Assembly: GCA_028554645.1 (NCBI GenBank)
Contig: JAQOOI010000070.1
Span: 62,001 to 126,000, forward strand
DNA from: Omphalotus guepiniiformis
Lineage: Eukaryota; Basidiomycota; Agaricomycetes; Agaricales; Omphalotaceae
Length of the DNA stretch: 64,000 nucleotides
Direction: 5' to 3'
Part shown: positions 1 to 64,000 of the stretch, one piece after another
Position numbering within the stretch: position 1 is the first letter of the stretch
Layout: every line of letters begins with the position of its first letter
Notes under the pieces: model-generated
Database searches by the model: none
What the model was told of the DNA's origin: nothing
The model's input: the letters and a program-made list of their open reading frames with translations, nothing else
Made by a program: the position numbers and the translations under genes

Positions 1-109
1 AGGTATGTGATGAATCGAGTTCTATGCCAGATGAAACTGAAAAGGATACGAAGAATGTGAAGGGCTCCAAGTCATCCTGTCTCTCTTAATCGTCGAAGGG
101 CTGCCAATG

Positions 110-227
110 CTGGCCAGCGGGAGACAAAGCGTTGAGCGTAAAGAGAGCCAAACCACGTGGCTGGCTTCCACTGCACCTCGGTTGACCGTGGTCGCTGCCT
201 CGCTGTTCACCATCACCATCATCCACC
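110..227 (+). promoter_or_regulatory. Promoter and 5' UTR of FunK1-like copy 1
   Basis: A CACGTG palindrome lies at 154-159, about 70 bp before the start codon. The last 25 bases before ATG (caccatcaccatcatccacc and flanks) are nearly identical in copies 2 and 3. The block therefore duplicated together with the gene. No clear TATA box is visible here, unlike in the other two copies. A role for the CACGTG box as a bHLH-type binding site is inference. Confidence 0.5.
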
Positions 228-1529
228 ATGTATCAACCTGGCATCGTACTGTTTCAAAAAGCTAAGGCTTCTCATCCAGGACATCTAAACGATGCAATTG
301 AATATTATCAGACTCGGAAAGCTATTAATTATAACAAGATTCTGAATAGCGAAGATGTCCAACTCGGAATCGCAAGAATTCGTGGCTTTGTGTCTTCCCG
401 AATACCTGAAGAGATCCTGGAGGTTGTGTGGCTCAGGCTCATGGTCATTGTTCTCTTTAGAGCTCCTACGCTCTTGATCAGCTTGCGGACGTGTCTACGA
501 GCGGAAGCCTACATAAATCCTGGAGCCGTTATTCACCGCACTTGCACTCGCGACTATTCTTCTGCTGCCGGTGAGGCTCGAAGGCGGAAGCACAGACGTT
601 ATCGCATGGTCCTTCAAGACTGCCGTGGCAATCTCAGCACGTTCAAGGATGTGAAGGAACTGCTGTCTGTCATGCATGACGCATTGATTAGTGAGTTCTA
701 TTCCGCTTTTTATGAGATACATTGGCACAGTGAATTAACGATGCTGTATATTAGCTCACGAAGACGCATACACAAAGGCAAAAGTGCTGTATTGTAGCAT
801 TAGTGTGGGGAATATTCTGATAACTGAGGATGGGAAGGGATTACTCGTTGATTGGGAGCTTTCAAAGTCGAATCTAGAACTAGTGAATGCACGACAACCT
901 GCTCACTGGGATACAGTACGTCGCCCTGATTCACATTTCTTGGTCAATATCTGAGCAACCGTAATCTTTAGGGAACTTGGCAATTCATTTCGGCTGCTCT
1001 CCTCTCTAATCCAGATGCTCATGCCACACGTGCAGATTGCCTGGAATCCTACTTTCACGTTCTCAGTTGGATCACATTGCAGTACACCAACCATTCAACA
1101 TCTCCATCCCGTGTCGCGAAACATCTCACCCTGGTATATGACGACTATGATGAGGAGGTTCAAGTTCTGGGAGGTTCTATGAAGCGCGATACAATGTTGA
1201 GCGCCTCTTTAACAAGAATCAGATTCGCCCCAGGACCTCTAGCTGATTTGATTGAAGATCTCGAGGAAACCTGTGCTTCGCGCTATACTACCGATCCAGA
1301 TCCTAAGAGGCTCGATATCGCACTGAAAGTTCTTGCTAAAGAAGATATCAGTGAAGAAGAACGGGATTCGATTTATCTGGACAATATTCATTACAGGAAA
1401 TACGAGCGGCGGCAGAGGCTCACTTCTGCGAAATGGTTCATTGATCGGTTCAAGGAAGCTATTGTATCTGATAAATGGTCAGAACGTTCTCTCGAGCGGC
1501 GCGAGATACGATTTCCTATGAAGAAGTAG
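228..1529 (+). CDS. FunK1-derived pseudokinase, tandem copy 1
   Basis: Exons 228-690, 755-915 and 972-1529 join into 393 aa without a stop. From about residue 90 to the end it matches the C-lobe of the full FunK1 gene at 7670. The shared blocks are the CLRAE..INPGAV segment, VLQDCRGNLSTF, GNILITEDGKGLL.DWELSK, GTWQFISAALL, LESYFHVLSW and the ERR...WFIDRFKEAI tail. The position of the catalytic HRD reads YCS, and the ATP-binding lysine region is absent, so phosphotransfer is not expected. The first 90 residues are unlike the full gene: a TPR-like helix pair (residues about 12-40) and an F-box-like RIPEEILEVVW stretch, both weak matches. Copies 2 and 3 follow at 2.1-2.2 kb spacing. Expressed regulator or recent decay product is undecided; the intact frame argues for function. 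Confidence 0.75.
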
Positions 1530-2280
1530 TGGTCGTAACGGTATCACTTGTCGTTGAACGTCCTGCGACTCGAGATGAAAATCTGTGTGCCAAACGTCGA
1601 GGGATTCAGGAAGACTATGTGGGACCGTGACGTCTCAAGAAGTCGGTCATATATTTCGTATCAGCGTTCGTTTATTAACTAGCTCTTGAAGGGGCGAGGT
1701 TATGGTCTGACGACCGCAACTCAATGATGTATGTGGAGAGCTAAAAGTCAATCATTTCTCGTTTATCACGAGGGCGGGCGATGAGAGGTGTTCGGATGCT
1801 CGATCTAGGAAATGTTTACTGTAAAAAATTCAACTATCAACTGCTCTAATTCTTCACCTATCACTACCTACTGCTTCATTTTAACTACATGTTTCGGTCG
1901 TCTTTTAGATGTTTTCCTGCTTCCTGCTTGAGCATGTATGTACTAGCTCAGTACTTAGGATTCGGTCTGTCTTTTTTGTGCATAGGAAAACTTTCGACGT
2001 TTCTCGTGTAAAGAAAGCTAGCGCTTGTTGTGTGCGTCTACATTTCGAATATTGAGCGCTAAAACATGCTTTGACAACCTTCACACGGCCTGTTTCTCTT
2101 TCATCCTTTCACTTCATCTATGCTGCTCGAATTGTTAGAAGGAACTTGAATGATGATAGAAAACTGAAAAGGACTCGGACACTACAAAGTAAAGGTATGT
2201 TACCCTATCGGCGAATTCTATGGGAGATGAAATTGAAAAGGATACGAAGAGGGCGAAGGGCTCATCCTATCGCTTTTCTA

Positions 2281-2474
2281 TTTTTTATACTCCTAGTCGT
2301 CAAAGCGTCGCCATGAATGCTGGCCAGGGAGACGAAGCGTTGAGTAGGTACTAAGGTAGGTGCGAGAGAGATCCGAACACGTGGCTGAGTGGCTCACTGC
2401 GACGTGCGTATACGGTGTGTTTGACCCTGGTTTGACCGCGTCGCTGTTCACCATCACCATCATCCACATCCACC
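2281..2474 (+). promoter_or_regulatory. Promoter and 5' UTR of FunK1-like copy 2
   Basis: A TATA-like ttttttatac is at 2281-2290 and the conserved CACGTG box is at 2378-2383. The shared leader caccatcaccatcatccacatccacc runs up to the ATG. The same order and spacing recur before copy 3. Confidence 0.5.
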
Positions 2475-3872
2475 ATGTCTCAACCTGGCGTCGGCGTACT
2501 GTGTCAAAAAGCTGAGGCTTCTCGTCATTCAGGACATATAAACGATGCACTTCAAAATTATCAGAAGGCTATTTATTATAACAAGATTCTGAATACTAGT
2601 AGCGAAGATGATGTCCGACTTGGAGTCGCGAGAATTCCTGTCTTTGTGTCTCCCAGGATACCTCAAGAGATTCTGGAGGTTGTGTGGCTCACTTGTCTTC
2701 TTAGATATTCTATAATAAAGTTTGATGAAAGTAAGCCCAGCTCGTTATTCCCTATATCTATTCGAGAATAACACTCTAGATTCATTGTTAAATCAATTAT
2801 CATAGATACTACACGAGAATCGTACAAGCTATCAAGCAGCTTTCGGACATGTCTACGAGCGGAAGAGATAAACCCTGGAGCCGTTATTCACCGCACTTGC
2901 ACTCGCGACTATTCTTCCGCTAAGGCGCGATGGCGAAATCACAGACGTTATCGTCTGGTCCTCCAAGACTGTCGTGGCAATCTCAGCACGTTCAAGAATG
3001 TGAAGGAATTGCTGTCTGTCATGCATGACGCATTGATTGGTGAATTATATTCCTATTTACATGAGATACATAGTGAATTAATGTATTTTAGCTCATGAGG
3101 ACGCATACACAAAGGCAAATGTGCTATATCGTAACATCAATGTGGGGAATATTCTGATAACTGAGGATGGGAAGGGATTACTTGTTGATTGGGAGCTTTC
3201 AAAGCCGAAATCAGAATTAGCGAAAGCGCAACAACCTGAACGCACAGTACGTAGGTGCTACGAGTTTGTTGTCAATGTCGCTACTATCCGAGTAACCTTT
3301 AGGGCACCTGGCAATTCATCTCGGCTGCTCTCCTCTCTAATCCAGATGCTCATGCCACACGTGCAGATTGCCTGGAATCCTACTTTCACGTTCTAGGTTG
3401 GATTGCATTGCAGTACACCAACCATTCAACATCTCCATCCCGTGTCGCGAAACATCTTACCCTGGTATATGATGACTATGATGAGGAGGAAGAAGGCAGA
3501 ATTGTGGGAGGTTTTCTAAAGCGCATTTACATGAAGATCGATGCTTTGGCCGAAATCGGATTCACCCCAGGACCTCTAGCTGATTTGATCGAAGATCTTG
3601 AGGAAACCTGCGCTTCGCGCTATGCTCGTGACCCAGATCCCGAGCAGGTTGAAATCACTCTGGAAGCCCTAGCCAACGAAGATCTCAGTCCAAGATTACG
3701 GAAGGCGCAGGAGAGCAACATTCACTACCGAGTTTACGAGCGGCGAAAACGACTCACTTCTTCGAAATGGTTCATAGACCGTTTCAAGGAAGCTATAGTA
3801 TCTGATAAATGGTCAGAACGTTCTCTCGAGCGGCACAAGATACGACTTCCCATGAAGAAGCATTGGCCGTGA
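2475..3872 (+). CDS. FunK1-derived pseudokinase, tandem copy 2
   Basis: Exons 2475-2730, 2806-3039, 3092-3246 and 3303-3872 give 404 aa with canonical GT-AG introns and consistent phases. It has one intron more than its neighbours: 2731-2805 splits the region just before the FunK1 homology. The HRD position reads YRN, so the aspartate is lost, while GNILITEDGKGLLVDWELSK and the GTWQFISAALL block are kept. The N-terminus QKAEASRHSGHINDALQNYQ is TPR-like, followed by RIPQEILEVVW, which recalls an F-box. The tail after DLIEDLEETCASRY is strongly conserved with copies 1 and 3. A catalytically dead kinase-like protein is the simplest reading; the N-terminal domain calls are weak. Confidence 0.75.
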
Positions 3873-4097
3873 TGATATCACCGTCGAACTTCCTGCGACT
3901 CGAGATGGCAGGAAATGAGGAAGACCATCCGTGGGACGTCTCAAGAAGTCGGTCATTTGTGTTCGGTTTATCGACTAGCTCTTGATTGGGCGAGGTTATG
4001 GTCTGACGACCGCAACTCAATGAATTATGTGGAGAGCTAAAAGCCAATCATTTCTCATTTATCCCGAGGGCGGGCGATGAGAATTGTTCGGATGCTG

Positions 4098-4127
4098 GAC
4101 TTAGGAGTAGGAGTAGGAGTAAGAGTA
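4098..4127. repeat. GGAGTA microsatellite
   Basis: A short run of ggagta units (taggagtaggagtaggag, then agta) lies in the spacer between copies 2 and 3. The rest of 3873-4370 is homologous spacer sequence repeated between the tandem units and holds no further gene. Confidence 0.6.
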
Positions 4128-4370
4128 TGGTAACCGGCTTGGGACATGTATATTGTATTGCGCGCCTACATGCACATTGAGCGCTAATAAAATATACTTT
4201 GACAAACTTCACACGGCCTGTTTCTCTTTCATCTATGTATGCCGCTCGACTTGTTAGAAGAATGATGACAGCAAACTGAAAAGCACACTTCTAAGCAAAG
4301 GTATTGTTATCGGCGAGCTCTGTGTGAGATGAAACTGAAAGGGATACAAAGATAGCAAAGGATCCTGTCG

Positions 4371-4541
4371 CTTTTATATACTCTTAATCGTCAAAGCGTT
4401 CCCAATAATGCTGGCCAGCGGGAGACGAAGCGTTGAGTACTACCAATTGAGTAAACAGGTGCGAGAGAGAGCCGAACACGTGGCTGAGTGGCTCACTGCG
4501 TGTATTGACCGCCTCGCTGTTCACCATCACCATCATCCACC
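4371..4541 (+). promoter_or_regulatory. Promoter and 5' UTR of FunK1-like copy 3
   Basis: A TATA-like tttatata is at 4373-4380 and CACGTG at 4477-4482 in the context gccgaacacgtggctgagtg, the same context as in copy 2. The conserved caccatcaccatcatccacc leader ends at the ATG. Confidence 0.5.
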
Positions 4542-5836
4542 ATGTATCAACCCGGCGTCGTACTCTCTCAAAAAGCTGATGCTTCTCGTCGTTCAGGACA
4601 TGTAAAAGATGGAATTGAATGTTGTCAGAAGGTCATTAATTATAACAAGATTCTGAATAGCGAAGATGTCCAACTCGGAATCGCAAGAATTTGTGGCTTT
4701 GTGTCTCCCAGGATACCTTGCGAGATTCTGGAGCTTTTTTGGCTGAGGCTCGTGACTACTGGTTTCCTTAGAGATCCTAAGCTTCTAATCAGCTACCGGA
4801 CGTGTCTACGAGCGGAAGACATAAACCCTGGAGCCGTTATTCACCGCACTTGCATTCACGACTATTCTTCTGCTGCCAGTGAGGCTCGAAGGCGGAAGCA
4901 CAGAAGTTATCGTATGGTCCTTCAAGACTGCCGTGGAAATCTCAGCACGTTCAAGGATGTGAAGGAACTGCTATCTGTCATGCATGACGCATTGATTAGT
5001 GAGTTCTATTCCGCTTTTTATGAGATACATTGGCACAGTGAAGTAACGATGCTGTATATTAGCTCATGAAGACGCATACACAAAGGGAGAAGTGCTGTAT
5101 CATAGCATTAGTGTGGGGAATATTCTGATATCTGAGGACGGGAAGGGATTACTCGCTGATTGGGAGCTTTCAAAGTCGAATTTAGAACTAGCGAATGCAC
5201 GACAACCTCCCCACTGGGATACAGTACGTAGCCCTGATTCATATTTTCGTTCAATGTTGCTAATATCTGGGTACTTGTAACCTTTAGGGAACTTGGCAAT
5301 TCATTTCAGCTACTCTCCTTTCTAATCCAGATGCTCAAGCCACACGTGCAGATTGCCTGGAATCCTACTTTCATGTTCTAAGTTGGATTGCATTGCAGTA
5401 CACCAACCATTCAACATCTCCATCCCGTGTCGCGAAACATCTTACCCTGGTATATGACGACTACGATGAGGAGGAGGATCAAATTTTGGGAGGTTCTATG
5501 AAGCGCGATACAATGTTGAGCGCCTCTTTAACAAGAATCAGATTCGCCCCAGAACCTCTTGCTGACTTGATCGAAGATCTTGAGGAAACCTGCGCTTCGC
5601 GCTATGCTCGTGACCCAGATCCCGAGCAGGTCGAAACCACTCTGGAAGCCCTTGCTAGAGACAATCTCAGTGCAAAAGAACGGGCCTATCATTTGAATAA
5701 CTCTAACTACCGAGTTTACGAGCGGCGAAAACGACTCACATCTTCGAAATGGTTCATAGACCGTTTCAAGGAAGCTATAGTATCCGACAAATGGTCAGAA
5801 CGTTCTCTCGAGCGGTGCGAGATACAACTTCCCTGA
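4542..5836 (+). CDS. FunK1-derived pseudokinase, tandem copy 3
   Basis: Exons 4542-4998, 5063-5223 and 5288-5836 encode 388 aa. The structure matches copy 1 exactly, including the intron that interrupts the codon after ALI. The HRD position reads YHS; DWELSK and GTWQFIS are intact. The protein ends a few residues earlier than copy 2. N-terminal residues 1-90 carry the same TPR-like (ASRRSGHVKDGIECCQKVI) and F-box-like (RIPCEILELFW) pieces. Divergence between copies is spread over the gene while splice sites and frame are kept in all three. That suggests selection, but expression is unproven. Confidence 0.75.
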
Positions 5837-6508
5837 AGAAGCATTGATTGTACTACCATAATCACTGACGAACGCCACGTTGAACGGAAAGTGAAGATTT
5901 GCGTGCCAAGCGTCAAGGGATCGAAGAAGACCAGTTAGAAGTCGGTCTCCATCCTTTCCCACTGGATGATTTCCGGTTGATGTATTTGTTGTACCCGTTT
6001 TCACTATCTTTTGATAGAGCACATAGAGGGCTTCGTTGTACAGATATTTGCCTAGAGAAATAAAACATCGTTGTAGGGATATGTGTCACACTGACATTTG
6101 ACTGGCCAAAATGTTAACTTGGCGTAATGCATATATCTACTTCTGTTACCGTGTCCTGGCTGACGTCCTTCGCAGGAATCCCCGATATGTAGATGTACCG
6201 ACTACGCACTGCTTGTCCGCCTTCCTGATATCCTGGTTCACATGGCACTATGTGTTGTGTCGGAGGATCGCAAGACATCTGCACTCAATCGAGCTCATTG
6301 GGCTTGCGTAGGAGCTGAGGAAACCGAAGAGAGAGGGTCGAGAACTTGTGAATCGTGGGTCGTGGGGGTGCAGATGGGGAAACGCTGAGGTGCAGTATCC
6401 GATTTCACTTCCCGATTCACATACTTAGACTCATCGCAGCTATAGTGGATAGGGTGCTGAGTACCGTCCCGACTCTCGCATAGCAGAAACCTTAAAAGAC
6501 TATCAGTT
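5837..6508. other. Intergenic spacer
   Basis: Downstream spacer of copy 3 converging on the minus-strand phosphotransferase gene. No coding, RNA or repeat structure is evident. Confidence 0.5.
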
Positions 6509-7387
6509 CTACAACCTTGGATATAGAAATGTTGCGCAGCCTACCATGACAGATATATCCCGACCCAGCCCTAGTAGTGTCCAATAGATGTTCCGAATAA
6601 ACATCATCTGACCTGGCCCTTCAAAACGACCAAATATCCAGGGTATCATGCGATGCCACGACGCTGGACCACCCCTGCGTTCTTCAGCATGAAGTATTGC
6701 ATTCCCATATTCGAACCAGTCAGGGTAAATCCCGGCTAAACCCCAATCTAGGAGCCATAATTGACCATCACGACCTAAAATCATATTGAGAAGGTGCATA
6801 TCCTGATGGACCAAAGCAAGGGGCCTGCTTGCATCAAACAAGGGTGTATCCAACGGAAGTCTTTTCAGGCATTGCATCCAATAAAGTCTGTCGATGTACC
6901 ATCTTCGCATATGTGCGTAAGAATCGAAACGATCGGGTCCAGGATCTTTGAATAGCCTGCCTTCACAGATGTTAGGTTCTGTCCCGAGCGGACCAATAGT
7001 AGAAAGACCAAGGCGAGTAGGAAGACGTCGTAACTGGTAGACATAGTATCGAAGTGTGGCACCCACACGGAATTTCATCCACCAACTAAGTTCATCCCAG
7101 ATGGTATCCAAGACTTGTCCCTCCACATACTCCATAACCAAATACTGTTCCGCACCCTCATTGATATAACGTTGATGAAACGGTACTGGGATGCACGTCT
7201 CGCGACGAACTACCTCCGCGGCTATTAGTTCATGCTCCCAAATCATAGAACGATGTTTGACGACAGTATCATGTGAGATACGAGAAACTATGCCGGTGTT
7301 CATTTCCGTGGAAAGGCGAATGAAGAAGGTATTCGCGTCGATTTTTGGGGCGGAGCGCGTCAGGTCTTTGATTTCGGTATCGGACAT
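6509..7387 (-). CDS. APH-like phosphotransferase family protein
   Basis: Single-exon gene of 292 aa on the minus strand. The aminoglycoside phosphotransferase/choline kinase fold is recognised from YLVMEYVEGQVL (hinge, residues about 90-105), LVHQDMHLLNMIL (catalytic Brenner-type loop with H.D and N, about 190-203) and LWLLDWGLAG (metal-binding DWG, about 209-219). N-lobe and C-lobe are both present, so it is probably active. Such intronless APH genes are abundant in agaricomycetes and their substrates are mostly unknown. It is divergent from the full-length FunK1 gene with 282 bp between start codons. Confidence 0.8.
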   Translation of the reverse strand: MSDTEIKDLTRSAPKIDANTFFIRLSTEMNTGIVSRISHDTVVKHRSMIWEHELIAAEVVRRETCIPVPFHQRYINEGAEQYLVMEYVEGQVLDTIWDELSWWMKFRVGATLRYYVYQLRRLPTRLGLSTIGPLGTEPNICEGRLFKDPGPDRFDSYAHMRRWYIDRLYWMQCLKRLPLDTPLFDASRPLALVHQDMHLLNMILGRDGQLWLLDWGLAGIYPDWFEYGNAILHAEERRGGPASWHRMIPWIFGRFEGPGQMMFIRNIYWTLLGLGRDISVMVGCATFLYPRL

Positions 7388-7669
7388 TTTTGAGGTTGAA
7401 AGTTCGACTATCTGGATAAGGTGAGTATATTGATGGGAATTCAGTTCGTGGTGTAGCTTACCCCGCCATTTCCGCCTTTACAAAGAATGAATGGGTAGAG
7501 TAAGGCCTCTATGAGGAAATCCAACATTGGAGTTAACAAGAACAACAAATTTCAAGCAATTAATAGTCCTATAACAGTTCGTATTCGAGTCACGTGAGTC
7601 ACCACGCTGCCTTATATACTGCACCTGTTGTGTGGCGAGTTGAAGACAACTTTGACAACTTATCTCATC
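7388..7669. promoter_or_regulatory. Bidirectional promoter with CACGTG box
   Basis: The region lies between the divergent APH-like and FunK1 genes. CACGTG is at 7591-7596 and a TATA-like ttatata at 7612-7618, about 52 bp before the FunK1 ATG. The CACGTG hexamer also precedes all three short FunK1-like copies, so shared control is possible. Confidence 0.5.
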
Positions 7670-10197
7670 ATGTCTACTGCTCAAAGTGTTCAACGTCAAC
7701 CCTCACCGGTACCTCCTAATGGTGATCCTACGACTCCTCCGCGAAAGACTCCTCAGCCAGCCACAGGTACACCGATCGTAGCCAAAATATCCGGCACAGC
7801 TCCATTTCGGACTGACCAGCTAGAGCGCGGAATTCGTTTCGAAACTTTCGCTGGAGAGATGTCAGGAAATTATGCCGATCCTATGGACCCAAAAACCTTC
7901 TTGGACACCTTTCTTGGCACGCAAGCTTTCGATGGGGCACCCGTACCTTCTTCGCCTTGGAGTGACGACCTAAAAGAGAAATTTCGAAGAGTGCATGACA
8001 CGCAAATCGTAGATGGAAAACCGGTATCCAACCGGGAAAAGGAAATGTATGGACTTCTGGTACGTGCTAAATTCACTTGCTCGACAAGTCTTTTAAACTT
8101 TTGAGCATGATAGGAAGGAGTTGTCAACGATTGCATCGACACTACCTCGTTTAAATACGTTTCAACGTGGAAATATTCGGATTGTAGGGAACTCGAGAAC
8201 TGTGTTGGTTCCGCACCTGACGCTATTCTGTATGACAATGAGCGTTCCAAGCCCCGGGGGGCGAAGAAGTCGGACTCCGCATTCTCAGATCTCGTAATCG
8301 AAGTGAAGGGCCCTAATGCCAGCAAACCTTTCGAGGACAGTAAAGATCACAGCATCGAACGCGACACCATTGATGCCACCAAGATTCGAGGACAGCTCGT
8401 CGCTTATGCTGTCGCTCAGTTTGTTCACCAGTTCCGAACTCACCTGTTCATGGTATATGTTCACGCGGATAAAGCTCGATTCATTCGCTGGGATCACGCC
8501 GGCGCAGTCATGTCGGAAGAGTTTGAGTACAGCGAGAAAAGCTATCTGGCCGATTTCTTCTCTCGTTATACCCGTGCGACACCAGAGGCTCGTGGTATCG
8601 ACACCACAGTCACGATGCTGGAGCAGCATAGCAGTCTTGCGGAGGAAGCTCGAACGCAGCTAAAGCTTGACAAGAATGCGCCTGTGTTCGAGTTTCAGGT
8701 TTGGGATGATCCAAAGGATGACCCAAAGAAGGACCCGAAGGATGACCTGAAGGATGACCCGAAGGATGACCCGAAAGATGACCCGAAAGATGACCCAAAG
8801 GATGACCCAAAGGATGACCCAAAGGAGAGCCAGACACAGTCGTCGCCGTTCCTATACTACGGGACTACAGCATTTGCTGGCAACGACCAGTCTGTGACAG
8901 GCCGTGCCACTCGCATATTCAAGGTCTGGGATCGCAGAGGGCAACGTGTCGTTCTTCTCAAAGATGCGTGGCGAGTTGCGTCTGCCAAACCCGAAGGTAA
9001 AATATATGAGATTTTGAAGGCCAAGCACGTAGAAAACGTCCCGACGTGTCTGCGAGCGGGAGACGTGAAGCCCGGAGCTGTTAATCACTGTACTCGCACC
9101 CACGACTTCCCTTCCACCAAACCTCCCAAATCTCGATGGCGGAAGCACACACATTATCGTTTAATCCTCCTAGAAATTTGCCGAGGCACTCTCATCAAGT
9201 TCAACGATGCGAGGGAGTTGTTATCTGTCATGCATGACACGTTGATCGGTAAGTTGATATAAAATTTACGTGGGATACAAAGCGAATTAACACTACTTGA
9301 TCTAGCCCATCGAGACGCTTACACAAAGGCAGATTTACTGCATCGTGACATTAGTGCGGGGAACATTCTGATAACTGAGGACGGGAAGGGACTACTCGCT
9401 GACTGGGAGCTTGCAAAGCCGAAATCAGAACTAGCGAAAGCGCAACAACCTGAACGCACAGTACGTTGCTTCTACATGTTTGTTGTCAAATTTGCTAATA
9501 TCTGAGTAATCTTTAGGGCACCTGGCAATTCATTTCAGCTGCTCTCCTCTGTGAGCTAGTTGCTCATGCCACGCTCCCAGATGACCTGGAATCCTACTTT
9601 CATGTTCTCGGTTGGACCGCATTGCAGTACACCCACCACTCCTCAACTCCATTCACAGTTTTGAAACATCTTACCCTGGTGTATGACGACTACGATGAGG
9701 AGGAGGACAAAATTCTGGGAGGTTCTACGAAGCGCAATTACATGTTGAGCGCCTCTTTAACAAGAATCGGATTCGCGCCAGGACCTCTTGCTGACTTGAT
9801 CGAAGATCTTGAGGCAACCTGCGCTTCGCGCTATGCTCGTGACCCAAATCCCAAGAGCCTGAAGAAAGCTTTGGATGACCTCGCCAAGGGAGATATCAGT
9901 GCAGAAGAACTTTATGAGAATCACGTTCACTACCAAATTTACGAGCGGCGGAAACGACTTACATCTTCAGACTGGATCATCAACCGGTTCAAGGAAGCCA
10001 TAGACTCCGATCAATGGTCTCAACCTTCTCTCAAGCGGCACGAAATACAACTTCCCAAAAAGAAGATCAATGTTCGTACTTTCACTAACGAAGCTCCCGA
10101 AAGTGAAAAGTCGCGTGCCAAACGTCAGAAGACCGTCCGTGGGACGTCTGTAGAAGGCGGGCCTGCGCTTAATGCTGTTCCTGAACATGACGACTGA
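7670..10197 (+). CDS. Full-length FunK1 protein kinase
   Basis: Exons 7670-8059, 8114-9248, 9306-9460 and 9517-10197 give 786 aa. It is the only FunK1 copy here with a complete kinase core. The ATP lysine is in VVLLKDAW (about residue 375-385), the catalytic loop is LLHRDISAGNIL, the metal loop is DWE in GLLADWELAK, and the C-lobe has GTWQFISAALL and LESYFHVLGW. The N-terminal 250 residues contain the FunK1-type region with FSDLVIEVKGP. A run of ten D-D-P-K units sits between N-terminal region and kinase core. The C-tail is Lys/Arg rich. FunK1 kinases are expanded in mushroom fungi; the substrate is unknown. Likely the parental type of the truncated copies nearby. Confidence 0.85.
8705..8824 (+). 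repeat. 12 bp coding minisatellite (Asp-Asp-Pro-Lys units)
   Basis: Ten tandem 12 bp units, consensus gatgacccaaag with two variant units (KDPK, DDLK), lie inside exon 2 of the FunK1 gene. It encodes an acidic, proline-spaced linker. The 12 bp unit keeps frame on expansion or contraction, so length polymorphism between strains is expected. Confidence 0.9.
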
Positions 10198-10580
10198 AAG
10201 ATCTGCTATAATTTCTGGTCAATGTATTTGTTGTGCATTTGTCTTGCTTGTTTTGTGTGTTTTCGTATATACCCATTGTTTCTAGAGCGCTTGAAGGTAC
10301 AGTTTAGAGATGAACCATTGTTGTAGAGATCTATGTCGCACTGATGTCTGTCTGGATGATACTTGGAATGATAATGTAACATTATGCAGGATAGATTCGT
10401 TTTGTATGAAAGAATTAGTACAGCATTGCTGCAATTTCCATCCGTGCTCTCAAACACTGAACGCGAAGAAAAACCGAAAAAAGGCCCTCGTCTCTCCTGC
10501 CCTCCGTTGCCCGGCACTCACAGCTCACCCGCCTCAATCCACGCGTCATCCCCAATTATACCTCCTCCCGCCGCCTTCAC
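10198..10580. other. Intergenic spacer
   Basis: 3' flank of the FunK1 gene converging on the minus-strand partial gene. Nothing else is recognised. Confidence 0.4.
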
Positions 10581-11212
10581 TCATTCTCCACTGTCCGTCA
10601 CCAGCATCATAACCCCATACACCCCCGGTGGTACATCCGAAAGTCCGAGTCCGAGTCTGCGGTGGTGCGAGGTCAGTTGGTGATACACGGGACAAAAGAA
10701 AAAACCTCACCTTGAACATGCCCAATAAATCTCATATTCCGCTGCAATAGCTTTTAACGAAAACGCTTCAGGGAGGGGGTACCAATCCGTCGATGGAAGC
10801 TGAAGTTCTCCATATATGACGTATTTCGAGCCTTTGTGAATCGTCGTAGCACTAAGAAACAGCAAGAGCAGTGGGCCCAAGTTAATTTGATTGAGAGAGA
10901 AAAAGAAAGCAAGAGGGAGGGGACGTACGTCTTTTCATGACGAGGGCAAAACCCCGATGTATGTCAACTCTCTATACGCCCTCGAATGCGCTTGCGACGT
11001 TCTTCTTTGCGCACCACCCACTGTACCGAACAATCTCCAGCGCGTCTTCTTTAGGGTCTATACTTGCGTGGTGGGTGACGAAGGGAGTGCACCGTTGAGG
11101 TAGCGAGGATGCGAGGATGATCGTGTCTTCGTATTGAACCAAGAACGGGAATGGTCTTTTCGCTCCGTCGCCCAGCAGTCGTACCACCGGTTGAAAGAAC
11201 GCATCCTACGCT
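10581..11212 (-). CDS. Unidentified minus-strand gene, 3' exons
   Basis: Two clean terminal exons, 10711-10851 and 10581-10656, join in phase. They encode a peptide with HKGSKYVIYGELQLPSTDWY and a C-terminus ending PPGVYGVMMLVTDSGE. A further open stretch upstream (about 10970-11212, possible acceptor at 11213) encodes DAFFQPVVRLLGDGAKR and VQYEDTIILASSLPQRCTPF. I could not connect it to the last two exons with a canonical intron in frame, so either an exon is missed or the gene is damaged. The composition looks protein-like rather than random. No family is recognised. Confidence 0.4.
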
Positions 11213-11656
11213 GGGTGGATCCCAGAAGATTAAAGAGCGTAGGGGATCCTTCTTGTGTAGGGAGAAACTCGATGGGATTGGTCGAGGAGCATTCCGTAGA
11301 GCGGTAAATTCTGTAGTTGGAATGAGCCTTGCAAGTAATGTGCGTTCGGACCAAACTTTCTAACACTCTCCTGGCAGCCCAACCTGACGTGTACTCGTGC
11401 GTACAGAAACGATAACATGAAGGCTTTTCATACGAGACAGACGCAGTGAGGGTAAAAGAACTAGGTGCGTGCGCGTCTATGAGTACCAACTTTCTTTGTG
11501 CGCCTACCACCATCATGCCGCCTTTCATTTCTCTTGAACCTTGAAAGAAACTCTATGAACTATAACAAAACACGCGCCTGTACGGTATATATAGAACAAA
11601 GGTCGAGCGCCTGGTCAGTTCACGTCTTCCTTTCCTTCACATCTTTCATTTCTTTC

Positions 11657-14600
11657 ATGGATTTAAACAATCAATTTCTAGCTCAGAACGACGGGCATGA
11701 TCAGGCTGATCGTGGTCCATCGTTGCAGAAGGCGTTAGAGTATCTCGACCGAACATGGTTGATTGGTTTGGGTAAGACAGCACGATGGATGGATCTGGTT
11801 GGTGATTATGCAGGTACTGAGCCTTTCGTTGTGGATGGTACGTGTCTCTTGCACCTCTGAAGTATTTACGCTACTCACATATGGGAATCACCTCTCTGTA
11901 TAGGAGAATCTTTACTACAACACGTGCTGGACGACCCGTTGTTGGCACTAGGTCTACCTGACGGTGCGCTGCTTTGTACACTTTCACCTCAAGATAATAA
12001 CCATCTCATCTTGCTTTTAGACCCAAGTTTTCAAATCATACACGCATATTACACGCTCGAACGTTTCCTCCAAAACCTTATAGTTCGTTCGGCGAACTTT
12101 GACGTTGTATTGTGGCGCGGTAGGTCTCAATATTTCCCTTTTCTTTTTCTTACATCGATCACTTACTCTCGACGTATTTTTAGACAATCGATGTGGTACT
12201 TTACGCATCGGAGACGCCAAGAATCTCGTGTCCTCTAGGGTTTTAGCACACGTGCTTCTCGTACAACATCTCCAAAGACTTAGTGAGGGTCAGGATTTCG
12301 AGGTCAAGGTGTTTGACGGGTTGGCGGATCCAGCATGGGTTGAATATATGTTGATGAAGAAGGTCTTTGGCCTCCCTTTTCCCTAACGTTTCTTGACGCT
12401 GACGATTGTCTACCAGCCTATGTTTGTGATGATGAACGACGGCGGAAGGGTTCCCGAGGATGCTTCATCAATGACATATGCTCGTGTGTTGGTGCAGAGA
12501 GCTTTCGTACATGATGTCTTATCGCAAGGCTTGTCCATGGCGTCCTTGTCTGATGTGGATTTCAGAGATTCTAAGGTGAGGCACAGTCGTCTTTTATAGC
12601 ACTCTATTCTCAAAACATTCACCAGATGCTTTCCTTTGTGCATGAAACTGTGGCCGCCTTTCCAGCTACGAAGCTTTGGCGTATGGCTGCCGATGAACGG
12701 CTTGCGTTCAATAAGAAGCTAATTACTCGCTATCCCATGAGCGACATTCTCGTATCTGGGGAGCCTTCGTCGACTGTCATCAAAGCTATTGGCAGAAAGC
12801 TTCTCAACACACCACTTCCCGGCATGCATGCAAGCCTCTACGAGGCCTTGGTATACCTCTACCTTTCAAATTCGATCCTGCTGGAAGGAATTCCAATTGA
12901 ACTACGAGCTCGCAGTGTTATGCCATTGCACCCAGATCTGCAACGCGTTGTCATTGACGTGTTCTTACCACGAGCCTATACGGTATCAGCCACTGTGTTG
13001 GCTAGTCTTGGTGGACATTTACACGTCGATGGCCGATTCTTTGCGTCTCTATTGCAATACTCGTGTACCCCAGCCGGACCTATGGCTCTTCTCGAACATT
13101 CCTCTGTGAACCAGGTTTGGTTAGCGATACGTGGGGGTCTTCCAAACCTTGGGATTTTGGCATCTTTCTACCAACCATCGTTACCAACGCCATCTTCGGA
13201 GCTTGTTTCAAACACGTCTTTCAGTCTTCTTCCATTTTCAAATCCAGTTTTCGACACTCAGCTCTCTTCGGTTCAAATCAAGGTTCACGATGTCGGTGAC
13301 GAAGAAACTGATGAAACGCAGACGGTGCAGAGTGGTTTTCAGGGGTCGACGATCTTCTCGGATACAGCTCACTGGCATAATCCCAAATCGTTGCTTCCTC
13401 CTCATCTTGGCGGTGAAAAACCTAAACCAGTCAATGAATGGCAACGTAAACGATACCTTAGGAGCGAGCAGAGGTTGATGGCGTCTATTGGAAAGCAAGC
13501 AGCTACGTTGACTGGGGCCTCGGGAAATATTTTGGAACCAATGACCATTCTGCCTGTCGGAGCGTCTCGGTCAAAACACAATGAAGCTCAAGCGCGCGTG
13601 GATAAAAAGGTCAAAGTAAGAATGATTCGCATTTGTTTCTTGATGAGTTTATTGACGTTGGGTATTGTAGGCACCAAAGGCTGTGAAGCTGTCATCTGCG
13701 GACCTTCTACGCCAGAAAATCAAACAAGAAAAAGAGTCGCAGGGAAAGGATTCTTCTTCGATTTGGTGGAAGGGTCAACTCGACATTATGTCGAAGATGG
13801 ACACTTCTGGTCAGATCAAACACGTTGAAGAGTTGAGTAGTAAGAGGGCTAAAGAAGACTGGGCTGGGACCGAAATTGCGATGTATCGACTGCACCTGGA
13901 GATAGTAAAGTGGGTTGCAGAGCCGAAGCGGGAATCTATAGAGGTCAATGACAAATACTCTGTTTCCCTGCTGAAGATGGTCAGGGACATATCAAAAAGG
14001 AAACCTACAACCCCGACGATATCTAATATCCTTTCTTGTGTCCTTCGAGCTCTCGGTCTTGATGACTACGTCCCTTCCTTAACCGCCGTGACTGTTCCCG
14101 AGGACAGCGCCTTGACCTTTACGTTCGTGAAATTGTTTCGGTCAAAAGGCCAGACGGCGAAATATGACTGGATGAATATTCGAGAACATCCTGTTGAATG
14201 GCAACTGAGGCTTTTTGGAGAGTTTATGGATAGGAGTATGGATAGCGCTCCAGATTCGAGGGTGTCGTTTGAACCTGACGCTTGGCAACGTCGAGTGCTT
14301 GACTGTATTGATAAACGGTCTTCACTCCTAGTCGTTGGTATGTGATTTAGTAATTCTATATATTCGACCTGGTTTCTTATGGAGGGTTCCTTAGCTCCAA
14401 CTAGCGCCGGGAAGACTTTTATCTCGTTTTACGCGATGGAACGAGTTTTGCGCGAGTCAGATGAGGGTATTTTTGTGTATGTCGCTCCGACCAAGGCTCT
14501 CATCATGCAAATTGCGGCCGAGGTGTATGCTAGGTTCAGGAAGAATTTGAACGCAAGTAAGCACTCCACACCGTTTATTAGGTGGTGTTTCGTGCTAACG

Positions 14601-17600
14601 AAAAGAAAAAAATCTAGAAACATGTTGGGCTGTTCATACTCGTGATTATCGTATTCACAATCCTCAAAACTGCCAGATACTTGTTACGGTTCCGGAAGTG
14701 TTGTCTATTATGCTTCTTTCGCCGCCTCTTGCTAGGCATTGGACACCTCGGATAAAGTGGTATGGAATTTTGATTCGTGCCATGCGGTTTTCTTAATGCC
14801 CATTGTTCTAGGATATGTCTCGATGAAATACATTCCATTGGGCAACAAGAAGGAGGTACAGTTTGGGAGCAACTCATTCTGATGGCTCCGTGTCCCGTCA
14901 TGTGAGTGTATTGCATTTGATCATTATTAGATCCCTTCCTCATCTGGTCGTGTTTTTAGTGGCCTTTCGGCAACCGTTGGTGATCCTGAGGGTTTCAGCG
15001 ACTGGCTAGGATCTGTACAAAAAGCCCATGGATTCGAATATCAATTCATACAACATCCTCATCGTTATTCACATTTGCGAAAATTCTTCTATATTCTTCC
15101 ACAAGAACAAGACGAGGAGGTGGTGGAACCATTCAAGGATCTGTCTTCGCACACGCAGACCGAGCGTTCACGGTTCATTCACCCTATTACTTCACTTTCG
15201 TTCGGAGCCAAGACTCTTCCGGATGACTTGGCGTTGGAATCTGGGGATATGTTGACTTTGTACCGTGCGCTGAAGACTGTTTGCAAGACGAACATGGAGC
15301 ACTTGGATCCTCGAACGTTTTTTGAGGATAGCGGAAAGCTTCTTGTTCAGAAGGACGTTCTTGGTTATGAGATGCGCTTGAAGGAAAAGGTTTCTGAATT
15401 GGCGGATGCGAGAGATAGAATGGGTGATGATTCTTCTCTTAAGAGGGTCATTCGCGAGTTGCAGGATCCGAAGTTGCGAATGTCTTCTGTATCCGGCTCG
15501 CGAAAAGTGCCGTCACTCGATAATATCTATGATAACCTCATCTTCCTTTTGGCGGATCTCAATGCTGCAAGAGAGCTCGTGAGTTCGGTCGTCATCGCGA
15601 GTGGCCCTTCTTCTAATCTAATTTTCTTTTTACAAGCCCGCAATATTATTTTGTTTCGACCGTTCTGGATGTGAGAAAATGGCCCAAGTCATTACCAAAA
15701 CTCTTCAAAATGCCGAAAAGAAGTGGCGTAGCGAGAGTAAAGAATGGATTAAAAAGGTGGAGGATTGGGAGAAGTGGCAACAGCAGCAGAAGCTTCGGGA
15801 TCGGGCTGTTAAAGTCGCCAAAAGACAACGAAAGGATGACGATGAGGAGCGTCACGACGACGGTGCCAAAGGAACCTGGCAAAGCTATTTCGACCCAAAA
15901 GATCCTTCGGAGCGATTTTCGTTTGCGAACCACCGTAGCTACTCAAAGACGAAACTGAAGGAAGATATTTCGTTGTTCAAATATCATGTGCCACCTTGGG
16001 CACTGAGAGCGTTGCAGAGAGGAATCGCAGTCCACCACTCTGGTATGAATAAACGCTATCGAGGTCTGATAGAAAGGTAAATGATATGGGTGCTTTCTGC
16101 GCTGTTCATGGTTGAACTGACGGGGCTTACTTGACAGCTTGTTCCGCCAAGGGTTTTTACGAGTCGTGATTGCCACTGGCACGCTTGCCCTTGGTATCAA
16201 TGCACCCGCGAAGACGACTGTATTCTGTGGCGATTCTCCATTCCTGACAGCTCTTATGGTGAGTATCAGGACCTATTGTCTGTCTAAGCGGTGACATTGA
16301 TACACTTCTTATATATAGTACAGACAATGTGCTGGCCGTGCTGGTCGACGTGGTTATGATCTGCTCGGAAAAGTGGTGTTCTACGGCCTGTCTATGGATA
16401 GGGTCCAACGTCTAACTCTCTCGAGGCTACCTAGTCTGCAAGGCAACTTTCCGTTAACGTCGACCTTGAGCTTGAGACTTTTCAATCTCTTGCATGGGTC
16501 TGACTATGCTGAGGTCGCTGTGCGCACAGTGAAGAATATCTTGTCTCTCTCGCAAATCAGTTTGAGGTCAGACATTGGACAGCAGCAATTGTTGCATCAT
16601 TTGCGATTTAGCATTGAATATCTCCGTCGAGCGAGGTTGCTTGATGTGGAGGGAAGACCTATGAATTTATTTGCCATTGCTGCACATCTATACGTGGGTC
16701 CCTCTTCTTCCTCATTTCTCTGTCCGTGCTCTTAATGTTGTCTTTGCAGTACACGGAACCAAGCAATCTAGCCCTAGTTGTGCTCCTGCGTAACGGCGTT
16801 CTTCACCAGATTTGTCGGAAGAACGACGCTGATGCTAGAAGTGAATTCATTCTCCTCATGTCACACCTCTTTGGGCGTCGGTACCTCACGCAGGCTTTCG
16901 CGAATGGCAACGCCATTCAAGAACTAGTAAAGAAGTATCCTTCGACAATTGTCCTACGTCCATTGAACCCGATCGCTAGACGCGTTCTGATCGAGCATGA
17001 ACAGCAGACAGTGAAGATCTATACGGAGTACGCCAGGGCATACGTTGAGCAGTACTCTGATGAACTGGGGGAGGATTGTCTTCTACCGCTGAGCAAAGCC
17101 GACTACTCCGGTTCTACGCTCTCTATCGCCTCACCTCTACGTCAGTTTCTTGAAACCACATGCAACCGGGTTACGACTCGGTCTGCATTTGTCGCCAATT
17201 CTGGGCACGTTGACGTGTATGACAGCATAGACGAATTGACAAGTACAGCCAGGGAAGGTCTACACCTCCACCGACACGCTGTACCTTCATTTGGAGATCT
17301 AACGATGACCGAAGAAGAGAAAACGCTCAATGCGTACATCTTCGATTTCTACACACACGGTCAATCAAAGACTCTATCTAATGCTAATGGTATAAGTCAA
17401 GGAGATGTATGGTATCTTTTGCAAGATTTTTCATTGACGCTTCTCACTTTGAGATCGAGTTTGGAGCAGTTGTTGAGTAGGAAATTGGATGAGGGGGTGC
17501 AGGATGAGGAGGGTAATGTTGATACTGTGGATTATGCGGAAGTTGATGTTGATCATGATGAGGATGATGGAGTGCAAGGGGAAGGGTTTAAGTGTCCGAA

Positions 17601-17691
17601 GGGGGTGAGTGAGGATGATTGGAGGGTATATGAGATTGTTAGGGATGCAACGGCAGAGTTTGAGGTGAAGTATAAAGCGATGTGGGCTTAG
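11657..17691 (+). CDS. DDX60-like Ski2-type DEAD/DEAH-box RNA helicase
   Basis: Fourteen exons: 11657-11837, 11904-12119, 12184-12362, 12417-12575, 12626-13615, 13671-14337, 14395-14556, 14618-14759, 14812-14901, 14960-15578, 15637-16076, 16138-16258, 16319-16693, 16750-17691. They total 5283 nt (1760 aa), close to animal DDX60. Motif I APTSAGKT (about residue 798) is split by an intron; motif II is DEIH (about 903), motif III GLSAT (about 931), and motif [12 protein letters not shown] (about 1325). [15 protein letters not shown] and [16 protein letters not shown] are typical of Ski2-like helicases. The long N-terminal half, with a basic coiled stretch, and the long C-terminal helical region match DDX60 layout. 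In animals DDX60 acts on viral or foreign RNA; the fungal role is not established. All phases agree, so the gene appears intact. Confidence 0.85.
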
Positions 17692-19102
17692 ATATGAGTG
17701 TTTCAATTAGAGATGTATATGCGTATAGTTCTTCCCATTTCATCTTGTGCGTTGGTACATTTGAACCGACACTACTGTATTACAGAGACATCTCATTCAC
17801 CAGGCGATACAGGTCTCTTAAATAATTGTGTAAACTTCAAGTTGATACAACGACGATCACAGGTTGGGCGCTAAGCAAGGCTAAACGCTGATAGAAAATG
17901 CTCTTACGAACCACGGTTGACCGGCACCCATCATCCACTATGTTCCAACCCTTCCTTCAAAAAGCTGAGGCTTCTCATCAATTTCGACATCCAGACGATA
18001 CAATCAAAAGGCTATTAGTAGTAACAAGATTCTGAACAGTCAAGACGTCGCCTCAAGATTTCCTGCCCCAAGTACCTCAAGAGACGGTTGCGTGGCTCAG
18101 GCTCATGGTTACTGGTTTCTTCAGAGATCCTAAGCTCTTAAGCAGCTACCAGACGTGTCTACGAGCGGAAGCATACATAAACCCTGGAGCCGTTGATCAC
18201 CGCACTTGCACTCACTCTTCTTCCACTGAGGCTCGATGGCGGAAGCATAGACGGCAATCGTCTGGTCCTTCAAGACTGCCGAGGAAATCATAGCACGTTC
18301 ACGGATGTGAAGGAGTTGTTGTCTATCATGCATGATGCATTGATTGGTGAGTTCTAATCCTTGTTTAACCACGAGGGTACACGGACACAGTGAATTAACG
18401 CGTTCTGTCTCTTAGCTCATGAAGACGCTTACACAAAGGCAGAAGAAGTGATGCAATGTAATATTAGTGTGGGGAATATTTTGATAAGTGAGGATGGGAA
18501 GGGATTACTAGTACTCGTTAATTGGGAGCTTGCAAAGGAGTCAAAGTCGGAATCGGAACGAGGGAGTGCGGGACGACAACCTGCTCACTGGGATACAGTA
18601 CGTAGCCCTCCTACATATTTCTTGGTCAATATTGCTAATATCTGAGTACCCGTAACCTCTAGGGCACCTGGCAATTCACTCTCTAACCCAGATACTCAAG
18701 CCACACGTGCAGATCGCCTAGAATCCTACTTTCACGTTCTCAGTTGGATCGCATTGCAGTACACCAACCATTCGAGATCTCCTCCCCGCGTCGCAAAACA
18801 TCTTATCTTGGTATACGAGGACTACGGACTACGACGATGAGGAGGAGGAAGAGGAGGAGGGTGAGGAGGAAGGCAGAATTGTACATGTGGGACGTTGTGT
18901 AAAGCGCGTTTACATACTCAGCGCAGACGCGGTAAACGGGCCATCTCATGCGACACATCAACATTCTCACGTGACCCGCCATGCGTACACAATCAACGGA
19001 CTCTGCAGTCGCGCAAAGTAGCTCTGTACCAGCTCTGTACTGTAGTACTACATACATAAGCTTGCAATATACAATGTAATCTTTTAAACAAATATTCCCA
19101 TC

Positions 19103-19285
19103 CCCTGACCTAACCACCTAACCTCCCTAACCTCCCTAACCCTCCCTAACCTCCCTAACCCTCCCTAACCTCCCTAACCTCCCTAACCTCCCTAACCGCT
19201 AACCCGACCCCTAACCGACTTAGAGCTCGCTGCCGCGAGCTCTAAGTCTTCCTAACCGCTAACCAGTTAACCCTAACCAGTCACC
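19103..19285. repeat. Telomere-like CCTCCCTAAC / CCCTAAC array inside the MITE
   Basis: Repeated cctccctaac and ccctaac units run from about 19108 to 19204 and resume after the hairpin (ctaaccagttaaccctaacc). They resemble degenerate CCCTAA telomere repeats but are interstitial and confined to the MITE. Confidence 0.8.
19217..19248. repeat. Perfect 14 bp hairpin
   Basis: gacttagagctcgc, then tgcc, then gcgagctctaagtc: a 14 bp stem with a 4 nt loop in the middle of the telomere-like array. It could extrude as a cruciform or fold in RNA. Confidence 0.85.
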
Positions 19286-19315
19286 CTAACCGTAAACATG
19301 CAAAATAAAAATATG

Positions 19316-19388
19316 TACGACAGCGAGGATCGAACCTTCGAGCATAATGACGAAGAAGCACAGCATTACCACTGAGCCATCAGGGCAC
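19316..19388 (-). ncRNA. tRNA-like segment with A and B boxes
   Basis: On the minus strand, tggctcagtggt (from 19379 down) matches a pol III A box and ggttcgatcc (19336-19327) a B box, at tRNA-like spacing. The acceptor halves (gccctga and tgtcgta) do not pair and the T stem is poor. It is a tRNA-derived relic or SINE-like head, not a working tRNA. Confidence 0.55.
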
Positions 19389-19880
19389 TGCTAGATGGGC
19401 TAGGCTGCACCTACCTAGCCTTGCGTGTACTCAGATCGAGATGACGTAGGTTACGTGCTTCTTTGATTGTGTCGCATGGGATGGTCCGATTGGCTTCTCT
19501 TACTCAGCGCTGCTTTGACCGAAATCGGATTCACTCAAGGACCTCTAGCTGACCTGATTAACGACCTTTTGAGCAAACCTGCGCTTCGCGTTATACTCCT
19601 GATCCAGATCCAGAGCAGGTCGAACCGTGACTTAGTCCTCTGGAAGTCCTTGCTCAGAGAGATGATCTCAGACTCAGTGTGGTTGAGAGGAGATGTTATT
19701 CAAGTAATATAACTCTGAGTACCAGATATACGAGAGACGGGAACGGCTTAGTTCTTCGAGGTGGTTTATTGACCGGTTTAGGGAAGCCGTGGAATCTGAT
19801 GCATATGATTGATCTGAATGTTCTAGTGAGCGGCGGAAGACTCGGATAGGGCTTCCTGTGAATTTGAAGAAGCGTTGGTT

Positions 19881-20442
19881 GGGGTATCATATATCTAGGC
19901 GGAGGAAAGTGAAACTCGCGTTGATGGATTCAGGAAGGAAGGAAGGAGACTAACCCTGGGACACGCTACAATTTCGTTTTTTCCATTTGCATCCCCCATG
20001 GTCCACGGTACTTCTTCGACCCCTTGTCATTCTCTATTTACGCAGCTCCCATGCAAACCCAAAACTGAATCGATTAAGCGCGTCGTGCGATCCTCCGAGA
20101 CAATACCGAGACAATACATGCGTTTTTTTTTGCCATGATACACTGGCTTGTACAGGATTTTGTGGGGGGATCCGACAGATGCGGAGTATGAAGGACTCGC
20201 CGGAGGGCAGTTACTGTGTCTTGGCCCTTTACTCGAGATATGGATACGGGTCAATATCCACTGGATGCAAGGGATTCAATATTCACGGTTCGACTTTGAC
20301 AAGAAAGGCTATAACGCACTTGTATATATATTGAGTGAAAACTTGGTTTACCGACTAATACAATGGGTTTAGAAGAAGGGGTGGTGATCGAGAATCACTT
20401 TACGCGAGTAAAACCAGTCTCTGGTAGTGTAAGCACTGGCAG
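19881..20442. other. Intergenic region without clear gene
   Basis: Sequence between the decayed copy and the next FunK1 remnant. Short open stretches exist but have no recognisable protein character. Confidence 0.4.
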
Positions 20443-21402
20443 CCTCTTATTATCTGCGACCACGACTACGATGTCTGTTTCATACTCTTCTTACCCTCAA
20501 CCGTGACATACATTACATCTGAGATGGTCCACGACTTGGCGACACTCACTAGCGTCCTTCAACGACAATACTTGGCAAAACTGGGTTTAGAAAAACCACT
20601 CAACATCGTGACGAACGATTCGGGCGGGAAAGCATCGTGGATTGCTGAATGGGTTTTTTATTGCTGCGATGCGATTGTTGATATTCAAAACCAACGGAGA
20701 GATGAACTCACGGTATGTTTTCAACATTTTTTTTTCGTTTGCAGTGTTTTGACCGTGGTGGGTATATATACTATATAGGGTACCCCACACTTTATGTCAG
20801 CTCGCATTCTTTCGTCAAAAACACCCATCCGTCATTTACTCGCCGATGACCTCGAGTCGTTCTATCACGTCCTCTGCTGGATCACGCTATGTTTTACTCC
20901 GAACGATTTCACACCACATTACTTGGACCTGAAGTTATCAGATATCTTTACCCCATATCCCGAAGCACCACTTTCCGTCCGTGGACATTTCAAAGCGAAT
21001 GCATTGAGATACCAGACCATGAAGAAACTTAGGCTACCCGGGGGTGTATTAACGAATCTCATTGTTTCGTTGGAATATGTGTTTTTGATGAGGTATTGTA
21101 AAGAGTGTAATGTGGAGTTTTATGAGGAGGATCAAAGGGGCGTTGGTGAGATGGGATGTAGTAGGGGGTATAAGGAGTTTCGGAAGGATCAGTCTGTCAG
21201 CATCTATGATTCTGTTTTGAAGGCGATGGAGACATCGGATTGGATGGTGGAGCAGTTCCGTGAGGCTGAGCGGCAAGGCGATAAGTTACAGGCTTTATGG
21301 GTGGTTGATCCATTAGGACGAAGGGCAGATACAACATTCCTCACTGACTCGGATTCGGACTCGGACTCGGACTCGGAGTTGGAGGAAACGTCGGACAACT
21401 AG
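20443..21402 (+). pseudogene. Divergent FunK1 C-terminal remnant
   Basis: Exons 20443-20712 and 20779-21402 join in phase. The FunK1 signature GTPHFMSARIL and DDLESFYHVLCWI is clear at the start of exon 2. Upstream, ASWIAEW lies where the FunK1 metal loop (L-I-D-W) is expected, and no HRD motif or N-lobe is found. The protein ends with a Ser-Asp repeat encoded by gactcg units (21343-21375). There is no convincing start codon; the upstream open stretch begins after a possible acceptor at 20441. Probably a truncated gene or pseudogene, unrelated in detail to the tandem family. Confidence 0.55.
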
Positions 21403-21679
21403 GGTTAGACAGCAACGCAATCGCAGGAGTGTTGTGTGAAGGAGATGCGTAAAGTTGGTCCTACGAGGTCTCTAGTCTAATGTTGTCGACCTGCTTTATG
21501 TCGGTTCATATGTAGTCTCCACCCACACTCGATGAAATGGGAAGCACTATACATGTACATTTTGAATCGAACGCACGGTATCGAAACCAAAGATTTGGTC
21601 CAAAAATTCAACATAGGAGGAGAACGCAAAGATTTCGGAAACAGACGTCAACAATTGAACTCACCCTGAAACCTCCACC

Positions 21680-24582
21680 ATGGCCAACCTACCCATCCTA
21701 TACTCTATCTTCGTAATCGACATCACACGCACTCAATGTCTAGATTACGATAATATCTTCCATGCCAAACCTACAATGCTCACAAAGGACGCTGTGCGAT
21801 CTATGTTGCTGCAATCATCACCGCCGAAACATCCTCGGAAAAACCTTGTTCGCGTGTTTCATATACTCAACGCTGAGGTGAAACTCTACCTACCACCTTC
21901 GGATACTATCGAGAGGGCGAGTGAAGCCAGAACAAAGAAACTGCCGTTTGATGTCGAGGCTGAGGTTGCTGAATTACCTGAACTCGATAATAAACGACCA
22001 GTATCAGAATATCTCGCGGGAGCACAAATGACTATTTGGATCGTTTTTAAAGTTGGAGATAGGTTGCACCCTGGTAAGCCAGTCAGTCTTTCAAGTACCC
22101 CTTCGATGGAGCTCTGATTGTTCAACCCATGGGATTATGGATACTCAAATTAAGGGTCGAAGTGGCCTTTCGCGGTGTTGAAAATATCAAGTGGTAGAGC
22201 GTTTACGGAACAGGATGTTATTGTTAATGGTATTATGCCCGCCAGCGAACCTATTCCGGTAGAGGTGTTGAGATTTGTAGAGGAGATGGGTAGAAGAAGG
22301 AAGATAAGCACTAAGGCGTATGCTGCTTCACTGCATATTTTCGCTCCCTCATAACGTCTTCCTAGGCGTATGAAATGATAAAAACATCCTCCTCGTCACC
22401 TCCCAATCTAGAAGAACTCTTGGAGAAGGATGACAATCTTGGTGGTAGTGGCCACGCTAGTGAATTCGGGCAAAATAAAAAATCAATGGACTACGAAAGT
22501 TCTCACTACCTCTTCCGAATCCTTCAAGTTTCTGGCTCCATGGGACTTTGCAAAGCCGCATACATCAACGAAGGCGTACGACAACCCACGATGGATAGTG
22601 TTTTCTATTTTCCGCTCTATCAAGCAATACTCGCTCGACCCCTGTATCTTGATGATATTCATAACCATACCCACATGTAAGTAAGATCTCCCCCCTCCCC
22701 CCCCCCAAAGCCAAAAAGCTACCTGCTTGCCTGCTTGCTTGCGTCAACGTGAAACTGATCCTTATCCTTATCCTCGGTGCAGAATGTTCCCCTCACAACC
22801 CTGGCCACACGGATATTTCTTACCGTGTCGAACGTTGGATTGTCAAAGGCCGGATGAATACCTCAAATACACGCCACGATCAGGAAATTGTTTTTGGAGA
22901 GGTTTTCAACCTTTATGGATTAGCGAGACGTATTCCGACTCGGGGGAGGATATACGGTGTAGGCTGAAGGTGCAGGGGGCTTCGTTTGTGAAGATGTTCA
23001 ACAAAGACGTGAAAGACGTGAAAGACGTGCTAAATGAAAATGAAGGTCCCCCGGGGGAAGCGGAGCTCTTTATACTACCGGTGATTTATATCAACAGATT
23101 CTTTGATGCGGAGGTTTTTTATATGTTTCCTTCCGAGGCAGGAGACAAGGTACGTACGTCCTTTATACCCTACCCTACTATCCCTCCCTCAGCGTGAAGG
23201 AATCTTAACGAAGACGTACCGTACTTAATTATTGATCCACACGCAGGTGTTATACCACCAAATGACCTATCCACTCGGTTCGACAGGGGCTGCGTTGAGG
23301 TTTACGGTGATGATGTATAATTTTGGGGATAGGAATGCGGTGTGGTCGAAGAAGGGAAAAGAGGTTTTTAAGAGGTTGGATGAGGATGAGGATGAGTTTA
23401 GGGGGAGTTTGGAATCGATCCGGGGAGGGAAGGGGGTAAGCGCTAGCGATGGATGGGGCGGGGGAGGTGGTGGGTGGGATGGAGGTGATGGATGGGGTGG
23501 AGGCGATGGGTGGGATGGATGGGATGTAGGTGATGGAGGCGGTGGATGGGACACAGGAGGAAGAGATGATGCAGCCACTAGGAAGCGTCCTAGGGAAAGC
23601 GTGCATGACCCAGGCCTAGGTGAACCCCTCAGCAAGCGCACTCTCACAGTCACATCTCGTCGATACAAAATGCAACATTCCGCCGCCGTCGCCGGAAGTG
23701 GTTACACTCTCGATAAACAATTATCTTCAGTGCGTGAAAAAACAGCTATCTTCCTCCCTCCCCTCCCTCCCCTCCCATTACCCGTGCACGTTCTAACAGC
23801 CCTTTCTTTGTCAAGGGAATGTCAATAGTATACACAGCCTGGAACAAATCAGGTATCAAGTGTGTTATCAAAGTGATCGATCATAAAGCGTCTCCGTCGC
23901 CGTCGCACGAGTCCGAGATCGAGTTTCTAAAACTCTGCAAAGATCGCAATGCACCCAATATCCTCCCCTTTACCGAAATGATACCAGTTGGCCACGGTAC
24001 TTCATCATCGACATACATTGTCCTGCCTTTCATGTCAGTTTTCGGGGACTACACAGTTTCTGGGGAAGTATCACAATTATCTACTCATCTCTTGGGTATG
24101 AGCATCGATCTCGCGAGAGGTCTTGCGTTTCTTCATTCCGAATTCATAGCTCACCTCGATATTACTTCTCATAATTTGGTATTTGACGAGAATAAGAGGC
24201 TTATGATTATAGATCTTGGTCTTGCGGAGCGTGTAGAGAATGAGGAAGAAACTATAATTGGTTTGAGGGGTACTGAGAAATGGATGGCGCCAGGTCAGTC
24301 GTCCATATTGCTCTCTTAAACTTTTTTAGATTGAATTCTCATTTTTTTTTTTGTTTGTTTTTTTTGGTGGTAGAAATAAAGAAAGGAATACGATATAGTC
24401 CGATCCGTGCGGACCGATTCTCTTGTGGGGTGGTATTTGATGATATGGCGTTTTGGGCAAGAGGGAATGCGCCTGGGTTGAAGGAGTTTTCGCGCAGATT
24501 GATGGATGAAGAGCCGGATAAGAGACCTGCGGTTCATGAGTGGATCGCCTGTAACAGTCCCACCCCGACCGCCACCCAGTGA
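21680..24582 (+). CDS. Multi-domain protein with C-terminal protein kinase
   Basis: Exons 21680-22073, 22155-22315, 22366-22676, 22783-23149, 23247-23729, 23816-24293 and 24374-24582 join to 800 aa. The third exon needs a GC-AG intron (22316-22365). The C-terminal 230 residues are a Ser/Thr-type kinase. IKCVIKVIDH supplies the ATP lysine, ESEIEFL the alpha-C glutamate, and IAHLDITSHNLVFD the catalytic loop (HLD instead of HRD). MIIDLGLAE is the metal loop (DLG), and MAPEIK is followed by DRFSCGVVFDDMAFW. Before it lies a Gly/Trp/Asp-rich linker (about residues 430-480) and a Lys/Arg stretch. The N-terminal 130 residues loosely resemble the head of Crinkler-type proteins, a weak call. The middle part is unrecognised. 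Probably active. Confidence 0.65.
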
Positions 24583-25029
24583 TGATTGGTGGTGGGGCTT
24601 ATCTTTTAACATTCCTATTCCTACGCGAGGACAACACCGCATGTAAGCAATCGGTGGGCGGATGTACTACCGGATTGGCGCGCGACGCAGTTCAGTGCGA
24701 TAAGGAAGTAGGTGTCCGTGTCCGTGTCCTTCAAGACGAGGAAGACCGAGGAGTAGAAGTGGTCCTTGCTCATGTTCCTATGCCGTTTTACCAGGGAGGG
24801 ATGGAGGAAAACTGGGCACTTCCGCCGGATGGGTTTTAGTCGATTCGGTTTCGGCTCTGATTCAAAGTCCATCCGAGACTCGTAGGGGTTCAAGCCTTCA
24901 AGGATAACGGATGACTTTACATATCCACGGGTAGTCGATGCCCTAGGAGGACAGGTAGAGAGAACATTCGGAGTTTGGAGGAGACGTGATAGCAAACGTC
25001 TTGCAGTAGGAGGAGGCAGGAGTGATGAC
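24583..25029. other. Intergenic region
   Basis: Short open stretches on both strands without coding character. Nothing is assigned. Confidence 0.4.
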
Positions 25030-25215
25030 TGTTCAGAATCTTGTTAATAGCATTCAATTGCATCGTACGCGTTTCAACTTGTATATCCTGAATGAGAAGC
25101 CCTCAGCTTTTTAAGAAGGAAGACCGTGACAACGCTGGGTTGACAATGAAACATGGTGGATGTCGATGAACCGTAGAGCATTCTTTCAAAACGCTTAGCA
25201 CTTAGCGCCCAACCT
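25030..25215 (-). pseudogene. 5' remnant of the short FunK1-like family
   Basis: Read on the minus strand, this matches the 5' flank and first about 100 bases of the decayed copy at 17870-18045. Shared blocks are ggttgggcgctaag, catccaccatgtttca, aaaaagctgagg, cttctcat and aacaagattctgaacagtc. Homology stops abruptly at 25030 at the same word (gttcagaatcttg) and nothing of the kinase lobe follows. It is a displaced, inverted fragment. Confidence 0.7.
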
Positions 25216-25228
25216 TTGTTCTAAACTC

Positions 25229-25310
25229 AAGGACCGTCACGAGTGGATGTGCCAAGCCAAGAAAGTGTTAGAGAGTTTCGTCCGAACACACATTACTTGC
25301 ACTGAGGCTG
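25229..25310 (+). repeat. Dispersed repeat also present near 11340 (inverted)
   Basis: gtgttagagagtttcgtccg and the following aacacacattacttgca recur, about 85 percent identical by eye, on the minus strand at about 11325-11375. Its nature is unknown; it may be the tail of a transposon. Confidence 0.6.
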
Positions 25311-25485
25311 GTCACACCACCACCCCATTCCAATTACGGGATCATCATCTACTCTATGGAACTACACCTCACCTCACCCAACCCAACCCAACCTACACCT
25401 CCCCTTCCTTCCTTCCTCCCCTTCCTTCCTTCCTTCCTTCCTTCCTTACGCCAAAAGTCCCTAAACTCCCTAAAGCGGGACCTCC

Positions 25486-27471
25486 CTAAACAACCTTCCT
25501 AGCAGTCCAAAAAGCAGCACTATAAGTATACCCCAACATAGCATCCCTATTAGTCGTATACGTCGCGTTGATGGATTTTTCGTTCTGTTCAGTATACACC
25601 GTTAGTTCATGCGTTCCTTTCACGTAATACGGGTTACGTAGTACGGAATGTGAGTGTGAGTACGAGAGTACGGTAATGAGGAGGGGGAGGCGGGAGGAAA
25701 GAGGGAGGAGAGGAGGGGGGGAACAAAAGAGGAAAAGGCGAAGCCCACCTGAATCTCAAACCCAACCTTCCTAGCCAACACTTTAACCTCCTCAAGATCC
25801 AACTCGATCGAAGGATCATTCGTAGTGTTGTTTTCCCAGTGCCAGAGGAGTGGGCCTGTGGCGCGCAGCGCAGCGACGAGAGGCGGGTTGCGGAACGGAG
25901 CGTTAGCGAAGAAGTGGGTTGCGAAGAAGTGGAGTGTTGCGAAGCGGAGTGTTGGGTTGAGTTGGGTTAGGTTGAGTAGGGTGGGGTGGGGGAGGTGAGA
26001 ACAGGAGAAGGGGAGGAGAGGAGAAGGAGACCCACCGAGGTTTATCCAAATCCCACCTGGAGCGAGAATACGATGAATTATTCGGAGGTAGTTTACGATG
26101 TTTTTAGCCTATCAATATTAATGTTAGTAGGAGGGGTGTGCGAGGCGAGGCGGGAGAGACTCACGGTATCGATAAAAAAACAAGTCAACACTGCATCCCA
26201 TAACCCCGCTTGTGGTTCTTCCTCTTCCTCTCCTTCCACCTTCCCCTCACCACCACGCACCCCCTCCGGCGCCCCATAAACCTCCTCAAAATCCCCCGCA
26301 ACAAGACTAAACCCACCCGCCCCCTTCGGTATCGTAGGAACCACATCCGGGATCCGTATCGCTCGTAGGAGCGATGAACGTGTTGGGTGATTTGAAAATG
26401 TGTGGATGTAGGGGTGGATTGTGTGTTGGTTTATTTGGGTTGTGCTATGCGAGGTTGGGTTAGTTGGGGGTGTTTATTTTAGTGGGGGAGGGAGCGGAGG
26501 GAGGGGGAACGCACTTGTTGAGGATTAGGTAGGAGGATAGGAGCATGTAGTGTGAGAATTCGTTGCCTTGGCATGTGAATCCTGGTGAATACGAAGGAAA
26601 GAAAAGGGGAGTAAGAGAGAGTGAGAGAGAGGGAAGGAGGGATTGAGGAGGAGGGAGGAACGAATCCTAAACTCGCAACATCATAAGCTAACCTTCCTAA
26701 TCCAGCACCAGGTACTAAGACGCGAAAGTTTCTCCTTCAACCACGCAAGTCAGCCACCACACACACCAAAACCACCACCGTACGAAACAGTACGGAACAG
26801 GATAGACGGAACAGGACGAAAAGGACGTACCTCTCCTCAAAAGGAATATCAGAAAAATGATCCAAAAGAGCTTCTTTAATCGGCCCATAGGAAGATTCAC
26901 GTTCGGGTGCACCTTCGGAGGACCAATCGCGTACGAATTGTTTTAGTGTACTGCGGAGTTTATCCATGTCGAATTCAGTTGGTTTTGGTTTGCGGGCGTG
27001 GTCGTGTCCATGCGAATGCGAATGTGAATGCGAGTGCGAATGCGATTGATTTTGATGTTGTTCATCCCCCTCATCCTCCTCATCCCCACCCCCATCAACC
27101 CGATGTCCAAAAATCTCCGGATCAAAAACAACCAAATCCAAAAACTCCCCATTCTTCAAAATCGCCTTATCAACTTCATCTAATTTCTCTCTATACCCTA
27201 TCCCCCCCAGGAGTTCTTGATCTGCGAGAGGGAGAGTGAAGAAATCTTTTCGACGACGGTTGTTGGAGGCGAGGGTGTAGGGTACGTAGGAGTGGAATGT
27301 TGAGAGGACTTGGGTGAAGTGGAGTTGTTCTATGGGGTGGGGTGGGTGGGGGGGGGTGGGGGTGGGGGTGCGTGGGGGTGGGGGAAGGGAGAGGGGTGAG
27401 TGGGTGGGTGGGTAGGAGGGAGGGGTGAGTGACATACCTTGCTCGATATCTTGTTCTGTTAGATGAACCAT
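25486..27471 (-). CDS. N2227-family methyltransferase (carnosine N-methyltransferase homologue)
   Basis: Eight exons on the minus strand: 27438-27471, 26831-27329, 26667-26734, 26515-26581, 26165-26444, 26036-26108, 25749-25855, 25486-25584. They give 408 aa, about the length of human CARNMT1. Family signatures in order are ANNRRRKDF-type ASNNRRRKDFFTLP, DMDKLRSTLKQFVRDWS.EG, SAM motif I VLVPGAGLGRLAYDVAS (about residue 184), the RIPDVVP block, SLVAGDFEEVY, DAVLTCFFIDT, YLRIIHRILAPGGIWINLGP, LLWHWEN and the terminal YSAAFWTARK. A Ser-His repeat loop (SHSHSHSHGHDH) is inserted near residue 125. The family methylates the imidazole of histidine-containing dipeptides in animals; the fungal substrate is uncertain. 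The intron between exons 3 and 4 has ga instead of gt at the donor. The start is placed at 27471; an in-frame upstream codon exists. Confidence 0.85.
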
Positions 27472-27676
27472 TCTTCCATCGATACGATACGACACGATAT
27501 GACACGTAGTAGAGGAGTCAAGCGCAAGCAAAAGCGTGTTTTGGATAAATTTAGAAATAACATCCCCGTCCCGTCCCGGGCCTTCCGTCCGTGCACGCGT
27601 CTGTGTATACACCTATTTGGTTCGAACACCTCTTTCCTCCACCAACCCTCACCTCGTCCGGTCCAAATTCATCACC
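27472..27676. promoter_or_regulatory. Bidirectional promoter of two housekeeping genes
   Basis: 205 bp separate the start codons of the methyltransferase (minus) and ISY1 (plus). The pyrimidine-rich stretch upstream of the ISY1 ATG is typical of fungal transcription starts. No TATA box is evident. Confidence 0.45.
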
Positions 27677-28993
27677 ATGGTACGTCCCTCCCTACCTTCC
27701 ACAACTCCCAACTCCCACTAACTAACTCTCTTCCTCCCTAACCAACTCATCTCTTAATTAACCCCACTCCAGGCCCGTAATGAAGAAAAAGCCCAATCAA
27801 TGCTCTACCGCTTCCGCGAAGCCCAAGCCGCCGAGCTAGGTCTAAGTACACGAGCAGATCGTCGTCCACGTATGGCAAGTGCGTGTAAAAGCCTTAGAGA
27901 TTGTGAGAGATGGAGAGGTGAGATTTTAAGGGAGATTAGTAGGAAGGTTTCGAAGATACAAGATGGTGCGTCTTGCTTGCTTGCTTGCTTGCTTGTTTGC
28001 TTGCTTGCGATTTCCTTTTGTTGTTGTTGTGTCAACGTCAACGTCGAAGCTAACTGGTCTGTGGTGGGTGGCTTTTAGCTGGACTATCAGACTACGAAGT
28101 CAGAGATTTAAACGACGAGATAAACAAATTGATGAGAGAAAAAAGACATTGGGAGAATCAGATTGTAGCGTTGGGTGGTGCGAATTATAGGAGGAATGTT
28201 GCTATGCTTGATGATGATGGGAAGGAAGTTCCTGGGACTAAGGGGTATAAGTGAGTACAATACGTCTACTGCTGCCGCTAGGTATCCTCGCTAGGTGGCT
28301 CAGCGTAGCGTTGGGTTGGGTTGGGTTGGGTTGCACTGCGTTTCTGACATGACATCTCTCCCTTTCAAGATACTTCGGTCGCGCAAAAGACCTCCCAGGC
28401 GTACGCGAACTATTTCAATCACGTAAAACAGAAGAAGAAGAGGAGAATAAAACATTGGCGTATTATAAGAAGTTTATCGATGTTTTTCCGGCGTACTTTG
28501 GGGATTTTGACGAACGCGAACCTCAAGGAGGGAAGGAGGGGTTGGTGGAGTGGGAGAGGAAGGCTGAGGAGGAAGGTATGTTCATGTCTCCGTTTCATGT
28601 GTTCGCGATTGAATAACGCCGCCCTTACGTCTAGAATGGGAAGAAACATATAAAACCCTCTACGAAATCCTAAACCTCCCAGCACAAACACCAATACCGC
28701 CCTTCCCCTCCTTCCCCACCTCCTCTCCCGCCGCACCCGCACCACCAAACGCAACTCTATCACAAGCCGAACAAAACGCGTTCCTAGCGGCTGAGAGGAT
28801 AAGGTTCCTGAGTGTTGGTGAGCTTGTTCAGCCTAAGATGTTGGGGAGGGGTGAGATGGAGGATGTTTTGTTGGGGTTGAGGAAGAGGGGGTTGTTGGAG
28901 GAGTATTTTGGTGGGGAGGAGGGGCAGGAGGGGGAGCGAGCGGGCGAGCGAGAGGGCAAGGGGCAAGAGGGGGAGGGGAAGGAGGGGGTGTAG
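27677..28993 (+). CDS. ISY1: Pre-mRNA-splicing factor ISY1
   Basis: Exons 27677-27679 (the ATG alone), 27773-27965, 28079-28250, 28370-28575 and 28635-28993 encode 310 aa. The start MARNEEKAQSMLYRFREAQ, followed by WRGEILREISRKVSKIQD, RDLNDEINKLMREKRHWENQ, MLDDDGKEVPGTKGYKYFGR and AKDLPGVRELF, is diagnostic of ISY1. ISY1 is a component of the NTC/Prp19-associated spliceosome acting at the catalytic step. The C-terminus is fungal-specific, with Pro-rich and Glu/Gly-rich low complexity. The three-base first exon is supported by the strict need for the MARN start and by a good donor gtacgt directly after ATG. Confidence 0.92.
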
Positions 28994-29296
28994 GGGTGTT
29001 TGAGGACTGGGAGGTTGAAGGAAGGAAGGAAGGAAGGAAGGGAGGGAGGTGGAGTGGCTAGGGTAGGATTGGATTGGATTGGGGGTTAGTGATGTCGATG
29101 AGAGCTTTTGCACGCTGAACTAATCGACCGACCCACCGACCTACCCACCGAGGGGTACCATGTACCAAGTCACCCCCATCCTAAAGACTAGAGTACTAGT
29201 ACCAGAGTATCATAGGATATACATAGGATATAATATCCGAATCGAATTCGAAGTCACGCGAAGCACCAGGATTCCTATGATAGTCGACTCCGAGTC

Positions 29297-29325
29297 TGAA
29301 TATTGAATATTGAATATTGAATATT
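29297..29325. repeat. TGAATAT heptamer microsatellite
   Basis: About four tandem copies of tgaatat in the spacer after ISY1. The remainder of 28994-29411 shows no gene. Confidence 0.7.
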
Positions 29326-29411
29326 AATTTTAATCCTCGAGCGCCTTCTCTCGTCTATTTATGTAGAGTATAGGTGTAGTGGTGTAGTGTTCTGAATTTG
29401 AGTTCATCGAA

Positions 29412-29847
29412 TCAGTGATTTACTACTGCACGCGCAAACAAGCAAAGTTGTAGTATATTCAACAAGTGTCGGATACTTACACAACCCCTCATCGACGAGC
29501 ATACCGTGACGAACGACGGCCCGCCCGCCCGCCTGGTCTAAACGAAAACGAAACCGAGAAAACAACGCGACGGTCCGCTGAGGGGTCACGTAGGTAATTA
29601 TACACACAATTCGAATTTCGACGAAGCCTCCGAGCCCTCCAAAAGCCACTAAAGCCTCACTCAACCGTCGTAACGTCAACCCGATGGAACAAACCGTACG
29701 CGAAAGGACTGAAAAACCATCGTACCCGTACGGAGGGATTCTGGATATGGATAACGGATATCGGATATCGGATTCTGTAATGGTAATGTAATGCGGGGAA
29801 CTTATGGGTGTTCTGGAGCATGGAGTTCCGTAGGGAGTCGACATCAC
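29412..29847 (-). CDS. Small hypothetical protein, tentative
   Basis: Two minus-strand exons, 29481-29847 and 29412-29425, connect with a good gtaagt donor and tgcag acceptor in phase, giving 126 aa. The C-terminal part (ALFSRFRFRLDQAGGRAVV, then RHGMLVDEGL) looks protein-like, while the N-terminal third is Ser/Pro rich and may be chance. No family is recognised; it could be a gene relic. Confidence 0.3.
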
Positions 29848-30048
29848 GCCGGTGTGTATCCTTCCTTATTTCGAAGATGTCGATAACTCGGAGACTACAT
29901 AAGGGAGTCGTACATACATTCTATGCCAAGCCAAACTTGAAGATAAAGCCAAGATAAAGTGTATGTACATACATTGTACATTGTACATGATCTTCTCTCG
30001 TCGTGGGTTCTGGTTCTCCTGATTCGAAGAGATTCGAAGAGATTCGAA

Positions 30049-30294
30049 GAACACCCTGGTACTCGGACCGAGTAGAGTAGAGGCTGCGAGCTCGAGTAGA
30101 TCTCGATTGGGAGTTCACTTCACTACGAGTCTGGTGATAGAGTCATTTGACGTTCGAGGGAGCGGGGGGTCTTGGATGTGTGCGGGGTATTGCGGGGAAA
30201 ATCAGTCGTTCCAGGTGGAAAACGTACATAGCTATCGCAGGTCTTTTGAAGGGCCTTACATATCGGAACTCGGATACCAAGTTCCGAAGATCAT
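30049..30294 (+). repeat. Inverted repeat, left arm
   Basis: Matches the reverse complement of 33285-33522 at roughly 85-90 percent by eye, over blocks such as tctggtgatagagtcatttg, gtattgcggggaaaatcagt and tatcggaactcggataccaa. Small indels separate the blocks. The two arms enclose the transporter gene. Confidence 0.85.
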
Positions 30295-30923
30295 GGCAGG
30301 CGCTGCCGGGACCCATCGTGTATATTCGAAACCTTGGCCTTCCTACGTACTACCTCTCACAATCCTTGAGACTCTTACACGCGTCTACGTCTAGCGCTCG
30401 GGCGGGGAATCGTATGTAGACCATTCGAGAGTGTTTTCGGAATTACGCGCCTGGATACGCTTTCGTTAGTCACTTTGTTGCTCGTTATGAGAGGGAGGAA
30501 AGACGTGCCATAAGTACCTGCTTTACAGATCAGATACAGTGCGTTTGGTGGGGACCCTGAGAGGGAGGTACTGTACGCTTGAGAATTACATACGCTCTCA
30601 ATTCAGGCGCCGCTTTCAGCCACGACAAATGACTGCAACTCACCGTAACTCTCGTGTTTACAATGTTTACAACAATGATATTCGTCTACATCTACGTGAG
30701 TAAGTACTGCGTAACAGACTTTGTTCATCGGAGAACAACGTTGGTGCTAGAAAAAGCAGTACTAGTGTTCTCATGTCACACCTGAGGCTATAAGTACACG
30801 TACCCAAACCGACACTTCCTTTATCGTTATCGTTATCTTTGTCTTTCATTCTCGTTATGTACATAAAACACCCTCCCCCTCCCTTCCCCCCCCCCCCCCC
30901 CTCCCTTCCCCCTCCCCTCCCCC
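30295..30923. other. Intergenic region, 3' flank of transporter
   Basis: No gene is recognised. A C-rich run at 30882-30900 lies just beyond the transporter stop. Confidence 0.4.
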
Positions 30924-32954
30924 TCACCAAACCCCAAACCCCTTCTCAAAAACCCTCCCAACATCCTCCAACCCAACACCCTTCGTCTCAGGCATCCACC
31001 CAACAACCCAAACCCACCCAACCAAACAAATCCCCGCATAAAACCCGAATGCTCCGGAGGGGGTTATACGTGCCATTAGAGAGAGGTAGGTTGAGTTTAT
31101 GAGGAGGTTTGAGGACCAGTTTGTTGTTGTTGAGAGGGATGTTCCGAGGCCGCGGACTACGCGGTTCGAGGTGCGGCGTTAGTAATTTAGTAAGCAGGGG
31201 GGTGTTGGTGGGGGGCAGGAAGGAGGGGCAGGAAGGGGGGGAGACAAGGGGGAAGGAGGAGCGTACCTTCGAAACTAAAAAACTCCCCCTGCTGCCAAGG
31301 AACATTACCCAACCCAGTTGCGTAGCTAGCTACGAATATTATCATTGAAACGAGAACGAGAGCAGCCCATGAATGGGGGTATTTTGTTCCTTCGATTAGA
31401 ATGCCGTTTGTTTTTTTTGTTAGGACTAAAAAACGCAAGGTCATCAGCATTCCGCCCCGCCCCACAGACTCGCACCACAGCCTCGCTCGTCTTCGACTCT
31501 TACTCACAATGAAACCCAACACTAGCCAAAACCAACCCAACAACCATCCCCGGCGCACTCCAAACCATAATCCTCCTTCTCCCAACTCTATCAATCCACT
31601 TCAACGCCACAAGCGTGAATAAAAAATTCGTTCCTGAGATTATAAGTCCCACGGCTGTTGGTTGGTCGAAACCTATTTGGGAGAAGAGGGTTGAGGAGTA
31701 GTACATTAGAGTGTTGAAACCGCAGAGTTGTTGGTAGGCTTGGAGGCCGCAGGCTACGACTGTGCGTGGGAGGGGTTAGTGTGGGTGTAACCGGAGGGGG
31801 GAACGGAAGGACGGAGGAGAAGGGGAGGGGAGGAGGGAAGGGAGGGGAAGGAAAAGAGGGGGAGGAAAGGGAGGGACGTACTGAGTGCACGACGATTAGC
31901 ACCGACAAAAAGTAATTCTCTGAGTCGTCCCCAAAACGTAGTCCCCTTCTCGATCGCAATCGCACGTTTAACTGATTCTTCCATAGCAAGCATCTTGAGA
32001 TCGATTTCATCTTCAGTTGCATATGCGTAGATTTTCCTAATTATCCCTCTTGCTTCTTTTGTTTTGTTTTTCTTCAAAAGAACCCTTGCTATAACGCATC
32101 CGAGTCGTTAGGATCGCATATGTAACGCGGAGAGGCGGGGGCACTCATGGCACCGCGGGGAGGGGATACAGGGGGGGAACGGGAAAACTCACGACTCTCA
32201 GGTAAAAAAACCAAACATCCAAGTTGTAAAGCAGCAGGAACACAACCCAACCCAACCATCCATCTCCACCCCGCATGTACATTCGCGAACCCAGCATCGA
32301 TACCGTATGCTATTACTTGACCTAGAGTTATCATTACAACATTGACTACGACCATTCTTCCACGAAGTTTAGTTGGTGAGAGTTCTTGGATGTAGAGTGG
32401 TGCGATGCATGATGCTAGGCCTACGCCTATTCCTATTAGGAATCTACCTCCGATCTACCCAGCGTGCGTGCGTGCGTGAGCCGTGTATGCATATGAGGGA
32501 AAGGAACTCGGGGGACACACACCATACTCCAAACATCCCTACAAACAGCCTGCGCCACAGCTCCCCCAATAAAAATAACATCCGCAAGTGCAAGCACAAA
32601 CTTCCTCCCAGTCCAATCCGACACCACCCCCCCAAAAAGCCCACCAATCAACGCCCCAAGCGTCGTAGCACTAGTTATAAACTCTTTCTGACCATCCGAC
32701 AACCCCTTGCTCGAATTCGGTGTGAGATCATCACGTATAGTAACGAGTGCACCTGAGATAACACCAGTATCGTATCCGAATAAAAGACCTGATATGGATG
32801 AACATGCTACGAGGAGGATAACGAGTGGGGATAGTTTATCTTCGGAGGCTAGGATTAGAGTTTCTTCGTTTGGTGGTGGTGTGGTGGTGGGCAGTGGTTG
32901 TTGGTCTTTGTCGTCGAATTGGTCAATGGTGGGTTTATCGAGTGACGTGGGCAT
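30924..32954 (-). CDS. Myo-inositol-type MFS sugar transporter
   Basis: Six exons on the minus strand: 32523-32954, 32193-32454, 31882-32088, 31508-31759, 31267-31425, 30924-31156. They give 514 aa. Sugar-porter motifs are [16 protein letters not shown] (TM1), the [15 protein letters not shown] loop, [62 protein letters not shown] (TM7), [27 protein letters not shown] (typical of ITR-type inositol transporters), [26 protein letters not shown] and PETKG at the end. Twelve TM helices are expected. The substrate is inferred from the GNVPWQQGE signature. Location: plasma membrane. Confidence 0.85.
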
Positions 32955-33284
32955 TTCCGCTGAGGTGGGGGGTGATAGAGTGGGTGGGTCGACTTTTAAG
33001 AGAGGCTAATAAGTGATACCGGTAAGCACCTTCTCCCGTCTTCAAAGGGTCATAAGATCAAAAACGACGTTAGCGCGTTATAACATGCACTAGGGCAGCA
33101 ACTGAAAGTTGGAGAATGTTCACTCTACTCACGTGAACAAGGATTTCTAGGTCATTTTCATGATGATTTTGAAAAACAAAGAAAAAAAAGATGGAAAAAA
33201 AAGATGGAAAAATTATGTACCCGAAGAATCGTGGTTTTTTTCGACCACTTCGTATCCGGTCCGTGAACTCCGTACTTAGGAGTG

Positions 33285-33522
33285 ATGATCTTCGGAACTT
33301 GGTATCCGAGTTCCGATATGTAAGGCCCTTCAAAAGACCTGCGACAGCTACGTTTTGAATTTTCCACCTGGAACGACTGATTTTCCCCGCAATACCCCGC
33401 ACGCATCCCAGCTCGCTCGAACGTCAAATGACTCTATCACCAGACTCGTAGTCAGTCCTAGTGAACTCCCAATCGAGATCTACTCAAAGCTCTACTCTAC
33501 TCGGTCCGAGTTCCAGGTGTTC
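33285..33522 (-). repeat. Inverted repeat, right arm
   Basis: Partner of the arm at 30049-30294, in the opposite orientation. Together they bracket the transporter gene with about 3 kb between them. No transposase is seen, and no target duplication was found at the outer edges. Confidence 0.85.
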
Positions 33523-33934
33523 TTCCGCGAATGAGCCTTGGCAAGGTTCTACATATGACATAACGAGGGAAAAGAAAACAAGAAGACATACGAGAAAACA
33601 AGAAGAGAAGGGAGAACTTGAAGGAACGGGTGTCGTGTCGTGTCGGACCGTCTGCGAAGCTTCAAGGCCTCTAGCAAGACGAGGAACCGAAGAATCGAGG
33701 AATAGGAATCCAGGCGAAACCGTTATAAAGATACATCTTTTCGTGGTAATGACCAGCAGGTCGAGTCTATATCTTACCTGGAGCTCTCCAGAGGCTTCTG
33801 GTGATCTATCCTCTCCAGTGGACCCAAGGGAACTAAGCCGTACTGAAAACCAATGGTGAGCATTATCTCCAGTCCTGTGGTAAGCTATCACTCACCAGAC
33901 CCTCCTGCCAATGTGGTCATCAGAAAGTCTAGAT

Positions 33935-34060
33935 GGATTGTGGTGATTACCCCTCACCAGTCGTTGTGTGGTAGCTGGGTGTCTCCAGAGGCTCGATGTG
34001 GTGATTACCCCTCACCAGTGGTTTTGTGGTAGCTGGGTGTCTCCCAGACGTGGTGGTTTA
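33935..34060. repeat. Two 58 bp tandem units
   Basis: tggtgattacccctcaccag followed by a ggtagctgggtgtctcc stretch occurs twice, starting at about 33941 and 33999. Related gagg/ccagagg words occur upstream to 33790. It is noncoding. Confidence 0.65.
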
Positions 34061-34201
34061 AGCTCACATGACTTCGTGTTATCATTCCGTTTCCGTCCAG
34101 TCCTCATTCCGTTACTCCGTCCTTGTATCGTTATCGTTATCGTTCTAATCATATCTCAACTGTTCCGTTGCCCGTGCGCGTGACCTTTGATACACGCGAC
34201 T

Positions 34202-34910
34202 GCACGTTTTGGTACTCGGTCCGATATGCCATGTGGCCTCAGTAAAGGAGCTGGTCACGAGGCCTACAAAAGCCCGGCAGCTCTGCAGCTCATTGGTTTT
34301 TGAGCTCCGCCGGATTTTTCCGGTGGGCAGTCCTTTCCCGATATAAATGGATTCAGAATGCGTATAAAAACAGCACGCGCAAAATCAAAGAAATTTGATA
34401 GACAGTAGAATGTAAGTATGTAGATGTAAGTACACTTTTAAGAACTAGGAAGATTTGTTGGCCCGTGGCTGCACGTTTTGGTACTCTCGGTTTGATAGGC
34501 CATGCGAATGCCCGGCAGGTTCCACAGCTAGGTGTGTTTCGAGCTCCGCCGGATTTTTCCGGTGGGCGGTCCTTTCCCGATATAATGGATTCAGAATGCG
34601 TATAAAATCAGCACGGGCAAAATTAAAGAAATTGATGGACAGTAGAGTGTAAGTATGTAGATGTAAGTACACTTTTAGAAACTAGGAAGATTTGTTGGCC
34701 CGTGGCTGCACGTTTTGGTGGTCTCGGTCCGATAGGCCATGCGAATGCCCGGCAGGTTCCACAGCTAGGTGTATTTCGAGCTCCGCCGGATTTTCCCGGT
34801 GGGCAATCCTTTCCCAATACGATGGATTCAAAATGCGTATTGAGCTCGGGCAAGATTCAAGAAATTATTTTGAATTATTGGACAGTAGAATGTAAGTAAG
34901 ATGTAAGTAC
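34202..34910. repeat. Three tandem repeats of about 240-270 bp
   Basis: Units start at 34202, 34471 and 34708 with gcacgttttggt. Each contains gagctccgccggattttt, ccggtggg, cctttccc, atggattcagaatgcgtat and a tail ggacagtagaatgtaagta. The third unit is truncated and more diverged. They lie beyond the 3' end of the minus-strand gene that stops at 35031. Confidence 0.85.
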
Positions 34911-35030
34911 AAATAAGAACTATTAAGATATATAATTTGTACGAGATACAAGAGGAATATGATAGAATACATGAAATATGTGATAAGTATATACGATACA
35001 CGGAGCAAGAACACAAGAAACTAGAGGTAA

Positions 35031-37049
35031 CTATTTAGACCTACGTCCGGAAGTTTTGCGCTTTGAGGCAGGTTTTTTGGTACGTGGAGCAGGTTGATTC
35101 GTATTCGTAGCAGCCTCTTCCTCAGGGGCCCGACCCTGTGATTTTCGTCTCTTTGCTTGATCGCTCGTCTCGGGCTCTTTTGTCGTCTGAATTCGAACCC
35201 GCAGAACCGGCTGAACAGGGTCTAGTCCGTCGATATCGCGCTTAGAGAGCCCCGGAGGAACATTCTCTTTTCCAGGAGCGGGAACCGTGGGCGTGGGAGC
35301 GGGAGCGGGAAGAAAGACCTGATCAGACGGAGTGAGGGGTACCGGAGACTGAGACTCTGAAGAGGGAGGTGTGAGGGCCTGGATGGGAGTAGACATGCCG
35401 CCAAAAATCCCCTGCAAAGTCTCATCGATGAAATTTTGCATCCGCCATGCCTGTAGATTTTCCAGTGCCTTGGTAGTTATTTCAATAGGAAACTCTGACG
35501 GCGGGGCAGGGTTATCGTTAGTTTGGAGGAAAGGGAAGTCGAACGAGTTGGGGTTTTGGTTGAGGGAGCCGATATTCCAGTCGAAGGTCTCATTGCCGAA
35601 GGTCATGTTACCGGTATCGGAGAAGTTGCCGAAGGGGTCGTTACCGGTATTGGAGGGGTTGGCGAAACTACCAAATGTGTGTGTAGCAGTGGGGTCAGGG
35701 AAAGAGTTGAATGAATGAGGAAACAAAGCCGCCGTGAATCCATCGGCAGGTGGGCTGGACGATGTGAATGATTCCGCTGTCATCGAGTTATCAGCACGTG
35801 GGATGGATATTGCGGCGGAAGCTGGGGTCGCCGCCGGCATGGGGCTGGGCGCTGGAGTCGGCATGGACTCATCTGGGCTCGGGCTCACCCGCTCAGCCGG
35901 GTCTATCTCAGACATCGTGCTCTCAGCGGGTTCGCTTTCCGAGCTTCCGGGCAGTGGCAAAGCTTCGTGCTTTTCCTCGGCTAGAATCACATTAGAATCT
36001 AAGCACGTACTTGAAACGAGGAAATAAACTCACGATAAACCTGTTTCAAATACAAAAGAAACGGTTTCCATGTCTCCTTACACTCTGGATAAACTTCTTG
36101 AAAGGATTTGTTCTTATATTTTCGGCCATAGTCAATACTGAGATGTTATTTCAGCTTTCTTGTCTCCAAAGTGGAGAAAAATCACGTACCATATGGTTTC
36201 AATTTCACCATTGTCACCAGGGTTGGGTCCACCAGCAAGAACCGTAAAATTCCAGCCCGTCATTTTAGTGAGTTGCGAAAAGAAACTGAACATCAACTGT
36301 GGCAGGCCTTCAATCGCCCTATGAATGAATGTTAGTTTGCTAAATGAGCCCGAGTAATTAAAACAACTTGCCGTAGATGCGATTGAGGAGTATGCATCGT
36401 GTCATCACCTTCAGATCCCTTCAATTTCTTCGCGTAATTTCGGGCTGAGGCGTCCGCTGCCACAAGATCAGCGACTTCCTTCTTCACTTCCTCGCTCTCG
36501 TTCTCGAACGTGTTGCGTAAGTGTTTGGTGCGTATTTTCGTACGCTCGCTCTTCCCAACCGTTGCCCCGGGATTGGCCTCCTTGATCGCGTTGATTTCAG
36601 CTTCGACAGCTGGTCTGACACGCTCTACATAGTATAGCTTCGAGTATTGCTCTATAGGCTGAAGGACACGCGTGCGAGGCATACTACTCGAAAGCTGCTC
36701 CACGACAGCCTGACCCTTCTTATTGTCAAGCTTGAGCTTCGCGTGATTTTTGAACCAGTTCTTCATCTGCTGTTGACAGTGAAGTATGTAAGGATGATGA
36801 GGTGAGTGTATCAAAGCTCACGTCACTCACCAGCTTACGCTTATCGTCAAGCTGTGCCTGAGCAATGAGGTATGCCTCATTGGACATATCGTCCTCTCGC
36901 ACGGCCTTAATTGGAAATGTTGAAAGGAATTCTTTCTGAGCAGTAGGTATGAAATTAGTGAGTGAGTTCGTTCGCTGGGCCTCAAGATATTCAGGTTTTT
37001 TCTCTTGGAACCACTCAAGCTCCGCCTCGGTCGTCAACCTTTTGGGCAT
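35031..37049 (-). CDS. Unknown five-exon protein, TE-associated type
   Basis: Exons 36831-37049, 36372-36769, 36190-36318, 36034-36137 and 35031-35980 encode 599 aa. The second intron is GC-AG (donor gcaagt on the minus strand). The N-terminus MPKRLTTEAELEWFQEKKPE and a QMKNWFKNHAK stretch are basic and helical. TGWNFTVLAGGPNPGDNGEI and YKNKSFQEVYPECKETWKPF belong to a hypothetical protein type that I recall as frequent in agaricomycete genomes near transposons. The C-terminal 300 residues are low complexity (Ser/Pro/Thr, Asn/Phe) and end in a Lys/Arg tail that could be a nuclear signal. The function is unknown; DNA association is a guess. Confidence 0.7.
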
Positions 37050-37150
37050 CTACGTTATCAATGATCAGCGCTCAGAACAGATAATCGCATAATTGATGGG
37101 CCGGCTGTACTTACCCTTGATATGTTTAGGTGAGCCGAGTCGTAAGTTTA

Positions 37151-37186
37151 CTGGAGCTGACTGGAGCTGACTGGAGCTGACTGGAG
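37151..37186. repeat. 10 bp tandem repeat
   Basis: ctggagctga repeated three and a half times in the spacer between the two divergent genes. Confidence 0.85.
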
Positions 37187-37393
37187 AAAAATTACGACTT
37201 CTGGAAGCCTATGGAGGGACCGTTCTCCAGTCCCTTACCATTTTAGTTCGTATTCCGGTGCTGACTCATCTCGGCAATCTCCTTAAAACTGTACAGTTGC
37301 CAAAATCAGCAAAAATCGAGCAAGCCACCTGAATCAGGTTCAAACTGTTTGTTCTCTTCTCGTCATCTAGACCAGCTCCAGACTCTCACTCTC

Positions 37394-38121
37394 ATGGCTC
37401 TCATCAAAAAATCGACTGTCACCATCCAGGCTGACGTTTATGAAGCGCTACTCGTTGCGCTTCGAGCGCTCACCGGTGAGAGCAGTTCTTTCTTTCGTCT
37501 GTCAAGCCTCAAAAATTCATATTTTACATTTGTTCTAGCAAATATCAACGTTTCTAACAGCAGTAAGTATTTTTTTGATACTCCTCGTTATCCACTGTGA
37601 CTGATGTAGTTCTCAAGTTGACACTGAACAGCTTGAGCATCAAGCGCCGGGTAAGTCTCACAAGGGTCTCCTTGGATCTAGATTAACTTCCACCCCAACT
37701 AGGCCCTTACAACACTGATACCACAGTTATCGACGCTTCCATTGATGGTGATCCGGATGAGCCAGATCTCGCCCCCTCTACCACTGTCAAAGCAGAATCC
37801 CAGGTGGCTACTGTGTCCCCCCTAAACTCCGATTCGTCTGTCGCCGCTGCCGTCAGTTCACCTTTTGGTGCGAATCCCCACCCTGTCCCCCCTGCCAATC
37901 GATGGTTCGCGGTGACCAAGGGACGACGTGTAGGTGTTTTCGATGGCTGGTAAGTTCATTGTTTCTTTCCTCGTTCACCAGCTAAACACGGTTGTAGGAT
38001 GCTCGTTCAACCGCTTGTCAGTGGCGTCTCCCACGCTTGCTTCAACAAATTCGCAACTGAAGCCGAGGCTCGCACTGCGTTCGAGGTTGCGGTCAACGCC
38101 GGAGTCGTTCAGGTTATTTGA
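37394..38121 (+). CDS. Small protein with RNase H1 N-terminal/viroplasmin-like domain
   Basis: Exons 37394-37475, 37539-37562, 37618-37650, 37703-37949 and 37998-38121 give 169 aa. The C-terminal 55 residues, RWFAVTKGRRVGVFDGW followed by a V.GVSHACFNKFATEAEA stretch, fit the RNase H1 N-terminal hybrid-binding (Cauli_VI) domain: aromatic-AV.KGR..G.F..W and a following F..F....A. No RNase H catalytic domain is encoded. The middle is Pro/Ser/Asp rich. Binding to RNA-DNA hybrids or dsRNA is inferred from the family. It is divergent from the unknown gene ending at 37049. Exons 2 and 3 are very short and were chosen to keep frame. Confidence 0.65.
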
Positions 38122-38605
38122 ACAGGTCTACCCTTCTCCACCATTTTGCCTCGACGATTGAGCTTATCAGGCGAGATAAGTAGCAGGAGATAGCCGAGAG
38201 TGAGAAATGATGGGACCTTCTCACTCCCGGCTTCGCCCTCTTTTTGAACTCGCATTTGGACTCGCTCGTATTTGGACTCGTCGTCACGTCATACCTGCTC
38301 TGTTTTGTCATGTTTTGTCCTCCACATATATCTCTTGCCCTGCTCGCTGTGCTACCTTCCCTTATTTTCGCTGTCATCAATGTATCTAGTCACCCTATCT
38401 GTATTTATTGCTTTCGCCTGTGTATTTTTTTTCTTATTCTTTTTAGTAACAGTTGTGTATACGCGTGTGCGTTTAATTGCCTTCGTAAAAATATATTTGA
38501 AAGTTTTTTTGTACCTGCGAACCTTTAATCAAGCTGTAAGACGACTTAAGGGCAATAAAACCTAATAAAACTGTATTATAATGAATTCTATTACAACGAA
38601 CTCTA
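38122..38605. other. Intergenic region between convergent genes
   Basis: T-rich sequence followed by repeated tattac/aatgaa words near 38560-38605. No gene is seen. Confidence 0.4.
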
Positions 38606-39181
38606 TTACAATGAAACTAAGTCGTCATCAGGCTCTTGGAACTTTAGGGCTCGTTGCAAGTATCGCTTGCGCACCTCCCGACATCCCTCCCAGAACACTT
38701 CCAATATTTCCTCTACATATCTGTAAAAAATCTTGAGCTCCCGGAACAATGTACGTGCCCATTTAAGATCAGGACCATAACCGAAACGTCGCTGAATTTG
38801 ATCTGCGGCTTTGTAGGTTTTATTGACGTATCTTCGGGCCCTAGCAACGACTTCAATAAGTGCATGTCTCTCATCATCCTCACGATATGTTACGACAAGG
38901 CAAAGCTCAGCAAATTTCCGTGCATCGCCTTTGACAAACGTAGACCACCTCGTGTACAGCTCTTCTAGATACACACGAGGATCATAGTTCGGTTCGCCCC
39001 TAAAATTTTATCAGTCTCCATCTGATTACCACGAAGGTTGAACATTGAGAACTCACGCCCGCAATCTTTTGCCGGAAGTCGGAGCTGGAGCCAATGACAG
39101 GACCGGAGCAGGAGGATCAACATGGGCCGGAGAAGGAGGATCAGCATGGGCCGGAGCACGAGATGTTGGGGTTGGGGCCGG
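38606..39181 (-). pseudogene. 3' half of a gene split by the retroelement
   Basis: Minus-strand exons 39057-39181 (continuing across the insertion) and 38606-38999 encode a Pro/Ala-rich linker (PTPTSRAPAHADPPSPAH) and a C-terminal helical domain. That domain includes YLEELYTRWSTFVKGDARKF and RELKIFYRYVEEILEVFWEG. The 5' half lies at 55716-56032. With one ccgg duplicate removed, the three exons total 783 nt, an exact open frame of 260 codons plus stop. The original protein type is unrecognised but resembles basic hypothetical proteins common in agaricomycetes. Confidence 0.8.
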
Positions 39182-41027
39182 TGTTGCGTCAAAAAGCCTT
39201 TCAGTACTGAAATCTATCAGATTGAAGTAAATATGGAATGTTCAAGCATTGGAAACTGAACATAAAGGATTAGAGTCACCCCAGACTGCTAGTTAAGACA
39301 TGAAACATACTTGTACTCACAATACCTAAGTGTAGTGTTTGCTACAGTACTGAATCTGGTACTAAGCAACTGTGACCAATGGGTTATACAAAGAGATACT
39401 AGTTATGCCTCTCCAGATGTGTTGGAATTCCAATGTTCCATACCAGATTGAGTTGGTCAGACCCACCCTCTAATAACTAGAGACTCTACCAAGTATTGTT
39501 GACTGTAATCCAAGGGGTTGATGGATTTTCACTTCAATTGAACAACTATCTAAGTCCTTTGGACTGATCAAAAGTTCCAGCTGGTCTTGCTAACTAAGTT
39601 GGCACTATAAGATTGAATGCTGAGAATATGGGCAATCTTGAAGGTTGTATTACCAGAGAAATATTGTACATTGAGTACTATGTGGATATAATGTCACTGA
39701 GATGAAATGCCAATCTGTGTAATAATGGAAGTAGATTCAAAAGTTACATCTGCATAAATGAGTTAGATACTCAATACTCATGCTGGAAGGAGTTAGATAC
39801 TGAAAATGAGTATCTCTCTGGATCTGAGTATCTCTCTGAAATTCAGTAACCCTCTGAACTTGATGAAAGACAAAGGCGCTCTAATGGGAGGTCTTAGACG
39901 AAACTATGGGATAGAATACTGTCCTAGGAGAAGCTGAGAGCTATCCTAAACAAGAAATATAACCTGAGTACAAATCTGACCAAAAAAAGAGATGTATAGG
40001 GGTAAAACTTGAAATAAACAGTTACTGTACCTTACTGTGGCTGATAGAAACGATGAAGCATGGTCTAGATAAGCTCTAGAGCTTCTACACAACTCCTAAT
40101 GCTGCCCTAGTAGAGGAGAATGTGCCAATTTTGGAGAAACTTATAGGGGACCAGATTTGCAATGCACTAAGGAGAATGTCACCTGTCAGGATACTGGTTG
40201 CTATTTACAGGATCTGGACCTTTATTTAGATACCCTGGGTACGCCCTAACACACCTAGAACGCGGACAAAGCGATATATTTCTGTTTTTATACCAATCTA
40301 TACCCAAAGTTCCTACATTTTGACTATCTAACTGGAAAATTACCTAGAAAACTACCTAAAAAGAATCCAATCTCTGCTCAATTGATACTTACTTACTTTT
40401 GACTCATTTACTGTTCAGATTACTCTTTTAATTTCGAGATATATGTTTGATTTTATGATTTAGTATATATAGCTTACAGAGTATCTATTTAGATTTTCTT
40501 AAGCAAGTACTGCCCAAAGCTACAAGCCAAAGCAGGAAAACCTTCTTAGACGAAATATAGCCTGGCTCTTTAGAGTTCAGTTCGAGAAATATCCAGTTGT
40601 GAAAACTTCTGTAAAGTCCCTTGTGGCAGATAAATTGAAAGAGATACTGAATCTTTGCTGAAACTGCTGTTCTGTCTGTGCTGAATCTGCCTGCTGAAAC
40701 TGTCTGTGCTGCATCTGAAACTGTTCTCTGCATTGTCTGACCATTGGATCGAGTTTAAACATCGAGATTGATTGTCCTGAATCCCTCCTGAACCCTGAAA
40801 ACCACCCTTACCTTCTGTCTGAATCTTGTGTTTTGAGATACCCTCTGCCATTTTTCACCCAGATTGAGATAAAGACATCTGTAACCCTGCAGATTCAAAG
40901 TTCAATTGTTGCGTCTAACTGTGCGGAATCTCTGACAACGCCAGTCACACCTCACCCTACATCATTTTGATTTGAGTTGGATTGTGCTCATTTGAGTATC
41001 TCTCTCGTTCATTTCATAGTCACTACA
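39182..41027 (+). repeat. Left LTR
   Basis: 1846 bp, starting tgttgcgtcaaaaagcc and ending cactaca. No long ORF of its own. It contains several gagttagatact / gagtatctctctg words near 39755-39850. TATA-like atatatag near 40465-40472 is a possible U3 promoter element. Confidence 0.95.
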
Positions 41028-41029
41028 TC

Positions 41030-41047
41030 TGGAGCCCACCGCGAGGG
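41030..41047 (+). promoter_or_regulatory. Primer-binding site
   Basis: tggagcccaccgcgaggg begins two bases after the left LTR; TGG is the complement of a tRNA CCA end. The tRNA species was not determined. Confidence 0.65.
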
Positions 41048-41536
41048 GTGGCTTTAGACTTGATAATTGAACTATCTGTGTATTTACACGTGTCTGGAAA
41101 TAAATCTGGACTTTTTCTGTGTTGAACTTTGCCCTGTTCCTCACTTAGCAACAATTTCCTTGAAGTTGTTGAACCATCTATAAGTTTTATAACTTAGAGT
41201 TTGCTTGTCAAAATTAGCAGCTCACAGAGAAACACACGTCCTAGAAAGACTAAGAATTCTGAGAGAGCTGGAACAGAAGAATTGTCACTGAACCAGTCAT
41301 CCAGAAGGAAAAGTTCCAAAGGAAAAGAGAAAGAAGTCATACCTGAACCAGATTCAAGTTCCCTTTCGTCTCTTTCGTCCCTAAGTACGATTTCTGAACG
41401 GAATACACCTCCAGATTTATCTGAACTCTCAGCTAGATACAAGAAAAATAAGAGGAACTTTGTTAACAGTCCTCAATATTTTGCCTTGACACATAAAAGA
41501 ATCCCTGTTAAAATAATAAGGAACCCGAGAAACAAT

Positions 41537-43111
41537 ATGTCTACTCATGACAATGCTACTGGGAATGAAGCTCCCCAACAACAAGGACCTACCCAAGGAC
41601 CTGTTGAGATGGAAGAGATCTTCATTTTTGGAAATGCAACAGGAATGCAGATTCCTGTTCCTGCAGCTAAAGAGTTGCAAAATGAGAAACTACCTAAAGT
41701 CTCTAAGCAGGCACCCATCTTCGATAAGAAACATCCATCTGAATTGGTTGCATGGTTGGCAGAGCTGGAAGGCATCTTTGTGTCAACCGGAACTAAAACA
41801 GATGCGGCTAAAGTAATGTTGGCTCTCAGATACATGGAGTTCCATACCCGTGAAGAGTTTCAACGGCTTCAAGCTGTTAAAGATTTGGATTGGGATGCTT
41901 TCAAAGAGGCATTAATGAAAAATTTCCCTGAATCTGCAGATAGAGGACTGGGATCTAGACAAAGATTGTATGCTATCATTGATGCATATAAGCTCATAGT
42001 GCTTGGTGCTATTCAGAAACTGATGGCATTTAAAAGAGAGTATGAGATTGAGTATGAGAAACTATCTTCTGGTACTACACCTGTAGTATCAAACTCAGAA
42101 GCTGTAGCTGGTTTCTTGAGTGCACTAGATGAACCCTTCAGAAGAAAACTTCTGGACCGCCTAGAAAACAAAGTGATCAATGGCCACTTACAAGTTCAGA
42201 GAGAGGATGACCCTTTTACTCTGAAAGATGTAATGTCTGAGGCTGAAAAACTCTGTTCTGTAAAAAGAGCAGGGGGATACAACTTTGGTTTATTCTTGAA
42301 TGGTCCAAATCTGGCAGAAGGATACTCTAGGATACTCCCAACAACTGAGCAGAGTGCTACAAGGAAGTTATATGATCCTTACCAAGTAGCATCTACTGTG
42401 AAGTCAGAACCAGATCAGTGGGCAATGAAATTGTCTGCAACAGTGGATAGTCACCAGAACCAGTTTAACCAGATTAGACAAGCCCAGGAAACGAATCTGG
42501 CAGCTCTTGCAAAGCTATCTGAGACAGTTGCTAACTTGGCAAAAATGACCCAAGCAACTTCTAGCTCAGTTAGGATGAACATGAATGCTCCAAATTCCCA
42601 ATCTGGACCTGGAATGAACTCTAATGGACACAATAGTGTACAAAGATCGTCCCAGATGTCATCTGTGAATAATAATACTCATGCTGACTCCAATTGCTAT
42701 ATGTGTGATGAGCCTGGACATAGATCTATGGACTGTCCACATCAACTTAGATTTATCAGGTTGGGGTGGATGATCAAGAATAGTGCTGGTAAATGGGCAT
42801 TGAAAGATGGAGTATATTGGCCAAGAGCTGATCCGTCTGATACTCGGTCTAAGAAAGAGAAGATTGAGGAAATTGCCAAAAGACATGGATGGGAACAACC
42901 TTCCTCTCATGTTGACCAGAACTTGTATGCTTTTGAAGATGAGGATTCGGCTATAGCAGGTCCCTCTCAAAGTAGTTCATTAGATGCTATCAACAGCCTT
43001 GTGGCTCAATTCAGTCAGGTTTGCAATACTTTGCAGAATCTGGCACCAGCAGCTAAATCTGAAACTAAGCAGATTTTGAAACGAGAAAACAACTCTGAGT
43101 CGAAAAACTAG
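41537..43111 (+). CDS. gag: Gag with CCHC zinc knuckle
   Basis: 524 aa from the first in-frame ATG; the frame stays open back to 41201, so a longer product is possible. The capsid-like helical region spans residues about 60-280 (FDKKHPSELVAWLAELEG, MLALRYMEFHTREEFQRL). The zinc knuckle CYMCDEPGHRSMDC (C-x2-C-x4-H-x4-C) at about 387-400 binds nucleic acid. It ends in TAG at 43109. The next ORF starts 8 bases later in the -1 frame. It packages the element RNA into virus-like particles. Confidence 0.88.
   Translation: MSTHDNATGNEAPQQQGPTQGPVEMEEIFIFGNATGMQIPVPAAKELQNEKLPKVSKQAPIFDKKHPSELVAWLAELEGIFVSTGTKTDAAKVMLALRYMEFHTREEFQRLQAVKDLDWDAFKEALMKNFPESADRGLGSRQRLYAIIDAYKLIVLGAIQKLMAFKREYEIEYEKLSSGTTPVVSNSEAVAGFLSALDEPFRRKLLDRLENKVINGHLQVQREDDPFTLKDVMSEAEKLCSVKRAGGYNFGLFLNGPNLAEGYSRILPTTEQSATRKLYDPYQVASTVKSEPDQWAMKLSATVDSHQNQFNQIRQAQETNLAALAKLSETVANLAKMTQATSSSVRMNMNAPNSQSGPGMNSNGHNSVQRSSQMSSVNNNTHADSNCYMCDEPGHRSMDCPHQLRFIRLGWMIKNSAGKWALKDGVYWPRADPSDTRSKKEKIEEIAKRHGWEQPSSHVDQNLYAFEDEDSAIAGPSQSSSLDAINSLVAQFSQVCNTLQNLAPAAKSETKQILKRENNSESKN
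43102..43108 (+). promoter_or_regulatory. Candidate -1 frameshift site at the end of gag
   Basis: G AAA AAC directly precedes the gag TAG. A -1 slip there would read CTA GAG TTT CCA into the protease ORF without a stop. The P-site re-pairing would be imperfect. Reinitiation at the ATG 8 bases after the stop is the alternative. Confidence 0.35.
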
Positions 43112-43119
43112 AGTTTCCA

Positions 43120-44517
43120 ATGAAGGAGATTGGTGAAGAAGCTGTATATACTCAGAATCCTTCTCACAAAACAGGTCAATCTCCTGAGGAAAATAAACTT
43201 GTAAAGAAAAAGAGAGTTGAAGTGTTACTACCTACACTAAGACCATCTGAAAGGGAGAAATACAGACCCCCTGCTATGAGAAAAGAGCCCGTTCGTTTTG
43301 AACTACCCGTTGATTCTGACACTGAGGAGATTGAATCTCCCTCTGAAAATAACAACGATGTTGCACGGAGAGTATCTAACCGTCCGTTTGATCATGTAAA
43401 GGCAATAGATAGGCCACCTATACCAAAGGGAATGCCTGTAGGGAGCCAGAATAAGTCAAATGAGACTGAAGGAGCTCAATCTGGAACTAAAGATGGAATG
43501 AGTAATGATACAAGGAATGCTATTGTATACACAAAGCCTCCGCGTAAATCTGAGCCCGATTTCAAGCTTAGAAACTCACTATTCAAACCGGGTCTAGCAG
43601 AAGAAATTGCAGACAAAATCTTTAGATCTGAGATAGATATAAGTAGTGGGGACCTCATTGCTATATCTCTGGCACTTCAGAAGATTATGCAGAGAAAATT
43701 GAAGAACAACAGGGTGTATAAGCGTCCTGTAAAGGCTTTTGTTCATGAAGTAAGGGATGAAGATGATCCTGATGGTATTCTACCAGAAGAAGATGTCAAT
43801 CTGGTACAGGCAAATTATATGGTCTTTATTGAAGATATGGCCTATGAAAGGGAAGATGTGTTTATTGTCCTAGATGAAGACACAGATGACCTTAAGAAAG
43901 GCTCAGTGGTACACAAGGATGTTGTGGACCAGTATCAGAAAGATGTACCTCCAGATGAGAGGAACAAGATCATTATAGTAGCCAGCCAGACTGACAGTCT
44001 AAAGGCAATCTACCCAAAGATTAATCACTCTGATCAACAAGTTGAGACAGTAGTTGATAGTGGTTCTCAAATCGTGTCCATGGATACAAGAGTAGCTATT
44101 GGACTTGGTTTAAGATGGGACCCAGAGACTGTGATCCATATGCAAAGTGCAAATGGTCAATTACAGGCTACTAGGGGACTAGCAAGAAATGTACCATTTA
44201 CCTTTGGAGAAATAACTATCTATATGCAGATTCACATAATAGATAAAGTGCCTTATGATGTTCTTTTGGGAAGACCATTTGATGTGTTAACAAGCAGTGT
44301 AGTCAGAAACTTTGAAACTGGAGAACAAGAGATCACCATTACAGATCCAAACAGTGGAATGAAGTGTACAATGGGAACATATGACAGAGGTAGAGGAATT
44401 AAGGTTAAACCTATTCCTGGTGAACCAAAGCTTGTCCCAGAAACACAGAAATCTGCGAGTGTCCCTGTGAAAAATGAGGGAGACTCTCAAAATTTTCATC
44501 GGACCTCAATGAACTGA
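43120..44517 (+). CDS. Aspartic protease ORF
   Basis: 465 aa. The retropepsin core is at about residues 305-400: VETVVDSGSQIVSMDTRVA (active-site DSG), a flap region, then IDKVPYDVLLGRPF (the hydrophobic-hydrophobic-G motif). The 300 residues before it are charged and probably a linker from gag. It lies in the -1 frame relative to gag and the +1 frame relative to pol. The protease processes the polyprotein. Confidence 0.85.
   Translation: MKEIGEEAVYTQNPSHKTGQSPEENKLVKKKRVEVLLPTLRPSEREKYRPPAMRKEPVRFELPVDSDTEEIESPSENNNDVARRVSNRPFDHVKAIDRPPIPKGMPVGSQNKSNETEGAQSGTKDGMSNDTRNAIVYTKPPRKSEPDFKLRNSLFKPGLAEEIADKIFRSEIDISSGDLIAISLALQKIMQRKLKNNRVYKRPVKAFVHEVRDEDDPDGILPEEDVNLVQANYMVFIEDMAYEREDVFIVLDEDTDDLKKGSVVHKDVVDQYQKDVPPDERNKIIIVASQTDSLKAIYPKINHSDQQVETVVDSGSQIVSMDTRVAIGLGLRWDPETVIHMQSANGQLQATRGLARNVPFTFGEITIYMQIHIIDKVPYDVLLGRPFDVLTSSVVRNFETGEQEITITDPNSGMKCTMGTYDRGRGIKVKPIPGEPKLVPETQKSASVPVKNEGDSQNFHRTSMN
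44490..44496 (+). promoter_or_regulatory. Canonical -1 frameshift heptamer before pol
   Basis: A AAT TTT in the protease frame fits X XXY YYZ, 18 bases before the protease TGA at 44515. After a -1 slip the frame TCA TCG GAC CTC AAT continues open into the pol ORF. No downstream pseudoknot was evaluated. Confidence 0.6.
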
Positions 44518-44552
44518 TAAGAGATCAGGGAGAGGTAGCTGTTTGTATTGAA

Positions 44553-47500
44553 ATGGATGAAGATGGCAATGCCACAATTGCTGGATATAAGCTGCCAGAC
44601 AATGAATTGTTTTCAGAACCTGAAAAGGCTGAGGCATTTGTGTTTGCAGCTGAATCCATCATAAGAGAAAACGATATAGCGGCTGCAGATTCGGTTAGAT
44701 CGTATTTAAATCGGTCTGTAGACTCAGAAAAGAAACAAGTGTTCTGTACCTGGCGAGAAAATTTAAATTTGAATTCAAAAGAGCACTTAGATACTCAGAA
44801 TTCAGACTTAGATACTTGCACGGTACTTAATCACACTTCGGAACCCGCATCTGGAACTGAAAAGAGGATGAATAAGGGTAAAAAGGTCAAAAGGGAACCT
44901 AAACCTGTCCAATCTTCAAGACCCAGATGGAGTAGAGATAAGAATGGCAACAAAATGGCCAGATTGGTGACTGTTTTGGCTTCTAGAAAGTACAAACCAG
45001 TTGCTATTAAGGTCAAACCTGTTAAAGCTACCTTACCTGCGGAGTTCCGGATTGAAAGAAAAATAATTGGAGATCCGTTAAAAGATATGCCTGAGTTACC
45101 TACTCATCCTCCAGATTTCACTCCTGGTGAGAGGTACTCTCAAGAAAGAAAAGAAATTGTAGACAAGAATCATAATGAAGGTTTCTTATGGCCTGAAGAA
45201 ATGAAACTTGTACACCATCTTATGAAAGTCCAAGAAAAAGCATTTGCATGGGAAGCATCTGAAGGAGGAACCTTTAATACAGAGTTCTTTCCTCCAGTAA
45301 AGTTTCCAGTGTTACCACACACTCCTTGGGTAGAAAGGAATATTCCTATACCTCCAGGGATCTATGATCAAGTGTGTAAAATGATTAAGGACAAAATAGA
45401 TGCTGGTGTATATGAGCCGTCCAGTTCATCCTATAGATCCAGATGGTTCTGTGTCTTAAAGAAAGATGGGAAAAGCTTAAGATTGGTCCATAGTTTAGAA
45501 CCACTCAATAAAGTGACTATTCAACATTCAGGAATTCCTCCTGCAACTGCAGATATAGCTAGAAGCTTCTCTGGAAGAGCATGTTTGGGTTTACTGGATA
45601 TCTTTGTTGGGTATGATGAGAGGCTGGTTGATGAAAGTTCAAGAGATCTTACCACCTTCCAAACACCTTTTGGCCCACATAGATTAGTGAAGTTACCTAT
45701 GGGTTGGACAAACTCTGTCCCTATCTATCATGATGATGTTACATATATCTTCAGAGATGAAATTCCACATGTAACTAAACCTTACATTGATGATGTACCA
45801 GTAAAAGGGCCTGTCAGCAGATATGAAACTGCAGATGGAGGTTATGAAACTATCCCTGAAAATTCTGGCATCAGAAGATTTGTGTGGGAGCATCTGCAGA
45901 ATATGAACAGAATTGTGCAAAGAATGAAGCATGCTGGTGGTACCTTTGCAGGTACTAAAGCTTTTATCTGTGTAGCTGAAGGAGATGTTGTTGGACATCA
46001 TGTCAGTTATGAAGGAGAAAAGCCAGTTGAAAGGTTAGCTGAAGTTGTTCTGACTTGTGATGCATCAAAATGGTCTGAGAAGAAAGATATCCGGTCATTT
46101 TTGGGCACTGCTGGTCAGATGAGGATGTTCATAAAGGATTATGCCAAGAAAGCAAAACCTTTGACAATCTTAACTGGAGATGTGCCTTTTCAAATGGGTC
46201 CTGCAGAACTGGAAGCTGTAGAAATGATTAAAGATGGGATTAGGAATGCTCCAGCACTCCGTCCTATTGACTATGATTTAAGTACTGGAATCACCCTTTC
46301 AGTAGATACTTCCTGGATGGCAGTAGGTTTCCAACTATATCAGAGAGACCCTGCAGATTCAAAGAAAAAGTTCTACAATTGGATGGGTTCTATTACCTTA
46401 AATGAGAGAGAAGCAAGGTTTTCTCAACCCAAGAGAGAACTATATGGCTTGATGTTGGCCTTACAACAAACATACTACCAGACATATGGATGTAGGGATC
46501 TTACTGTGGAAACAGATGCAAGCTATATTAAAGGAATGCTTGACAAACCCAGTAGTGGTCCCAATGCAACTATAAACAGATGGATTGAAGAAATAAGGAA
46601 GTTCCACTTCACCTTGGTACACATCAAGGGCACTGAACATAAGGGACCAGATGGACTATCTAGACCACCTAGAGGAACCATACCAACTGAAAGAGCGGCA
46701 TCTAGAGATCCGGATTCATTTGTTGATGAAGATGATGGTCTGCCGGTGAAATTCAGAATGGGAGATGGTGAATCTGAGGTACCCTTTGATTTTGAAGCCT
46801 TTAAAGATGAAATAGATACTCGAGGTGGTTACTTGCAGGAAGTTGCAAAGTCAATAGACGACTTTGAAGACGATTTGCAAGAAGCTCTTGAAGAAGAACG
46901 TCACTTGAATTCCATTAGAGAGCTGTTAGCAATTCAACATCCAGTATCTAACTCGATGTTGCAGTTTGCACAGACCTTGGTTATACCTGAAGGAGGTACT
47001 GAATGGAAACATGAACACCCGTATAGAGAGGATCACAGATCTGCATCTACAAAGGAACTGGATGAACAACTAGACCTAATCAAAGATTGGTACCTGCAGG
47101 GCAATCAGCCTCTAGCTCACCTAGGTGAGACTGCTATGAAAAAGTTCATTTCCAGGGCTGTAAAGTTCTTTGTAGACAGAGATGGGAGACTCTATAGAAG
47201 GAATGATGATACAGGAGGCCAGCATAGACTGGTTGTGCCTAAAGAGAAAAGGATGTACATGATGCATGCTGCTCATGACCATCTGGGACATAAAGGAATG
47301 TTTGCAACAAAAGCTCTCATAGAGAAGCGTTTTTGGTGGCCAGATTTGAATGGAGATGTCAATTGGTTTGTCAAATCCTGCCAAATCTGCCAGAACCGAA
47401 AATTAGAATTGTTGAAGATTCCTCCCACTCTTACACACACTCCCTCCCTGTTTCAGAAGATTCATGTGGATGTATTTAAAGTATCACCTCCAAGTAATGG

Positions 47501-48596
47501 TTGCAAGGATGTTGTACATGGCAGATGTGCACTCTCATCCTGGTCTGAAGGAAGAGCCTTAAGATCTGACAATGCTAGATCATTGGGGGAATGGTTCTTT
47601 GATGATATTATATGCAGATGGGGATGTCTGGATGAAGTAGTAACTGATAATGCACCCCAGATGCGAGCTATGCTTAAATGGCTAGAAGATAAATATGGAA
47701 TTAAAGGAATTACTATATCTCCTTACAATTCCCAAGCAAATGGCAAGATTGAGAGAGCCCACTTTGACATTAGAACTGCCTTGGCAAAAGCTACAGGTGG
47801 AGATCTAAAGAGATGGTGGTGGTTTCTCAAACATGTCTTCTGGGCAGATAGAATTACAGCTAGAAAAGGACTTGGATGTTCACCATACTTCCTTGTTACT
47901 GGAGCTGAACCTATCCTACCCTTGGATATTGTTGAATCTACATGGTTAGTAAAACTTCCAGATAGAATCTTGACATATGAGGAACTTATTGGCTACAGAG
48001 CTCAAGCTCTAGCTAAGCATAGAACCCATGTGCAGGAGATGATATCTAGAATTGATACAACCAAGAAAGAGACTCTTAGACAATATGAAGAAGAATACAG
48101 AAATGTTATCAGAGACTTTGATTTCAAACCTGGTACACTTATACAAGTCAGAAATACACAAGTTGAGAAGAACTTGGACAGAAAAATGTATCCTAGATAC
48201 CTGGGACCCATGATTGTAATAAGGAGAACCAAAGGGGGATCCTACATTGTGGCCCAGATGGATGGCACAGTACTCAGAGAAAAGGTTGCTGCCTTCAGAG
48301 TACTACCCCATGTAGCTAGATATGAACCAATTCAACTGCCTGAGAACATTCATGAACTTATAGACTTGACTAGTGAACAACTAGAAGAGATGGTCAATGA
48401 TAACAATGAGCTAGACCCTGAACTTGAGAGAGATTACATCTTTGACAGTATTCCTCAACTGAGAATTCCTGCTGAAGATGAAGATCTTGATGAGTCCAGT
48501 GATGAAGAACTACAATCTGCAAACGATGCAGATGAAGAAGAACCAGATTGGGACGCTCCAGTCCAGACTAGGTCCCAATCTTCACAAAATAAATGA
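44553..48596 (+). CDS. pol: Pol: reverse transcriptase, RNase H, integrase
   Basis: 1347 aa from the first ATG; the frame is open upstream to the frameshift site. The RT spans about residues 250-480 with LLDIFVGYDERL and the active-site YIDD (about 411). RNase H follows with LSVDTSWMAVGFQLY and ETDASYIKGML (about 583-660). The integrase zinc module is HAAHDHLGHKG...CQICQ (about 902-945), and the DDE core has HVDVF (971), VTDNAP (1030) and KIERAH (1066). The C-terminal GPY-like module is MYPRYLGPMIVIRRTKGGSY, followed by an acidic tail. Domain order is Ty3/gypsy. No chromodomain is recognised. All catalytic residues are present. Confidence 0.95.
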   Translation: MDEDGNATIAGYKLPDNELFSEPEKAEAFVFAAESIIRENDIAAADSVRSYLNRSVDSEKKQVFCTWRENLNLNSKEHLDTQNSDLDTCTVLNHTSEPASGTEKRMNKGKKVKREPKPVQSSRPRWSRDKNGNKMARLVTVLASRKYKPVAIKVKPVKATLPAEFRIERKIIGDPLKDMPELPTHPPDFTPGERYSQERKEIVDKNHNEGFLWPEEMKLVHHLMKVQEKAFAWEASEGGTFNTEFFPPVKFPVLPHTPWVERNIPIPPGIYDQVCKMIKDKIDAGVYEPSSSSYRSRWFCVLKKDGKSLRLVHSLEPLNKVTIQHSGIPPATADIARSFSGRACLGLLDIFVGYDERLVDESSRDLTTFQTPFGPHRLVKLPMGWTNSVPIYHDDVTYIFRDEIPHVTKPYIDDVPVKGPVSRYETADGGYETIPENSGIRRFVWEHLQNMNRIVQRMKHAGGTFAGTKAFICVAEGDVVGHHVSYEGEKPVERLAEVVLTCDASKWSEKKDIRSFLGTAGQMRMFIKDYAKKAKPLTILTGDVPFQMGPAELEAVEMIKDGIRNAPALRPIDYDLSTGITLSVDTSWMAVGFQLYQRDPADSKKKFYNWMGSITLNEREARFSQPKRELYGLMLALQQTYYQTYGCRDLTVETDASYIKGMLDKPSSGPNATINRWIEEIRKFHFTLVHIKGTEHKGPDGLSRPPRGTIPTERAASRDPDSFVDEDDGLPVKFRMGDGESEVPFDFEAFKDEIDTRGGYLQEVAKSIDDFEDDLQEALEEERHLNSIRELLAIQHPVSNSMLQFAQTLVIPEGGTEWKHEHPYREDHRSASTKELDEQLDLIKDWYLQGNQPLAHLGETAMKKFISRAVKFFVDRDGRLYRRNDDTGGQHRLVVPKEKRMYMMHAAHDHLGHKGMFATKALIEKRFWWPDLNGDVNWFVKSCQICQNRKLELLKIPPTLTHTPSLFQKIHVDVFKVSPPSNGCKDVVHGRCALSSWSEGRALRSDNARSLGEWFFDDIICRWGCLDEVVTDNAPQMRAMLKWLEDKYGIKGITISPYNSQANGKIERAHFDIRTALAKATGGDLKRWWWFLKHVFWADRITARKGLGCSPYFLVTGAEPILPLDIVESTWLVKLPDRILTYEELIGYRAQALAKHRTHVQEMISRIDTTKKETLRQYEEEYRNVIRDFDFKPGTLIQVRNTQVEKNLDRKMYPRYLGPMIVIRRTKGGSYIVAQMDGTVLREKVAAFRVLPHVARYEPIQLPENIHELIDLTSEQLEEMVNDNNELDPELERDYIFDSIPQLRIPAEDEDLDESSDEELQSANDADEEEPDWDAPVQTRSQSSQNK

Positions 48597-48798
48597 TAAA
48601 CACACTATATTTGAACAAAGTACGAGATAGACACTGAAAAAGTGACTACCTAGTTGCAGATGAAAGTAAAAAGTGGGTAACAGTAGTATGCACTACTAAG
48701 ATAAACATAAAGGGTGTCTGAAGATGTCCTATACGATGTACCAATACCGTGTAAACTGCCCATAAATGATACTGAGATGTCCAGATGTAACATTAAAG

Positions 48799-50200
48799 TC
48801 AGAAAATGTCTGCAGATGGGAAGGCATGGAAAGGAGCTGGATCATCAGCAGTACCTGGGCCAGACTCCAAGGGACTCTGGTTGGCCCTGTAAGCCTTCTC
48901 CTTCTGTCTTCGGAGCAATTCCAGACGGGAAAACTCCTTGTAGGCAAATCTGTACTGAGAATGATGATACTGAATGGCATGTTGATGAACACTGAGTTCT
49001 GTCTTCAAGAAGTTGGAAATTGATTGAAGAACCTCAGGAGAGAAGTGGTCCAAGTCCATGAAAGGGAACAGAGCAGTGATACGAGTCACAATCTCTTCTC
49101 CACTCTCCCGGAGTTTGCGCTCATCTGCAGGATAATTGAGTTAGATACTCGAAAAAGCCGCAGATTGGGTGACTACTCACGGTCTGTCTCCTCTCTAAGG
49201 TTGACGATTGGGTTCTCAATCCGAGGCTTCTTCATGACAATCACCTTGTGGGGCTCAGGAATAGGTTCATTCTACATGAACATTTATAGTCAGTACATAA
49301 AACTGCATGAATATCTCCAGATGGAACTAAAAACTTACATCTTTGGGTCCAACTGAGGTAGCCTGAAAAGTTACCAAGGTACATCAGTCAAGAGAAACGA
49401 ATGAACAGTTCTGAACATAAATCTGCTTACCCTTGGAGAAGTAATTACTACTTTTTCCTTGGAAGACTTATGAACTGTGGTAGTAGTGGGAGAACCTTTG
49501 GTTTTGTCCTTGCTAGAGTCCTTGTTATCCTTATTGGGAGCGTGGATCGACGCAGAAAGCCCAAGGGAAGGTCCATCTGCCATCTGAGAAAAGAAAGACC
49601 ATGTTGGGATTTGTGTTAGATACTCAGTAACCAAGGAGTTAGATACTTACAGTAACGTCTCCGTCACCAGTAATGACCTCAATCTCTTCATCGTCATCAT
49701 CGTCATCCTCAATAAGTTCGGGAGTTTTAGCTGGCTACACACCGATAGGCAGTTAGATACTCGAAATGAGAGGGATGGTCAATAAAAACGTACTTTGCGC
49801 TTCTTAGACCCACTGAGAGTCTCTCTGCGCTTTGCCAAGTCGTCCCGGAAAGCTTTAATGGCGGAGAAAGTGTCAGGTTCACCTACAGATGGAAACTTTT
49901 TGACTGCATCTGCGACCAGATTGACACCTTTGTCGAACAAAGTGAACGCTTCCTCGGACTTAGCAACTGCATATGCAGGCAGAGACTTCTTCTGTAATAA
50001 GAAATCAAGTTAGATACTGGACCTGGAATCAAAGATTGAACATTTACAAGATGACTAGCAAGGGCTGTAATAAGCATCCCAAGCAGTTCAGTATCCGCAT
50101 CTTTGGCCTCCATGGCTCCAGTAGCTCGAGAAAGATATCGCTGCGTTGTGGCAACCCACTCAGGACGCTCAGGCCAAGTCTTGGGACCTTTAGGGGCCAT
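48799..50200 (-). CDS. Antisense accessory gene A of the retroelement
   Basis: Seven minus-strand exons: 50048-50200, 49794-49991, 49651-49734, 49431-49583, 49339-49362, 49181-49271, 48799-49124. All have GT-AG introns and matching phases, total 342 aa. The protein starts MAPKGPKTWPERPEWVATTQ. It has helical segments (ATGAMEAKDADTELLGMLIT), a basic RRETLSGSKKRK, an acidic ED-rich patch, a Ser/Thr/Lys linker and a C-terminal coiled region (FPFMDLDHFSPEVLQSISNF, YAYKEFSRLELLRRQKEKAY-like). It runs head-on toward pol, 202 bp between stops. Exon 5 is only 24 nt. No family is recognised; the role is unknown. It lies inside the LTR pair and is therefore carried by the element. Confidence 0.75.
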
Positions 50201-51040
50201 AACTGTAAAATATAGAGATAAAGAAATGATAAAAGTGGAAGGGATGTAGAACCAAGTAATAGATGGTGCTGAGTCGTTCTGAATCTGCGCTGCACCTTTT
50301 ATATCTGGTCTACCCCGTCTAAATCTGCACGTTGGTCATTACTCCTATGCTGTTCAAACAGGCACCATGAGGCCTAGCCAGCGTAGCAGATTGATCAACG
50401 GGGACGTTGAAGTTACTTTTACTTGGGGGGAGAGAGCACACAAAGTTGACAAGGCCAAAATTTTGAATTTTTGAAATTTCAAATATCTCAAATCTGGAGA
50501 TCTAGACAGCTTTGACCGCAGAGGACTTAGCCGAATAGCATTGCCGAGTAACCGAGAGCTCTCAACCTTGACAGAAAGGACTTATTAAATTCAATGTATC
50601 CTCAAAAAGAAACGATACTTATTGAAAATTGTGGGCTTAAGTCATTTAAAGAATTGTTTCCCTCTAGAATCGAGTTAGATACTCAACTTGAAGGAGACTC
50701 TCAATATGATTTCTTATGTTTCACACCAGATTCATGCCAAGAAAAATGAAATATGTATTTTTGAGCATAGAAGCTCAGGACTATAATAAGAGATACTTCG
50801 ACCTATACTACTATAAAGTAAGTACAGGGAGTATCTACAGAAAAAGCGATGTATAAAATTTTTATATATTTGGGCAACCTGGTGTGTTGAACACCAAGGT
50901 CACCCGCGACGAAATGCGAACGGATACGGGAGGTCCCAGCCAAGGGAAGAGAACGACAGATCTGTGAGATTGGGACTGAGAGATGGAGAAAGTAAAGGGA
51001 AAAAGGGGTACGAACTATGTGCGCACCCGAGCCTTGAAAG
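50201..51040. promoter_or_regulatory. Spacer between antisense genes, with promoter of gene A
   Basis: On the minus strand a TATA-like atataaaa (50304-50297) lies about 97 bp upstream of the gene A start. The rest is AT-rich and noncoding and contains one more gagttagatactc word at 50683. The 3' end of gene B borders it at 51041. Confidence 0.5.
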
Positions 51041-53565
51041 TCACTCTGAGAGGGGATCGTCCCTCCCAGCTAGTGGACTGCTTTCTGGCACTAAGACCCT
51101 GCCCGTCGTCTCCTCCTCCAGCTCGTCTTCCTTGTCCTCATCCTCTTCGACCGTGACTTGCGAAGCACCGACCGCCTGAGGCGATTCGTCGATGTCAGCT
51201 GTAGCAACGGGAGTGGAAGGAACACGGGATGGACCAGCTTGCTGCTCGACCTCTGGATCCACCACGACGAAACGACCAGATTTGTTCCTAGCGATATAGC
51301 TTGCCCGAGACACCAGGTTGATGTCCCATCCAAGCGCGGTAGCCAGTAGTTTGAGCTGTTCGTCCGAATAGTCAAATGTCGGGTCGCCAGTCTGAACCTG
51401 ATGTAAAACGAGACGAGGATCGCGACACGAAGCCTTGATATGATCTTGACACTGCAAGATCGTCCGGTGTACCCGTTCCATCGCTCGCATCTGCGCGGAG
51501 ACGCTGTTCTGCATGTCCTCGTAGGTGTCGATGAGAATCTGCAACTGCTCAGCTTCCTGAGAGACAACTAAGAAACGAAGAACCTTTAATAAAAGATGTC
51601 TAAGGAAATGAAAGGAATACTTACCTGTACTGCCGCTACGAGCCAATGTGTATGAAAGGCATCGCAACTGATCGCTGCCTTCCAAACCGTACGACCAGCT
51701 ACAGGTATGGTTGTCCTTTGCGCAGGTAGCGCAGCGCCATTCGAAAGTCTTGCTGTTGAACTGAGGACGACACTCCCTACCTTCTGTGTGTGTACCGCCG
51801 ACGCAGGCAGCACAAATGGAGTCGCCGAAGAACTAAAAGAGTGACGAAAAGAAAATTTAGCGGGTGTTAATCTCGAGTCAGAGAGAGGCGTACCCGATCG
51901 AATGTGCGATTAACGGAAACGAGCTGTTGTAAAGTGACAGGACGGCCGTAAGGCCATCCAAAGACAACACGACCTGTAAAAGAACTGTTAAACAAACGCT
52001 AGAAAAATGAAAGTGAAGGATACTTACCAGGTACCTGCTCAAAGTCCTCCTTGGCACGATTCTGCGGCGTACGGCCATCTGAGCGCTAAGGAAGACATTG
52101 TCAGTAATAAGAGCTGAAATAAAAGAAATGATGAGACTTACGTGGAGATTTGGGGCCTCATGACGGGTGCCCGGGGCTAGAGAAACAGAAGATGTTGCGA
52201 AATCGGCGCGAGAAGCCCACAAAGGAGCCTCAAAGTCGACGTTGAGATTGACTGGGGCCTTAGCACCCTCAGTCTTGACCAATTTCTCCTCTTCCTTCTT
52301 CTCCTCTTCCTCGTCGCTGGATGCAGGAACAGTAATTGAAGTCGCCTTGGAGCGAGTCTTTCGAGACGCTGGTTCATCGGCAGGCTCTTCCACACGCATC
52401 TTCCGAATCTTCGGTTTTGGCTTGACCACCTGTTTACCCTTGCCCTGCGTAAGAAAACATGAGAAAAGAATAAATAAATCTATAAGGAAACGTACCTTTG
52501 AAGCTGCAGCTGCAGGCTTCTTACCCTCAGAAACGCGAGACTTCTTGACCGGAGGCTCAGAGTTCTCGGACTCGAAGTCAGTATCATCGTCGTCGTCGTC
52601 GGTCAGCTCAGTAGATTCGGCCGTGGCTTCAACGTCGGAGATCTTGCGTTTCATCTAAAAATGATAAAATAAGAAGGACCTCTTCAAACAAAAAGAAAAG
52701 ACATACCGAACGACCCGGTAAGGGCGTTACACTAGTCTTGGCCTTTGGCTTTGGCTGAGGCTTTGGTTTTGAAATCGGTGCCGAAACCTTCGAAGATTCA
52801 GCGCGAGCAACCTTGGCGGACGAAGCAAGTGTGGCGAGAGGCGGGAGTAAGATCTCATCGTCGTCGTTGTCTTCCTCGAGCTGCGGAGTTTGCTTAAGCT
52901 TAGGAAATGGAGGTAGTGGTTCCCACAAATTGCGAAGCTGTAAAGAGTTAGCAAAAGAAATGAAACCAGTCTGAGAGATACTTACTGTATACTTGAGGCA
53001 GAAAGAATCAAGTTTAGCGCGGTTTAGCCCCCAGGGCGGCACAATAAATGAGGTCGGTTTGGCCTGATGAAGCCATAAAGCGAGATTGCATACAGAAAGA
53101 AAAGAACCGGTAAAATAGTCGGGGAGATGTGTATGTGCTCGCTGGCAGCGATTGAAAGTCAAAGCAACGCGAGTCTGTCAAGATGAGGTTAGCTATAACG
53201 AAGATGAAAAGAAATGATGCCTACCAAGGCGAGATTCAAATCGTCGAAAGCGGATGTAATGGTCCTCAACCTAAGACCCTTTCCAAACTCCTTGAACGAT
53301 TGGTCCCGTAGACGTCGGTCCAAGTCGCCTAGCCTTGAAACGATGGCGGAAAGAGCCTTGTAATCCTCTTCGTTCATGTCTGAGAGCTGTGAGAGGGAAG
53401 AGAAAAGAAAGAGGCCGTCAATTGAGAGCGGTTCTCGAATATATATGTGACACACTGTGAAAAGCAGCGCGTGAGAGAAAGGAATTAAAAAGGACTTACC
53501 GGTACCTCGGAAGGCTCCCTACTGAGAGTGATAGAGGAAGCCAATTGCCTTGAAAAGTCATCCAT
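51041..53565 (-). CDS. Antisense accessory gene B of the retroelement, Cys-cluster protein
   Basis: Ten minus-strand exons: 53500-53565, 53225-53386, 52986-53174, 52707-52937, 52496-52654, 52142-52444, 52028-52085, 51894-51973, 51625-51832, 51041-51567. They total 1983 nt, 660 aa, with all introns GT-AG and in phase. The N-terminal 160 residues are helical (TRVALTFNRCQRAHTHLPDY). The middle 250 residues are highly charged, with Lys/Arg and poly-Asp/Glu tracts (nuclear-type). A cysteine cluster C-x2-C-x10-C-x12-C-x2-C-x6-C at about 423-462 (CAACVGG...CATCAKDNHTCSW) could bind zinc and DNA. A coiled-coil follows (AEQLQILIDTYEDMQNSVSA), then an acidic tail. A chromatin- or DNA-binding role is inferred only from composition and cysteines. 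Confidence 0.75.
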
Positions 53566-53616
53566 CGGGGGACGAAGTGAGATGTGAAGAGAAAACGAGA
53601 ATCACTGTCTGTTTAA

Positions 53617-53630
53617 GTCGAAACTTCGAC
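53617..53630. promoter_or_regulatory. Palindrome upstream of antisense gene B
   Basis: gtcgaa-ac-ttcgac, a 6 bp dyad 52 bp upstream of the gene B ATG. A possible regulatory site; evidence is position only. Confidence 0.35.
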
Positions 53631-53860
53631 AGAAGCAGATTGCGGGTTTCGCCGAAGTCTGACATTGCCGTCACATGCCGATGTAAATGTATTGACTGGC
53701 GATCAATCGAGAAAAGTTTTGCCTAAAGGCAGTCCGTGAAACGTGATATTGTGATATTGAACAGTACGAAATGCGCTTCTATGACCAATCTGCTAGTAAT
53801 AATTGTATCTAACTCGATTTTGGCCCATCTGGTACGATCGAGGACAATCTTATTTTACTT

Positions 53861-53869
53861 TGGGGGAGA
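53861..53869 (+). promoter_or_regulatory. Polypurine tract
   Basis: tgggggaga lies directly before the right LTR, the expected position of the plus-strand primer. Confidence 0.7.
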
Positions 53870-55715
53870 TGTTGCGTCAAAAAGCCTTTCAGTACTGAAA
53901 TCTATCAGATTGAAGTAAATATGGAATGTTCAAGCATTGGAAACTGAACATAAAGGATTAGAGTCACCCCAGACTGCTAGTTAAGACATGAAACATACTT
54001 GTACTCACAATACCTAAGTGTAGTGTTTGCTACAGTACTGAATCTGGTACTAAGCAACTGTGACCAATGGGTTATACAAAGAGATACTAGTTATGCCTCT
54101 CCAGATGTGTTGGAATTCCAATGTTCCATACCAGATTGAGTTGGTCAGACCCACCCTCTAATAACTAGAGACTCTACCAAGTATTGTTGACTGTAATCCA
54201 AGGGGTTGATGGATTTTCACTTCAATTGAACAACTATCTAAGTCCTTTGGACTGATCAAAAGTTCCAGCTGGTCTTGCTAACTAAGTTGGCACTATAAGA
54301 TTGAATGCTGAGAATATGGGCAATCTTGAAGGTTGTATTACCAGAGAAATATTGTACATTGAGTACTATGTGGATATAATGTCACTGAGATGAAATGCCA
54401 ATCTGTGTAATAATGGAAGTAGATTCAAAAGTTACATCTGCATAAATGAGTTAGATACTCAATACTCATGCTGGAAGGAGTTAGATACTGAAAATGAGTA
54501 TCTCTCTGGATCTGAGTATCTCTCTGAAATTCAGTAACCCTCTGAACTTGATGAAAGACAAAGGCGCTCTAATGGGAGGTCTTAGACGAAACTATGGGAT
54601 AGAATACTGTCCTAGGAGAAGCTGAGAGCTATCCTAAACAAGAAATATAACCTGAGTACAAATCTGACCAAAAAAAGAGATGTATAGGGGTAAAACTTGA
54701 AATAAACAGTTACTGTACCTTACTGTGGCTGATAGAAACGATGAAGCATGGTCTAGATAAGCTCTAGAGCTTCTACACAACTCCTAATGCTGCCCTAGTA
54801 GAGGAGAATGTGCCAATTTTGGAGAAACTTATAGGGGACCAGATTTGCAATGCACTAAGGAGAATGTCACCTGTCAGGATACTGGTTGCTATTTACAGGA
54901 TCTGGACCTTTATTTAGATACCCTGGGTACGCCCTAACACACCTAGAACGCGGACAAAGCGATATATTTCTGTTTTTATACCAATCTATACCCAAAGTTC
55001 CTACATTTTGACTATCTAACTGGAAAATTACCTAGAAAACTACCTAAAAAGAATCCAATCTCTGCTCAATTGATACTTACTTACTTTTGACTCATTTACT
55101 GTTCAGATTACTCTTTTAATTTCGAGATATATGTTTGATTTTATGATTTAGTATATATAGCTTACAGAGTATCTATTTAGATTTTCTTAAGCAAGTACTG
55201 CCCAAAGCTACAAGCCAAAGCAGGAAAACCTTCTTAGACGAAATATAGCCTGGCTCTTTAGAGTTCAGTTCGAGAAATATCCAGTTGTGAAAACTTCTGT
55301 AAAGTCCCTTGTGGCAGATAAATTGAAAGAGATACTGAATCTTTGCTGAAACTGCTGTTCTGTCTGTGCTGAATCTGCCTGCTGAAACTGTCTGTGCTGC
55401 ATCTGAAACTGTTCCCTGCATTGTCTGACCATTGGATCGAGTTTAAACATCGAGATTGATTGTCCTGAATTCCTCCTGAACCCTGAAAACCACCCTTACC
55501 TTCTGTCTGAATCTTGTGTTTTGAGATACCCTCTGCCATTTTTCACCCAGATTGAGATAAAGACATCTGTAACCCTGCAGATTCAAAGTTCAATTGTTGC
55601 GTCTAACTGTGCGGAATCTCTGACAACGCCAGTCACACCTCACCCTACATCATTTTGATTTGAGTTGGATTGTGCTCATTTGAGTATCTCTCTCGTTCAT
55701 TTCATAGTCACTACA
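53870..55715 (+). repeat. Right LTR
   Basis: 1846 bp, same length as the left LTR. Differences seen by eye are at the position corresponding to 40725 (ttctctgc versus ttccctgc) and near 40785 (gaatccctcc versus gaattcctcc). Confidence 0.95.
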
Positions 55716-56032
55716 CCGGAGCAGGAGCAGGAGAGGCTGGAGACGGTGATATCTGCGATGGTATTTTTAGTTCTGGTAGTGAGGCCTGTGTTTTGGCTGC
55801 AAGTTTTTTTTCCTGTCGTTTCACCCGGCGACGTTCAGCTATTTCCACTTTGTGTCTGACCAAATGTAAGTAATTATTAATGTATCCACTAATAAATTGC
55901 GTACTTTTCATATGATTGTTGAGACTTGATGCGGTTGGCTTGAGCCTTTTCCTCTGCTGAGTTGTAAAGCCGAGGTCGGGGCATATGGATATACGGCTTG
56001 AACGCGACTGGCTGGCCAGGGCCTGGCCACAT
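55716..56032 (-). pseudogene. 5' half of the gene split by the retroelement
   Basis: Minus-strand exons 55905-56032 and 55716-55855 (continuing at 39181). The start MWPGPGQPVAFKPYIHMPRP is followed by a basic helix (AEEKAQANRIKSQQSYEKHK and EIAERRRVKRQEKKLAA), then the Pro/Ala linker cut by the insertion. The sequence beyond 55715 in this frame would run into LTR and stop within two codons. The downstream half is at 38606-39181. Confidence 0.8.
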
Positions 56033-56078
56033 AAATGTTCGTGAGAATAATGCGGCAACTCCCGAGCCGTTCCGTCCA

Positions 56079-56400
56079 GGGTCTGACCTTTACTCTTCTG
56101 ACATATACCTGCACTCAACTGCTCACTTACGCCTGCCGATTCTCTGTGTCAGCCTGCTTCCACTGCAATCATTTCAGTAAACGAGTGTTTGCGTAAGTGA
56201 GATTGTCACAAATGATTTGCAGGCATTGACGAGTCGCAGGGTCTGACCTTTTACCATCCTGACATATACCTGTAGCCAACTGCTCACATACGTCTGCCAA
56301 ATTATTTGTGTCAGCGAGCTTCTCTGCAACACTTCTGTGAACAAGGTCTGTTTTGCGTAAGTGATATTGTTGTCATTGATTTCACAGGCATTGACAAGTG
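56079..56400. repeat. Two 160 bp tandem units
   Basis: gggtctgacctttact..., at 56079 and 56239, each contains ctgacatatacctg, caactgctcac, tgcgtaagtgatattgt-like and aggcattgac words. A related tgtctgacctttattg occurs at 56947. They lie upstream of the split gene. Confidence 0.75.
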
Positions 56401-57113
56401 TTCTTACATATTCTTTCAGTTTGGTATTCTGTATGTATGGTCTTCGGCACTAATGATCCTCGAGAGTTTTTCCCTAAGAAGCTAGCTTTCGTTCACGATC
56501 GTTGAAATAGTCGCAAAGTCGCTGTTTCTCGCATCTCTAATTGTTGGTGCTCCAGATTATCCGTGCAGAAATCAATACACAAAGGATTGGTACGTTGCGC
56601 TTTGTGCAGTTCTGACAGAACATGAATATACATATTCCTCCTGTCTGTCTGTAAGTAGTTCCGGTCGACGGAACGTCAACATTTGGTCTCAAATCTATTA
56701 TATCTACTTGTTACCAAGGACTGAAGGCAGTGGTATGAATGATATCTGGTGAGACCAGTTTACTCGTACTCTCATATCGATGTGTCTGACCTATTCAATA
56801 TTTCAAGTCGCCTCTCAGCTGTGGTCCCACTCTTCCCTTTCTCAATGCTCATATACTTCGTGACATATGTGACATATTTACGCCTTGACGCCCTGCACAC
56901 CCATACTACGAGACAGTGGTGAGTGTTTTGCGCCTTCTGGATACTTGTGTCTGACCTTTATTGTAGCCCCTATCGCTCACTATGTAATAGCTTCACCATC
57001 GTTGGCGCCCTAGCTTCATTTAGTCTTCCGCTGTTTTGTCATTGCCGTTAGCTTCAACTGGTATGCAACGGCGACTTCATTTTTCTTTCTTCTCACTCTC
57101 ACACTCTTACACA
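56401..57113. other. Intergenic region
   Basis: No coding stretch is recognised. The region repeats short words from the 160 bp units (gtctgacct). Confidence 0.4.
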
Positions 57114-57732
57114 ATGAGCTCGTTGGATCAACCACAGGTATGAATTTAACGAGTAGATTCTTCATGATAAAGCTCATTCTGTCTGCTACATTTCTTAGGT
57201 CCGTCGCGGCAAGAGAAAAGTCGTCCACATCCATAGTCTGACGCCTCGCACGCTGGTCACCCCACAACACATGTGGTTAGACAGGCGTGTAGCTGGGTAT
57301 ATTTATGCAATCGTCAGAAACAAAGTCGAGGAGTTTCTTGATGAGTTACACGCTGATTTCCTTGCCGCGTTTTGCTACATGACAATCCGTAAACGCCCTG
57401 AGAACGAAGTAGAAGAGTATACGTTTCAGGTTCAGAGACAACGCGAGGTACACAGCTTACTCTTACCTGACTCATGATTTACTGACATGTTGCATCTACA
57501 GCAACTTCGCCTAACTTTATACACTCGTGCAAGACCCGCTTTCTCGTGGCATGGCATTCATCCTGACAAAGCATGGCGTGCAGGACAAATGGAAGCCAAT
57601 TACATCCCTGTAGTAGACGAAGTGTATGAAGAACGGGATATCGTTAAAGGATTCGCTGCAAGGCGAAGAGCTGCAGCCAAGTCGCGATTGGAATACGAAG
57701 CTGAAATCGAGAGTCGCCGCCGCCGCCTTTGA
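57114..57732 (+). CDS. Small hypothetical protein next to the KDZ transposase
   Basis: Exons 57114-57137, 57199-57447 and 57502-57732 encode 167 aa. It starts MSSLDQPQVRRGKRKVVHIH. The middle is helical (RRVAGYIYAIVRNKVEEFLD) and the tail is Arg-rich and helical (FAARRRAAAKSRLEYEAEIE). Introns are canonical and in phase. No family is recognised. It is co-oriented with the transposase 413 bp downstream and may belong to the same element. Confidence 0.6.
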
Positions 57733-58075
57733 AAAGTATTACCTACTAGATACTAGATACACTTTTGCTGTAGTAAGATTTTTGTCATGTGTCTTGTAGT
57801 ATCTGGGCTGTGCTATCTATTGTCGGCTGTGCTATCTAAGTATTGTCTATCGTAAAAGCATTTACCGATTTTTTTAAAAAAGGTCTCCTTAGGAAGCTTA
57901 CATAACATTCACTGATAAGATTTCACACTTGCCTCGATATGCCCCGTTTACCTTGAATAATGCACAACGAGTAGACGTCAATATCTCAAAGTACACCGCA
58001 ACGTTTTTGCCTCTAACTAGATCCTATATGCGTGTGTACACGTCAGTAATGACAACGCCTCCTTGGATATAGGGG

Positions 58076-58084
58076 TATTTAAAA
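58076..58084 (+). promoter_or_regulatory. TATA-like box of the KDZ transposase gene
   Basis: tatttaaaa, 62 bp upstream of the start codon, followed by a pyrimidine-rich stretch. The rest of 57733-58145 holds no gene. Confidence 0.45.
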
Positions 58085-58145
58085 GCTCAACCGCCGCTTC
58101 GTTCTTCCAGGTATTTCACCCTTTCCAACCCCAGCACCTCTAGAA

Positions 58146-61100
58146 ATGAGCCGAAGAAAACTACCTCCAATCACAAAACACAGAGCTTCAGAGCTCATAC
58201 TCGAAACTTCACCACAATCTTGTCCTATTCCGACTGATGCTGTCCAGCCAGCAGATATGGCACCACCGGACGCTTCTGTAATCGATATACACCGCCATAC
58301 AACCTTTGACATCTCACAGAGTGGTCAGACTCTCAGACGAACATCGTATCACGCAGTTCCTAGTTCGCGTCCCAAACCTGCTACGCGTCCCCAGCCCACT
58401 CGCGATATGAAATGGAGTCTTCCCGAAGCTGATCAAGCTGGAGACTTTGCCCCTCATAATGTCCTGGACCCGAATTTCGAACCAATTGACGCTGACGGGG
58501 AGCAAAATAGTACAGTCATCGCTATATCTGCAGTATGTACTCTGCGTTGTTTGTGGGAACTTCATTCTAACATGGGCCCTAAGTTGAATAATCCCTTTTC
58601 GCAATGGATACCCTACATTAGCAAGTATCTCGACGAGTTATTACGCATGGAAGCACAGCATGACACAGAGTGTCTATGCGGTTCCACTTCCCCCGTTTTT
58701 CGATGCCTCGATTGTCAAGATATGCGGCTCTGGTGTAGGAAGTGCATTGTAGGGCGACATTCTACTAGCTGGTTTCATCGTATTCAGGTTCGTCTGTCTG
58801 CTGCATGGTTATACGTGCACTCAACAAGGTCTAGATGTGGAATGGACAACATTTCTCTCGTTCTTCTTTGAAGGATGCTGGTCTTGTATGTCAGCTGGGT
58901 CATCCTTACGGTCAACCCTGCTACGCTCCTAGAAACAGTCCGGTTGATTTCACGGTTATTCATTGTGACGGCATCTACTCCATTTCGTTACAATTTTGTC
59001 GTTGTGCACAGGAGGAGCCAGTTTATGTCCAACTCCTTCGAGCTCGCCTCTTTCCAGCTACTGTTGCAGAACCCCGGACCGCGACAACTTTTCGGTGCCT
59101 CGAATCCTTCCAGCTTTTAAGTTTCATGTCAAAGATATCAGCTTTTGAATACTATCATTCTCTCGCACGTTTGACGGATAACACTGGAACGCTCCAAGTA
59201 CCTGTATGTTTCAATCTTGATCACATATATACATCTATTCATATATTATTGCAGTATCGATATCAAACTTTCATGCGTTCCATGCGTGAATGGCGTCATC
59301 TACGTCTCCTCAAACGTTTTGGCAGGTTTTACAAACCCAATGGTCTCATGGACATTCCAGCGGGAGCTTGCGCCGTTCTTTGCCCTATGTGCCCTCATCC
59401 AGGGATCAACATCCCAGACGACTATGCGAGCCGGCCAAACCCGTTAGTCTTTCCTGTCCTGTATTTGTGTTTCCCTTTAACGTAATCATGTTTATAGATG
59501 GTTGTATCAATTGTTTTTGGGTGTGGATGCGAATTTCCGCCTCAAACGGCGAAACATCTCTAGCGAACTCAAGGATCCGGGGCTCAATCATGGAATCGCC
59601 TTTTTCGTTGACCAGGCTACCTTTACCGATCACCTTAACCAATTCGGAAGCTGTATCGGAGAGGAGAAGAGTAATTGCAACAGTCATAACGCTATCAAAC
59701 AAGCTACTATGCGTGGCGGCAAAGGGACGGCTGCGACCGGAGTTGGAACCGTTGAATGCGCTCGCCACGATTTCAAGCGTCCGACATCGGTGGGGGATCT
59801 TCAGAAAGGAGAGCGGTGAATTTTGCTCCAATCTTTCTTTTAATCTCTCCTGACGTTGGTCTAGATATGTGAATATGGACTTTTTCGTACATTCCAGTCT
59901 TCAGCGCAATGCTCCGAATGATGTTGTTATCTCTTACGATATTGGATGTCAATTTTCTCGAAACTTTCATACTAGGGCATCTAATTACGGTGCACCTTTG
60001 GTCGTGCCAAACTCATACCGTCGAATCCGATTTCTTGTTCCGAAATTCCACCTCCCTGCGCATATATATCAGTGTCAAATTAATTACTCCTTCAATTTTT
60101 CTGCGCATGTTGGTCGCACCGATGGTGAGGCCCCTGAGCGCTGCTGGTCAGTGATGAATGCTATATCAGCTTCAACAAAGGAGATAGGTCCAGGCTCTCG
60201 TCGAGACACGCTTGACGACCATTTCGGAGATTTCAATTGGCGCAAACGGACAATAATCGGTATGGAGTTTTTTTTGATAACGTACTCTCGTTTTCTCAAT
60301 ACATTTATAGCGCAAACTTTCCTCAAGAAGATCAAGGATGCTGTCGAAGAAAGTTCAAAACACGCCGACTATTTCTCGGATTTCTCAGCCAGCCTTCAAA
60401 TGACCGACTTGAAAGAATGGACACAAATGGTAGAGGCATGGGAGGCAGATGGCACACGACCTAACCCTTTTGAAGCAACAATTAAAGGTGAAATATTTTC
60501 TTTACCACCATCGAAGCTACTTCTAAATCTGCGGAAAACAGCACCAACATACAATGCTGTGCGCTTAAAGCTTGCCGAAGAAGATGATGCGGAAACTGCC
60601 AGACAAGCAACAAGCATTTCTCAGGAGATAGCTCCCGAGATGACCCCAAGCCTGATGCTTCTAACCGGATTAGAACTCGAAGACAGCCAGTAAGTTGATA
60701 CATACGTACATCTGAACATCATTACACCAGCGCTGACCTCTACCAGGTGTCGTTTTCGCCAGCTGAATGACTCACTCGCTGCAAACTCAACAACAGATGG
60801 TCGCCGCTCTAGAGTCACTGAAGTCGGGACCAAACTTCGCCGGAAAGTTCAAGCCTGGATGGAAGTTCAGGAACAGTATATTGCAGGCTTAGGGACTCTC
60901 CGCCGCAGCGAAGATTGTTCGGCCTCAGATCAGATTCCTGTCTGTGACATCCCCCTCTGCCTCCCATCGTCATGTTTATCGCAACGCTACTCTGTCACTG
61001 TACCACATCGGTTTTATAAGATGGAATGGGATTTACGTATTGCCCAGGCCCATGACGCCTTAGCCGACATCCGCAAGTATCTTCTGACCCGAGATTCACT

Positions 61101-61796
61101 GTACAGGTACAAGGATCACCATGCTCGTCAACGCGGTATGGTGACAAGGTCGCAGACTGTGATTGATGGAGTCCAAGCTCATATCAACGATGCCAGAGAC
61201 AGGTATCGCCGCACACGCCAAGCGCTAATAGATTTGACGCCTGTTATCAAGGAATATGTCTGGCAACAGACCCTTTGCCCTCTTAACGACAGTGACATTC
61301 GTGCCCTTAAAGATGAAGACAACGGTCTGCGGCGTTCTGAAGGCCGTCGAGAAGCGTCTTGGATCTGGTTGTCTGGAGGTGTGGAGGCGAATAGCAAGGC
61401 TGCGCATGAAGGTAGAGATATATCTAATATTCTTGATCACTATTCTTACACGTTTTAGGTCTACGTATCGAATGGTGTAAAATGCGAGCGCGCGCAAACC
61501 GATGGGCCGAAGAAGTCGCACTTCTAGAAGAAGAAATGAGGCGGGTGCATGTGTTCTACGAACACGAGGCTAAGTCGTGGCTTCAAAGAACACAGACCTG
61601 CACTTCAACGGATAGCTCTGTCATGGCAGGAGCCATGGCTTACGCCCATCGTCAACGTGCAGTCTCCCTAGCTATGAATGCTTTCGTGACAAACGCCTGG
61701 AGGCATGTTTCGAGATACATTCAACTTGGCACCTTTCCTGAAGGTTTCGTGCATGGGACTGAGCCTGAACTTCATGATAACATGTCTGTTGACTAG
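58146..61796 (+). CDS. KDZ-superfamily transposase with cysteine cluster
   Basis: Eight exons: 58146-58787, 58835-59203, 59255-59442, 59498-59815, 59865-60259, 60311-60689, 60747-61411, 61459-61796. They total 1097 aa, all in phase. The N-terminal CxC2-like zinc cluster (CLCGSTSPVFRCLDCQ and WCRKCIVGRH, about 175-205) precedes the catalytic core. Core acidic residues are D in YQLFLGVDANFRLKRR (about 409), D in VVISYDIGCQFSRNF (about 530) and E in GRTDGEAPERCWS (about 590). YRRIRFLVPKFHLPAHI is also typical of Kyakuja-Dileera-Zisupton elements. The C-terminal third is helical. It mobilises a cut-and-paste DNA transposon. Terminal repeats were not located. Confidence 0.9.
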
Positions 61797-62047
61797 ACTA
61801 CAGTAGCTATGTTTTTTTTGAGACCTCCTAAAACATGTATTCAGAGGCGGCAGTTTTCTTTATTTGATTATGTGACTGTTGTTACCACATGATTAGTAAT
61901 ATTAGCTATGAGATTAAAGTTCAAACTCAGCCAGCCTCCAGAGTCGCCTCCAGGCTCCAGAGGCTCCAGACCTAGGTGTCTTGCCGTTCCCGTCCCGGTT
62001 TACCAAAAAGGTGATTTCGACAACATAACGGGTGGCACAACATACTG

Positions 62048-63153
62048 ATGGCACTACTTATTAGGAAAATGCGCCATTTGTCTTCTTCACGGAGATATCT
62101 TTCGTCACGCAAGTTCTCCCCAGATCAGCGTAAATTTCTCGACCAGTATAGCATCTTACGAGATCAGAGAAGCGATCCTCAAAACGTCAAATCACTCATG
62201 TCTGACTGGCTTCGTCGTTGGATCCCTGTCGAATGGGACTATTGGAATACCTTTCGACAGACATTATTTAAAAGGAGATTAATGAAGGTAAGCCATTTTT
62301 GCTAAACAGAGTCCAATACTCACAATTTTTTATGCAGAAAATCATTAAATACTTCGAATCGAAGACACTGAGTACAGAGGGTTGGAAACGACATTCTAGT
62401 CCTCGTGCACCTCCGCCAACTCCGGTGACGAGTCCACTTTCAGCAACAATTTCACAGCCCTTCTTCTCATCTCCAACACCGTCTTTTTTGAAACTCGAAT
62501 CACCTGAGTCGACGGCAAGTTTCTTTGGTTCTTTGCCACCATCATCTCCACCAGCCCTTGCTTCTTCATCGTCCTCCTTTCCTTCTCCGGGATTTTCTAC
62601 TCCGCCAAGAGCACCTGCCAAGAAGTTCGTTCCGCTCTTCTCACCTGATTTCCCCCTTGGCTCCTCTCCAATGATTGAGTCGACTTCCCCTGAAGTATTG
62701 CCTGAAGTCTGCGTTATTGTGCCTTCTTCCTCGTCACCCAAATATTCCCTACCTCCGAGTGCGCCGACACCTGGGAGACTAAGCGTAACACCGTATTTTG
62801 TTCGGGCGGGGTTGGAAAAGCTAGGGAAGTTGGAAGACATGGAGAAGAAGTTACTCCCTCTTACACCTATGCGCTCCGCTGCACCCGTGATGTCGCCAGT
62901 GCCTCTGAGTACGCCTGGGGTACTTGGTGTAACGCCGGACTTTGTTCGGGAGGGGTTGGAGAAGTTTGAGAGGAAGCTAGCTGCAGGAATCCCTCTTACG
63001 CCTGTGCGCTCCATTGCACCCGTACTGTCACCAGTCAACAATTCAGACCCAGAATTCGTTCGATGGATACAGGAGGTCTCGGGCAGTGACGAACCGGACG
63101 AGCTCCCTAGCCTGGAGCAGCTGTACAGCTGGGTTTGTGCTCACCGGACGTAG
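62048..63153 (+). CDS. Pro/Ser-rich hypothetical protein with internal duplication
   Basis: Exons 62048-62287 and 62338-63153 encode 351 aa. The N-terminal 90 residues are basic and helical (FSPDQRKFLDQYSILRDQRS, WNTFRQTLFKRR). The rest is Ser/Pro-rich. Two related blocks of about 45 residues, beginning RLSVTPYFVRAGLEKL and VLGVTPDFVREGLEKF and each ending in L-P/T-L-T-P-M/V-R-S, show an internal duplication. The C-terminus EFVRWIQEVSGSDEPDELPS is acidic. No family is recognised. It lies 252 bp after the KDZ gene and could be part of that element. Confidence 0.6.
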
Positions 63154-63169
63154 CCGCCTCTCACCATCT

Positions 63170-63300
63170 TGTTTCAATCTTCTCTCAGCTGTCGCCGTCA
63201 AAAAGTATTTACTCTTCTCTTGCTGTCAACACCCCGTCAAAATGTATTTACTCACCTCTTGCTGTCTACACCCCTGGCTCTGCCTTAATTAGAATGTATT
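63170..63300. repeat. Imperfect tandem words downstream of the Pro/Ser-rich gene
   Basis: tatttactc followed by tcttgctgtc and aacacccc recurs twice (63205 and 63243), and atgtatttagtaat at 63294 is a third partial copy. Noncoding. Confidence 0.5.
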
Positions 63301-63465
63301 TAGTAATCTTGGTCTATATACTGTAGCACCTTAAATGTGTATTTACGAAGTATCTTGAAATTTGAATGTCTTGATGTATGTATGCATTATTAAGTATGAT
63401 AAAATTCTTAGTGCGACGGTGATCCCGCCACTCCAATGATACTCTCTCACTAGCTACGTGAATAT

Positions 63466-63555
63466 GGTCGTGTAGCTTACCGAGCTAAGATGCGCACAGA
63501 TTTAAGTTCGTAGTAAGTCACAGTGCATGCGCGGGTTCGACCCCCGTCATGACCA
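63466..63555 (+). ncRNA. tRNA-like sequence
   Basis: The acceptor ggtcgtg (63466-63472) pairs fully with catgacc (63548-63554, one G-U). The T arm gcggg-ttcgacc-cccgt (63531-63547) is a good stem and loop. The D region tagcttaccgag is partial, and the central 50 nt do not form a normal anticodon arm even allowing an intron. A tRNA pseudogene, an intron-containing tRNA with odd structure, or a SINE head are possible. The anticodon was not assigned. Confidence 0.5.
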
Positions 63556-63619
63556 ATGCGTCGGTGGGCCTTTGTGGCCTTGTTTTTTTCATGACATTTA
63601 TGCCCCATGTGATCTGGAA

Positions 63620-63690
63620 AGATTCGACACGTGAGGGCTAATGTAATCTGGACTGGATTCGACACGTGAAGGCCAATCGACACGTGAGGA
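63620..63690. repeat. Three cgacacgtga units
   Basis: cgacacgtga occurs at 63625, 63660 and 63678, giving three CACGTG boxes within 60 bp just after the tRNA-like sequence. The first two are in a 36 bp imperfect repeat (gattcgacacgtga-gg). Confidence 0.7.
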
Positions 63691-64000
63691 ATACGCGCTG
63701 TGTCAACATGTACAAAGATTACTATGGCTTACGTTCTTTCATCCATGTATTATTCTCTTCTCGTCTATGGTGTAAAGTCAAGCATGAAATACATCTAAAG
63801 GTAAGGCTCTACATCTTTCTCAGATGTCACGCAACTAATAGTATCATGTAGCTGGATCTATCACACCACCCATTAGCAGGATGTCAAGCGTGTTCTTGAG
63901 TATCAGTGTTCAAAACAAATGTCTACAATCTTGTACAAAGTACAGACTGGTAGTTGCTTGTATAACGGTACGTATTCTCCGTCTCTTTCAAAGTACAGAA

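Follow-up and report, generated by a model that had tools for sequence, protein, structure and literature searches.

A gypsy element and the genes on its opposite strand

The DNA analysed here, a stretch of 64,000 nucleotides (the 'window') from contig JAQOOI010000070.1 of Omphalotus guepiniiformis, contains a 16.5-kb Ty3/gypsy element at positions 39182–55715. Its LTRs, 1846 bp each, are 99.9% identical, with two mismatches and TG…CA ends; comparison places the 5' copy (TGTTGCG…CACTACA) at 39182–41027 and the 3' copy at 53870–55715, both on the plus strand. The tetranucleotide CCGG flanks the element on the left (39178–39181) and right (55716–55719), and is a putative target-site duplication, 4 bp long in this, the one copy examined, versus the usual 5 bp. 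Two nucleotides past the 5' LTR lies a putative primer binding site, TGGAGCCCACCGCGAGGGGT (41030–41049, plus strand), the complement of which, over 15 bases, has 175 matches genome-wide at one mismatch or fewer. Three plus-strand ORFs follow: gag (41201–43111; 636 aa; zinc knuckle, a weak Pfam match), protease (43120–44517; 465 aa; aspartyl protease, PF13650, E 6e-8) and pol (44553–48596, with its stop at 48596; 1347 aa; RNaseH and integrase zinc domain by Pfam). The Pfam domains run in the order protease, RNaseH, H2C2 integrase, and a polypurine tract, TTTGGGGGAGA (53859–53869, plus strand), directly precedes the 3' LTR. Pfam lists no reverse transcriptase (RT) domain in pol, and its matches to gag and to the integrase core (E 0.19) are weak; pol probably includes RT, judging from position, from relatives, and from a YIDD sequence that we take to be the RT motif. 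Among 7989 sequences scored, 1143 are relatives of pol at E≤1e-30, and the 120 listed include proteins of Lentinula edodes (64%) and Mycena chlorophos (54%); an IMG/VR search with pol found no relative.

Between pol and the right LTR lie two genes on the minus strand. A preliminary description of this DNA had given them 7 and 10 exons and 342 and 660 aa, and our own splicing reproduced both models exactly. Gene A (48799–50200) comprises exons 50200–50048, 49991–49794, 49734–49651, 49583–49431, 49362–49339, 49271–49181 and 49124–48799. Gene B (51041–53565) comprises exons 53565–53500, 53386–53225, 53174–52986, 52937–52707, 52654–52496, 52444–52142, 52085–52028, 51973–51894, 51832–51625 and 51567–51041. 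All 15 introns, 48–113 bp in length, are GT-AG as had been stated, and the nine intron phases of gene B are consistent. The stretch from the end of B to the start of A (50201–51040) is the presumed promoter of gene A; the region upstream of gene B (53566–53869; CpG observed/expected 1.37) ends in the polypurine tract.

By eye, both proteins contain basic, NLS-like, and acidic stretches. That of gene A has a KRK, an acidic run and a long C-terminal helix, the last exon being predicted as one long helix in single-sequence structure prediction (mean pLDDT 76). Exon 9 of gene B encodes a cluster of six cysteines, C-x2-C-x10-C-x12-C-x2-C-x6-C; a single-sequence AlphaFold model of this exon was of low confidence (pLDDT 59) and was set aside. 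A Cys-cluster protein had been foreseen, and is there, and a coiled coil had been assigned to the other gene; the more coiled-coil-like stretch, again by eye and with only non-significant matches to coiled-coil chains, is also in gene B. The fungal Zn2Cys6 binuclear cluster reads C-x2-C-x6-C-x5-12-C-x2-C-x6-8-C; the gene B spacing, C-x2-C-x8-10-C-x8-12-C-x2-C-x6-C, resembles it in layout only, and PF00172 is absent from the Pfam matches of gene B (Cys region to E≤10). No Pfam match of A or B reaches cut-off, the best for B being Ribosomal_L34e (E 0.0076, 34 residues). A four-family profile found nothing significant among PDB sequences, the best match being a coiled-coil protein at E 0.13, with the AlcR zinc-cluster chain at E 8.3. 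Neither Pfam nor the PDB sequence search, then, finds a known DNA-binding domain in A or B. In a set of 5.8 billion proteins, searched in a way that requires shared words and similar length, neither residues 380–600 of gene B (1297 candidates) nor the four-family alignment of gene A (7986 candidates scored) has a relative outside this genome.

Both genes are selected as proteins and common to diverged families

Twenty other copies, the most similar among 39 others found, were compared. The preliminary description turned on full-length copies keeping the block between pol and the LTR, and they do: gene A occupies the same place in 20 of 20, with an open frame in 18, and gene B is intact in 15, the remaining five (L011, L021, L023, L024 and L025) having it shortened, stopped or mostly deleted. 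pN/pS among copies is 0.057 for A and 0.160 for B, versus 0.09 for pol; the remaining frames of both genes give 1.5–5, apart from one mirror reverse frame (0.098 for A, 0.248 for B). Both genes are thus under purifying selection at the protein level, comparable to that on pol. They had been proposed as long-term passengers or partners of the element, and because selection on them is of this strength, 'partners' is the better word.

In F2, F3 and F4, diverged families represented by one copy each, the interval from pol to the 3' LTR also contains counterparts of both genes, least surely in the case of gene A in F4. The A/B pair is therefore a resident, common to diverged families. The gene B proteins of F1, the family of the present element, and F2 are about 60% identical; dN/dS between the two families is 0.14–0.15 for both genes; and 14 of the 15 introns are at the same place (9/9 in B, 5/6 in A). 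The exception is intron 6 of gene A, the modelled boundaries of which are displaced by 4 and 17 nt in F2 since in the copy examined the homologous donor is AT.

Could the block instead be captured host genes, or a second element nested in the first and hitch-hiking with it? Gene B has a host-like CpG content and a higher GC, and the synonymous divergence between F1 and F2 is 1.3–2.1 for A and B versus 0.42 for pol, which does imply that block and pol have partly separate histories. We consider capture or nesting very improbable all the same. The counterparts sit at the same place in diverged families; 50 of 61 gene A matches are downstream of an RT match on the opposite strand; no repeats of at least 30 bp bound the block, which ends at the element's own polypurine tract and LTR, so that no nested element with termini of its own was found; and the protein searches described above scored no relative. 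Both readings were rejected on these grounds.

Gene B is gone from one sublineage, F2', and the copy of it that was examined lacks the start of gene A as well. Five F2' loci carry the identical 3.1-kb loss, and the sublineage multiplied nonetheless, so a copy can do without the genes in cis. Multiplication after a shared loss suggests that the products act in trans, although dispensability of A and B is another possible reading. It would also suit self-repression by antisense products, through proteins or dsRNA, as a copy-number control or latency device of the HBZ kind. HTLV antisense proteins are reported to suppress transcription from the 5' LTR (PMC10186651), and antisense transcripts could form dsRNA (PMC7264820). 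Against repression by RNA alone, a coding-frame pN/pS of 0.06–0.16 shows that the protein itself is important, and a self-repressor would be harder to maintain by selection among competing copies. We regard self-repression as unlikely.

A dispersed motif and a CpG contrast

A motif, AGTATCTAAC(TC), is dispersed through the LTR, the gene A introns and the intergenic DNA. Scanning finds two exact AGTATCTAAC sites in the 5' LTR (39762–39801, minus strand) and a second pair in the 3' LTR; one within pol (46943–46952, plus), kept in F2; five exact sites in gene A introns (at 49140, 49615, 49638, 49752 and 50009, within 49140–50018, minus); one between A and B (50674–50683, minus); and one, with a single mismatch and kept in F2, upstream of gene B (53804). 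The fullest sites read GAGT-N5-ACTC. The element has 15 sites versus none in 47,466 bp of flanks, and they are denser in non-coding DNA (10 in 4323 bp) than in coding DNA (5 in 10,365 bp). Genome-wide, the 15-mer has 330 matches at one mismatch or fewer versus three for a reversed control, and 80 of the 83 exact matches listed have a gene A match no more than 12 kb away. Divergence among copies is lower in motif sites (15/1540) than in flanking bases (405/18525), the sites at 49140 and 50009 being more variable than their flanks. F2 retains 7 of the 10 non-coding sites versus a background of 16% (p 2e-4). The motif is thus conserved between F1 and F2; it is absent from F3 (0 in 8.6 kb), and a search of F4 gave nothing clear. 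In F3, another word, GGTCTAG, occurs six times in an independent stretch versus 0.6 expected, but it was chosen post hoc, host control segments are similarly significant, and it is not strictly F3's since F1 itself has six in 16.5 kb. An enrichment of AATCTG was also seen.

Might the motif be mainly a branch point, plus a composition effect of an AT-rich, methylation-decayed element, and have nothing to do with A and B? CTAAC, its core, would make a good fungal branch point, and this part of the motif may explain some of the intron sites, five of the 15 being in gene A introns; CpG decay, moreover, reshapes k-mers. But the conserved core is 10 bp long, sites in the LTR, in pol and between the genes fall on both strands, and there are none in the introns of gene B or in the 47 kb of flank. 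We find this account quite unlikely.

In every copy measured, the CpG observed/expected ratio is 0.15–0.17 in the pol part (20 sequences) versus 1.03–1.09 in gene B (16 sequences). The split between pol and block is present in F2 and F4, too. It is not universal, because F3 (0.46–1.37) is nowhere depleted to the degree of F1 pol, and the F4 LTR is not depleted. Two loci in the genome match C5 DNA methyltransferases.

A possible role, and known systems compared

With antisense genes under selection and a dispersed motif, the element may carry a system of its own for control or anti-silencing. Our preferred reading, to which we give a probability of roughly 45%, is that this lineage has long carried spliced, antisense accessory genes, the products of which act in trans on the element's own motif sites, much as VANC or HBZ do. 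A and B would be transcribed from the minus strand from promoters of their own, B's beside the 3' LTR, and probably also in copies with methylated gag-pol. Their introns would persist since they are in reverse orientation in the genomic RNA; such antisense placement illustrates how fifteen spliceosomal introns can outlast rounds of retrotransposition in a retroelement. The products would be nuclear, and B—with its Cys6 cluster, basic stretches and coiled-coil-like end—perhaps together with A, would bind the motif sites of the LTR, of the gene A introns and of the stretch between the genes. The predicted effect, on all copies in trans, is relief of silencing or control of transcription, by analogy with VANC on VANDAL or HBZ on HTLV-1. 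A more specific version is possible but doubtful: self-directed, sequence-specific anti-silencing, in which A and B shield the region that encodes them from methylation and keep it active, with gag-pol silenced, and their products recognise a family-spread motif (in LTR, introns and even coding DNA) that changes as the proteins diverge.

A role in the replication cycle—nuclear import of the pre-integration complex, chaperoning or integration targeting, with the motif a host-factor site—is improbable, in our judgement. The basic, NLS-like and acidic stretches are consistent with it, as are the reported nuclear location of the Grande antisense product (PMC7264820) and selection comparable to that on pol. 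Alone, however, it leaves unexplained both the CpG split and a motif that F3 lacks and that occurs in introns, LTR and intergenic DNA. What antisense accessory genes do in LTR retrotransposons is described as an open question (PMC7264820; PMC11963269). In the present element such genes have many introns, recur in diverged families and are under selection for their protein sequence; a candidate target and a CpG contrast accompany them, which makes the question directly testable: A and B against GAGTATCTAACTC, and methylation of gene B against that of gag-pol.

The closest parallels in placement are the aORFs of plant Ty3/gypsy elements (Grande gene23, RIRE2, Retand TRP28, PvRetro13): antisense coding regions that lie after pol and before the 3' LTR, are present in the majority of a family's copies and are in some cases common to several species, with a nuclear or DNA-binding role proposed and function unsettled (PMC7264820; PMC11963269). 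The present element is like Retand and the Grande aORF-3R in being antisense, between pol and 3' LTR, and in most copies; it differs in its two genes with six and nine introns, its dispersed motif and its CpG split. TRP28 (PF04195) is absent from the Pfam matches of A (E≤1) and B (E≤1; Cys region E≤10), and the antisense genes have no Pfam match to SMC. Zhao et al. (2011) are said to have described brtn of Boty-like retrotransposons. In Botrytis cinerea, brtn is an additional antisense gene of a fungal LTR element (PMC8365987; PMC7264820); likened here by description, it is one gene versus our two. The preliminary description knew of no fungal case of two spliced genes. A single fungal antisense gene was already known; for two spliced genes the statement holds across the open-licence papers we searched by titles and starts of abstracts. 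Antisense extra ORFs, then, are familiar from plants and from Boty; what is new is the spliced pair. The available text on rotifer LTR elements and giant transposons (PMC5408684, PMC6431247) describes no such pair.

In HTLV, another LTR element, the accessory genes HBZ and APH likewise lie antisense, are spliced, and are expressed from the 3' end (PMC10186651). They number one per virus, with the promoter in the 3' LTR, versus two genes here, and bZIP, the mark of HBZ, is absent from the Pfam matches of A and B. Agaricomycete DNA transposons carry TET/JBP genes thought to defeat methylation-based silencing (PMC12730594). Those are enzymes on DNA transposons, and the five proteins scanned have no Pfam match to them; the likeness is that of mushroom mobile elements with supposed anti-silencing genes.

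VANDALs are MULE DNA transposons with a VANA transposase; the present element is an LTR retrotransposon. VANC of Arabidopsis VANDALs is an element-encoded anti-silencing protein family that diverges with its element; its motif, YAGTATTAC, is dense in non-coding DNA, including introns, and rare in other TEs, and another VANC has another motif (PMC5735166; PMC10398659). The likeness is to a short motif dense in an element's non-coding DNA, common to F1 and F2, absent in F3 and not clear in F4. VANDAL motifs form tandem arrays whereas these are dispersed, and VANC binding and methylation loss were measured whereas here both are inferred. If the anti-silencing version is right, the element has a self-targeting system that is the convergent, fungal retroelement counterpart of plant VANC.

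An element with two resident antisense genes

The element, a Ty3/gypsy retrotransposon at 39182–55715 in a genome of 42.5 Mb and 80 contigs, is flanked by the 4-bp repeat CCGG. Its LTRs, 1846 bp each, differ at just two positions, and the insertion is therefore recent; the polypurine tract (PPT), TTTGGGGGAGA, lies immediately 5' of the 3' LTR. The plus strand carries gag (41201–43111), a protease ORF (43120–44517) and pol (44553–48596), and protease, RNaseH and H2C2 integrase domains are found in these ORFs by Pfam. No RT domain appears in the Pfam listing for the element's ORFs; we infer that of pol from its position and its relatives, which include, among the 120 listed, Lentinula edodes (64%) and Mycena chlorophos (54%). 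From these named relatives we take the host for a mushroom-forming basidiomycete. Each of the three ORFs (41201–48596) occupies a frame of its own, the stop of one lying 8 or 35 nt from the ATG of the next, and pol therefore needs frameshifting, reinitiation or another mechanism. A 15-base stretch of the primer binding site's complement, CCTCGCGGTGGGCTC, has 175 genome-wide matches with at most one mismatch (control, 3), perhaps the 5' ends of elements plus some tRNA genes.

Between pol and the 3' LTR, on the minus strand, lie gene A (50200–48799; 7 exons, 342 aa) and gene B (53565–51041; 10 exons, 660 aa). In silico splicing reproduced exactly the two gene models of the preliminary description, and the Cys-cluster protein it mentioned is the product of gene B, with six cysteines spaced C-x2-C-x10-C-x12-C-x2-C-x6-C. 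A conserved KRK, an acidic run and a long predicted helix at the C terminus mark the gene A protein. Neither protein reached the cut-off against Pfam or had a significant match among PDB sequences.

The gene A region is present in at least 40 genome copies, including the one in the window (DNA search). We read 20 of the 39 others (L009–L028), chosen as the most similar, a choice that biases intactness upward. Gene A follows pol, in unchanged place and orientation, in all 20, and the 3' LTR is present in all 11 stretches long enough to reach it. The gene A frame is open in 18 copies (exceptions, L023 and L024), and its splice sites are all canonical in 17, L028 being open but not fully canonical. 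Gene B is intact in 15: it is mostly deleted in L011 and L024, truncated in L023 and L025, and interrupted by a stop in L021.

Both genes are under selection at the protein level. Gene A has a pN/pS of 0.057 (19 sequences) and gene B one of 0.160 (16 sequences), compared with 0.090 for the C-terminal part of pol (20 sequences). Read in the other two forward frames the two genes give 1.9–4.4, and in reverse frames 1.5–5, save for one mirror frame (A, 0.098; B, 0.248), presumably an effect of its degenerate positions falling on the real ones. With CpG-context changes removed, nonsynonymous and synonymous differences from the window number 28:132 in A, 269:750 in B and 83:337 in pol. The genes had been described as passengers or partners of the element; the fixed place and low pN/pS make them a resident pair, and fit partners better than passengers.

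Within this family (F1), gene B has a synonymous divergence of 0.12, up to 0.2 in some segments, clearly more than pol and gene A (0.04), a sign that subfamilies have probably recombined at this gene. L014 and L015, 27.9 kb apart on contig C69, have nearly equal match values along their length and are perhaps one duplicated segment.

Diverged families in the same genome

Identity among at least 104 scored RT matches, together with A and B matches, separates F1 from the diverged families F2, F3 and F4 and from an F2 derivative, F2'. One copy was read of each: L029 (F2, contig C17), L032 (F2', C78), L030 (F3, C76) and L031 (F4, C20). RT identity to F1 is 96–98% in F2, about 82% in F3 and 75% in F4.

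In F2, A is about 80% and B about 67% identical to F1 in the best-matching exons, and the models, from a program that returned the window's genes exactly, are open at 336 and 658 aa. Intron places are common to F1 and F2 at nine of nine positions in B and five of six in A; at intron 6 of A, L029 has AT where the homologous F1 donor has GT, and the modelled intron is displaced by 4 and 17 nt, so that either the intron has shifted or the gene is damaged. Between F1 and F2, dN/dS for A, B and pol is 0.138, 0.151 and 0.12, and dS is 1.31 and 2.08 for A and B, both near saturation, versus 0.42 for pol. This inequality indicates that the histories of pol and of the antisense block are in part distinct, probably as a result of template-switch recombination.

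Counterparts in F3 and F4, where gene models are approximate, are more distant: 36% identity for A over its full length and 24–27% for the matched part of B in F3, and 27–31% for B in F4. For F4 a probable gene A comes from spliced alignment (25% identity) and from the layout; tblastn returned no match for A in that family. The two long cysteine gaps of B become x8 and x8–11 in F3 and F4, the aligner leaving the third cysteine unaligned. The F4 counterpart of B (L031, reverse complement) also contains RGRGRPKK, which we take to resemble an AT-hook and which is in keeping with a DNA-binding role. The preliminary description allowed that the genes might belong to a separate, nested element; their order, orientation and placement between pol and the conserved PPT in F2, F3 and F4 speak against this. 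Among the matches listed, 50 of 61 for gene A have an RT match 2.4–3.6 kb upstream on the opposite strand, and 46 of 61 for gene B have one within 12 kb, 42 of these at 4.8–6.1 kb; the 11 A and 15 B matches without an RT match so placed may be explained in part by the RT matches listed being a lower bound.

The F2' copy L032 (C78:607500–615000, 2260–4255) retains pol and a portion of A that lacks its start; the whole of B is gone too, and an AT-rich, CpG-free stretch stands in place of what was lost. Five loci among the matches listed have an F2-type A match without a B match nearby. In all five the end of A lies 1.93 kb from the next exact copy of the motif described below, versus 5.00 kb in three F2 loci, and so the five have a single loss in common. 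The RT scores of these loci equal those of B-keeping F2 copies, or nearly so in one case. Beside the F2' element is a second Ty3/gypsy-like pol (L032, 6055–7478, minus strand), the last ORF of which resembles, from its motif, a chromodomain.

A dispersed motif and a CpG split

The word AGTATCTA is the most over-represented 8-mer of F1 (16 versus 0.8 expected, p = 5e-16, second-order model) and of F2 (12 versus 0.4), and in F2' (13 versus 0.5) is second behind an overlapping word; the strongest 8-mer of five host control segments gets to 2e-9. A fuller site, GAGTATCTAACTC, contains the inverted repeat GAGT-N5-ACTC and occurs four times in F1, four in F2 and six in F2', versus once in 47 kb of flanks. 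The 15-mer AGTATCTAACTCGAT has 330 genome-wide matches with at most one mismatch, versus 3 for its reversal, and among the matches listed 80 of 83 exact ones have a gene A match no more than 12 kb away.

One LTR plus the internal region holds 15 sites (10-mer, at most one mismatch), denser in non-coding (10 in 4323 bp) than in coding DNA (5 in 10,365 bp; Fisher p = 0.003); the ten non-coding ones are three in the LTR, five in gene A introns, one intergenic and one upstream of B. The 10-mer has no site in 47,466 bp of flanks; its reversal has two in the element and one in the flanks. Seven of the ten non-coding sites are retained at the aligned place in F2, versus 16% of other non-coding 10-mers (p = 2e-4). 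Among the 20 copies, sites are less variable (15/1540) than their flanks (405/18525), although 49140 and 50009 vary more. F2 has extra sites, three of them in pol at places without an F1 site.

The motif is absent from the 8.6 kb of F3 and occurs once in F4. F3 has instead GGTCTAG, 12 times in 8.6 kb; this word was picked post hoc, and in an independent sample, 4.2 kb of a different F3 copy, it occurs six times, versus 0.6 expected and at most four in 300 shuffles. Host flank has four in 47 kb, F1 six in 16.5 kb, F2 two and F4 none, and the F1 and F2 counts argue against a clean family rule. The hexamer AATCTG occurs 49 times at 39182–53869 (16.5 expected; 3.34/kb versus 0.40/kb in flanks), spread over LTR, gag, pol and gene A and hardly in gene B; in F2 it reaches only 0.65/kb. 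It may be AATCCG decayed by methylation, or else a further motif specific to the family.

CpG observed/expected splits the element. In the window it is 0.25 in the LTR, 0.23 in gag, 0.18 in pol, 0.50 in gene A, 0.74 between A and B, 1.05 in gene B, 1.37 upstream of B and 0.95 in host flanks; gene B introns alone give 0.88, so the high value of B is not only a matter of codon use. F1 copies agree closely—0.15–0.17 in the C-terminal part of pol (20), 0.46–0.50 in A (19), 1.03–1.09 in B (16)—the gag and LTR values being those of the window copy. F2 is split as F1 is, LTR included; F4 has 0–0.4 in pol, about 0.9–1.5 in the antisense block and an LTR that is not depleted; F3 (0.46–1.37) is not split in this way, and F2' has low values everywhere. 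The simplest reading of these compositions is that gag-pol has been methylated long-term while gene B was kept unmethylated, expressed or protected. Two genome loci match C5 DNA methyltransferases. Selection against CpG in RNA fits less well: gene B, being part of the genomic RNA, should have been hit too.

A possible action in trans, and known systems

The resident pair, the selection on its proteins, the conservation of its introns, the motif conserved in F1 and F2 and absent from F3, and the CpG split are observed features of these elements. We suggest, at a probability of roughly 0.45, that the antisense proteins act in trans on the motif, relieving silencing or controlling transcription. 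A and B would be expressed from their own promoters and their products would act in the nucleus, where a protein of the element itself would bind the motif; the Cys cluster of B would suit a binder, and the inverted repeat a dimer. That F2' multiplied without B suggests action in trans. The strong, anti-silencing form of the model we consider unlikely, and have graded down slightly, since CpG is not depleted in the F4 LTR and F1 has GGTCTAG as well.

Plant elements too carry extra antisense coding regions between pol and the 3' LTR, of unknown function (PMC7264820; PMC11963269), and a fungal one is brtn of the element Boty (PMC7264820; PMC8365987). HBZ is a spliced antisense gene of a retrovirus (PMC10186651), and TET/JBP genes, which are believed to overcome methylation, travel on DNA transposons of mushrooms (PMC12730594). 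In function, VANC of the VANDAL elements of Arabidopsis comes closest, with a short motif dense in non-coding parts, introns included, and a different motif for another VANC (PMC5735166). The present element is distinguished by two multi-intron genes, several families in one genome, a candidate target motif and a CpG split.
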